Shown piece by piece: positions 1-39,331 of a stretch of DNA of 39,331 nt. How positions within the stretch are numbered: position 1 is the first letter of the stretch; each line of letters begins with the position of its first letter. The DNA is from Deltaproteobacteria bacterium (GTDB taxonomy: Bacteria; Desulfobacterota; Syntrophobacteria; Syntrophobacterales; Syntrophobacteraceae): positions 1 to 39,331 of the forward strand of contig JAKAJS010000080.1 in assembly GCA_021813685.1 (NCBI GenBank). The letters are read 5' to 3'. Under the pieces are notes generated by a model. That model saw only the letters and a program-made list of their open reading frames with translations, had not been told where the DNA came from and searched no databases. The translations under genes and the position numbers were made by a program.

Positions 1-626
1 GCAAAACCGTCTATGAACCCCGGAGAGATGTGCTGGACAATCAGGATAGGAAGAGGAAAACTCTCGGGAATTTTCGACAGAATGGTCTTTAGAACGGTCG
101 GGCCTCCGGTTGAGGCGCCCATGGCTATTATTTTGAGATCTCTTTTAGCGGGAAGGCGCTGCTCGATAGGAGGAGCGACAGACGCAGAGAGTTTGCGTCG
201 CGCGAGGGGCCATCGTCTTACGACCTTGACTTCAGACATCAATTTTACTGTCTCGAGCAAGTTCTTAGCCGTTTCCGCATACTCAGAATGCCCAATCCCA
301 ACGGGTTTGGTGACAGCGGCCAACGCACCTTCCTCCAGTGCCCGGAATGTCGTCGCCACCTCCCCGGGATCGACACTGACGCTCACAATCACGATCGGGA
401 CCGGATTGGTCTCCATGATCTTGCGCGTTGCTTCATAGCCGTCCATCAGGGGCATGCTGATATCCATCGTTATTACGTCGGGCTTGAGAATGGGGACCGC
501 CTCCAACGCTGCTGCCCCGTTGGTTGCCGTTCCAACCACCAGCAGGGCGGGGTCGGAGCCCAGAATATGGCAAAGGAGCTCTGTGACGACAGGCGAATCT
601 TCCACAATAAGGACTCTAATGCTCAT
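1..626 (-). CDS. cheB: CheB: receptor methylesterase response regulator (partial, C-terminus off the left edge)
   Basis: Protein-glutamate methylesterase with a receiver domain; it demethylates chemoreceptors when phosphorylated by CheA and counters CheR. I translated it from the start codon at 626; the frame stays open to base 1, so about 208 residues are visible. The N-terminal receiver has the acidic pair E9/D10 and phosphoacceptor D55 in MDISMP, with K107 in the TKP motif. After a linker the catalytic domain begins; it shows the nucleophile S172 in MGASTGGP and H199 in VQHI. The third catalytic residue (Asp) lies outside the window. The ATG overlaps the TGA of the upstream kinase gene by 4 bp (ATGA), so the two are probably translationally coupled. 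In Wsp-type operons the equivalent protein is WspF. Confidence 0.95.
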   Translation of the reverse strand, partial: MSIRVLIVEDSPVVTELLCHILGSDPALLVVGTATNGAAALEAVPILKPDVITMDISMPLMDGYEATRKIMETNPVPIVIVSVSVDPGEVATTFRALEEGALAAVTKPVGIGHSEYAETAKNLLETVKLMSEVKVVRRWPLARRKLSASVAPPIEQRLPAKRDLKIIAMGASTGGPTVLKTILSKIPESFPLPILIVQHISPGFIDGF

Positions 627-2899
627 ACGAGTCTCCGGATCACTTCCAGAAGGTTGCTCTGCTCGAAGCTGCTCTTCACAATATAGGCGTTTGCCCCGAC
701 ATCGACTCCCCGCTCCTTGTCTTCACGCGAATCCAGAGCGGTAACGAGTACGACGGGAATGTTGGAAAGCTCTTTATCGGCTCGTATCCTTGCTGTGAGA
801 TCAAAGCCGTTCATTCTGGGCATATCGACATCCGATATCACAAGATCGAACGGACGGGTTTTTAACGAGGTGATCGCGTCGATTCCGTCGACCGCGGTTG
901 CGACCTCATAGCCCGCCGCTTCCAGTATGGTTCTGAGGAGAGCGCGCGCCGTGATCGAGTCCTCCACAACCAGAACCGATATCCGTTGGGGGGGGCGGTC
1001 AACGACAGCTTCTGTCGGAGGGAAAGCCATCTTTTCCGCAGAGATCATCAAATCGGCTACATTGAGAATGGGGACGACCTTCCCGTTGGCGAGAAGTGTG
1101 GCGCCCGCGATATTGCGAACGCGAGAAAGCTGAGGACCAAGGGGCTTTACCAGGATCTCCTGTTCGTGAAGGACTTCATCGATAAGAAAGGCCATGCGCT
1201 TTCCGGCTGCACTGAGCAACGCGACCTGGATGAAAGGGCCTTCGCCCTGAGGCCTGCTGCCCATCGCTCTCAATTCCAGCACCGCTCCCAGTCGGGCCAG
1301 AGAAATTGCCTGGCCCTCAATGGAGAGGGTCTCACGATTCTCTACAGTCCGTATTTCCTCTCTTTTTACTCTTGCCACCCTTTCGATATTTGCGGAAGGA
1401 AGGAAGAAAAGATCTCCGCCAACCCGCACCAGTACTCCGCGGAAGGTGGCAATGGTAAGAGGAACCGCTATTTCAAGCGTAGTCCCGATCCCCGGTTGTG
1501 AAGCAACCCTGACCGTGCCATTTAACTTTTCGACCCGTTCTCTGACAATGGCAAGCCCGAGTCCCCTGCCTGAAATGTCCGTGATGATGGAGCTCGTGGT
1601 CACTCCGGAGCGAAAGATTAACGATAGAGCATCCTCTTCATCCCGGCTGTCCCCTTCTTCATGCGATACAGCCTCTTTGCCCAGCGCCGCTTCTTTGATT
1701 TCATAGGCGCTAATCCCTGCGCCATCATCGGAAACCGCGATCGCTATTTTGCCATCCGACGATGACGCGGCAATTCTTATCTTCCCGCGGGGCGGCTTGC
1801 CTTTCGCGATCCTGTCGGCCGGCTTTTCGATGCCGTGGTCTATGCAGTTTCTCACCAGATGTATCAGAGGGTCTTTCAATTCCTCAAGCACCCGCCGATC
1901 CACTTCAATGTCTGAGCCCTCGCAACCAAGATCTGCTTCTTTGCCTGCTTCCTTGGTGAGTTCGCGCACAAGCATTGGAAACATTTCGAGAAGGGACGAA
2001 AATGGAAGCATCAATGTCTGCTTCATGTCTTCGAGCAGAGTGTCAACCATGGCCCCAAAGGAGCGCTTGTCATATTCAGCCTCCTTAATGAGTCCGGCCA
2101 TGGCGGGTTCAAAGGAGAGGATCAAGGACACCGCGCTGTTGACCATTGCGTCTCTGTCTCGACTCGGCAAGGCTGCATCGAATGACTTTCTTCCTAAAAT
2201 TTCCTTTTTCCAATGATCGAATCGGGTTTTAAGCTCCTTTAGCTCCTCCAGGCGCTGGCCGGCAGCGAGTTTTATGGATAGCATCTCCTCGGCCCGCAGG
2301 AGAAGGGAATCGAGTTTGACAGTGGAAATCCTGATCGTTTCAGTGATTCGGGGCAAAGGCGCAGAGAGTGTGATACGCTTTGCGGGTTCTAATTCGCCGG
2401 CCTGCTCTATCGATTCGAATCCCGATTTTCCGTCCGCCTTGTCGGCAAAACCCGGCCCTCCAGCGTCGGCTTCCGGTCCGGGAGGAGCAACATACTGTTT
2501 GCGAGTGGCATGTTCGAGGGCCTGAAGCAGGTTTTTTAGCTCGAAGCTTTCAGCCCCGGAGGGTCCTTCGTGTACAGCCAGTCGCAACGCGCAGTCGACC
2601 GCGCCGAGCAAAAGATCGAGCAGCTCGGAAGAGGGAGTCATCTCTTTGCGTTTGAAGGCGGAAAACACATTCTCCATCGATTGGCAAATTGCAACTATCT
2701 CGGAGAGGTTTACAGCACGGGCAGCCCCCTTGAGGCTGTGGGATTCCCTGTAGATTGTTTCGACAATCTCGGCTTGTTTTTCGGGCTCCGCTTTCTCAAT
2801 TTCAATAAGACCGGAAGATATTTTCGTGAGGTGCTCGTGCGCCTCGATTTTGAACATGGGAAGGAGTTTTTCGAGAAGCTCCTTATCCCTCCGGTTCAT
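623..2899 (-). CDS. cheA: CheA-type hybrid histidine kinase with C-terminal receiver (WspE-like)
   Basis: Central kinase of the chemosensory operon. Domains in order (758 residues): HPt with phosphoacceptor H54 in the HSLKGAA box, a low-complexity linker with no recognisable P2 domain, a dimerisation/HATPase core (N box HLVRNCIDHG, G1 SDDGAGI, G2 GRGLGLAIV), a CheW-like regulatory domain, and a receiver from about residue 640 with D690 in SDVDMP and K742. A CheA fused to its own receiver is typical of WspE and FrzE-type systems, where the receiver acts as a phosphate sink or internal regulator. The start at 2899 is chosen because AAGGAG lies at a good distance; an ATG 24 bp upstream has no ribosome-binding site. 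It overlaps cheB by 4 bp and follows the PAS-receptor gene after 92 bp. Confidence 0.95.
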   Translation of the reverse strand: MNRRDKELLEKLLPMFKIEAHEHLTKISSGLIEIEKAEPEKQAEIVETIYRESHSLKGAARAVNLSEIVAICQSMENVFSAFKRKEMTPSSELLDLLLGAVDCALRLAVHEGPSGAESFELKNLLQALEHATRKQYVAPPGPEADAGGPGFADKADGKSGFESIEQAGELEPAKRITLSAPLPRITETIRISTVKLDSLLLRAEEMLSIKLAAGQRLEELKELKTRFDHWKKEILGRKSFDAALPSRDRDAMVNSAVSLILSFEPAMAGLIKEAEYDKRSFGAMVDTLLEDMKQTLMLPFSSLLEMFPMLVRELTKEAGKEADLGCEGSDIEVDRRVLEELKDPLIHLVRNCIDHGIEKPADRIAKGKPPRGKIRIAASSSDGKIAIAVSDDGAGISAYEIKEAALGKEAVSHEEGDSRDEEDALSLIFRSGVTTSSIITDISGRGLGLAIVRERVEKLNGTVRVASQPGIGTTLEIAVPLTIATFRGVLVRVGGDLFFLPSANIERVARVKREEIRTVENRETLSIEGQAISLARLGAVLELRAMGSRPQGEGPFIQVALLSAAGKRMAFLIDEVLHEQEILVKPLGPQLSRVRNIAGATLLANGKVVPILNVADLMISAEKMAFPPTEAVVDRPPQRISVLVVEDSITARALLRTILEAAGYEVATAVDGIDAITSLKTRPFDLVISDVDMPRMNGFDLTARIRADKELSNIPVVLVTALDSREDKERGVDVGANAYIVKSSFEQSNLLEVIRRLV

Positions 2900-2991
2900 A
2901 CCCACTCCTTGTTGTCCAAACATCGGGTGACAGGGGAATCAATTCACGAACTCCCGGCTTGCCAGGGTGGTGAACGCCTGAAGCTGATGAG

Positions 2992-4980
2992 CTAAACCGT
3001 ATATCTTGCCACCATCTCCTTTAGCTTCTGTCCCAGTTCGTTCAAATTCTGCGATGCACCCTCGGCCTGCTTGATTCCAGACACGTTCTGCCGGGATGCC
3101 TGCCTGATATTTTCCATTGCGAGTGTAACCTGGTCCATTCCGGCAAACTGCTGTTGGCTCGAAACTGCGATCTGAGTGGCCGCCTTGGCGGATTCCGCGA
3201 TGCTTTCGGCAAGCTTCCGTATGGACTCTCCCGATTCGGATGCCTGCTTGACTCCGCCCTCCACAGCTTTGCTGACCTGCTCGGCAGCCATTACGGATGC
3301 ACTGGTGGCCTTCTGGATATCGGCAAGGATGACTCGGACCTGCTCGGTTGCCTGTTTGGACTGGCTCGCCAGACTCTTGATTTCCTGTGCAACCACCGCA
3401 AAGCCCTTTCCATGTTCTCCGGCCTTCGACGCCTCGATAGCGGCGTTTACCGCCAGCAGATTGGATTGCTGGGCCAAATCGCCGACGACGGTAATGATCT
3501 CGCCTATTGCCTGGGTTTGTTCGCTGAGTCGCACAATGCTTTCAGCCACCGATTCCATGAGTCCGCGGATATGGTTGATCCCCTCAACGGTTTTTGACAC
3601 CGCCACATTGCCCTGCTGGGCAACCAGCACCGCTTGTTGCGCCCTTTCGGAGACACTCATGGATTTCTCGGAGGATAGCCGCGCGGTCTGCTTTACTTCC
3701 TCAACCGTCGCAGTGGTCTCATTTACCGACTCGGCGGTCTGGGTTGAAACGGTGGCCAGTTCAGTAACAAGACTCAGGATTTCGCTGACCGAGCTTGCGA
3801 GCACGTTGGCCGCTTCCTGGACCTGGACGTTCAACTCCCTCAGGTTTGCCTCGGCCTGTCTGCGCTCGGTGATGTCGCGGGCGGCAGCAAAGACACCCTG
3901 GAGTTGGCCGGACTCGGTCATGTAGACCGCAGCGTTGTAAAGCACGTCGGTGAGGCGGCCGGAGGTGTGCCGGATTGTAAGCGGATAATCTCTGACAAAG
4001 CCCCGGGATATGACTTTCTGGTAGCCCTCCCGCGCCTTCTCGGGCTCGGTAAAATAGTCGGAAAAATCGCTTCCGATCAAGCTCTCGCGCGCAAAACCGG
4101 TTACGAGTTCGGTGGCCTTGTTGACGTCGGTTATTTTTCCTTCAGGACTTATGGTGACCAGGGGATCGAGACTGGCCTCCAGGAGGCTGCGGGTGTAGAG
4201 TGAGGCCACCCTCAGTTCTTCCTCCATTCTCCTGCGCTCGGTAACATCGCGGGCTGCGGCAAAGACCCCCTGGACATTTCCCTCTGCGTCCCTGTAGACG
4301 GAGGCATTGTAAAACACGTAGGTCAGCTTGCCGCTTGTATGCCTGATCGTGAGAGGATAGTCGGTAACGAAGCCCTTCTCGAAGACCTGTCGGTAGCCCG
4401 CCCGCGCCATGTCCGGTTCGGTAAAGTAGTTCGAAAAATCCGTTCCGATAAGCTGATCGCGCCCGAGGCCGGTGACCTTTATGGTAGCCTCGTTTACGTC
4501 TGTGATCATTCCCTCGGGACTGATGGTCACCAACGGATCGAGACTTGCCTCCAGGAGGCTCCGGGCGTACTGTGAGGCCTGTCTTTGTTCGGATACATCA
4601 CGTGCGGCGGCGAATACGCCCAGGATTTTCCCCTCGGCATCCTTGTAGACCGACGCATTATAGAGAACGTGGATCAGCTTGCCGCTCGTATGACGAATTG
4701 TCAGGGGATAATCTGTCACAAAGCCCTTTTCGAATACCTGCAAATAGCCCTCGCGCGCCAGCTCCGGTTCGGTAAAATAGTTGGAAAAGTCGGTCCCGAC
4801 GAGCTGATCGCGTTGGAGGCCGGTGGCCTTTATGGTTGCTTCGTTTACATCGGTGATCTTTCCTTCGGGACTTATCGTCACCAATGGATCGAGGCTCGCC
4901 TCGATAAGGCTTCGGGTATATATCGATGCTTTTCGCAATTGCTCTTCGAGTTTTCTACGCTTGGCGCCAAACAAGCTCAT
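2992..4980 (-). CDS. Soluble methyl-accepting chemotaxis protein with three tandem PAS domains
   Basis: Cytosolic chemoreceptor of 662 residues with no transmembrane segment. Three near-identical PAS modules start at about residues 21, 138 and 262 (spacing 117 and 124); each carries the phrases [19 protein letters not shown] and [10 protein letters not shown]. After the third module comes a coiled coil and the MCP signalling hairpin, with its tip around residues 500-530 ([22 protein letters not shown]). The hairpin tip binds CheW and CheA. PAS modules usually sense redox state, oxygen or small ligands; no heme- or flavin-ligating residue can be assigned here. GGGAGG precedes the ATG. The gene lies between the second cheW and cheA, 18 bp after cheW, a position with no counterpart in the classical Wsp operon. 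Confidence 0.93.
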
Positions 4981-4998
4981 ATAAGGTCCTCCCGATTA

Positions 4999-5598
4999 TC
5001 AAGCTTCTTCGTAGACAATGATTTCCTTGTCCCCCAACAGTCTTGCCGCGTCCAAGATCACCGTTCGGTCTCCTGTGACGCCCCGAAGAAATCTTTCACG
5101 GATACCCGTAAAAGTCGGAATCGAGGGCTGGATTTCCTCAACCGCGATAGTTCGCACATCAAGTATGGCATCTGCAAGAAGGCCGAACACCATTTTGCCA
5201 TCACTGAGTATGATGACCTTGTTGAGTTCGCTTATTCCTTTCTGAGGCATTTCAAAAAATCTCTTTATGTCTATAATCGAGATTACCTGTGCCCGCACGT
5301 TGAAAAGCCCCAGAACAAAAGAGGGAGTGCAGGGAAGAGGGGTATAGTCCGTGAGCGGATACACCTCGCGAACATAGCTCGATTCGATCGCGTATCGCTC
5401 GTTGGCCAGCATGAACCCAACCACTTCCATAGTCTCCCGATCCGGGTCCTCACCGGGATGGCCGGCAAGCAGGTTGGCCCTTTCCTTTAAAATCTTTCTC
5501 CTCGCTTCCGGATCGGGTGAGGAGCCTTTTGCTATCGCGGCGCCGGTTGACTCAAGCCGGCGATGAATTTCGCTCCAGTCGATTTGCTTCTCACTCAT
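4999..5598 (-). CDS. cheW: CheW-type coupling protein with N-terminal extension (WspD-like)
   Basis: Adaptor that links receptors to the CheA kinase in the signalling array. The 199 residues begin with a charged helical extension of about 55 residues, followed by one CheW domain (FMLANERYAIESSYVREVYP, then GLFNVRAQVISIIDIKRFF). An N-terminally extended CheW is what WspD looks like, and its place directly after cheR matches that operon. GAGGAG lies upstream of the ATG. The gap to cheR is 4 bp and to the following PAS-receptor gene 18 bp, so this is one transcription unit. It differs from the other CheW in the operon (7223-7732), which lacks the extension, so the two may serve different receptors. 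Confidence 0.92.
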   Translation of the reverse strand: MSEKQIDWSEIHRRLESTGAAIAKGSSPDPEARRKILKERANLLAGHPGEDPDRETMEVVGFMLANERYAIESSYVREVYPLTDYTPLPCTPSFVLGLFNVRAQVISIIDIKRFFEMPQKGISELNKVIILSDGKMVFGLLADAILDVRTIAVEEIQPSIPTFTGIRERFLRGVTGDRTVILDAARLLGDKEIIVYEEA

Positions 5599-5602
5599 CG
5601 GA

Positions 5603-7135
5603 TCACTCCTCGATCTCGGATTGCTGCATTAACCGTAGTATCTCCGTCAATCTCTGCGCGTTGATTCCTTCCGATTCGGCCAGGACCTGATCCGCAGGTT
5701 CGGAATTCAAAAGGAAGAGTGCATTTTCAAAATGTCTGGCTGCGTTCTTGTGATCGCCCGACTTTCTGCAGATGTTTCCCAGAGCTACATGGGCGGGAAT
5801 GAATTTGGAGTCGATATAAAGAGCTCTCCTGAGTGAAACGGCGGCATCTTCCGTTCGATCCAGTTCCTGGAAGATGGTTGCCATCAGATAATGATAACCG
5901 GCATTGAGCTTATCTGAAGATACGGCCTTGGCGCTACATTCCAGTGCTTTATCGAGCTTTCCGCAATTTGCATAAATGCGTGTAAGAAGCGCCCAACCGG
6001 CGGCATCTGATGAACTCTGTAAAAGCAGCTTTTCGACCTTCTCGATCGCCTCCGGATAGGAGCCCGCCAGATAAAGTGCTGAGGCCTGCTCATAGAGTTC
6101 CTTCGGGTTTGGATCGTCGGTGTTTGAAACTTCAAACATCGCAGACCCGCCATGCTCTTCCTGCCTGGGGGGGAGGAGCTCAATCACGGATTTAAAGACA
6201 GGAGCGGCTGCGGGATCTGGATTGGGAGCGGGTTCCAACGCCGGTTTTGGCGTTTCAAACAGTCTGGCGGGGAAATCGCCTGCTCCGACAGCTCCCTGTT
6301 TCTTGAAAAAAATCCTGCCCCTAACGCTAACTGTCGAAAATTGCGAGAATAAGCGAACGGAAGACTCGATTGGACTCACAATCAGCAATCCACCCTCAAG
6401 CAGGGAACGGTGAAGATTTTTCACAACTTTTTGCGCCGATTCCCCAACAAAATACATCAGCACGTTTCGACACAATATGATGTCGAAAGCATTTGTCTTA
6501 TTGACAAGCGAGGGATACGAATCTTCGACAAGGTTCAGAGAGCAAAAATCCACCATCTTCCTGACTCGCGAAATGAGCTCAAAGCGGCCGTCCCCCGTTT
6601 GTTTGAAAAATTCCTTCTTGATCTCAGGCTTTACGTCGCGAAAAGACCATGGGCCATAAACGCCGCGGACAGCTTTTTGCAATGATCGTGCATTGAAGTC
6701 CGTAGCCAGAATGGAAATATTCCAGTCTTCGATATCCGGAATCATCTGACTGAGAAGAATGGCGATCGAGTAAGGCTCTTCGCCCGAAGAACAGCCCGCA
6801 CTCCAAATCCTGAGGAATTTCCCATTGCTGCGTCGATGCCGGATCAACTCGGAGAGTATGGGTTGCTCGAGGGCCTTGAATAGCCCTTTGTCCCTGAAAA
6901 AATAGGTCTCACCCACTGTAAGATGGCTGGCCAGAATTTCAATCTGATGGGAGGTGGGCGATGAAGAAAGAAGCCATTCGATGCAGGACTCACCATCATC
7001 ACAGTCAAGCTCGCCGGCTGCCAGGTTGATTGCCTGCTCCAGGTTCTGCCAGCGTTCTTCGGGAAAATGCAAACCCATTCTGGCAGCAACGTAAGTGCTG
7101 AGTCGTGATAGCTGCCGTTCAGGGATGTTGCCCAT
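5603..7135 (-). CDS. cheR: CheR-type chemoreceptor methyltransferase with C-terminal TPR repeats (WspC-like)
   Basis: SAM-dependent methyltransferase that methylates glutamates on chemoreceptors; 510 residues. The N-terminal half is the CheR helical subdomain plus the SAM-binding fold, with SAGCSSGEEPYSIAI as the glycine-rich motif and CRNVLMYF in the core. After a Pro/Ala-rich linker, the last about 160 residues form tetratricopeptide repeats (LYLAGSYPEAIEKVEKLL, then ALECSAKAVSSDKLNAGYHY, then DAAVSLRRALYIDSKFIPAH). CheR plus TPR is the WspC/FrzF arrangement; the TPRs usually mediate protein contacts. The start at 7135 (ATG with GGAAG upstream) is preferred to an in-frame TTG at 7180. A tightly packed cheW follows 4 bp later. 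Confidence 0.93.
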   Translation of the reverse strand: MGNIPERQLSRLSTYVAARMGLHFPEERWQNLEQAINLAAGELDCDDGESCIEWLLSSSPTSHQIEILASHLTVGETYFFRDKGLFKALEQPILSELIRHRRSNGKFLRIWSAGCSSGEEPYSIAILLSQMIPDIEDWNISILATDFNARSLQKAVRGVYGPWSFRDVKPEIKKEFFKQTGDGRFELISRVRKMVDFCSLNLVEDSYPSLVNKTNAFDIILCRNVLMYFVGESAQKVVKNLHRSLLEGGLLIVSPIESSVRLFSQFSTVSVRGRIFFKKQGAVGAGDFPARLFETPKPALEPAPNPDPAAAPVFKSVIELLPPRQEEHGGSAMFEVSNTDDPNPKELYEQASALYLAGSYPEAIEKVEKLLLQSSSDAAGWALLTRIYANCGKLDKALECSAKAVSSDKLNAGYHYLMATIFQELDRTEDAAVSLRRALYIDSKFIPAHVALGNICRKSGDHKNAARHFENALFLLNSEPADQVLAESEGINAQRLTEILRLMQQSEIEE

Positions 7136-7222
7136 TGACTTCCACTTCCTTACCAATTGGCCCCTCAAAAGCCTGAGCAAAATGAGAAGAAAATTAACCG
7201 GAGCAGGATAAAAAGGTCAAAC

Positions 7223-7732
7223 TCAAACCCGCGGCATGGCCTCATCAAGGGTCCTTTCCTCTTCCAGGGAGAGAAACTTGTCGAGATCATGAATGAGTAT
7301 CATTCCATCCCCGAGCGTTGCCACGCCGTCTATATAATCCATCCGAGGCAGGATGTCCGATGCATGCACAAGACCGTCGGACGATACCTCGACAGAAGAT
7401 ACGGAATCGACCAGAAGGGCGACCGTTCGCCTGCCGGTTTTCGCAATAATGAACTGGTCGTCCAACCCCAGTTCTTTTTCCGGCAAATGGAACCGTCTTC
7501 GGATGTTCAGAACCGGAACCACCTTACCGGCCAGGTTTATAATCCCCATCACAATTTCGGGCGCGGAAGGCAAGCCCGTCACTTCCGCGGATCGAATGAC
7601 CCTCTGGACAACCGGCAGTTTCAGACCGTAGCGCTGCTCATCGAGCAGAAAGACAACCAACTGCACCGATTCCTCCACTCTCCTCTCCCGCACCGGAACT
7701 TGACGGACACTTGCGGGAGGTGCAACCTTCAT
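7223..7732 (-). CDS. cheW: CheW-type coupling protein (WspB-like)
   Basis: Second receptor-kinase adaptor, 169 residues from the ATG at 7732. One CheW domain is visible: VQLVVFLLDEQRYGLKLPVV, then GIINLAGKVVPVLNIRRRF and VALLVDSVSSVEVS. The open frame continues 30 codons further upstream, but that part is hydrophobic and unlike a CheW N-terminus, so I treat it as untranslated. The chosen start has no strong ribosome-binding site, which leaves the start uncertain. The gene lies 87 bp before cheR and about 310 bp after the membrane-receptor gene. A perfect 7-bp inverted repeat lies 24 bp upstream of the start. Confidence 0.9.
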   Translation of the reverse strand: MKVAPPASVRQVPVRERRVEESVQLVVFLLDEQRYGLKLPVVQRVIRSAEVTGLPSAPEIVMGIINLAGKVVPVLNIRRRFHLPEKELGLDDQFIIAKTGRRTVALLVDSVSSVEVSSDGLVHASDILPRMDYIDGVATLGDGMILIHDLDKFLSLEEERTLDEAMPRV

Positions 7733-8045
7733 GAAGTAAAACCAAGTCAGTTTTATTCCTATACATATCATAGGAAGTATACATACAGGGGCAAGCAGGG
7801 GCAAGCTCCAATGATTTATCAACCCTTAGAGGAACAAAACGAGGGACATCACGGGCCTTAATGCCGTCGCCGGAGGGGACATGGAATCGTTAGAAGCCAT
7901 GGCGGCGAGATGAGGGTGGATAGCGTCCAAGGAAAGGGCAGCAGCTTAACGGCACTGCCCTTCCGGCGCTTGAGAAGACCAAGATGTTCAAAAACCTGGC
8001 TACAACCAAAATTATCCGGCTCGTGCCGGATCACACCTACAGCCT
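7733..8045. other. Intergenic stretch inside the chemosensory operon
   Basis: No convincing gene in these 313 bp. A 68-codon minus-strand frame (7858-8064) overlaps the receptor's last codons in another frame and has no family features. The stretch contains a perfect inverted repeat, TTCCTAT and ATAGGAA with a 7-nt centre (7756-7776), and a short tandem AGGGGCAAGC at about 7787-7806. The gap may hold a second promoter for the cheW-to-cheB part of the operon, but no clear -35/-10 pair stands out. Confidence 0.5.
7756..7776. promoter_or_regulatory. Perfect inverted repeat upstream of cheW
   Basis: TTCCTAT and ATAGGAA are perfect inverted arms (7 bp each) around a 7-nt centre, ending 24 bp before the cheW start at 7732. 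The arms are A/T-rich and no T-run follows, so this looks more like a dimeric-regulator operator than a terminator. It could also be chance. No regulator can be named. Confidence 0.3.
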
Positions 8046-9395
8046 CTATATATAAATTCCACAACCCACATAGGCATTCTCCCCGGGAATCACGCGGACA
8101 TAGGCGCTCTTAAGAGAAGGGGCGCTCGCCCCCGGCTTGGGCCACCAGTAGTTCATCCAACCGGAACCGCTGGCGGCCGCCAATTCAGACATGTCCAGGT
8201 TGAACGTTTTCCCCTTGATATCTTGTAATGTACCGACCGGAGTTCCGACAAGATGCGGCGCGAAAGGATGGGCCAGCGTGGTCATGTTTCCCCCGATGGT
8301 ATTAATAAAGAGATACCATTCCCCTCTACAAAAGGGGCCGTTCTTATCCTGAATGGCGGCGATAGTCGCCTGCAGTCCTCTTTTTCTTACCATATCGAGC
8401 CCTTTTTTCACCAGCTCCACCGCCATTTTTCTTCTATTTTCGCCTGTGAGGATCTGCAGCAGACTGGAGGAGACGTCGCGCATCTGTTCCACCTGCGCCT
8501 CCATATTTTCGGAATTGTCGGCGCTTTCGTGGGCCTTGGCGGCGTTTTCCTGCGTAACGCTGTCGATCTGGTTGATAGCCGTTGAGATTTCCGTAAGGCT
8601 GATGCGCTGTTCGGCGGAGGCCTCGGCGATTTCGCGGATGAGGTTTACCGACTGTTCGAAGGATTGCACCATCTTTTTGAAATCATTTTCGGTTTGATTG
8701 ACAAGCGAGACGCCTGCGCCGGTCTTGTTGATGGCGTTTTGGATCAGTTCCTGTGTAGACCCTGCCGCTGTGGCGGAACGTTTGGCGAGATTTCGCACCT
8801 CTTCGGCTACCACGGCGAACCCCGCCCCGTTTTCCCCGGCCCGAGCCGCTTCGACCGCCGCGTTCAGGGCCAGCAGGTTGGTCTGAAAGGCGATGGCGTC
8901 AATCTCCTTAATAATCTCGCTGATTTTAAGGCTTGCCTCGGAAATCTCCTCCATTGCCTGGCTCGTTTGCGTCATGGAGGAAGCGGCGCGATGCGCCATT
9001 TTCTGTACCTCTTCGATCAGACCGCGTCCTGTCTCGGCTTTATCTGCATTGTGTCTGGTTGTGACGGTAACCTCCTCGAGACTTGCAGCAGTTTGTTCCA
9101 GGCTGCTCGCCTGAGTGGAGGCGCCGTCGGCCAGGGAGTTGGACATGCTGTAATATTGAATGGAGGTTTTTTCCACCTCGTCCACCATGTCTCTCAATAT
9201 TTCCACTGACGAATTCAACGGGATCAAAATGAGGCGAAGTACGTACATCGTCTCTGAAATGAGAGCACAGGAAGCCAGCGCGGCAACCACAATCAGCTTC
9301 GAGTGCGCACTCAAAACAGGCGCCACCGAAGCGGCGATTAGCCCTGTTACTGCCAGCGCTGTAAACAGTATGATCCTCTTCATTCTGCCGCTCAT
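8046..9395 (-). CDS. Membrane methyl-accepting chemotaxis protein with C-terminal Cache-like domain
   Basis: Chemoreceptor of 449 residues and first gene of the operon. Two hydrophobic segments lie at about residues 6-27 and 33-58, with almost no periplasmic loop between them. The MCP signalling domain follows, with its hairpin tip at about residues 165-205 ([20 protein letters not shown], then [13 protein letters not shown]). The last about 115 residues (from about 335) resemble the single-Cache type 2 fold: [30 protein letters not shown] and the terminal GCGIYI. This ligand-binding module is normally periplasmic and N-terminal. Here it is after the signalling domain and therefore predicted cytoplasmic. 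AAGGGA precedes the ATG. The position matches wspA, but the architecture differs. Confidence 0.9.
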
Positions 9396-9520
9396 ACAGT
9401 ATCCCTTTTCTGTTCCGAAAACAGGGGCCCCATTCGATCCACCGGCGCTGCAGCAAGCTGCAACCCGGGACCGGACGCACTAACCTTGATTGCATACCAT
9501 ATTTTCCAGGGTTTCTTTAC

Positions 9521-9548
9521 TTATCGGCAGGTCGGGTCTTTATAATTA
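9521..9548 (-). promoter_or_regulatory. Sigma-28 (FliA)-like promoter of the chemosensory operon
   Basis: On the minus strand GCCGATAA (9528-9521) matches the flagellar sigma factor -10 consensus in all 8 positions. Upstream lies TAATTATA (9548-9541), a weak match to the TAAAGTTT -35 box, separated by 12 bp where 11 is usual. Transcription would start near 9514, about 120 bp before the receptor gene. A FliA promoter would tie the operon to flagellar gene expression. The -35 mismatch keeps the confidence moderate. Confidence 0.5.
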
Positions 9549-9588
9549 GGAAAAATCGACTGAATAGTGTCCATCCGAAAACCCCGGT

Positions 9589-9617
9589 GGTGGGCAAAAG
9601 CGTAAGCGTTGCCCACC
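9589..9617 (-). terminator. Hairpin downstream of the PNPOx-fold gene
   Basis: GGTGGGCAA and TTGCCCACC form a perfect 9-bp stem with an 11-nt loop. On the minus strand the stem is followed, after a few bases, by GGGGTTTTC. It sits 19 bp past the stop codon of the flavoprotein gene (9636-10088), so it probably ends that transcript. The T-run is short, so the termination strength is uncertain. Confidence 0.45.
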
Positions 9618-9635
9618 AAGAGGTTCCCCGGATAT

Positions 9636-10088
9636 TTATTTTCTTGCCTTACCGGTTATGTTGTCGATGTCGATCCTGATGCACACGGTCTTGGAAATCT
9701 CTTTCTCCGCATAGGCCCTCCCCTGCTCTTTGTAATCGGGGGAGTATTTATCGACAAGCGCAAGCAGGACATCCATCTTTTCGTCACCTTCGACGATGGT
9801 GGCACGGCCCCGAACGATTGCGCTCGAATAGGCGGTTGCGAATTTATCGGGCAAGACAGTCGCATTCCCCACGACGCAAAAGGAAACCTTGCTGTCCTTG
9901 CCGATGCGGTCCAGCTTCTCTCCTTCCAAGGCACCATGAAAGAGGATGCTTTCTCCGGTGTAGACGTAATTCAAGGGAACCCCGTAGGGATAGCCCTCCC
10001 CGCCGTTCAGGGACAAAACCCCGAATTCTCCTTCAAACAGAATCTTGTCCACTTCTGCGCGTTCAATGCCTCTATCTTTTCGTCTCAT
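9636..10088 (-). CDS. Pyridoxamine 5'-phosphate oxidase-fold flavoprotein (NimA-like family)
   Basis: Small FMN-binding split-barrel protein, 150 residues. It begins MRRKDRGI, a common start in the family that includes the nitroimidazole-resistance protein NimA, and continues with FGVLSLNGGEGYPYGVPLNY, FHGALEGEKLD and VSFCVVG, which correspond to the flavin-binding barrel strands. Members bind FMN, F420 or heme; the substrate of this one cannot be told from the sequence. AAGGAG lies just upstream of the ATG. It is 76 bp downstream of the TSUP permease gene on the same strand and could share its transcript, with the hairpin at 9589-9617 as the end. Confidence 0.85.
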   Translation of the reverse strand: MRRKDRGIERAEVDKILFEGEFGVLSLNGGEGYPYGVPLNYVYTGESILFHGALEGEKLDRIGKDSKVSFCVVGNATVLPDKFATAYSSAIVRGRATIVEGDEKMDVLLALVDKYSPDYKEQGRAYAEKEISKTVCIRIDIDNITGKARK

Positions 10089-10164
10089 TCACCACTCCTT
10101 GGGATTTACTATCAACTACCCGCCCCTGAATGCGGGCGCCATCCGACGGGGTCACAGGACGACA

Positions 10165-10926
10165 TCATTGCGCCGGTTCGGCCCGTGGTTTGGAGGTTCT
10201 CAGATACTTCGCTCCCATGAAAAGTATTGCCGTGACAAACACGATGCGCAAATCCATTTTGGGCAGGACATGGGCAAGAGAGCCTCCCAAAAAGGAACCC
10301 AGAAGAATGCCCGGGAGCAATGCCGGCAGGACGTTTTTCCGGACATTCCCCAGCCGCCAGTGAGTAAGGGCGCCTGCCGCGCCGATAGGGATCATGGCCA
10401 GAAGAGAACACCCTTGTGCAGTATACTGGGGAAACCCGAGAAGGAGCACCATGGAAGCCACCATGATCCCTCCTCCTCCCACGCCCATCATGCCCGAAAG
10501 AAACCCGGTAAAGGCGCCTGTCAGCAACAGGGCGACTATTTGGGGCCACCCGTGCACCATCCCGTGAGCATGGGGCAGGAAAGGTTTTAGCAGCAGGAAC
10601 GCAGAGATCCCCATCAGGAACCAGCCAAACGATCTTTTGAGTTTCCATTCCGGAAGAGTGTTGGCAAAGCGCGCCCCGACCCCCGAAGTGAATATGGCCG
10701 TAGAGGCGAGCAGCAAAGAGGCGAGAACATCCACAGAACCGTGCAGGGCATACGTCCCGGCCCCTGCAAGCCCTGTAAAAACGAGCGCGACAAGGCTCGT
10801 GCCGTGCGCCTCGTGTTGACTCAATTTCAAAATCCCCACCATCGCCGGTATCATGATCGCGCCGCCGCCAAGACCGACCAACCCGCCAAACAGCCCGGCG
10901 CCCAATCCAATTAAGAAAACCAACAT
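10165..10926 (-). CDS. TauE/SafE (TSUP) family membrane permease
   Basis: Integral membrane protein of 253 residues with about eight hydrophobic segments in two homologous halves. Each half opens with the glycine-rich signature of the family: GLFGGLVGLGGGAIMIPAMV near residue 12 and GFLSGMMGVGGGGIMVASMV near residue 140. TSUP proteins export or import small organic or inorganic sulfur anions (sulfite, sulfoacetate, thiosulfate) or other anions. The substrate is not deducible here. A strong GGAGGT lies upstream of the ATG. The gene precedes the flavoprotein gene in the same direction. Confidence 0.92.
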   Translation of the reverse strand: MLVFLIGLGAGLFGGLVGLGGGAIMIPAMVGILKLSQHEAHGTSLVALVFTGLAGAGTYALHGSVDVLASLLLASTAIFTSGVGARFANTLPEWKLKRSFGWFLMGISAFLLLKPFLPHAHGMVHGWPQIVALLLTGAFTGFLSGMMGVGGGGIMVASMVLLLGFPQYTAQGCSLLAMIPIGAAGALTHWRLGNVRKNVLPALLPGILLGSFLGGSLAHVLPKMDLRIVFVTAILFMGAKYLRTSKPRAEPAQ

Positions 10927-11048
10927 TTTTTTGCCACCTCCGGAATCGAAAACATTCTACACCAGGCGAGGCGGCAAAGAACACGAATTTGTTCCGGGAC
11001 TCGAATCGATATCTATCGGCCTGTGCGATTTGGGGGCGGGCCGAAATG

Positions 11049-11127
11049 AGACCGGAAAATCGCGAAAGGCGTCGGGTGGGCTCGAATCCGAGTCCCCGTT
11101 TGCCAAAGGGGACTCGGGGGGATTTTA
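11049..11127 (-). repeat. Interspersed hairpin repeat, family 1 (copy D, inverted orientation)
   Basis: Read on the minus strand, this aligns with the family-1 copies at 22462, 33931 and 37157. It has the same order: AAATCCCCC start, C-rich/G-rich hairpin, TCGA, CACCCGACGC, then a TTTCCGG end. Its hairpin is a 10-bp perfect stem (CCGAGTCCCC and GGGGACTCGG, 11086-11115). It is the most diverged copy and the only inverted one. It lies between the small gene ending at 11151 and the TSUP gene. Confidence 0.65.
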
Positions 11128-11150
11128 GACCGCCGTTCCGGACGGCTGTC

Positions 11151-11381
11151 TCACACCCGGTTCTCCTTGTAGGCGATCCAGTCGCCGCAGGAGTAGCCGA
11201 GCCGATATTCACTGAAGTTGGGATGCGCCGGAGGGTTTACCAGCAATTCGGAAAAATGAACGCCGTTTTCGAAAGTCTCGAAAGCGGCCACGACAGCCTC
11301 GTCGGGTGGAAGCTGAAAAAAAGCTTCTCTTCCGTCCAACAGATTCAGGACGAGCGTGCCAATCGTTTTCTTCGTTTCCAC
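11151..11381 (-). CDS. Small hypothetical protein
   Basis: A 76-residue frame starting at GTG (11381), chosen because GGGAGG lies 7 nt upstream. An in-frame TTG at 11408 would add nine residues but has a poorer signal. No family is recognised. The product is acidic to neutral and soluble, with a likely alpha/beta mix (TIGTLVLNLLDGREAFFQLP, FENGVHFSELLVNPP). It has one cysteine near the C-terminus (GYSCGDW). It faces the same way as the TSUP and flavoprotein genes, 224 bp upstream of the former and separated from it by a hairpin repeat. Confidence 0.5.
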   Translation of the reverse strand: METKKTIGTLVLNLLDGREAFFQLPPDEAVVAAFETFENGVHFSELLVNPPAHPNFSEYRLGYSCGDWIAYKENRV

Positions 11382-11743
11382 AGCCCTGCCTCCCGTTTCC
11401 GCAGACAACTTCTATCCAGGAGCGCAGCCCCTTGCGGATGCGCTCGCTTCTCAATTCGATTTTTTCTCGACGTTTTTGATGGTTGATCTTAGTAAAGATG
11501 TATTCATTTTGTCAAAGTTGGTTTGGTCACATTTGAGGCGAAAATCAGCCAAACGGATACCCTTAAAAAGCGGGAAAGAGAGGAAACTCTACCCGAAAAA
11601 TACAAAAAGACGGTATCTCCCGTAGCGCTTTCTTTATATTCATCGATTCTTTCCTCTATAATTTTCATTGAATTTCGCGTTCCTGAATAAAACCGATTCT
11701 GTTCCACCTTCCAGTACGGGAGGCAGGGTAATGTTTGCTTTGA
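11382..11743. other. AT-richer intergenic stretch, possible short minus-strand frame
   Basis: This gap before the LEA-like gene is visibly richer in A/T than its surroundings. A minus-strand frame at 11504-11668 starts with ATG and would give 54 residues (KIIEERIDEYKESATGD at the N-terminus). Its ribosome-binding site is poor and no family is recognised, so I do not call it a gene. No hairpin or repeat stands out. Confidence 0.4.
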
Positions 11744-11772
11744 TTGACAACATAAAGGAGCGCGCTTATTGA
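11744..11772 (+). promoter_or_regulatory. Possible sigma-70 promoter of the LEA-like/ATPase/metK group
   Basis: TTGACA at 11744-11749 is a perfect -35 box. With a 17-bp spacer the -10 would be TATTGA (11767-11772), a 3/6 match, inside a very A/T-rich stretch (TTATTGATATAAAG). The start codon of the first gene is 76 bp downstream. The following genes at 12541 and 15658 are close behind in the same direction and may share this promoter. Confidence 0.35.
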
Positions 11773-11847
11773 TATAAAGTTACAATTGAGTGATTTTTCG
11801 ATGATTTCTTTGTGACAGTCGAGCATTTGTCCGGGAAGGAGACTAAT

Positions 11848-12465
11848 ATGGCAAACGAAGAGGAAAAACCAAGCCGTAAATCGGAAGGAATTCGCGAGGG
11901 CTCTGCCACCAAATCGGAAGGAATACGGGAAGCTGCCGCCGCCAAAAAGGGCTCGGAAGAATTCGCCACACGATTCATAGGTACGGCGCGAAACGCTATT
12001 GGCGACACGCTGAAGGCAACGGGAGCCGTCGCCGTGGATGCGGTGAACACGGTACAGGCGGTGGTCAAAGGAACGGTGGGGGCGGCCGAGGAAGTCAGCC
12101 TGAACATTGTGGGAAGTACCGTCACCGTGGCCAAAGGCCTTGTGGGAGGGGTGTCCGATGTGGGCGGCGAGGTGCTCACGATTGCCCAGGGAGCCCTCTC
12201 GGGGACGATGCGGGGAGCCTCGGACCTCGGTGGGGAACTTGCCTCGGTAACCAAAAGAGCGATCCACGGAGGGATCGACGCGACCAGGGATATTGCCGTC
12301 AATGTCACGGCAACCTCGAAGGACACCCTGGGGGGCGTTATCGACACGGCGGGCTCTTTGGCGGAGGGACTCGTCGGGGCATCCAGAAACGTTCTGGTCG
12401 GAGCGGTAGGGGGTGTAAAGGACGTTTTGAATGCAGCCTTCCCGAAACCCACCGAGCGGCCCTGA
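11848..12465 (+). CDS. LEA/apolipoprotein-like Ala-Gly-Val-rich repetitive protein
   Basis: A 205-residue protein starting at the ATG with AAGGAG upstream. The N-terminus is charged and holds an 11-residue repeat: KSEGIRE at 11-17 and again at 22-28. From residue about 41 the chain is a long run of amphipathic, Gly/Ala/Val/Thr/Ser-rich segments with a loose 22-26-residue period (KGTVGAAEEV, KGLVGGVSDVGGE, RGASDLGGEL, DTLGGVIDTAGS). There is no signal peptide and no cysteine. The pattern resembles LEA-type stress or lipid/membrane-surface proteins. The function is not known. It lies 75 bp before the P-type ATPase gene, which suggests a membrane- or stress-related link with it. Confidence 0.75.
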   Translation: MANEEEKPSRKSEGIREGSATKSEGIREAAAAKKGSEEFATRFIGTARNAIGDTLKATGAVAVDAVNTVQAVVKGTVGAAEEVSLNIVGSTVTVAKGLVGGVSDVGGEVLTIAQGALSGTMRGASDLGGELASVTKRAIHGGIDATRDIAVNVTATSKDTLGGVIDTAGSLAEGLVGASRNVLVGAVGGVKDVLNAAFPKPTERP

Positions 12466-12540
12466 ACCGGGCATCACGCGCGAACGAAAACCGGTGGTCT
12501 CTGAAATCATCGGTTTGTTTTTTCCATGCGGGGGAAACGG

Positions 12541-15500
12541 ATGGTACGGCCAGTCCACACTGTGCTCGAGGGAAGAGCCAGGTTCAAGGTCGAGGGACTC
12601 TACGGCTCAAAGGCCATGCAAGAACACCTTGAAGCCGGGCTGTCGAGACATGAGGCGATTCTTGAAGTCTCTTCGAGCACGACGACCGGAAATATTCTGA
12701 TACGGTTCAACTCCGGCAACGATTCCAACTCCATTGCCAAAATCATCGAATCCGTGCTTAGGGATTACAGGGCCGATACAGTCCGCGGGGAGCCTGCCGG
12801 GGCGGAGAAACGCACCGGGGCCCAGCAGGGGGAACCCTCCTTCGCGGTTGCGGGAAAATCCGCAGGGGTGCTCGACAGGGCAAAAAGCGCGCTGTTCGGA
12901 CAGCAACACAGGACCCAACCTAAAGAGCCCTGGCACACTCTCCCTGCCGAAAGAGCTCTCAACACGCTCGAGAGTTCCGGGAAAACGGGTCTAAGCAGCA
13001 CGCAAGCAGCCGAACGTCTCGACCGGTATGGCCCGAACGCCCTCTCCCGGCCTTCGGCCAGATCGGGCTGGAGCATCTTCGCCGACCAGTTCAAATCCCT
13101 TCCCGTTGCCCTGCTCGGGGTTGCGGCGTCCATTTCCCTCCTTACGGGCGGCCTGGCCGATGCGGTCGTAATTCTGGGTGTGGTGGCAATCAACGGGGCC
13201 GTCGGCTTCAAAACGGAGAGCGAGGCCGAAAAGACCATAAACTCGCTAAAAGACCTGGTGAAGCCAACCGCGGATGTCCTTCGGGACGGCGCGGTAGCGA
13301 CCGTTTCCGCCGATCTGGTCGTACCCGGCGACATCCTCGTGCTCCGTCCGGGCTCCTACGTTGCCGCCGACGCGAGGCTGCTCGAGGCGAGCCACCTGAG
13401 TATCGACGAGTCGGTTCTTACCGGCGAAAGCATGCCGGCGGTAAAAACGATCGCCCCCCTTGCGCACGTGGATATCCCCCTAGCCGACAGGCTCAACATG
13501 ATCTACATGGGGACCCTGGTGACAGGGGGGCAGGGATTTGCGGTGGCCGTGGCCACGGGCGGATTTACCGAAGTGGGAAAACTCCAGGCGCTTCTGAGGG
13601 AGGCCTCCTCGCCGGCAACGCCCATGGAAAAACAGCTCACTAGACTGGGAAACCAGCTCGTTTTCATCTCGGGCCTCGCCTGCGGCCTGGTTTTCGCCGT
13701 TGGCCTTCTGCGCGGATACGGCTTTTTCACGATGCTCAAAACATCGATTGCGCTCGCCGTTGCCGCCGTCCCCGAAGGTCTGCCCGCCGTCGCAACGACC
13801 ACCCTGGCGCTCGGCCTCAGAAAGATGAAAAAGCACAGCGTGCTCATTCGCCACCTGAACGCCGTGGAGACCCTGGGGTGCATCCAGACGATATGCTTTG
13901 ATAAGACCGGTACGATCACACAAAACAGAATGTCGGTCGTGCGCCTCTTCTCGGGCATGAAAGAGGTGCGCGTAGCAAACGGCGGTTTCCTCTCGGGGGA
14001 TTGCGCCATTGCCCCACTCGACTCGAAAGAAATCACGAACCTTATAGAGACGTCGGTTCTGTGCAATGAAACCGAAATCGGGGAAGAAGCGGGCCGGTAT
14101 GTGCTGCACGGTTCCCCGACGGAGATCGCACTTATCAATCTCGGCCTCCAGTCCGGCATGGATGTGCGCGACCTGAGGCAAAGCCACCCGCTTCTCAAGG
14201 TGAACTATCGTTCGGAAAGCCGCCTTTTTATGGGCACCCTCCACGAATTCGAAGACAGGGGGCGCCGGCGACTGCTCATCGCCATGAAGGGAAGCCCGGT
14301 CGAAGTCCTCGCAATGTGCGGCTCGCATATTATAAACGGGGAAGAACTTCTTTTGAGCGAAGAGGACCGCTTCCTGATCGAACGCGAAAACGATAGAATG
14401 TCCGCCGATGCTCTGAGAGTTCTGGGAGTCGCCTGTGCCGTTGTGGAAAAAGAGGAGCAGTTCGGAACGTCGGCCGGTTTTGTCTGGCTGGGCCTTATCG
14501 GAATGGCCGACCCGGTGCGCCCCGGGGTCTCGGGGCTGATCCGCGAGTTTCACCGCGCCGGGATCGATACCGTTATGATCACGGGCGACCAGAGTCTTAC
14601 GGCCTATGCCGTCGGAAAAGAACTCGATCTCGCCTGCGGGAATCAAGTCGAAATACTCGACTCCACAGAGCTTGCCCGGATGGATTCCGGGGCGCTCCAG
14701 GCGGTTTCGGAAAGGGTGCATGTATTTGCGCGCGTCAGTCCGGCCTTCAAGCTGGAGATCGTTCAAGCGCTGCAGAGCAAAGGCAGGGTGATCGCGATGA
14801 CCGGAGACGGCATAAATGACGGGCCGGCTCTCAAAGCAGCCGATATCGGCATCGCCATGGGAGAGGGAGGCACGGACATAGCCCGGGAGGTCGCCGACGT
14901 GGTCCTCGAAGAGGACAACCTGGAGACGGTGATCGTCGCCGTTCGCGACGGCCGCACCATCTACAACAACATTCGAAAGGCCCTGCGATTTCTGCTCGCC
15001 ACCAATTTCAGCGAAATCATGGTGATGTTCGTGACGGTGGCCGCCGGGCTTCCCGCCCCCCTGGGGGCGATGCAGCTTCTTTGGATCAATCTCATCTCGG
15101 ATATCTTCCCGGGCCTCGCCCTGGCCATGGAACCCCCGGAACCCGATGTTCTCGACCGGCCGCCACGCTCCCCGGAGGAGCCCATTGTGAAGAGATCCGA
15201 CTTTAAGCGCCTCACGCTCGAAGCCGGAACGCTCACCTCCGGCGCCATGGCCGCCTACGCTTACGGGATCGCTCGCTACGGGCTCGGGGCGCAGGCTGGG
15301 ACCATTACCTTTCAGAGCCTCACCATGGGGCAGCTGTTGCATTCGATTAGCTGCCGGTCCGAAACGCACAGCCTCTTCCGTGGAGAAAGACTCCCGCCCA
15401 ACCGCTACCTCCAGATGGCCCTGGGCGGCTCCCTGGTGCTACAACTCCTCACCGTGCTCGTGCCGGGCCTTAGAAACCTTCTGGGCCTTACCCCGATCGG

Positions 15501-15642
15501 CCCGCTGGACGGCGCGGTCATAGCGGGAACAGCCGCTCTTCCGCTGTTGATAAACGAGGGAACCAAGAGCCCGATCGAAAAAAAACAGTTTGCCAAGTGC
15601 GAGGCAGTTCACCAGGCGGCCGAAGCGACAGAACTCGGCTAG
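12541..15642 (+). CDS. P2-type (Ca2+-ATPase-like) cation-translocating ATPase with N-terminal HMA-like domain
   Basis: Membrane cation pump of 1033 residues. An N-terminal module of about 80 residues (RARFKVEGLYGSKAMQEHL) resembles an HMA fold but lacks the metal-binding CxxC. The P-type core follows: cation-ATPase N-domain, TGES at 294-297, M4 PEGLP at 411-415, phosphorylated D454 in DKTGT, KGSP in the nucleotide domain, and GDGIND with D756/D760. In M5, ATNFSE places N822 and E825 where SERCA has N768 and E771. In M6, NLISD places N850, S853 and D854 where SERCA has N796, T799 and D800. Ca2+ or a similar cation is therefore the best guess. The ATG at 12541 has GGGGGAAACGG upstream; an earlier in-frame ATG (12526) has none. 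The gene is followed 15 bp later by the metK-like gene. Confidence 0.92.
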   Translation: MVRPVHTVLEGRARFKVEGLYGSKAMQEHLEAGLSRHEAILEVSSSTTTGNILIRFNSGNDSNSIAKIIESVLRDYRADTVRGEPAGAEKRTGAQQGEPSFAVAGKSAGVLDRAKSALFGQQHRTQPKEPWHTLPAERALNTLESSGKTGLSSTQAAERLDRYGPNALSRPSARSGWSIFADQFKSLPVALLGVAASISLLTGGLADAVVILGVVAINGAVGFKTESEAEKTINSLKDLVKPTADVLRDGAVATVSADLVVPGDILVLRPGSYVAADARLLEASHLSIDESVLTGESMPAVKTIAPLAHVDIPLADRLNMIYMGTLVTGGQGFAVAVATGGFTEVGKLQALLREASSPATPMEKQLTRLGNQLVFISGLACGLVFAVGLLRGYGFFTMLKTSIALAVAAVPEGLPAVATTTLALGLRKMKKHSVLIRHLNAVETLGCIQTICFDKTGTITQNRMSVVRLFSGMKEVRVANGGFLSGDCAIAPLDSKEITNLIETSVLCNETEIGEEAGRYVLHGSPTEIALINLGLQSGMDVRDLRQSHPLLKVNYRSESRLFMGTLHEFEDRGRRRLLIAMKGSPVEVLAMCGSHIINGEELLLSEEDRFLIERENDRMSADALRVLGVACAVVEKEEQFGTSAGFVWLGLIGMADPVRPGVSGLIREFHRAGIDTVMITGDQSLTAYAVGKELDLACGNQVEILDSTELARMDSGALQAVSERVHVFARVSPAFKLEIVQALQSKGRVIAMTGDGINDGPALKAADIGIAMGEGGTDIAREVADVVLEEDNLETVIVAVRDGRTIYNNIRKALRFLLATNFSEIMVMFVTVAAGLPAPLGAMQLLWINLISDIFPGLALAMEPPEPDVLDRPPRSPEEPIVKRSDFKRLTLEAGTLTSGAMAAYAYGIARYGLGAQAGTITFQSLTMGQLLHSISCRSETHSLFRGERLPPNRYLQMALGGSLVLQLLTVLVPGLRNLLGLTPIGPLDGAVIAGTAALPLLINEGTKSPIEKKQFAKCEAVHQAAEATELG

Positions 15643-15657
15643 AAGGAATGACCATCG

Positions 15658-16851
15658 ATGAAAACGCACTTCATCTTCGCCTCCGAATCGGCCACCGGGG
15701 GACATCCCGACAAACTCTGCGATCAGATAAGCGATGCCATCGTAGACCGATTTCTCGACCAGGACCCCCGGGCAAAGATTCGCGCCGAATGCGCCGTTTC
15801 CACCGCGGTGCTCTTCCTGGCGGCCAGGTTTTCGTCCACCGCGACCGTGGATGTCGCTCAGGTCGCCCGCAAGGTCATCAGGCAAGCGGGCTACGAGCAT
15901 GAAGATTTCAACAGCACGACATGCAGCATCCTGACCAGCCTGAAGGAACTCCCGCCTGACGACTCCCGGCGCTTCGACGAACGAAACCTCTCTGACGAAG
16001 AGATGGACCGAATCCATGTAAAGCAGCAGGGGACCTTTTTCGGCTACGCATGCAACCAGACCCCTTCCCTCATGCCCATGCCCATCATGCTCGCCCACAA
16101 GCTCGCCATGAGGATCGATTTTGTCCGGCAGCAGAAGCTTCTCCCTTACCTGGCCCCGGACGGAAAGACGCAGGTGGGTGTCGAGTACCGGGACCGCAAG
16201 CCTGCGGGGATTTACTCCGTGGGGGTCGCGGTAACCCAGCTTGCCGGGGCGACCAGGCCGTCCCGCAAGCTTTTCGACGACATACGCCAGGCGGTGATCG
16301 AACCCGTTTTCAGCGATGAACCCGTGCGGCCCGACGAACAAACCAAGCTGTTCATCAATCCCGAGGGGGTCACGATGCTGGGCGGTCCCTCGGTGCACTC
16401 GGGCCTTACCGGAAGGAAAAACGCCGTCGACACCTACGGCGAGTACTCGCGCTACAGCGGTTCGGCCTTGAGCGGCAAAGACCCGTTGAGAATCGACCGG
16501 GTCGGAGTCTACGCCTCCCGGTATGCGGCCAAAAATGTTGTGGCCGCCCACCTTGCCGACGAATGCGAAGTCCAGCTCACCTACTCCATCGGCTCCTCCC
16601 ACCCGGTCAGCGTCCAGGTGGATACCTTCGACACCGGCAAGCTTCCCGATACGGAAATTGCGGACCTGGTCAAGAAACACTTCGATTTCCGGCTGGCGGC
16701 GATCGTTAAGGAATTCGACCTGAGAAACCTGCCCGCCCGGATGAAGGGAGACTTCTACAGAAGGCTTGCGGTCTACGGCCACGTGGGCCGCACCGATCTC
16801 GAGCTTCCCTGGGAAAAAACGGACAGGGCGACACTTCTGGGTGAACAGTGA
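15658..16851 (+). CDS. Divergent methionine adenosyltransferase (MetK) paralogue
   Basis: The whole 397-residue chain aligns with MetK, the enzyme that makes S-adenosylmethionine from ATP and methionine: SESATGGHPDKLCDQISDA at the start, GLTGRK at 249-254, SGKD at 272-275, and the C-terminal YGHVGR and PWEKTD. Several hallmark residues are replaced. The GAGDQG signature reads HVKQQG (120-125), so the conserved Asp is Q123. The GD before GLTGRK reads VH (245-246 region), so another active-site Asp is His. GGGAFS reads SGSALS. The Gln in the conserved KQSP segment reads Leu. Other catalytic residues (GHPDK, PDGK, R253/K254, K274) remain. It may be an active variant, a SAM-related enzyme or a binding protein. 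AAGGA precedes the start. It sits 15 bp after the ATPase gene and 123 bp before a CBS-domain kinase. Confidence 0.85.
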   Translation: MKTHFIFASESATGGHPDKLCDQISDAIVDRFLDQDPRAKIRAECAVSTAVLFLAARFSSTATVDVAQVARKVIRQAGYEHEDFNSTTCSILTSLKELPPDDSRRFDERNLSDEEMDRIHVKQQGTFFGYACNQTPSLMPMPIMLAHKLAMRIDFVRQQKLLPYLAPDGKTQVGVEYRDRKPAGIYSVGVAVTQLAGATRPSRKLFDDIRQAVIEPVFSDEPVRPDEQTKLFINPEGVTMLGGPSVHSGLTGRKNAVDTYGEYSRYSGSALSGKDPLRIDRVGVYASRYAAKNVVAAHLADECEVQLTYSIGSSHPVSVQVDTFDTGKLPDTEIADLVKKHFDFRLAAIVKEFDLRNLPARMKGDFYRRLAVYGHVGRTDLELPWEKTDRATLLGEQ

Positions 16852-16866
16852 GCAGAAAAAAACGCA

Positions 16867-16895
16867 TTTTCACGAAGTTGTAACCCCCCCGTAAT
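16867..16895 (+). promoter_or_regulatory. Pho-box-like direct repeats upstream of CBS hybrid kinase 1
   Basis: Three heptamers with exact 11-bp period and 4-bp spacers: TTTTCAC (16867), TTGTAAC (16878) and CCGTAAT (16889). The E. coli PhoB half-site is CTGTCAT/CTGTAAC with the same spacing. The start codon lies 80 bp downstream. The -10 element is not obvious. The same arrangement precedes 22061, 24507 and 27182, and (on the minus strand) the porin ending at 29621. Confidence 0.5.
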
Positions 16896-16974
16896 AAAGA
16901 TTTGAGGCTCTCCCTCCGATAGAGGCACTGTACACGAGCATCTATTGGAATTCCTATTGCCGGAGAGCAAAAGA

Positions 16975-19845
16975 ATGCTTACGAACCCCCTTACCGGACA
17001 CATCCTGGATTCAGTGCCCGCTGAACACAGACAGGAAAATATCCTGAGGCTGGCCTCCCGCATGGCGGCTTGTGGAGAGTCGATTCCCATCGGCGCGCTC
17101 GCCGAACCGGCGACCTGTGTGGCGCCTGACATGCCGGTGGAGAAAGTGCGCCAGGTGCTCTGCGGGGAAGAGCCGATCACAGGCCTGGTCGTAACGAGCA
17201 GCGAGCAGCCGGTCGGTCTGGTGATGAGCCTGCACCTGGACAGAATCTTAGGCAGCCGATTCGGCCATGCCCTTTACCATGCCAAGCCGATATCGAAGCT
17301 AATGGATCCCGATCCCCTGATCGTCACATACGGCATGCCCATCGAAGAGGCGGCAGACCGTGTGATGGAGCGTGAAAGAGGCAATATCTTCGATCACATC
17401 ATCGTGATGCGCAACGATCGGCTTCTCGGTGTGGTATCGGTCCCCGGGCTTTTGGAGACTCTTGCCCGTCTCGAATCGGAGCGAAGGTCGGCACTCGCCC
17501 GCCTCACAGAAGATCTTCGCAATTCCCGCGAGATGCTCACAACGGTCATCGAAAGCCTGCCTCACTCCATTTCCTGGAAGGATGCGCATCTACGCTACAT
17601 GGGTTGCAACCGCAATTTTGCGCAGGAAACGGGGTTTTCAACCCCGGTGGAAATTATCGGCAAAGATGACAGCCGGCTTATCTGGCCCGAACAGCAGGCC
17701 GACCTTTTGGCTCAATGGGACCGGCAGGTCATGCAGACCCAAGTTCCCATCCGGCAGATGGTGGAATCGGACAACACCTGCCTGGAAATCCAAAAGATCC
17801 CGATGTTCCATGCCGAGACTTTTCTGGGCATTTTGGATATTCACGAGGATGTCACCGAAAAGGAGCAGGCGGCACGGGCCGTGGCGTCCAACCGTGCGAA
17901 GTCTCAATTTCTGGCACACATGAGCCACGAAATCAGGACCCCGTTAAATGGGGTGCTAGGCATGGCGGAATTGCTCCTGGGAACCCGGCTTGACCAGCGC
18001 CAGCGCCACCTTGCCGAAACGGTTCTCCACTCGGGGGAGTCTCTCCTGCGTGTTCTCAACGATATCCTGGATTTTTCCAAGATCGAGGCGGGCAAACTCG
18101 AGTTGGAATGCATCGCATTCCAACTGCACGATGAAATAGAAGAAATGATGGAGATCATGGCGGGCAACGCCCACAAAAAAGGGCTGGAGTTTATCTGCCG
18201 TATTGAAAGGGAGGTCCCGGATCTTTTGGTGGGAGACCCGGGACGGCTGCGTCAAATTCTCACCAACCTGGTCGGGAATGCAATCAAGTTCACCGAAAGC
18301 GGCGAAGTCCTGGTACGGGCCTTTCTGGTCGAAGAAAGCGGCGAGGCGGCTACCCTGGGATTCGAGGTGAAGGATACGGGCATCGGAATCCCGACTAAAG
18401 AGCAGACGCGAATTTTTGAGTCCTTCTCCCAGTCGGACTGCTCCATGAGCCGGAAGTACGGGGGCACGGGGCTCGGTCTTTCCATCTCCCGGCAGCTCTG
18501 CAGAATGATGGGCGGAGATATCGGCGTCGAAAGCCGCCCCGGCGGAGGAACTACTTTTCGCTTCACGATTCGCATCGATAAGCAAGGTGGTGAAACATCC
18601 GTAGAGGATTCCTGCCGGCTGAAGGAGCCGCAAAACCTTCGGGTACTCATCGTCGATGACAACGAAAACAATCGGGCGGTCCTGCAATACCAGGTCGACT
18701 CCTGGGGAATCGGCAACGAAAGCGCGGAAAACGGCCCGCTGGCGCTGGAAATGCTGCGGAAGGCGCACAGGGAAGGAAGGCCCTTTGACATAGCCATTCT
18801 GGATATGATGATGCCCGGCATGGACGGAATGGAACTTGCCCGGGCGATAAAAGCCGATGCGCGGCTGTGTGAGACGAAGCTTCTCGTCCTCACCTCCATC
18901 GACTATGCAAGCCCTGAAAAAATAAGGCAGGCGGGCATAGACGCCTCCCTGACCAAGCCCGCTCGACGCTCCAAGCTCTATAACTGCCTGCTCGGCCTGA
19001 GCGGCATGATCCCGCCGAACCGGGACATGCCTCCGGGCAAATCCAGGGAAAAAGAGAAACTGACCGGCCGCCTGCTCCTGGCGGAAGACAATCCCATCAA
19101 CCAGGAGGTGACCCGCGGGATGGTTCAAAGACTGGGCTGCGAACTCGATACGGTTGAAAACGGCGAACAGGCTTTGCTGGCTATATCCGAAAGAAGATAC
19201 GATTTAATCCTGATGGATTGCCAAATGCCCGTGATGGACGGCTATACGGCGACCAGACTCATCCGCGAAAAGGAAAAACGGGGCGAGTTGGGCGCCGGGC
19301 ACCTGACGATTGTAGCTCTTACCGCCCATGCCATGTCAGGTATCCAGGAGCAATGCCTGGCCGCGGGTATGGACGACTACCTGGGAAAGCCCTTCACTCT
19401 GGATCAGCTCCATGAAACGCTCGCGCGCCGGCTCGGTACGAAAGCCCCCAGCGTGCCAATTCCACCGCAACCGGCTCCTCCCCCCGTCCAGTTATTGGAC
19501 CCCAACATCCTCAACTCCATTCGGGCACTCCAGTCCGAGGGCATGCCCGATGTCTTCCAAAAGGTGCTCAATATATACATGCAAAAATCACCCGGTCTCA
19601 TGGAAAACCTTCGGCAGGCGATTTCGACCGGCAACGCTTCGGCAGTAGAGTTCGCCGCTCACTCTCTCAAATCGGCAAATGCCAACATGGGGGCACTGGA
19701 ACTGTCCGCCTTGTGCCGCGAATTGGAGCAACTCGGGCGCTCGGGGAGCATCGAGGGCGCCCCGGAAATATTCGCCCGCATGGAGAAGACTTATCCGCTC
19801 GTTTTGGACGCCCTCAAAGCAGAGCTCACCGGAGGGGCCTCTTGA
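16975..19845 (+). CDS. Cytosolic CBS-PAS hybrid histidine kinase with two receivers and an HPt
   Basis: Complete phosphorelay in one chain of 956 residues, without membrane segments. Order: paired CBS-type modules (about 30-160), short coiled coil, PAS (about 190-300; SLPHSISWKD, YMGCNRNF), HisKA with H318 in MSHEIRTP, HATPase (N box [24 protein letters not shown]), receiver 1 with D610 in LDMMMPGMDG, receiver 2 with D748 in MDCQMPVMDG, and HPt with H896 in AAHSLKSAN. CBS pairs often bind adenosyl ligands such as ATP, AMP or SAM; binding here is inferred. The ATG with CCGGAGAG upstream is preferred to an in-frame TTG at 16945. The gene overlaps the GGDEF-EAL gene by 4 bp, so the relay output may feed that protein's receiver. 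A Pho-box-like operator lies upstream. A close paralogue is at 24507. Confidence 0.93.
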   Translation: MLTNPLTGHILDSVPAEHRQENILRLASRMAACGESIPIGALAEPATCVAPDMPVEKVRQVLCGEEPITGLVVTSSEQPVGLVMSLHLDRILGSRFGHALYHAKPISKLMDPDPLIVTYGMPIEEAADRVMERERGNIFDHIIVMRNDRLLGVVSVPGLLETLARLESERRSALARLTEDLRNSREMLTTVIESLPHSISWKDAHLRYMGCNRNFAQETGFSTPVEIIGKDDSRLIWPEQQADLLAQWDRQVMQTQVPIRQMVESDNTCLEIQKIPMFHAETFLGILDIHEDVTEKEQAARAVASNRAKSQFLAHMSHEIRTPLNGVLGMAELLLGTRLDQRQRHLAETVLHSGESLLRVLNDILDFSKIEAGKLELECIAFQLHDEIEEMMEIMAGNAHKKGLEFICRIEREVPDLLVGDPGRLRQILTNLVGNAIKFTESGEVLVRAFLVEESGEAATLGFEVKDTGIGIPTKEQTRIFESFSQSDCSMSRKYGGTGLGLSISRQLCRMMGGDIGVESRPGGGTTFRFTIRIDKQGGETSVEDSCRLKEPQNLRVLIVDDNENNRAVLQYQVDSWGIGNESAENGPLALEMLRKAHREGRPFDIAILDMMMPGMDGMELARAIKADARLCETKLLVLTSIDYASPEKIRQAGIDASLTKPARRSKLYNCLLGLSGMIPPNRDMPPGKSREKEKLTGRLLLAEDNPINQEVTRGMVQRLGCELDTVENGEQALLAISERRYDLILMDCQMPVMDGYTATRLIREKEKRGELGAGHLTIVALTAHAMSGIQEQCLAAGMDDYLGKPFTLDQLHETLARRLGTKAPSVPIPPQPAPPPVQLLDPNILNSIRALQSEGMPDVFQKVLNIYMQKSPGLMENLRQAISTGNASAVEFAAHSLKSANANMGALELSALCRELEQLGRSGSIEGAPEIFARMEKTYPLVLDALKAELTGGAS

Positions 19846-21962
19846 ACCGTGTCGAAACAACGCGCGAGCTGCCGCTCATCCTCATCGCCGACGACGACAT
19901 GATGCTCAGGGTCATGGCCAGGGCGCGGCTGGAAGCATTGGGCTTTTCGGTTGTGGAAGCCGAGGACGGGGCGCAGGCTTTGCAAACGATCCAAAGTGTC
20001 GAACCCGAGCTGTTCGTCCTGGACGTCATGATGCCGGAAAAAGACGGGTTCGAAGTCTGCCGCGGGCTCCGGGCGAACCCGAGGTTTGCGCATGCGCCCA
20101 TCCTCATGGTCACGGGACTCGAAGATGCAGACTCGATCAACAGGGCCTACGAAACCGGAGCAACCGACTTTATAACCAAACCGATCAACTGGGTCATTTT
20201 CGGTCATCGCGTTCGCTACATGTGGCGCGCCGCAATGGTCGGCGAGGAGTTACGGAGAAGCGAGAATAAAAACAAAACACTGGTAAACGCGATCCCCGAT
20301 CTCATGTTCCACCTGCAAAAAGACGGCGCCATTCAGGAGTATAAACTGCCGAAGGCCCTGCAAACCTCATGGGCGAACGGCGAATTGTACGGGAAGAATA
20401 TCGACGAGGCCTTTCCATCGAATTCGCGGCAAATTTCGATAAGTGTAGCCAGAGCGCTCGAAACCGGGGAAATGCAGGTTTGTGAGCACCAGGAAAAGTC
20501 GGGACGCGCCACAACCTATTACGAATCCCGTATTGTCGCCGGGCAGGACGAGGGCGCCGTAGTCATCGTTCGCGATATCACGGAGAAGAAAAATGCCGAG
20601 GAGCAAATACTCCATCTTGCCTATAACGACACGCTGACTGGTCTTCTCAACCGCAATTCGCTCAGGGAGCATCTGAACCGGGCGCTTTCCGAAGCCAAAC
20701 GATGCGGAAGCTGCGTCGCCGTGATCCTTTTCGATCTTGATCGGTTCAAAAGGATCAACGACACCTTCGGCCACAACACCGGGGACCAACTCCTGGAAGC
20801 CGTCGCAGACCGGCTTCTAAGGTGTGTGCGCAAGGGAGACCTGGTCGCTCGCTCCAACCCGCACGGCTCGGCAATATCGGTTGGCCGCCTTGGCGGCGAT
20901 GAGTTCCTGACGCTTTTGCCCGAGATCGAAAAAACCGGGGACGCCGGAAAAGTTGCCCGAAGAATACTCGACTCCATTTCTCACCCATTTTTCATCGCGG
21001 GCAGAGAAATCTTCATAACCGCAAGCATTGGCATCAGCGTGTATCCCCATGACGGAGATGATGCGGAGACGCTGCTGAAAAACGCAGATGCCGCAATGTA
21101 TCATGCCAAAGATCAGGGGAAAAACAACGTCCAGTTTTATAGTAGAGAGATCGATCCGGCGGCCCGTGAGAGCCTCGCGCTCGAAAACGAAATGCGAAAG
21201 GCCATGGAGCGCGGGGAATTCACGGTGTACTATCAGCCCCAGGTCGATCTGAGGAGCGGGAAGATCGTGGGTTGCGAGGCTCTCCTGCGGTGGCCGCACC
21301 CGGAAATGGGATTTATATCTCCCCAGCAGTTCATTCCGCTCGCAGAAGAAACCGGTCTCATTGTGCCTCTGGGCAAATGGGTCCTGTTCCAGGCGTGCAG
21401 GCAGGCCAAAGCGTGGAATTCGGCCCTGCCCTCCGGCCTTCGAGTGAGTGTAAACCTTTCCAGCTATCAGTTCAGACAAAAAGATCTCATCGATGTCATT
21501 GGAGAAAGTCTCGAAACCTCCGGACTCCAACCCGCCCACCTCGAGCTGGAAATAACCGAAAGCGCCATAATGCAGGATACCGAAGGGGCCGTTCTCATGC
21601 TCAAAGCCTTACGGCAGATGCAAATTCGGATCGCAATCGACGATTTCGGGACCGGATACTCTTCTTTGAGCTATCTTAAAAGATTTCCGCTAAACGTCCT
21701 CAAAATCGATCAATCTTTCATCCGTGACATTACGAAAAACAGGCAGGACGCCTCCATAACCACAGCGATCATCGCGCTGGCCCAAAGTCTTGGCCTGGAA
21801 GTAATCGCCGAAGGAGTCGAAACACGGGAGCATCTGCAGTTTCTGAGCGACAAGGGGTGCAACCTGATGCAGGGCTATTTTTTCAGCCGGCCGGTTCCCG
21901 CCGATGAGTTTCAAAGACTTCTCCAAGAACACAGCAGTAAGGAATTATTCGTAAAGAAATGA
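19842..21962 (+). CDS. REC-PAS-GGDEF-EAL response regulator (c-di-GMP turnover)
   Basis: Response regulator of 706 residues that can make and/or degrade cyclic-di-GMP. The receiver has DDD at the N-terminus and phosphoacceptor D61 in LDVMMP; a weak PAS follows. The GGDEF domain has an intact GGDEF at 351-355, but the RxxD inhibitory-site candidate RKGD (330-333) is pushed away from it by about 11 extra residues (SNPHGSAISVG). The EAL domain has EALLRW at 479-484, NLSSYQF, ELEITES, DDFGTG, KIDQSF and EGVE, so phosphodiesterase activity is expected. The start is a TTG at 19842 that overlaps the kinase's TGA (TTGA), with GGAGG at 19831; no better start exists in frame. Coupling suggests the kinase at 16975 phosphorylates this receiver. 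Confidence 0.92.
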   Translation: MNRVETTRELPLILIADDDMMLRVMARARLEALGFSVVEAEDGAQALQTIQSVEPELFVLDVMMPEKDGFEVCRGLRANPRFAHAPILMVTGLEDADSINRAYETGATDFITKPINWVIFGHRVRYMWRAAMVGEELRRSENKNKTLVNAIPDLMFHLQKDGAIQEYKLPKALQTSWANGELYGKNIDEAFPSNSRQISISVARALETGEMQVCEHQEKSGRATTYYESRIVAGQDEGAVVIVRDITEKKNAEEQILHLAYNDTLTGLLNRNSLREHLNRALSEAKRCGSCVAVILFDLDRFKRINDTFGHNTGDQLLEAVADRLLRCVRKGDLVARSNPHGSAISVGRLGGDEFLTLLPEIEKTGDAGKVARRILDSISHPFFIAGREIFITASIGISVYPHDGDDAETLLKNADAAMYHAKDQGKNNVQFYSREIDPAARESLALENEMRKAMERGEFTVYYQPQVDLRSGKIVGCEALLRWPHPEMGFISPQQFIPLAEETGLIVPLGKWVLFQACRQAKAWNSALPSGLRVSVNLSSYQFRQKDLIDVIGESLETSGLQPAHLELEITESAIMQDTEGAVLMLKALRQMQIRIAIDDFGTGYSSLSYLKRFPLNVLKIDQSFIRDITKNRQDASITTAIIALAQSLGLEVIAEGVETREHLQFLSDKGCNLMQGYFFSRPVPADEFQRLLQEHSSKELFVKK

Positions 21963-21964
21963 AA

Positions 21965-21993
21965 CAGCTACTTTCCTGACATACGGATGTAAC
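21965..21993 (+). promoter_or_regulatory. Pho-box-like direct repeats upstream of the DksA-type gene
   Basis: CTGACAT (21976) and ATGTAAC (21987) are spaced 11 bp apart; a weaker third unit CAGCTAC lies at 21965. Ten bp after the last unit is CATGCT (22004-22009), a 3/6 match to a -10 box, which is the spacing seen in PhoB-dependent promoters. The start codon is 68 bp after the repeats. Confidence 0.45.
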
Positions 21994-22060
21994 AAGAGTT
22001 GGGCATGCTGGGAAAAGCAGATGCGCACCACAAATCTTCCAAAGCAGGAAAGGACTGGAG

Positions 22061-22426
22061 ATGGACGAACATACTTTGAAAGATTTCAGGAAAATGTTGG
22101 AAAAAAACATGAGAGGACTTCTTGAGGGCGGCCAGGCACCCTACGCGAAGCTTAAAGATCACGGTCCCAACGACCCCATGGATGTGGCGGATATGGCCTC
22201 TCATCAATGCGATCAGGTTCTGGGCCACACGATTCATTACCGCAATCACAAGCTTGTGCAGGAAATCAGGTCCGCCCTACAGCGCATTGACGACGGAGAA
22301 TTCGGGGTCTGCTCCCTTTGCTCCGATTCCATAGGGCTTGGTCGGCTGCAGGCCCGCCCCACCGCCATGCTTTGCATACGCTGCCAGGAGGCGATGGAAA
22401 GCATTCAGCGCAGGTTCGCAGCTTAG
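22061..22426 (+). CDS. DksA/TraR-family zinc-finger transcription factor
   Basis: A 121-residue protein of the DksA type, which binds in the RNA polymerase secondary channel and modulates initiation, often with ppGpp. The coiled-coil tip motif DxxDxA is intact (D41, D44, A46 in MDVADMAS). The C-terminal zinc finger has all four cysteines: C84/C87 (CSLC) and C105/C108 (CIRC). It is shorter than E. coli DksA (151 residues), mainly at the N-terminus. AAGGA lies about 11 nt before the ATG. The gene stands between the GGDEF-EAL gene and a convergent MntP-like gene, behind its own Pho-box-like operator. Confidence 0.9.
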   Translation: MDEHTLKDFRKMLEKNMRGLLEGGQAPYAKLKDHGPNDPMDVADMASHQCDQVLGHTIHYRNHKLVQEIRSALQRIDDGEFGVCSLCSDSIGLGRLQARPTAMLCIRCQEAMESIQRRFAA

Positions 22427-22461
22427 CTTAGGGTCATAAGGAGTATACAGCTGATTTATTT

Positions 22462-22550
22462 GCAAAATCCCCCTAAATCCCCCTTTTTCAAAGGGGGACT
22501 TGGATTCGCATCACCCGATGCGTTCCAGGGTTTCCGGCTGGACACTGGTT
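22462..22550 (+). repeat. Interspersed hairpin repeat, family 1 (copy A)
   Basis: Starts GCAAAATCCCCC, contains a perfect 8-bp stem with 3-nt loop (CCCCCTTT, TTC, AAAGGGGG), then ACTTGG, TCACCCGATGCGTT, CAGGGTTTCCGG and GGACACTGGTT. Nearly identical copies lie at 33931-34010 and 37157-37246; a diverged inverted copy lies at 11049-11127. It sits exactly between the convergent DksA-type and MntP-like genes, where it can act as a two-way terminator. Confidence 0.8.
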
Positions 22551-22566
22551 TTGCCTCATACGCCGG

Positions 22567-23220
22567 TCAGAGAAGCTCGAAGATGCCGATGCAAATCAGG
22601 AGCAGACCCGCGGCAAGCCCTGAATACCTCCCGAAGACCCGGTTCCCGTAGCGGCCGCCGATCATTAAGCCCGCAACGATGGTCGCGATGCTGAAAAGGA
22701 ACACGGAGACCGCAAGCCATACTATGTTCAGGCCAATCAATCCGGCCCCGACCCCGTTGGCGATATTGTTCAGGGTCAGGGCCAACCCAAGTACCGACCC
22801 CTCTTTCAGATCGATATGGCTGGAATGATCCGTATCCGCACTGCACGGGTTGTTTAGAATCGCCAGGACCCTTCGGAAAAAAGACCGGGGCGCTGCACTC
22901 ATCACCGCCGCATTCTCGCTTGCGTGCAAGACTTGAGACGCCGACGCCACAGAATCGTAGACCGCAACCCACACCCCTGCGCCTATCAATATCGCCGATC
23001 CGAGGTGATTTGCAGTCTCAGGCTTTAAAAACAGAAACAGGCTTCTGCCGAAAGCGGTCGAAAGAAAGGTCCCCAGTGTCGTAATCGCGGCAATCAGCAG
23101 ATTCGAACCGAGAGGAATCGATATCCCTCTTGCACCATAGGCTATCCCGATTCCAACATTATCGAGATTGCAGGATATGGCCATAAGGAGAATCAGAGAA
23201 GATTCCGCTTCTTTCACCAT
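22567..23220 (-). CDS. MntP/YtaF-family membrane transporter (putative Mn2+ efflux)
   Basis: A 217-residue membrane protein with about six hydrophobic segments and two related halves. The half-signatures are MAISCNLDNVGIGIAYGARG near residue 14 and LALTLNNIANGVGAGLIGLN near residue 140; acidic and Asn residues in such helices bind the metal in MntP. The SCNLDN version is closer to YtaF, the sporulation-annotated branch, than to E. coli MntP, so the cation is uncertain. The start at 23220 has AAGGGA upstream; a longer frame to 23268 lacks one. The gene is convergent with the DksA-type gene. Confidence 0.85.
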   Translation of the reverse strand: MVKEAESSLILLMAISCNLDNVGIGIAYGARGISIPLGSNLLIAAITTLGTFLSTAFGRSLFLFLKPETANHLGSAILIGAGVWVAVYDSVASASQVLHASENAAVMSAAPRSFFRRVLAILNNPCSADTDHSSHIDLKEGSVLGLALTLNNIANGVGAGLIGLNIVWLAVSVFLFSIATIVAGLMIGGRYGNRVFGRYSGLAAGLLLICIGIFELL

Positions 23221-23277
23221 TGATGCGTCCCTTGCTTCTTGCGAACAACGGGGGAAAATTCCCCGCACCTCACCCGA

Positions 23278-23340
23278 AGAGCCGCGTAGCGGCGAGGGGG
23301 GGCAGGGGGCGATAGCCCCCGCTCTTTTATGCTTCGAACG
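23278..23340 (+). repeat. Interspersed hairpin repeat, family 2 (copy E1)
   Basis: Two hairpins in a row: GCCGC-GTA-GCGGC and GGGGGC-GATA-GCCCCC, followed by GCTCTTTT. The second is a textbook terminator shape on the plus strand, although both neighbouring genes are on the minus strand. A near-identical copy is at 31766-31829. Confidence 0.75.
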
Positions 23341-23403
23341 GTGCTCAGCCCTTCTAACATAAAGTCTTCGGCTGCTTTGTCACGTTCTTAATTCATTACA
23401 TCC

Positions 23404-23958
23404 CTACACAACCGATTCAGTAGCGGGGAGTTCTACGGCTGGGGTGGAATAGAGGCGGATAGCTTCTTCGCCGATCAGGCCGACGGCTGCTGCCGCGGTT
23501 ATTCCCCCGACAGGCAAAGGCAGGAGGGCGTGAAGGTCGAGGGCTCCGGAAAGGAGTGAAACACCTGCAGCCAGGCCGGTGGCGGCGACAACGGCAACCA
23601 TTTCCGGAACGCGCGCCTCGTCGTCTATATCCTTTCCGTACAGGAGGGCTATTTCGAGGATGAGATAGAGATGCATGCGGCTAAGAACGGAAGTTCCCCC
23701 GACAACACCCAGGAACTCGAATGCGTAGCCAAGCCCCGGGACCAGGCTCGGCAGGTGCATGAGAGCGCCGCCGAGAAAGGAAAGGGACGTCTGGGCCGAG
23801 ATGAGCCTTCGCGCTTTTTGCTCCGCGCTCTCCTGCGGGTAGCGGCCATTCACCGCCTCCACCACCTTTCGCACCCGGTCTTTGCGAAGGCGGAGGAAAA
23901 AGTAGAAGAACTGGTCGGCGAGAATGGACTGCCGGGAGGCAGCGTCCCGGGCATGCAT
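23404..23958 (-). CDS. EcsC-like hypothetical membrane-associated protein
   Basis: A 184-residue protein. After a charged helical N-terminus (FLRLRKDRVRKVVEAVNGRY), several hydrophobic or amphipathic stretches follow: LSFLGGALMHLPSLVPGLGY, YLILEIALLYGKDIDDEA, VVAATGLAAGVSLL and a Gly/Ala-rich tail. The LYGKDIDD phrase and the Gly-rich segments recall the EcsC family, but the match is by eye and weak. The role is unknown. It starts 4 bp after the DUF5132 gene, whose last codons supply the GAGG ribosome-binding site, so the two are co-translated. Confidence 0.6.
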   Translation of the reverse strand: MHARDAASRQSILADQFFYFFLRLRKDRVRKVVEAVNGRYPQESAEQKARRLISAQTSLSFLGGALMHLPSLVPGLGYAFEFLGVVGGTSVLSRMHLYLILEIALLYGKDIDDEARVPEMVAVVAATGLAAGVSLLSGALDLHALLPLPVGGITAAAAVGLIGEEAIRLYSTPAVELPATESVV

Positions 23959-23962
23959 GGAG

Positions 23963-24238
23963 CTAGGCCTCTTCGGGTTGGGGGCCGGGGTGGGCTCCCT
24001 GCCCTTCGGCTATCAGTTCGGCCTTCACTTCCGCCGTGATGTCTTCGAGCGATTCCATGGCCTCCGAGAGGAGTTCCCTCCCCTTTTGCGCGGCAAGCAA
24101 CCCGGTCTTTACCGTTGCTTTGATCAAAGGCCTCATGACATTTCCTGCGGCGGGAAGAATCACCGGGGCAAGAAGAATCGCCCCGATCCCGATGATAATC
24201 GGGGAACTGATTTTCAATCCGTTGTCAAAAAGCGCCAT
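23963..24238 (-). CDS. DUF5132-like small membrane protein
   Basis: A 91-residue protein with one hydrophobic segment near the N-terminus (PIIIGIGAILLAPVILPAAG, about residues 13-32), a basic stretch (RPLIKATVKTGLLAAQKGRE) and an acidic C-terminal helix (EAMESLEDITAEVKAE). This order matches the DUF5132 family, whose members often occur near HMA_2 proteins and P-type ATPases. An HMA_2 protein (27182) and an ATPase (12541) are in this window, but not adjacent. AGGAG precedes the ATG. It leads a two-gene operon with the EcsC-like gene. Confidence 0.7.
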   Translation of the reverse strand: MALFDNGLKISSPIIIGIGAILLAPVILPAAGNVMRPLIKATVKTGLLAAQKGRELLSEAMESLEDITAEVKAELIAEGQGAHPGPQPEEA

Positions 24239-24393
24239 CTTCTTTTTCTCCTGGTGTGTAACGATACCTGCAAGGCTTACAAGTAGGAGGTCGCAGGGCG
24301 CGTGTCAATAAGAGTTTCGCAATTTTTCATTCCATTGCCTACAAAAAGTGTCGCAGAACGGGAAGATGTTATTACCTGGCGGCGGGAGGCCGA

Positions 24394-24422
24394 AAGTCAC
24401 GGGAACGTAACCCGGGTGCAAT
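24394..24422 (+). promoter_or_regulatory. Pho-box-like direct repeats upstream of CBS hybrid kinase 2
   Basis: AAGTCAC (24394), ACGTAAC (24405) and GTGCAAT (24416) at exact 11-bp period with 4-bp spacers. The first two match the Pho half-site core (GTCA, GTAAC). The start codon is 84 bp downstream, close to the 79-bp gap seen for the paralogous kinase at 16975. Confidence 0.45.
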
Positions 24423-24506
24423 CAAGAAGCGACGGATTCTTGCGATTATCTACGCTGCGCTTTGCCCATTCGTGGGTGATTATTGGACATACGGCTGGAG
24501 AAGCTC

Positions 24507-27053
24507 ATGAGATCCGCATTCGCCGAAAGCACGGAACTTGATTTCGGAAGAAACAAACCTTTGGTTTTCAAGGCGCCGGAAAAGATCCAAAGGATGGTAT
24601 CGAAGGGACGCCCGATCGATATGGAAACGCTGCTCGAACCTGCGGTATGCATCGGGCCGGAGGCCACGGTTCGGGATGCCATCGAGAGGCTCCGGGGTGA
24701 CGAACCCATAAACGCGCTTGTAGTAGCTGAGGGAGAGAGGCCCCTTGGCCTGGTGAGCAGTCTCCACCTGGAGAGAATGCTCAGCAGGCAGTATGGAGTG
24801 GCCCTTTTCTACGGAAAACCGATTCCGACGATCATGGACGACAACCCGCTAATCGTCGATGCCGGCGTGTCCCTGGAGGTTGGCGCCCGCCTCGCAATGC
24901 AGCGCGAAAGCTCCCGGGTATTCGATCACGTCATCGTCACCAGGGAGGGACTGGTGATCGGCGTGGCGGCCGTTCCCAAGATGCTCGAAACCCTGGCCTC
25001 GCTTGAGCAGAGGCGGCGCGAAGAATTGACCAGGCTTACCCTCAGGCTGGAGGAGGAAATCGGCGATCGGCAAAAGGCTGCGGAAGCGCTTCAACGGTCG
25101 CGCGAAATGCTTAAGAGAGTGATCGAAAGCCTTCCGCATTCGCTTTTCTGGAAAAACCCGGACATGCTCTACCGGGGCTGCAATCGAAACTTCGCCGTGG
25201 AAGCGGGAGCTCGAGCCGCTTCCGAGATCGTCGGCAAAACCGACGAGCAGTTGAGGTGGAACGATGAGGAGGCTCGCCTTTTCCGCGAATGTGACGAAGA
25301 GGCGATGAGGACCCTTTCGCCCGTCGTACGGACCGTCAAACGGGGCACCGAAAATCTATTCTTCGAAATCAGGCGAATCCCCATGTGCGATTCCAGGGGC
25401 AATCTTATCGGCATTCTGGGAACGCACCTGGAGGTTACCGAAAAGATGACGGCGGCCAGGGCCGTTGCGGAAAATCGCGCAAAATCCGAATTTCTGGCCA
25501 ATATGAGCCACGAGATCCGAACCCCCATGAATGGCGTGCTCGGTATGGCCGAACTGCTTTTGGGCACCGACCTGGACGCAAAGCAGCGCAAGCTCGCCGA
25601 AACCGTTTTCCGCTCCGGCGAATCCCTGCTGAGGATATTGAACGATATCCTTGATTTTTCCAAGATCGAAGCAGGCAGGCTGGAGATCGAGCATATCGAT
25701 TTCGATCTGCGCGATCACGTCGGCAAACTCACCGAACTGTTTGCCGTAAATGCGCAGGCAAAGGGGCTCGAATTTACCTGCGAGATGGGAAACGATGTAC
25801 CTGCCGATGTTAACGGAGATCCCGGCCGACTGAGCCAGGTGCTGGGCAACTTGGTCGGAAACGCGGTGAAATTCACGGACCGGGGGGAAATTCGCGTGCG
25901 AATATCCCTTCGAAGCCAAACCCGGGAGGAGGTGCTTGTCGCCTTCGAGGTACGCGATACGGGCATCGGAATCTCGCGCGAGGCACGGGCAAGGATCTTC
26001 GAACCTTTCGTGCAGCCCGATCTTGGAGTGAGCGGAAGGTTTGGCGGCACCGGTCTCGGGCTTTCCATATCCAGACAGCTTTGCGAAATGATGGGGGGTA
26101 GCATCGAAGTAGAAAGCATCCCCGGGAAAGGGAGCACTTTCCTGTTTACGGTCAGCCTTACAAAACAGCGCCCTCAAAAAAACGCTGGAGCATGGACCGC
26201 TCCCGATCCGGATTGCCTGCGTGTCCTGGTCGTAGACGATAATCTCACGAATCGGGACCTTTTTCAGGCTATGCTCGATTCTTGGAAAATAAGGAACGAA
26301 GCGGCGGAAAGCGGAGAAAAGGCACTGGAAATTCTGCGCGATGCGGCCAAATGTGAAATGCCCTTTCAGGCCGCCGTACTCGACAGGTGGATGGACGGCA
26401 TGGATGGGGTAGAGCTTGCGAAAAAAATTAAGCAGGATCCTTCGCTCGCATCAATGGCCCTGATAATGGTGAGCGGGGACATCGCGGCATCCTCCCCCAC
26501 TGGTGTTTCGGCCTGCCTCTTAAAACCTGTGAGCCCCGCCCGGCTCTATGCTGCGCTTATGGATTCGGTGCGGGAATGCCGCCTCGAAAAGAGCTCGTTT
26601 TGCGCCGTCCCGCCTTCTACCCAACCCTTCTTTACGCCTGTTCTGCTCGCCGAAGACAATCTCACCAACCAGGGAGTGTGCTCGGAAATGCTCGAAAAGC
26701 TGGGCTGCAGGAAACTCGACATCGTCTCAAACGGCAGGGAGGCCCTCGAAGCCCTTCTACGCGCAAACTACGGCCTCGTTTTTATGGACTGCCGGATGCC
26801 GGAAATGGACGGTTACGATGCGGCAAAAAGGCTCAGGCAAATCGAGATCGAAACGAGAGCCGCTTCCCGAACACCAATAGTGGCCCTTACCGCTCACGCC
26901 CTGAAAGGGACGCGTGAAAAATGCCTCGCCGCCGGCATGGACGACTATATTTCAAAACCTTTCACAATGGCGCAAATCAAGGCAGCCCTGGACCGATGGC
27001 TCTGTCGGAAAGAAGCGGGAAGCGAGGAAGCAGGAAGAGAGCAGCGCGCCTGA
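24507..27053 (+). CDS. Cytosolic CBS-PAS hybrid histidine kinase with two receivers, no HPt
   Basis: Paralogue of the kinase at 16975, 848 residues. Order: paired CBS-type modules (about 40-165), coiled coil, PAS ([18 protein letters not shown]), HisKA with H335 in MSHEIRTP, HATPase ([24 protein letters not shown]), receiver 1 with D626 in [10 protein letters not shown] (the usual Pro after Met is replaced), and receiver 2 with D761 in [10 protein letters not shown]. Unlike its sister it stops after receiver 2, so an external HPt is needed to pass the phosphate on. The C-terminal tail is encoded by a GGGAAGC-type simple repeat (27011-27040). The ATG at 24507 has GGAGAAG upstream; an in-frame TTG lies at 24483. 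Its own Pho-box-like operator lies upstream. Confidence 0.92.
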
Positions 27054-27077
27054 AGCTTTTCAGTGAAGGACTACAAA

Positions 27078-27122
27078 CTGTAAGGTTTCCGTAACCTCTT
27101 CGTAACGTATGAACTCTATTAT
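27078..27122 (+). promoter_or_regulatory. Pho-box-like promoter of the HMA_2 gene
   Basis: The clearest operator of the set. CTGTAAG (27078), CCGTAAC (27089) and TCGTAAC (27100) repeat every 11 bp with 4-bp spacers. Exactly 10 bp after the last unit is TATTAT (27117-27122), a good -10 box, so the repeats take the place of the -35 as in PhoB-activated promoters. The start codon is 59 bp downstream of the -10. Confidence 0.6.
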
Positions 27123-27181
27123 CACCGAGAAATCTATGCAGGATGTTGCGTCAATCGAAATAGGCGTAAGCGGAGGGAATA

Positions 27182-27547
27182 ATGAGCTGCTATTGTCATA
27201 TCACGCCGGGAAGACTCAGGATTAAAACGCCGATTATCAGGCAGAACGCAGGCGAATCCGAGAGAGTGCGCGAATTGCTCCGCGCCCTTCCCGGGGTGCA
27301 AACCGTCTCCGTAAATGGTGTGACGGGAAGCGTTACGGTCCACCACGACGGCTCGGCGGCCGATTCCGAATCGATTCTGAGTGTTTTGAAAGAGAACGGG
27401 TATTACAGGACATCGCAAGAGCCCGATCATTCCATGGAATCCATAACCTCCAGGATTGGCGCGACCTTGGGAAGGGTACTCCTCGGGGCTGTCGTGGAAA
27501 AGGCCTTCGAGGGGTCGCTGCTCTCGTTTCTGGCATTCCTTGTTTGA
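27182..27547 (+). CDS. HMA_2-type heavy-metal-associated-fold protein
   Basis: A 121-residue protein. Residues 4-75 form a ferredoxin-like HMA fold of the HMA_2 kind: a basic, His/Cys-containing first strand (CYCHITPGRLRIKTP) instead of a CxxC loop, a helix (SERVRELLRALPGVQTVSV) and the NGVTGSVTVHHDG hairpin. The C-terminal 40 residues are Gly-rich and hydrophobic (IGATLGRVLLGAVVEKAFEG), suggesting membrane contact. Such proteins often accompany P-type ATPases with a related N-terminal domain and DUF5132 proteins; both occur in this window. GGAGGG lies upstream of the ATG. The gene has its own Pho-box-like promoter and is followed by an IS transposase on the other strand. Confidence 0.8.
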   Translation: MSCYCHITPGRLRIKTPIIRQNAGESERVRELLRALPGVQTVSVNGVTGSVTVHHDGSAADSESILSVLKENGYYRTSQEPDHSMESITSRIGATLGRVLLGAVVEKAFEGSLLSFLAFLV

Positions 27548-27594
27548 GCCCCCCGCCCGAGTTCTTAGGTGCTTTCTATAATTAAAAGTACCTC

Positions 27595-28314
27595 TCAATG
27601 CGGCAAAATTGAAATGTCGTATTTTGGCAGTACCGGATTGCGATCCAACCGAGCCTCAACCTCTTTCATTGCTTTTCTGGTAAGAGAAACCCCCTTGCGA
27701 TAAACCTTTTTACTCAGTTCAATGATTGGATGGAGCCCCTTCCATGTCATCGTCCCGGCCCATGCGAGCATGGTTTCGGCACTCGTCAGCCTGGCCCCGT
27801 TCCAATGGCATTCCAGCATTCCCCAGCACCTCTCGATGGGATTGTACTTGCTGTGATAGGGTGGATAATAGATCAACTGGACGGCTATGCCGACGGAGTC
27901 GACGAATTCCACCATCCGTTTCAGAAATTGGGTGCGCGCGCCGCCGCTCTCCGGACCGTTGTCGGCTTTGATTCGGATGAGTTCTGTTTGTTCCCGTTCC
28001 CCGGGAGGGAGCCCCGTCCACCACGCATGGAGCGAATCGACTATAAAATCGCTGGTTTTGCGGGAACTGCCGAAGGTTATCTTCAATTGCCCGGTGTCCT
28101 CGTCCACGATTCCGAAGGGAACATATTTTTCCTTACATCCCATGTCGTGGTCGCAGGCCTTGTTGTCGCCCCGGGTCTTTCCTCCCCTCGAGTAGTCGCC
28201 GATATTGACCGTGGCCTTGCAGTCCATGCTCACTCGCTTGACGTTGACGGACGCAGATTCGATCAGTTGCTCCGCTTTCTTGATGTTTTCGAAGATGGCG
28301 TCGGTTTCGGGAAT
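27595..28314 (-). CDS. ISAzo13-type transposase, C-terminal catalytic frame (orfB, reached by -1 frameshift)
   Basis: The -1 frame continues from the A8 run as IPETDAIFENIKKAEQLIE, then VKRVSMDCKATVNIGDYSRG. The catalytic triad is visible: Asp in VSMDCKA, Asp in IKADNGPES and Glu in NPIERCWG, as in the DDE family of ISAzo13. The first internal ATG is at 28233, too late to include the residues before the first catalytic Asp, which supports frameshift expression over separate initiation. No internal stop is present, so the transposase may be functional. Confidence 0.8.
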   Translation of the reverse strand: MPETDAIFENIKKAEQLIESASVNVKRVSMDCKATVNIGDYSRGGKTRGDNKACDHDMGCKEKYVPFGIVDEDTGQLKITFGSSRKTSDFIVDSLHAWWTGLPPGEREQTELIRIKADNGPESGGARTQFLKRMVEFVDSVGIAVQLIYYPPYHSKYNPIERCWGMLECHWNGARLTSAETMLAWAGTMTWKGLHPIIELSKKVYRKGVSLTRKAMKEVEARLDRNPVLPKYDISILPH

Positions 28315-28889
28315 TTTTTTTGAGGCTTAGCCTTGACCACCTTTCGAAGGCGGTATCCCATGCGGTTCAGTATGAGCGACATGCAACTCGGACATGGCAA
28401 CTGTTCTTCCTCGAACCCTTGCGCGCGCAATTGCTTCAAAGCCTCGGCGGCCGTCAGTCGCGTATAGGCCATTGTGGAATGGAAGGTGGGATCTTGCTGC
28501 GCGTGGGACTCGGCCAGCTTTCGCAACACTTCGGCCGCTTCGGGTTGCTTTTCCTCCCACCGTTTGTTTCCGGAAAAAGCCGACCTCGCCCCCAGACATA
28601 GGATGCCTGTGCGCTTTTCTCCCAAACCCTTCTCCACGCTTTCCCTTTTCCAACCGAAGATGGTTTCAGCCAGACGGGCGCTGCCGCCGCAGTACTTGAG
28701 CGCTATCTCAGCCTGAAACGATCTGCGATCCACTTCACGCATTTTTGCAGCCGCCAGGCGAAGGTCTTCGACCTGTGAGCCAGTGGGCCTGTCGCCTGTT
28801 GTGTGGATAGATGATATCGATTCGACACATTCGCGTTCCTTCTCGGTCAAGTCGCTCGAAAAGGGGTTTCGTATGCTTATGTCATTCAT
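28263..28889 (-). CDS. ISAzo13-type transposase, N-terminal frame (orfA)
   Basis: A 208-residue frame with GGAG upstream of its ATG. It carries the N-terminal DNA-binding part of the transposase (helix-turn-helix-like SARLAETIFGWKRESVEKGL) and the typical segment RLTAAEALKQLRAQGF, then SLILNRMGYRLRKVVKAKPQ. It runs across a run of eight A's (28321-28314 on the minus strand) and ends 51 bp later in a short unrelated tail. A -1 slip at the A8 run joins it to the catalytic frame and restores the phrase KKIPETDAIFENI, so the full-length enzyme is probably made by frameshifting. Confidence 0.8.
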   Translation of the reverse strand: MNDISIRNPFSSDLTEKERECVESISSIHTTGDRPTGSQVEDLRLAAAKMREVDRRSFQAEIALKYCGGSARLAETIFGWKRESVEKGLGEKRTGILCLGARSAFSGNKRWEEKQPEAAEVLRKLAESHAQQDPTFHSTMAYTRLTAAEALKQLRAQGFEEEQLPCPSCMSLILNRMGYRLRKVVKAKPQKKFPKPTPSSKTSRKRSN

Positions 28890-28984
28890 GGGGCGCTCCG
28901 TTCGTTAGAGTTGTCCCATGTTGACTTATCAAATCGTTGCCTCTTTGTCCAGCCTGATTTTCCACGTTCCCGGCCAGGCGTCAC

Positions 28985-29437
28985 TTGCTGGTATCTGTTT
29001 TTTTGAAAATCACCTTAATTGGTATCTTTGCCTTTGCGGGCCTTTCCCAGGCTCAAGAAAGCAATCCGCAGGCAGCGTTGCAGAAAATGATGTCCGGCGG
29101 AAAGCAGATGATGAATGGGAATGAAGCGATAATGAATAAAATTGGGAAGATGGGAATGAAGGACCCACAGATGGAGTCCGCCTATAAGATGATGAGCAAC
29201 GGCTATAACATGATGGAAAAAGCCAAAGAAACGATGGCGACCAACAAGGAAGAAGCGCAAAAGATGGCATCAAAAGGGGCGAAAATGATGCTCGATGCTC
29301 AAAACCTGGCGTCAGTCGAATGTAATAAAAAGGGGATGGCGAAAAACTGCGGGATGGAGATCAGCGAGTGCGAAGCGGCATCGAAAAAAATAAAAGAGGG
29401 CGCCCTGCAATGGTTCTTCGGAGGCGCCGGCATTTGA
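28985..29437 (+). CDS. Secreted Met-rich small protein
   Basis: A 150-residue frame with a signal peptide (KITLIGIFAFAGLSQA, cleavage likely before QESN). The mature part is helical and rich in methionine (about 18) and lysine, with paired Met in phrases such as QKMMSGGKQMMNG and AYKMMSNGYNMME, plus three cysteines near the C-terminus (VECNKKGMAKNCGMEISEC). Met-rich periplasmic proteins can bind Cu(I) or be redox buffers; that is only a possibility here. There is no ATG start: TTG at 28985 has a modest AGGCG upstream, and TTG at 29003 would give a more typical MKI start without one. The IS transposase lies less than 100 bp upstream, so the native start may have been altered. A strong terminator follows. 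Confidence 0.7.
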   Translation: MLVSVFLKITLIGIFAFAGLSQAQESNPQAALQKMMSGGKQMMNGNEAIMNKIGKMGMKDPQMESAYKMMSNGYNMMEKAKETMATNKEEAQKMASKGAKMMLDAQNLASVECNKKGMAKNCGMEISECEAASKKIKEGALQWFFGGAGI

Positions 29438-29511
29438 GACTGATACGTTTATCGATGGCGACGTGAACCTGCGCGCCATGGCTCATGGTCCAAAACTCTT
29501 TTTCCCGTTAA

Positions 29512-29546
29512 AAAACCCGGGCGGAAAGGTTATCCGCCCGGGTTTA
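29512..29546. terminator. Bidirectional rho-independent terminator
   Basis: AAACCCGGGCGGA and TCCGCCCGGGTTT form a 13-bp perfect stem with a 7-nt loop; A-runs on the left and T's on the right make it work for both strands. It lies between the convergent Met-rich protein gene and the first porin gene. Confidence 0.85.
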
Positions 29547-29620
29547 ATTGTAGTCCCGCTGTTCTGCCTTGGACGGCATTTTGCTTCAAACCGCTTATGG
29601 CTCGGAAGCTGATTTCGGGT

Positions 29621-31123
29621 TTACCAGGCGACCTGGAACCTGGAATCGAAGATGTTGGCATCTCCGTTACTGACGAATTTCCCGGTAGCGCCATAATCGG
29701 GGCCGTCTACGTGCGCATGGGTGTAGTCGAACAGTATCCGGACGTTCGGATTCAGATACCAGACAAGGCCGCCGGTCCAATCCTGTTCCTGTCCGCCCTG
29801 TCCTCCCGTGGTTACGGTGAGAGGCATGGCGTTGTCGATAAAGTTTGCAGAGTCATACCGCAGGGCCAGTTCCAACGCGCCCCAGGTCCCGGCGGCGGGA
29901 TCGAAATTGCAGTTGAGCTTTGGCCTGCCGAAAGTCCCGGACCCCATGTCGTAGTTGCGATGTTCCCCGGTGAGAAAATAGCTCGCCATGACATAGTAGC
30001 CGTCGAAGGTCGGGCTGCTGAACGTTCCGTTTCTGTCGTTGACGTTGTTTACGAAGGCGGTGAAGTATTCGCCCTGCACCGAAAAGGGGCCGTATACGAA
30101 GGCCACTTCCGGGTTTATGATATCGGCGCCCTGTCCATACAGACTTCCGGTATTGAGCGTATTCGGACCGAGATGCCAGTCCGGATGGCTTTCCCACTGC
30201 ATGGGCCAAGAGGAGGTCGAGTCGGAACGGAAGAGATGACGGTAGCCGAAGCCCAGGTGCAGCAATTCGCAGCCTCCGTCTGCATACCAGGGAAGGTAGG
30301 TGAGCCTGCCGGCAATGTTTACGTCGTTGTAGCCGTTATTGTTGAATGCGTTTCCCGAGGCGTTCTGCTGCTGCATGTACCCGCCGACTGCCCAGGTCAT
30401 GTGCTTGTCGAGTTCGGTATTGAAGAGCATCGCGCCCGTGTCGTAATCGTGGCCCTGCTGCGTGACGAAGGCGTTTGCGACACTGCGTTCGGTGAAGTCA
30501 TACCAGTTGTCACTGGTGAGTTCTTCCAGGGAGAAAGGCTCTTTCATGTGGCCGACCCGGATATTCGCCCAGCAGGGCATCCCTACGTACTGCAGCCACA
30601 GATCGGTGATGTTAACTGTGCCGCCGGCGAAATCGAACTCGGCCATGTAGTCCCAGTCCCTGTAGACCTGTCCCTGGATCGTGATCCGCGCACGCCTGAC
30701 CTCGTCGCCGTAGCCGTCAAAACCAGTGGGAAACGCCTCCTTCATCCGGTCGTTTATCGTGGCGCCGCCAAAATCCACCTGCAAACGGCCGCCCACATGC
30801 ATCGAGAAATTGCCGTCATTGCTCTTGAGATGGAGTTCGCCGTTTTTAAACTCGGCCTGGGCCGCCAGGGGGTGCTTCTCTTTATATTCTTTGGCTTCTG
30901 CGGCTGTCTGCGCCTTCACTTGTTTGGCAACCGCAGCCTTCTGCTTGCTCTTTTCCTGCTGCGCCTGCTGCAGAAGCTGTTCGTACTGCTCCGGGGTGAT
31001 CTGGTGATTTTGTTTCAGGATAATCAAAAGTTTTTCCGCCAGGGTCTGGTCCTGCGCAACCGCCATAACCGACCAGGATACGGAAAATAGAAGCGCCAGC
31101 ATGATTAAAAGATATTTTCGCAT
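29621..31123 (-). CDS. Phosphate-selective porin O/P family protein (porin 1)
   Basis: Outer-membrane beta-barrel of 500 residues. Signal peptide (MRKYLLIMLALLFSVSWSVMA), then a periplasmic Q/K/E-rich coiled-coil segment that begins QTLAEKLLIILKQNHQIT and is shared by all three porins, then the porin O/P barrel: FSMHVGGRLQVDFGG, ANIRVGHMKEPFSLEELTS, NPEVAFVYGPFSVQGEY and DWTGGLVWYLNPNVRILFDY. The chain ends QVAW; a C-terminal aromatic is the assembly signal for outer-membrane proteins. OprP/OprO channels take up phosphate and polyphosphate, but the phosphate-binding arginine ladder cannot be confirmed here. The ATG at 31123 has GAGGAGG upstream; an in-frame GTG at 31150 does not. A double Pho-box-like site lies about 240 bp upstream. 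Confidence 0.9.
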   Translation of the reverse strand: MRKYLLIMLALLFSVSWSVMAVAQDQTLAEKLLIILKQNHQITPEQYEQLLQQAQQEKSKQKAAVAKQVKAQTAAEAKEYKEKHPLAAQAEFKNGELHLKSNDGNFSMHVGGRLQVDFGGATINDRMKEAFPTGFDGYGDEVRRARITIQGQVYRDWDYMAEFDFAGGTVNITDLWLQYVGMPCWANIRVGHMKEPFSLEELTSDNWYDFTERSVANAFVTQQGHDYDTGAMLFNTELDKHMTWAVGGYMQQQNASGNAFNNNGYNDVNIAGRLTYLPWYADGGCELLHLGFGYRHLFRSDSTSSWPMQWESHPDWHLGPNTLNTGSLYGQGADIINPEVAFVYGPFSVQGEYFTAFVNNVNDRNGTFSSPTFDGYYVMASYFLTGEHRNYDMGSGTFGRPKLNCNFDPAAGTWGALELALRYDSANFIDNAMPLTVTTGGQGGQEQDWTGGLVWYLNPNVRILFDYTHAHVDGPDYGATGKFVSNGDANIFDSRFQVAW

Positions 31124-31535
31124 TACTTTTGTTTCCTCCTCAGTATTCACGTTATTTTCATCTTTTCACGTTACCGCAGCCCCCTGGTTTTTAGCCCCTC
31201 CATCACCTCCTTTTTCATCCCTGCCTCCCGCCCCCGCAAAATGCGGACAGCGTGAATTCGCCCTAAACTCCGTTCCTCTCGGCGCCTCCGCGTGAGAACC
31301 AATTTCACAGAATGGGTAAAATTGATGAGAGGATTGGTGCTGCGTAGAATGACCCGAAAATGTTACGTGGCTATGACGAATTGTTACATATACATGACGA
31401 ACGCGTGGATATTCGATGACCGCCTGCGGAAGCGGGGCTCGATTTTAGTTCCCTTTACACCACGATATCGGATGGTTAAAAAAAATCAGGGAATGATTCG
31501 CTTTATGCGCTCAAATATCTGAACGGGGGAACACA
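31124..31535. other. Intergenic region between porin 1 and the Cys-rich gene
   Basis: A divergent control region of 412 bp. It holds the 21-bp tandem repeat with Pho-box-like half-sites (31362-31400). Near the porin it has two TAACGTGAA units (minus strand, 19 bp apart, at about 31148-31175). A plus-strand frame of 76 codons (31292-31522) runs over the repeats and is not credible as a gene. Confidence 0.5.
31362..31400 (-). promoter_or_regulatory. Double Pho-box-like site in a 21-bp tandem repeat
   Basis: On the minus strand: TCGTCAT (31400-31394), 4 bp, ATGTAAC (31389-31383), 3 bp, TCGTCAT (31379-31373), 4 bp, ACGTAAC (31368-31362). Each 7-4-7 pair matches the Pho-box layout, and the pairs repeat every 21 bp. 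Ten bp further is CATTCT (31351-31346), a 3/6 -10 box, so the site points to porin 1. The leader would be about 215 bp. The plus-strand Cys-rich gene at 31536 could also be controlled from here. Confidence 0.5.
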
Positions 31536-31754
31536 ATGACGATATTCAGCAGGATGTTTTTTGTCTTTGTGCTGGCGTTTTCGCTTGCCCTTGCGGGCGG
31601 GAGCGCTTTCAGCACGAATGCGAACGCCCAATGCGCGGTCGCTCCGTGCGCTTCCTGCGTGTGGCAGGCGCCGGTCTGCAACGGCGGGTGCAATAGCTGG
31701 GAGCTCCAACACCAGTCACGTGCCTTGGCGTGGCAACAGTTCTATAATTATTGA
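31536..31754 (+). CDS. Small secreted cysteine-rich protein (72 residues)
   Basis: No family recognised. The first about 31 residues are a signal peptide (MFFVFVLAFSLALAGGSAFS, with cleavage near NANA/QC). The mature part of about 41 residues has five cysteines (C33, C38, C41, C48, C52) in the phrases QCAVAPCASCVW and APVCNGGCNSW, followed by an aromatic tail (WQQFYNY). GGGGGA precedes the ATG. An odd number of cysteines suggests metal binding or intermolecular disulfides. It lies between porin 1 and porin 2 and is convergent with porin 2; a family-2 hairpin repeat follows its stop codon. Confidence 0.75.
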   Translation: MTIFSRMFFVFVLAFSLALAGGSAFSTNANAQCAVAPCASCVWQAPVCNGGCNSWELQHQSRALAWQQFYNY

Positions 31755-31765
31755 AAAGGAATGAA

Positions 31766-31829
31766 AAGGAGCCGCATAGCGGCGTGGGGGGGCGGGGGCG
31801 AAAGCCCCCGCGCTTTTGCGTACCTCGAC
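31766..31829 (+). repeat. Interspersed hairpin repeat, family 2 (copy E2)
   Basis: Near copy of 23278-23340: GAGCCGC-ATA-GCGGC hairpin, a G-run, then GGGGGC-GAAA-GCCCCC and GCGCTTTTGCG. It starts 12 bp after the stop of the Cys-rich gene and ends 14 bp before the stop of porin 2, so it is placed as a terminator between convergent genes. Confidence 0.75.
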
Positions 31830-31842
31830 AGTTGACTCCGGA

Positions 31843-33426
31843 TCAGAAATCCACCTGGAACCGAGAATCGAAGATATTTGCATCTCCATTGTGGATATTG
31901 AATACGGATCCGCCCGATGCGCTCGTCTGCGGTGTGCCGTCGATATGGGCGTGGACGTAGTCGAACATCCATCGGACATTTGGATTGAGATACCAGATCA
32001 GGCTTCCGGTCCAGTCCTGCTCGGTTCCGCCACGTATCGTTCCGTCGTTTAGATCGATGCTGTCGTAGCGACCGGCAAGCTCCCAGGCTCCCCATCCGCC
32101 GCTTGCGGGATTGAAGTTGCACTTGGGGACCGGCCGGGCGAAGACCCCGTAGCGAGGATCGTAGATGCGGTGTTCTCCGGTAAGGAACCAGGTAGCCATG
32201 ACATAGTAGCCGTCAAGAGTCGGACTGGAAGCCGATGTGGCGTGGAGCGTGGACGGGGTGCCGCTGTAATAGTACATGCGGGCATCATTTAGCAATGCCT
32301 GGAAGTATTCGCCCTGGACCGAAAAAGGCCCGTAGCTCAAGGCGAACTCGGGGTTGATTTCGTTAACGCCCTGCGCCGCCAGGGGACCGGTGTTGACCGT
32401 ATTAATGCCGCTCAGGTGCCATTCGGGCCTGCTCAGATACTCCAGTTCCGTATGGCCACTGGCATTTACGCTGCCCGGATTATCCGTGCGAAACAGATGC
32501 CGAAACCCAAAGCCCAGGTGTACCAGTTCCGCACCCTTATCGACGTACCACGGTGCGGCGGTCACCCTTGCCGCAAGATTCACGTTATCGTAGGGCTGAA
32601 AAGAGGTTCCCGACGAGTTGTCCTGCTGCATATACCCCCCGACCGCCCAGGTCATACGTTCCTGGAATTCGGTGTTGAACAGCATGATCCCGAGGTTTCG
32701 ATCGCTGTACTGATTGGTGGTGACAAAGGCGTTGTCTACCGAACGTTCTGTAAATTCAAACCAGGCGTCGCTGGTCAACTCTTCCAGGGAAAAGGGCTCC
32801 TTCATGTGGCCGACCCGGATGTTCGCAAAACAGGGAAAGCCGTAATAAGACATGTAGGCGTCCTGGACTACGGTGCTTCCCCCTCCGAAGTCCATCTGCA
32901 GTTTGTAGTCGAAATCGCCGAAGAGGGTGCCTTCGAGAATGGGCTTTATGCGCCTGGCCTCGGCGCCGTAGCCCGCAAGGGACCCGGCCTTTGCCCCGAG
33001 CGCACTTCGGAGGCTGTCGTTTATGGTCGCGCCGCCGAAATCGAACTGGGCGTTTCCGCCGACGTGCATCGTGAACCGGCCGTTATTCGATTCGAAATAG
33101 ACCTGGTTGTGTTTCCAGGAGGCGGTAACGCCCAGAGGGCTCTTTTCCTTTTTCTCCTTGGCCGCCCGGACGGTTTCCTCCTTGACCTGCTTTTGCACGG
33201 CGGCCTGCTGCGCAGATTTTTCCTTCTGCGCCTCCTTTAAAAGCTCGTCGTACTGTTCTTGAGTGATCTGATGATTTTGCTTCAAGATAATCAAAAGCTT
33301 TTCGGCAAGCGTCTGATGGTCCTGAGCGCACGCCCCCGGCGCCCGGGACAGTGAAAGCATGAATACCAGCACTAATGCGAACGATGCAATTCTGCAGCAG
33401 CCAACTCTTTCCCCTGTGCCTTTCAT
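31843..33426 (-). CDS. Phosphate-selective porin O/P family protein (porin 2)
   Basis: Outer-membrane porin of 527 residues, paralogue of porins 1 and 3. Signal peptide (FALVLVFMLSLSRAPGACA), the shared segment QTLAEKLLIILKQNHQIT with a long K/E/Q coiled coil, and the barrel phrases FTMHVGGNAQFDFGG, ANIRVGHMKEPFSLEELTS and WTGSLIWYLNPNVRWMFDYV. The C-terminus is QVDF, again an aromatic end. It has extra residues in one loop (LNDARMYYYSGTPSTLHATS) not present in the others. AAGGAG lies upstream of the ATG at 33426; a longer frame to 33459 lacks one. A cysteine at the predicted signal-cleavage site (GACAQ) could be chance. Confidence 0.9.
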   Translation of the reverse strand: MKGTGERVGCCRIASFALVLVFMLSLSRAPGACAQDHQTLAEKLLIILKQNHQITQEQYDELLKEAQKEKSAQQAAVQKQVKEETVRAAKEKKEKSPLGVTASWKHNQVYFESNNGRFTMHVGGNAQFDFGGATINDSLRSALGAKAGSLAGYGAEARRIKPILEGTLFGDFDYKLQMDFGGGSTVVQDAYMSYYGFPCFANIRVGHMKEPFSLEELTSDAWFEFTERSVDNAFVTTNQYSDRNLGIMLFNTEFQERMTWAVGGYMQQDNSSGTSFQPYDNVNLAARVTAAPWYVDKGAELVHLGFGFRHLFRTDNPGSVNASGHTELEYLSRPEWHLSGINTVNTGPLAAQGVNEINPEFALSYGPFSVQGEYFQALLNDARMYYYSGTPSTLHATSASSPTLDGYYVMATWFLTGEHRIYDPRYGVFARPVPKCNFNPASGGWGAWELAGRYDSIDLNDGTIRGGTEQDWTGSLIWYLNPNVRWMFDYVHAHIDGTPQTSASGGSVFNIHNGDANIFDSRFQVDF

Positions 33427-33930
33427 ACGATCATCTCCTTCACAGTTGAACAGTCGCATTCATTTGGAATCTCAAACAACTCGAAGCTGGAAACATTCAG
33501 GAGATAATTGAACTGTGATTTTCTTTTTCTTCCGTAGCGGGCTTTTGGCTCTTCATTCGCCAACTGGAGCGATTCCCCGGATACTCTCCTATTCACCCCC
33601 TTTCCTGTGTTACAATTGGTGCAAAGTCCGTTCCGCTTTGTTTGCTGTTCGTCCACCGCGATCAGCAAAGGAAAGGACGAAAAAAAGGGGGCGATATATT
33701 TGTCGTGTTTGCATATTTCAGGTGACATCTACTGTAACTGTGAAGTTTCGAGAGGGCGGCTCTTGCTCTATGCCATGGATGAGGGGCTTTACGAGGGAAG
33801 AGTTCTCGGGACGGATGGTCCTCGGAGTTCTGCCGGGGTGAAACCCGAACTAAAGCACGGATTGGACAGTATCCCCCCTTTGCAAAGGGGGGAAGGGGGG
33901 ATTTCTGGGAGTATCAGGCTGATATTCTAA
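33427..33930. other. Intergenic region upstream of porin 2, possible small plus-strand frame
   Basis: No secure gene. A plus-strand frame from TTG at 33700 (GGGGG upstream) to 33930 would encode 76 residues (HISGDIYCNCEVSRGRLLLY, then AMDEGLYEGRVLG) and runs into the repeat sequence, so it could be a gene remnant. At 33873-33892 is a perfect 20-bp palindrome, CCCCCCTTTGCAAAGGGGGG, related to the family-1 hairpin. CTGTAAC occurs once at 33732, without a clean partner at 11 bp. Confidence 0.4.
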
Positions 33931-34010
33931 GGAAATCCCCCTAAATCCCCCTTTTTCAAAGGGGGACTTGGGTTCGAATCACCCGGCGAGTTGCAGGGCT
34001 TCCGGGTAGG
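33931..34010 (+). repeat. Interspersed hairpin repeat, family 1 (copy B)
   Basis: Same sequence order as copies A and C: GGAAATCCCCC, CCCCCTTT-TTC-AAAGGGGG stem, ACTTGGGTTCGAATCACCCG, then GCAGGGCTTCCGG. It lies 12 bp past the stop of the 51-residue Cys-rich gene, on the opposite strand. Confidence 0.8.
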
Positions 34011-34022
34011 CTCTGATTCTAT

Positions 34023-34178
34023 TTAACCGCCGCAGTACCCGCCGCTGATTCCATGGCAGTAGGACGGATAGCTGTTTGCGCAGCAGTTGCAGTTTGCGTT
34101 GGCAGCACGCGCGCCGGCGGGTGCGAGAAACCCGAGCAGCGCGAAAAACAGGAACGCAGTCATGATCGCTTTTTTCAT
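34023..34178 (-). CDS. 51-residue secreted cysteine-rich peptide
   Basis: Translated directly from the minus strand. The first about 27 residues are a clear signal peptide (MKKAIMTAFLFFALLGFLAP, then AGARAANA). The mature part is only about 24 residues with five cysteines (C30, C32, C33, C41, C49) in NCNCCANSYPSYCHGISGGY and CGG. No family is recognised. The ribosome-binding site is weak. It lies downstream of porin 3 on the same strand, beyond that gene's terminator, so it should have its own promoter. Like the protein at 31536, it has a signal peptide and five cysteines and stands next to a porin. Confidence 0.65.
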   Translation of the reverse strand: MKKAIMTAFLFFALLGFLAPAGARAANANCNCCANSYPSYCHGISGGYCGG

Positions 34179-34255
34179 GGTTTTCGCGTTTCGCTGACAA
34201 TTTGTTTATTGTTGAATGGTAATTACTTCGCTCGAGGATGGCGTGCTCCACGCAC

Positions 34256-34293
34256 AAAAAAATGGCGCTTTCTCACGAGGAGAAAGCGCCATT
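34256..34293 (-). terminator. Rho-independent terminator of porin 3
   Basis: AATGGCGCTTTCTC and GAGAAAGCGCCATT form a perfect 14-bp stem with a 5-nt loop. On the minus strand the stem is followed by a run of T's (34262-34256). It lies 117 bp past the porin 3 stop codon. Confidence 0.85.
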
Positions 34294-34409
34294 CGAAACC
34301 GTCCTCCCGAACCCGGATTAAAAGCATCCGGGCCCAGGGCGGTCAATAAGGTTCTACGGAAATTCAGGTACGCAAAACACTATCCGCTTTGCGCATCCAG
34401 CGTCTCGGA

Positions 34410-35939
34410 CTAGTAGACGATCTGGAAGCGCGTATCGATGATGTTTGCGTCGCCATTGTGCACGAATGTGCTCGTTGTATGCTGCATTCCGTCCACATGT
34501 GCATGGATGTAGTCGAACATCCACCTGAGGTTCGGGTTGAGGTACCAGATCAGGCTTCCATTCCAGTCCTGCTCGCTCCCGCCGGTTACGCCCTTGTCGG
34601 TGAGATCGATAGAGGAATAGCGCGCGGCGACTTCCCACGCTCCCCAGGTCCCGGCGTTCGGGTCGAAGTTGCAGCAAAGCTTCGGCCGGCCGAAAACCCC
34701 GTATTTCCTGTCGTAATTGCGATGCTCTCCAGTCAGGAACCAGGACGCCATCACATAATAGCCAGAAAGATTCGGGTTGGTGAACGTCTTGTCGTTGGTG
34801 GTGTAGTCATTCAGGAAAGTATCGAAAAATTCACCCTGCACCGAAAACGGCCCGTAGACAACGGCCAGTTCGGGATTTATCTGGTCGCCCGACTCCGCGG
34901 TCAATCCTCCGGTATTGACAGTTTTCACATTGGCCAGGTGAAATTCCGGCAAGCTCAGGAAATCGAACGCATAGGCCGCTGATGTTGCCTTGGACGAAGA
35001 CAGCCAATCGTCTGTGTTGTCGGACCGAAACAAGTGGCGATAGCCAATGCCGAGGTGAACCAGTTCGCAGCCCTTGTCGGCATACCAGGGCAGAAAGGTC
35101 AGCCGGCCGGAGACATTCGCGTTGTTAAAGCCGCCCGCCTGATAGGAGGTTCCCGATGGATTGTACTGCTGAATGTATCCGCCGGCGGCCCAGGTCATGC
35201 GTTGATCGAATTCGGTATTGAACAGCATGACTCCCATGTTTCTATCTTGCTGGCCATTTGATGTTACGAAGGCGTTATCGAGGCTTCGCTCGGTAAACTC
35301 GAACCAGTTGGAGCTGGTGAGTTCTTCCAGGGAGAAAGGCTCTTTCATGTGGCCGACCCGGATATTGGCGACGCAGGGGAAGCCGTAGTACGAAATGTAG
35401 GCGTCCTTCAGGACAACATTACCGCCGCCCAGTTCGACCCCGACATTGTAGTCGAAATCGCGGTACATGGTGCCCTGCAGGCTGAGCCGCAGACGCCTCA
35501 CCTCGGCGCCGTAGCCGTTAAGGTCGTTTTTTGAGCCGGTAAAAGCCTGCCGCATGCGGTCGTTCATGTCTGCGCCGCCAAAATCGAGCTGCGCGTAGCC
35601 GCCCACATGCATCGTGAAGTTGCCGTTATTGGTTTCGAAAAAGAGTTCGTCGTGCTTCCAGGAAGCTTTCACCCCCAATGGATGGGTCGCCTTGTACTGC
35701 TTGGCGGCCTGGGCCGTTTCGGCCTTGACCTGCTTTTGTACGGCGGTTTTCTGCTGGGCCTTTTCCTTCCGGGCCTCCTGCAGAAGCTCGTTGTACTGCT
35801 CCTGGGTGATCTGGTGGTTTTGTTTCAAAATAATCAGAAGTTTTTCGGCCAGCGTCTGCTGGTCGGCGACAGCGCGGACTGTCCACGCAAACGAGGCCAT
35901 GAACACCAGGGCCATGACCGGTGCCAGATATTTTCTCAT
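34410..35939 (-). CDS. Phosphate-selective porin O/P family protein (porin 3)
   Basis: Third porin of the array, 509 residues. Signal peptide (MRKYLAPVMALVFMASFAWT), shared segment QTLAEKLLIILKQNHQIT and coiled coil, then barrel phrases FTMHVGGYAQLDFGG, ANIRVGHMKEPFSLEELTS, NPELAVVYGPFSVQGEF and WNGSLIWYLNPNLRWMFDYI. It ends QIVY (aromatic). It is closer to porin 2 than to porin 1 in the barrel region. The ATG at 35939 has GGAGG upstream. Its promoter region shows no clean Pho-box-like pair. The three genes are likely tandem duplicates that then acquired small genes between them. Confidence 0.9.
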   Translation of the reverse strand: MRKYLAPVMALVFMASFAWTVRAVADQQTLAEKLLIILKQNHQITQEQYNELLQEARKEKAQQKTAVQKQVKAETAQAAKQYKATHPLGVKASWKHDELFFETNNGNFTMHVGGYAQLDFGGADMNDRMRQAFTGSKNDLNGYGAEVRRLRLSLQGTMYRDFDYNVGVELGGGNVVLKDAYISYYGFPCVANIRVGHMKEPFSLEELTSSNWFEFTERSLDNAFVTSNGQQDRNMGVMLFNTEFDQRMTWAAGGYIQQYNPSGTSYQAGGFNNANVSGRLTFLPWYADKGCELVHLGIGYRHLFRSDNTDDWLSSSKATSAAYAFDFLSLPEFHLANVKTVNTGGLTAESGDQINPELAVVYGPFSVQGEFFDTFLNDYTTNDKTFTNPNLSGYYVMASWFLTGEHRNYDRKYGVFGRPKLCCNFDPNAGTWGAWEVAARYSSIDLTDKGVTGGSEQDWNGSLIWYLNPNLRWMFDYIHAHVDGMQHTTSTFVHNGDANIIDTRFQIVY

Positions 35940-36379
35940 CACTCTTTCCTCCAAAAAAAAAATCGTGCATTTTTTTATTACAATCAAATCCCTCTGAAAC
36001 GCTTTGCTCTTTTTCCCTCCTTTCGCCTCTCCCGCCCCGGGAGCCCCTTCCCGGAATTTGTGCAGGCGGGATCACAGCCAATTCAATCGGCGGCGCGATT
36101 GCCCCTAACCACGCCAAACCTTTCGAAAAGGCCTGCTTAACCAATATGCCGTCCTAAAAGGAGCGGCGCCTTCTCTTTTCGTCTCCAATTCGCAATGAAT
36201 TTTTAACGGAATTGACACACTACCTAGCTTGGCGCCATGAAATATGTCAAGCCGAAATCAGGGCTTTTTCGATAAATATGGAGGAGAAAACTCACGGCCC
36301 GGTTGCGTTCAAGTCCGATATCGGTCAAAATTGAAAAAAATCGTAAAAAGGGGTGGCATTGCTCATCGGAGAGGATCAA
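35940..36379. other. Divergent intergenic region between porin 3 and the PrmA-like gene
   Basis: No gene is supported. Two TTGACA hexamers face each other (plus strand 36212-36217; minus strand 36250-36245), possible -35 boxes of divergent promoters, but the matching -10 elements are weak. An imperfect hairpin lies at about 36157-36180. Confidence 0.4.
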
Positions 36380-37171
36380 ATGCTAAAAGTGTACGAGATC
36401 ACGGGGGAGAGCCGGCCGGTGGACGCGCCAGCAGGAGGGCTCGAGGGGGTTTGGCCCGAGCCGCCCTTCTATTATCTTTTCTACAGGAAGGAAGCCCCGG
36501 AGGCCGTCGCGAACTGGCTGGAATCACACCCCGATTTTCGAATGACCGGCCGCTACGAGCTGCCCTATGAAAAATGGCAGGATATTTCCCACAGGCAGCT
36601 AAGCCTTGGGGCCTTCGATGTTGGAATGTCGGCCTCCTCGCTCGAAAAGCCGGGAAGGATAAGGCTCCTTGTCGACCCGGGGGTCGTGTTCGGCTCCGGG
36701 CTGCATCCCACTACGCAGGGGTGCCTTCTAGCCCTTTCGGAGATATTCGCTTCTACTGCCGTCCGCACCGTGGTTGATTTCGGCGCCGGAACGGGAATTC
36801 TTGCAATAGCGTGCGCGCTTGCCGGAGCCCGGTTCGCCCTGGCCATAGACCGAAATCCCATGGCGATCGAAAACGGGAAAAAAAACGGGCGCGCAAACGG
36901 GGTCGAGGGCAAAATCGGCTTTGTGCAGGCCGAAGGGCTCGAATGCGTGGGGCTGCGCCCCGATTTGCTCGTAATGAACGTAGAGTGGCCCGTGCAGGAG
37001 AAAATTCTTTTCTCGGGGCAGTGGAAACGCGCGCGGCGAATTGTGCTCGCCGGATTTTTGCCGGGCATGCTCGAAGCGGTAAAAGCCTTCGTCACCCCCG
37101 GGTTTTCCATAGAGCGAGTGACCGAGATCGAAGGGTGGCCAACAGTGAGTCTGGTAGCAAAATCCCCCTAA
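36380..37171 (+). CDS. PrmA-like (ribosomal protein L11 methyltransferase family) SAM-dependent methyltransferase
   Basis: A 263-residue class I methyltransferase. The PrmA-type phrase FGSGLHPTTQGCL is at 104-116 (family FGTGxHxTT), motif I DFGAGTGILAIA at 133-144 and the acidic residue of motif II in AIDRNP. The family NxL motif after the core reads MNVEWP, so the target-binding part is divergent. The N-terminal domain resembles that of PrmA, which trimethylates L11, but the protein is shorter than the usual 290-300, so another protein substrate is possible. The ATG at 36380 has GGAGAGG upstream; an in-frame GTG at 36353 is weaker. Its stop codon (TAA) lies inside the family-1 repeat. Confidence 0.82.
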   Translation: MLKVYEITGESRPVDAPAGGLEGVWPEPPFYYLFYRKEAPEAVANWLESHPDFRMTGRYELPYEKWQDISHRQLSLGAFDVGMSASSLEKPGRIRLLVDPGVVFGSGLHPTTQGCLLALSEIFASTAVRTVVDFGAGTGILAIACALAGARFALAIDRNPMAIENGKKNGRANGVEGKIGFVQAEGLECVGLRPDLLVMNVEWPVQEKILFSGQWKRARRIVLAGFLPGMLEAVKAFVTPGFSIERVTEIEGWPTVSLVAKSP

Positions 37172-37246
37172 ATCCCCCTTTTTCAAAGGGGGACTTGGGC
37201 TCGAATCACCCGACGCGTTTCAGGGTTTCCGGATGGACACCAGTTA
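37157..37246 (+). repeat. Interspersed hairpin repeat, family 1 (copy C)
   Basis: GCAAAATCCCCC start, the CCCCCTTT-TTC-AAAGGGGG stem, ACTTGGGCTCGAATCACCCG, CGCGTTTCAGGGTTTCCGG and GGACACCAGTT. The first 15 bp are the last codons and stop of the PrmA-like gene. It lies between convergent genes (PrmA-like and HIT). Confidence 0.8.
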
Positions 37247-37254
37247 ACTGGTGG

Positions 37255-37707
37255 CTATCCAGGTTTTTCTCCTGTCACTACTCCCTGTATCTTTATCCTT
37301 TCCACCGCGGCTCGGATACTTTCGGCCGTCTCGCGCATCTGGCGATCGTCCGCGTAGGGGGTTCTCGGCCAGAAAAAACCTTTGAGGCCGTCCTTTCTTT
37401 TCCTCGGAACCACGTGTACGTGCAGGTGCGGAACACTCTGGCTGATCGTGTTGTTGATGGCCACAAAGGTTCCTTCGGAGGCGGTGGCTTCCCGTACGGC
37501 GCGGCACAAAAGCTTTGCGTCGGAGAAAAAAGGCGCGATAAGCGATGCGGGCAGATCCTCCAGGGTCTCGTGGTGGGTCCGCGGGACGAGCAGGCAATGG
37601 CCGTGAAACAGCGGGCGGATGTCGAGGAAGGCCATGCAGAATTCATCTTCGAGCACGACCGCCGCAGCCAGCTCTTTTGAAACGATCCGGCAGAATTTAC
37701 ACTCCAT
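37255..37707 (-). CDS. HIT-family nucleotide hydrolase/transferase
   Basis: Histidine-triad protein of 150 residues. The catalytic HxHxH is at 94-98 in PHLHVHVVPR; C3 and C6 (CKFC) probably hold a structural zinc, as in Hint-type proteins. Family members hydrolyse AMP-linked nucleotides or dinucleoside polyphosphates. The ATG at 37707 has GAGGGGAG upstream. The frame extends 90 bp further upstream but overlaps RadA's end and a simple-repeat stretch, so it is rejected as coding. It is 67 bp downstream of radA on the same strand. Confidence 0.92.
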   Translation of the reverse strand: MECKFCRIVSKELAAAVVLEDEFCMAFLDIRPLFHGHCLLVPRTHHETLEDLPASLIAPFFSDAKLLCRAVREATASEGTFVAINNTISQSVPHLHVHVVPRKRKDGLKGFFWPRTPYADDRQMRETAESIRAAVERIKIQGVVTGEKPG

Positions 37708-37736
37708 TCCGCTCCCCTCTTCCGCTTTTTCGCCTT

Positions 37737-37770
37737 TCTTCCCGCTCCCCGCTTCTTGCTTCCCGCTTCC
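37737..37770. repeat. Degenerate CTTCCCG-type simple repeat
   Basis: A short imperfect run of the CTTCCCG unit (TTCTTCCCGCTCCCCGCTTC, then TTGCTTCCCGCTTCC) in the gap between radA and the HIT gene. It is related to the long tract at 39257 and the purine-rich complement at 27011-27040. Confidence 0.6.
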
Positions 37771-37774
37771 GCAT

Positions 37775-39157
37775 CTACGCCTGCGGCTCGGTCTCAAAGA
37801 CCATCCGGAGAACCTCCTGGAGGGAGCGCACGCCTATGGAGCGCTCATCCCGGTCCTCCGCCTGCGAGAGCCGCTCGGAGTTGCTCGCGGGCATGAGCCA
37901 GGCGTTAAAGCCGAGCTTGGAGGCCTCCTGTGCCCGGAGCGCGCTGTGGCCGACGCCCCGCACCTCGCCGGCAAGCCCCACCTCGCCCCAGACCACGAGG
38001 TCCTGCGCCAGGGGCTTGTCGAGATAGCTACTGATCAGTGCCGCGGTAAGGGCCAGATCGGCCGCCGGTTCCACCAGTCGCACCCCCCCGGCCACGTTGA
38101 CAAAGACGTCCTGCTGCGCGAAATTGAACCCCAGCTTTTTTTCGAGCACGGCAAGGAGAAGCGAGAGCCGGTTCGTATCGAACCCGATGCAGGTCCTGCG
38201 CGGCTGCGCCCAGCCGGTAGCGCTTACGAGCGCCTGCAGCTCCACGAGTATGGGCCGCGTACCTTCCACCGAACAGGCGACGACCGAACCGGATACCCCG
38301 CGCGGCCGTTCGGCCAAAAGGGCGCCGGAAGGGTTTGGCACCTCTTCCAGGCCGCTTTCTTTCATCTCGAAGACTCCGACCTCGTTGGTCGATCCATAGC
38401 GGTTCTTAACCGCCCGCAGCAGTCGGAAGGTGTGCGTCCTGTCGCCTTCGAGGTAGAGGACCGTATCGACCAAATGCTCGAGGGTGCGAGGGCCGGCTAT
38501 GGCGCCCTCCTTGGTGACGTGGCCGATGATGAAGATGGAGATTCCGGCCTCCTTGCCCGCACGCATGAGCCGGAGGGCGCATTCGCGCACCTGGCTGATC
38601 GACCCGGGGGCTACGTCGAGCGCTCTCGTATACATCGTCTGGATCGAGTCGACGGCCACGACCAGCGGAGGTTTTTTCTGCATTTCCTCCAGGACCGCCT
38701 CGAGCGAGGTTTCGGAATAGATGAAAAGGTCCGGCGAGCAAATCCCCAGCCTCTGCGCGCGGGATTTGAGCTGCTGAGGGCTCTCCTCGGCCGAAACGTA
38801 GAGAACACCGCCCTGTCCCGTCATCCTGGAAAGGGCCTGGAGAAGAAGGGTCGATTTGCCGATGCCGGGGTCTCCCGCCAAAAGGACCAAAGAGCCCTTT
38901 GTGAGCCCCCCGCCGAGCACCCTGTCCCATTCCCCCATGCCCGTATGGAAACGCACGTCCCCCTCTGAGCGGATTTCTTCGAGGCTGACCGGGCGGGCCG
39001 AGGAAAGCTTTGCGAGTTTTGACGCCTTGCCGGCCCCCGAAGAGGAAACCTCTTCGGAGAAACTGTGCCAGACCTGGCATTCGGGGCACCTGCCCATCCA
39101 TTTGGGGCTGGTGTAACCGCACTGCTGGCACCTGTATACCAATGTCGGGTGGGCCAT
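37775..39157 (-). CDS. radA: RadA (Sms): DNA repair and recombination ATPase
   Basis: Full-length RadA, 460 residues, which processes recombination intermediates by driving branch migration. Zinc finger C10/C13 and C24/C27 (CQQCGY, CPECQ); RecA-type core with Walker A GDPGIGKST at 95-103 and VVAVDSIQ as Walker B; the RadA-specific KNRYG at 250-254; and a C-terminal Lon-protease-like domain without the catalytic serine (from about 290, ending in RSLQEVLRMVF). GGAGAAGAGG lies upstream of the ATG. It leads a pair with the HIT gene. Confidence 0.97.
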   Translation of the reverse strand: MAHPTLVYRCQQCGYTSPKWMGRCPECQVWHSFSEEVSSSGAGKASKLAKLSSARPVSLEEIRSEGDVRFHTGMGEWDRVLGGGLTKGSLVLLAGDPGIGKSTLLLQALSRMTGQGGVLYVSAEESPQQLKSRAQRLGICSPDLFIYSETSLEAVLEEMQKKPPLVVAVDSIQTMYTRALDVAPGSISQVRECALRLMRAGKEAGISIFIIGHVTKEGAIAGPRTLEHLVDTVLYLEGDRTHTFRLLRAVKNRYGSTNEVGVFEMKESGLEEVPNPSGALLAERPRGVSGSVVACSVEGTRPILVELQALVSATGWAQPRRTCIGFDTNRLSLLLAVLEKKLGFNFAQQDVFVNVAGGVRLVEPAADLALTAALISSYLDKPLAQDLVVWGEVGLAGEVRGVGHSALRAQEASKLGFNAWLMPASNSERLSQAEDRDERSIGVRSLQEVLRMVFETEPQA

Positions 39158-39256
39158 CTCGCCTCTTCTCCTTTGCCGGGGAATAGGGATACTACCATGG
39201 AAACGATTGCGAGCGGGAGCGGGAAGCGGGTAAAAAATGTTCTTCCCGATGTTTTT

Positions 39257-39331
39257 CTTCCCGCTTCCCGCTTCCCGCTTCCCGCTTCCCGCTTCCCGCT
39301 TCCCGCTTCCCGCTTCCCGCTTCCCGCTTCC
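39257..39331. repeat. CTTCCCG heptanucleotide microsatellite
   Basis: Ten perfect CTTCCCG units plus five bases, running off the right edge of the window. It begins 100 bp upstream of the radA start. Related purine-rich sequence (GGGAGCGGGAAGCGGG) lies at 39212-39230. Such 7-bp tracts are prone to slippage. Confidence 0.95.

Follow-up and report, generated by a model that had tools for sequence, protein, structure and literature searches.

The window, a stretch of 39,331 nucleotides from an uncultured bacterium related to Syntrophobacter (draft assembly, 285 contigs, 6.08% contamination), carries genes for two hybrid histidine kinases with CBS and PAS domains, a REC-PAS-GGDEF-EAL protein, a DksA-like factor, a small HMA_2-domain protein of metal-binding type and a cluster of O/P-type porins, together with arrays of short direct repeats (Table 1). 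The two kinases, KIN1 and KIN2, share 49% identity by blastp, and Pfam gave no Hpt match in KIN2 over positions 24483-27053. Because a possible TTG start of the GGDEF-EAL gene overlaps the KIN1 stop codon, the two genes probably form a single operon, whose second product retains both the GGDEF and the EAL motif and is predicted to be a cyclic-di-GMP enzyme. An earlier note on this DNA had grouped the two kinases with the DksA and HMA_2 genes; its list lacked the GGDEF-EAL gene joined to KIN1.

The coiled-coil tip of DksA carries an acidic DxxDxA motif. In the protein encoded here, CSLC...CIRC and DPMDVA can be read, so that both a C4 zinc finger and a DxxDxA tip are present, and the more cautious name DksA-like is used because its score with the curated DksA model TIGR02420, 88.8 bits, falls under the cut-off of 115.5. 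A likeness of the HMA_2 protein to the N-terminus of the P-type ATPase did not rise above chance (blastp E = 0.20) and was discarded. Nearby lies a YtaF/MntP-type transporter gene, which the NCBIfam models place nearer to YtaF (155 bits against a cut-off of 149.6); no array was seen within 300 bp upstream of it.

Table 1. Repeat arrays, -10-like boxes and genes of the window
Feature	Position	Strand	Description
Pho-box-like array before KIN1	16867..16895	+	TTTTCAC-gaag-TTGTAAC-cccc-CCGTAAT; matrix score 16.8
KIN1, CBS-PAS-HisKA-HATPase-REC-REC-Hpt hybrid histidine kinase	16975..19845	+	Pfam on 16945-19845; SHEIRTP motif
REC-PAS-GGDEF-EAL protein	19842..21962	+	Pfam, NCBIfam; GGDEF and EALLRW motifs
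Array before DksA-like gene	21965..21993	+	CAGCTAC-tttc-CTGACAT-acgg-ATGTAAC; first unit weak; matrix score 5.7
-10-like box CATGCT	22004-22009	+	10 bp past last unit of DksA-like array
DksA-like C4 zinc-finger protein	22061..22426	+	Pfam PF01258, PF21157; DPMDVA motif
Array before KIN2	24394..24422	+	AAGTCAC-ggga-ACGTAAC-ccgg-GTGCAAT; matrix score 15.1
KIN2, CBS-PAS-HisKA-HATPase-REC-REC hybrid histidine kinase	24507..27053	+	Pfam on 24483-27053
Array before HMA_2 gene	27078..27106	+	CTGTAAG-gttt-CCGTAAC-ctct-TCGTAAC; matrix score 23.3
TATTAT -10-like box	27117..27122	+	10 bp past HMA_2 array
HMA_2-domain small protein	27182..27547	+	Pfam PF19991, 39.9 bits
Porin A, O/P type	29621..31150	-	Pfam PF07396, 166.4 bits
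Pho-box-like unit group before porin A	31351..31422	-	two exact GTCAY-N6-GTAAC pairs; matrix scores 6.5 and 4.1 only

Repeat arrays and their scores

Four arrays of 7-bp units at an 11-bp period can be read directly in the promoter regions where the earlier note had located them, as can the TATTAT box that it had described past the HMA_2 array. Its further claim that all four are Pho-box-like was examined with a weight matrix built from 16 phoB and pst promoter sites of the same genus, to which the window contributed none. When both strands of the window were scanned, the arrays before HMA_2, KIN1 and KIN2 ranked first, second and third, whereas the array before the DksA-like gene came eighth, so that three of the four bear out the claim by score and the DksA site taken alone stays at chance level. 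With P values multiplied by 78,662, a 3-Mb Markov null gave expected numbers per window of 0.0 for the 27078 array and 0.03 for each of those at 16867 and 24394, both of the latter values standing for one simulated match. In real DNA (278,194 positions) the corresponding expectations were 0, about 0.28 and about 0.57, a control that is harsh because its loci had been chosen for holding such half-sites or for adjoining regulator or ABC-transporter genes. A score as high as that of the DksA-like array is expected 1.6 (Markov) or 5.1 (real DNA) times per window and is not significant by itself; the promoter of PrmA, a control, scored 4.6, near the DksA-like value. The period itself is distinctive, since among spacings of 8-15 bp the three scores of at least 15 occurred at 11 bp only, and the best at any other spacing was 13.2, at 15 bp.

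Pho boxes typically lie about 10 bp upstream of the -10 box, where they replace the -35 element. A -10-like box is found 10-11 bp past the array at HMA_2, the DksA-like gene, pstS and phoB, and 23-24 bp past the third unit at KIN1 and KIN2.

The earlier note had also placed a site upstream of the O/P porins. This holds for one of the three, as porin A is preceded by an array but porins B and C of the cluster are not. Eight porin loci of relatives were scanned (L190 left out), and an array was present in one, L188, where a similar array, scoring 10.0, precedes a porin fragment.

Recurrence before phoB, pst operons and orthologous genes

Elsewhere in this genome, arrays of the same kind precede phoB-phoR as well as two divergent pst operons, and at a consensus score of at least 20 such arrays are found before 21 of 24 phoB homologs. 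The earlier note had proposed a weight-matrix scan of the genome, with hits expected before pst, phoU and pho genes, and the outcome of a pattern search favours its proposal: in 5.06 Mb the pattern GTCAY-N6-GTAAC has seven matches (four in the reversed control), of which six lie before phoB (one), before pst operons (two) or in the window (three), leaving one elsewhere. That one, the C232 match, covers the stop codon of an unrelated 378-aa open reading frame and was set aside. The stricter three-unit pattern GTNAYN6GTAACN6GTNAY has no match in the genome, and none of the arrays compared with it fits it strictly.

The arrays also recur before orthologous genes of the genus. Counting the window, the array is present before HMA_2 in all seven close orthologs (that of the window and six from other genus members), where the corresponding position is taken by TATTAT or a variant of it; before the DksA-like gene in 4/4; before KIN1 in both; and before KIN2 in five of seven. 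For KIN2 these include L075, L076, L077 and L078; in L080 the array is weak, and in L081 it does not keep the register. For KIN1 the array of L079 has its best matrix register one unit on. For the DksA-like gene, both array and -10-like box are kept in L077, L078 and L080, and since its score alone is not significant, it is conservation before these three orthologs that supports this array. No convincing array was seen before HMA_2 homologs at four loci outside the genus, or before a second homolog in G003. The phosphate-starvation regulon that the earlier note had suggested is upheld as a prediction at the sequence level, with arrays common to phoB-phoR, the two pst operons, the window genes and their orthologs.

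The regulator that would bind these arrays is encoded in the same genome at C125:41578-42243. Its best NCBIfam model is TIGR02154, although the score of 260 bits lies under the cut-off of 296, and the end of its recognition helix, RTVDTHIRRLR, is kept in the 10 orthologs shown if I/V changes are allowed.

Alternatives to activation by PhoB

Direct repeats are common to the binding sites of OmpR-family regulators, and the resemblance to Pho boxes could be a family likeness, with another member of the family, responding for example to metal or envelope stress, controlling the HMA_2, DksA-like and kinase genes. Some details would suit such a regulator: the first unit of the HMA_2 arrays is slightly deviant (CTGTACG in several relatives), the DksA arrays carry a CCGACAT-type unit, and a metal signal would fit both an HMA_2-like protein and a neighbouring YtaF/MntP-type gene. 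A matrix derived from phoB and pst sites only nevertheless puts three of the four arrays on top. Moreover, when six OmpR-type regulator genes were examined an array was found before phoB only; the other five, drawn from eight further near-full-length matches, had none in the stretch scanned, and their products lack a helix end of the RTVDTHIRRLR type. Control by a different regulator is unlikely. It is highly improbable that these stretches of intergenic DNA resemble such arrays by chance, even though the two-unit patterns are no commoner overall than their reversed controls. GTAACN6GTNAY has 15 matches in the genome against 39, six of the 15 having no open reading frame of more than 80 aa beginning within 400 bp on that strand and four having an identified downstream gene (KIN1, HMA_2, phoB and a chemotaxis receptor); in six relatives the two-unit counts were likewise not enriched (34 against 56 and 92 against 127). 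Chance would also account for the DksA site taken singly, and among 20 control promoters 4 score above the 95% level set by random stretches. It is opposed by the top three ranks in the window, by the dependence on an 11-bp period, and by the recurrence of arrays before orthologs at a similar spacing to the -10-like box.

PhoB might, on the other hand, bind at some of these promoters and either repress or have no effect. Many PhoB sites of Escherichia coli are transcriptionally inert and intragenic according to the title of one report (PMC10294691), and the greater distance from array to -10-like box at KIN1 and KIN2 departs from the usual 10 bp. The sites considered here are intergenic, however, and their -10-like boxes recur in orthologs, which makes this outcome rather unlikely as well.

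A predicted signalling branch of the Pho regulon

Activation by PhoB remains the preferred reading, and it is likely that the PhoB regulon of this bacterium extends to the two CBS-PAS hybrid kinases, the GGDEF-EAL enzyme, the DksA-like factor and the HMA_2 protein. The arrays would be operators for the genome's own PhoB, which PhoR would phosphorylate under phosphate limitation, and PhoB~P bound to direct repeats in place of a -35 box would bring RNA polymerase to a -10 box lying some 10 bp farther on; at KIN1 and KIN2, where the distance is 23-24 bp, the gap may be bridged by a weak fourth unit. Phosphate hunger probably switches the signalling set on, because its promoters carry the same switches as the phosphate-uptake genes. 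The first output would be increased phosphate uptake through the two pst operons and one O/P porin; the predicted signalling set would form a second tier that is raised with it. The likely physiological effects of this tier are that KIN1, and possibly KIN2, sense a cytoplasmic ligand via the CBS region and act on the GGDEF-EAL protein, presumably by phosphotransfer, to set the level of cyclic-di-GMP, while RNA polymerase is retuned by the DksA-like factor. A more specific scheme is tentative and on balance doubtful: PhoB would drive a second-tier phosphorelay in which the two CBS-domain kinases, made on starvation, sense the adenine-nucleotide state and set cyclic-di-GMP, and transcription would be adjusted by a dedicated DksA-like factor. 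The cell would in this way weigh the phosphate signal against its energy state before changing its lifestyle. The predicted Pho regulon of these uncultured Syntrophobacteraceae would be widened from phosphate uptake to include a conserved signalling set, which may tie phosphate shortage to the control of cyclic-di-GMP and RNA polymerase in these anaerobes.

The Pho box as a type of switch is already known, as is control of cyclic-di-GMP enzymes by PhoB; it is the gene set behind the switch that looks unusual, and no description of a Pho regulon with such membership was found among the titles and abstract openings examined from one open-licence library. Pseudomonas OprP and OprO are Pho-regulated porins, and porin A behind its Pho-box-like array is comparable, unlike the two porins of the cluster that have no array. 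A close parallel is PhoB of Desulfovibrio vulgaris (DVU1083), studied by DAP-chip, whose box is of the same type, (c/t)GT(n)AC repeats with a 4-bp spacer, and whose targets similarly include pst genes and genes for HD/EAL cyclic-di-GMP phosphodiesterases; in the available passages on its 30 targets there is no mention of a CBS hybrid kinase, a DksA-like factor, an HMA_2 protein or an O/P porin (PMC3333781). In the PhoB-RapA-LapD system of Pseudomonas fluorescens Pf0-1, PhoB~P likewise binds a Pho box, in front of the gene for a cyclic-di-GMP enzyme, and low phosphate therefore changes cyclic-di-GMP, but RapA is a directly induced phosphodiesterase, whereas here a REC-PAS-GGDEF-EAL protein stands behind a CBS hybrid kinase (PMC3032545). 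A pstCA mutant of Citrobacter rodentium is reported to show a 1.7-fold increase in dksA, and a link between dksA and the Pho state has therefore already been seen (PMC3511308).

Matching arrays at phoB and pst genes

The genome's best PhoB match (260 bits, below the curated cut-off of 296) is followed by a PhoR-like kinase gene, whose best models, PnpS and PhoR, both score below cut-off. Upstream of phoB lies ACGTAAC-4-CCGTCAC-4-ACGTAAC, then TAGAAT 11 bp on, and on contig C196 an array precedes each of two divergent pst operons. In a consensus scan of 410 bp around the start, with weights that we set from the E. coli and Desulfovibrio vulgaris boxes, a score of at least 20 is reached by 21 of the 24 phoB homologs, the genome's own included, and 20 of the 24 attain 20.8, the 99% level for random stretches of 410 bp; 23 of 27 genomes hold a phoB homolog. 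An array is found at 13 of 24 PstS homologs, a count in which loci L107, L109 and L115 were judged by eye because they are incomplete, and among the remaining homologs is a second PstS clade without arrays. Apart from PhoB there are eight near-full-length OmpR-type matches; five were examined, and none of these shows an array in the stretch scanned (best score 12.0). The end of the PhoB recognition helix, RTVDTHIRRLR, is the same, I/V changes aside, in the 10 orthologs shown and is different in these five.

Probable operator arrays in the window

With its 39331 bases the window makes up contig C18 of a draft genome (5.06 Mb, 285 contigs). It encodes a chemotaxis cluster and metK, a P-type ATPase, and the hybrid kinase KIN1 with a REC-PAS-GGDEF-EAL gene overlapping its end, as well as a DksA-like gene, a YtaF/MntP-type transporter, two small genes, the second kinase KIN2, the HMA_2-domain gene, three O/P-type porins, a PrmA-type methyltransferase and, by our interpretation of Pfam matches, a RadA-like gene.

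Features located in the window and in other loci
Feature	Location	Remark
P-type ATPase gene	window 12526-15642	calcium-type; N-terminus matches HMA_2 weakly (27.8 bits, below the cut-off of 30)
Array before KIN1	window 16867	
Array before DksA-like gene	window 21965	
Array before KIN2	window 24394	
Array before HMA_2 gene	window 27078	
ORF partly matching ISAZ013-type transposase	window 28263-28889 (-)	between HMA_2 gene and porins
Porin A	window 29621-31150 (-)	
phoB	C125:41578-42243	own genome
Array	L031:4071	own genome, C118; score 19.6, highest in the background set
Site before chemotaxis receptor gene	L034:3952-3991 (-)	own genome; CCGTAAC-4-CCGTAAT some 78 bp ahead of the gene, scoring 9.0 with the matrix
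Zinc-ribbon protein genes	L077:11597-12102; L078:11374-11885; L080:7515-7944	three relatives
KIN1 remnant	L076:5661-5974	genus relative G001, downstream of metK

The four sites at 11-bp period, which had led an earlier note to suggest one phosphate-starvation regulon, were all recovered on direct reading, as was a TATTAT box exactly 10 bp past the HMA_2 array. A 7-bp matrix, built from 16 phoB and pst promoter sites of the genus with the window sites excluded, was scored as three units at 11-bp spacing on both strands. The window's top three positions are the HMA_2 (23.3), KIN1 (16.8) and KIN2 (15.1) arrays, each above the best score at other spacings between 8 and 15 bp (13.2, at 15 bp). By products that we calculated from the matrix run, the numbers expected in the window are 0.0, 0.03 and 0.03, respectively, under a Markov null of 3 Mb, the two values of 0.03 resting on one simulated hit, and 0, about 0.28 and about 0.57 when judged against real DNA of the own genome (278,194 positions), a background of loci chosen partly for holding such half-sites. 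With a score of 5.7 the DksA array is insufficient alone, since 1.6 (Markov) or 5.1 (real DNA) such scores are expected.

The arrays are quite probably operators of the genome's own PhoB, in a predicted regulon reaching the kinases, the GGDEF-EAL enzyme, the DksA-like factor and the HMA_2 protein. Confidence in this is slightly reduced by the real-DNA background, against which KIN1 and KIN2 stand out less than under the Markov null.

The putative signalling tier

On phosphate shortage PhoR and PhoB would become active, and phosphorylated PhoB on the arrays would recruit polymerase, giving uptake proteins together with a signalling tier. KIN1 comprises CBS, PAS, HisKA, HATPase, two REC and Hpt domains; KIN2 is 49% identical to it, with no Pfam match to Hpt. 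Pfam marks one CBS copy per kinase, at positions that differ between the two, and so a CBS pair is inferred for each. CBS pairs often bind adenine nucleotides, which suggests that those of the kinases may serve as a check of energy state. Both GGDEF and EAL motifs are present in the protein of the gene that probably shares an operon with KIN1, and the DksA-like protein has a C4 zinc finger and a DPMDVA motif while falling under the curated DksA cut-off (88.8 vs 115.5).

Phosphate control of cyclic-di-GMP is already known: the PhoB sites of D. vulgaris consist of (c/t)GT(n)AC repeats, with HD/EAL genes among the targets (PMC3333781), and in Pseudomonas fluorescens PhoB drives RapA, a cyclic-di-GMP phosphodiesterase (PMC3032545). 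In the literature searched, CBS hybrid kinases, a DksA-like factor and an HMA_2 protein were not found as Pho regulon members. A search with the CBS-PAS part of both kinase types gave 12 loci in named genomes, eight at 45% identity or more (by title five Syntrophobacteraceae, two Deltaproteobacteria and one Desulfovibrio sp.) and four at 31-38%, cyanobacteria and Geomesophilobacter among them.

Conservation and placement of the arrays

Close HMA_2 orthologs (at least 60% identity) occur in six of 10 genus relatives searched, and an array precedes the window gene and all six, e.g. CTGTACG-gttt-CTGTAAC-4-CCGTAAT, followed after 10 bp by a TATTAT-like box; the highest score in L134 comes from a register displaced by 11 bp, and L132 was initially judged by eye. 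No convincing array stands before four homologs from outside the genus or before a second homolog of the genus relative G003; the consensus scan gives L140 a score of 19.6. Counting the window, arrays precede five of seven KIN2 genes (L075 best one unit earlier; L080 weak at -1.5 and L081 out of register), both KIN1 genes (the ortholog's best register being one unit on) and all four DksA-like genes, the relatives here being those present in KIN2 loci, with scores of 3.6 to 10.6 and a CATnCT box 10 bp past each. Among 20 control promoters of other genes, four exceed the 95% level (0.03) of random 300-bp stretches: window PrmA (4.6, close to the window DksA score), orf184 of L080 (1.1), and DUF5132 in L077 (0.9) and L078 (3.0), the DUF5132 promoters lying in the KIN2 intergenic region and showing its array in reverse.

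The pattern GTCAY-N6-GTAAC has seven matches in the genome (phoB one, pst two, KIN2 one, porin A two, an unrelated ORF end one) vs four for its reversed control, so that placement, not count, is the evidence. Two of three non-pho promoters lie in 0.78% of the genome, a chance of 1.8e-4 that is post hoc, the window having been picked for such sites. Across six relatives, with places assigned to genes by hand, the 34 matches (vs 56 reversed) comprise phoB four, pst eight, porin one, KIN2 one and elsewhere 20, and the 92 of GTAAC-N6-GTMAY (vs 127 reversed) comprise phoB five, pst two, HMA_2 four, KIN2 three, KIN1 one, a KIN1 remnant one, a zinc-ribbon gene three and elsewhere or unassigned 73.

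This small zinc-ribbon gene, absent from the window, adjoins orf184 in three relatives with its own Pho-box-like array and overlaps the YtaF/MntP-type gene in L080; the L077 protein is IS1/IS1595-type (NCBIfam), those of L078 and L080 being similar by eye. The KIN1 remnant has kept a Pho-box-like array upstream.
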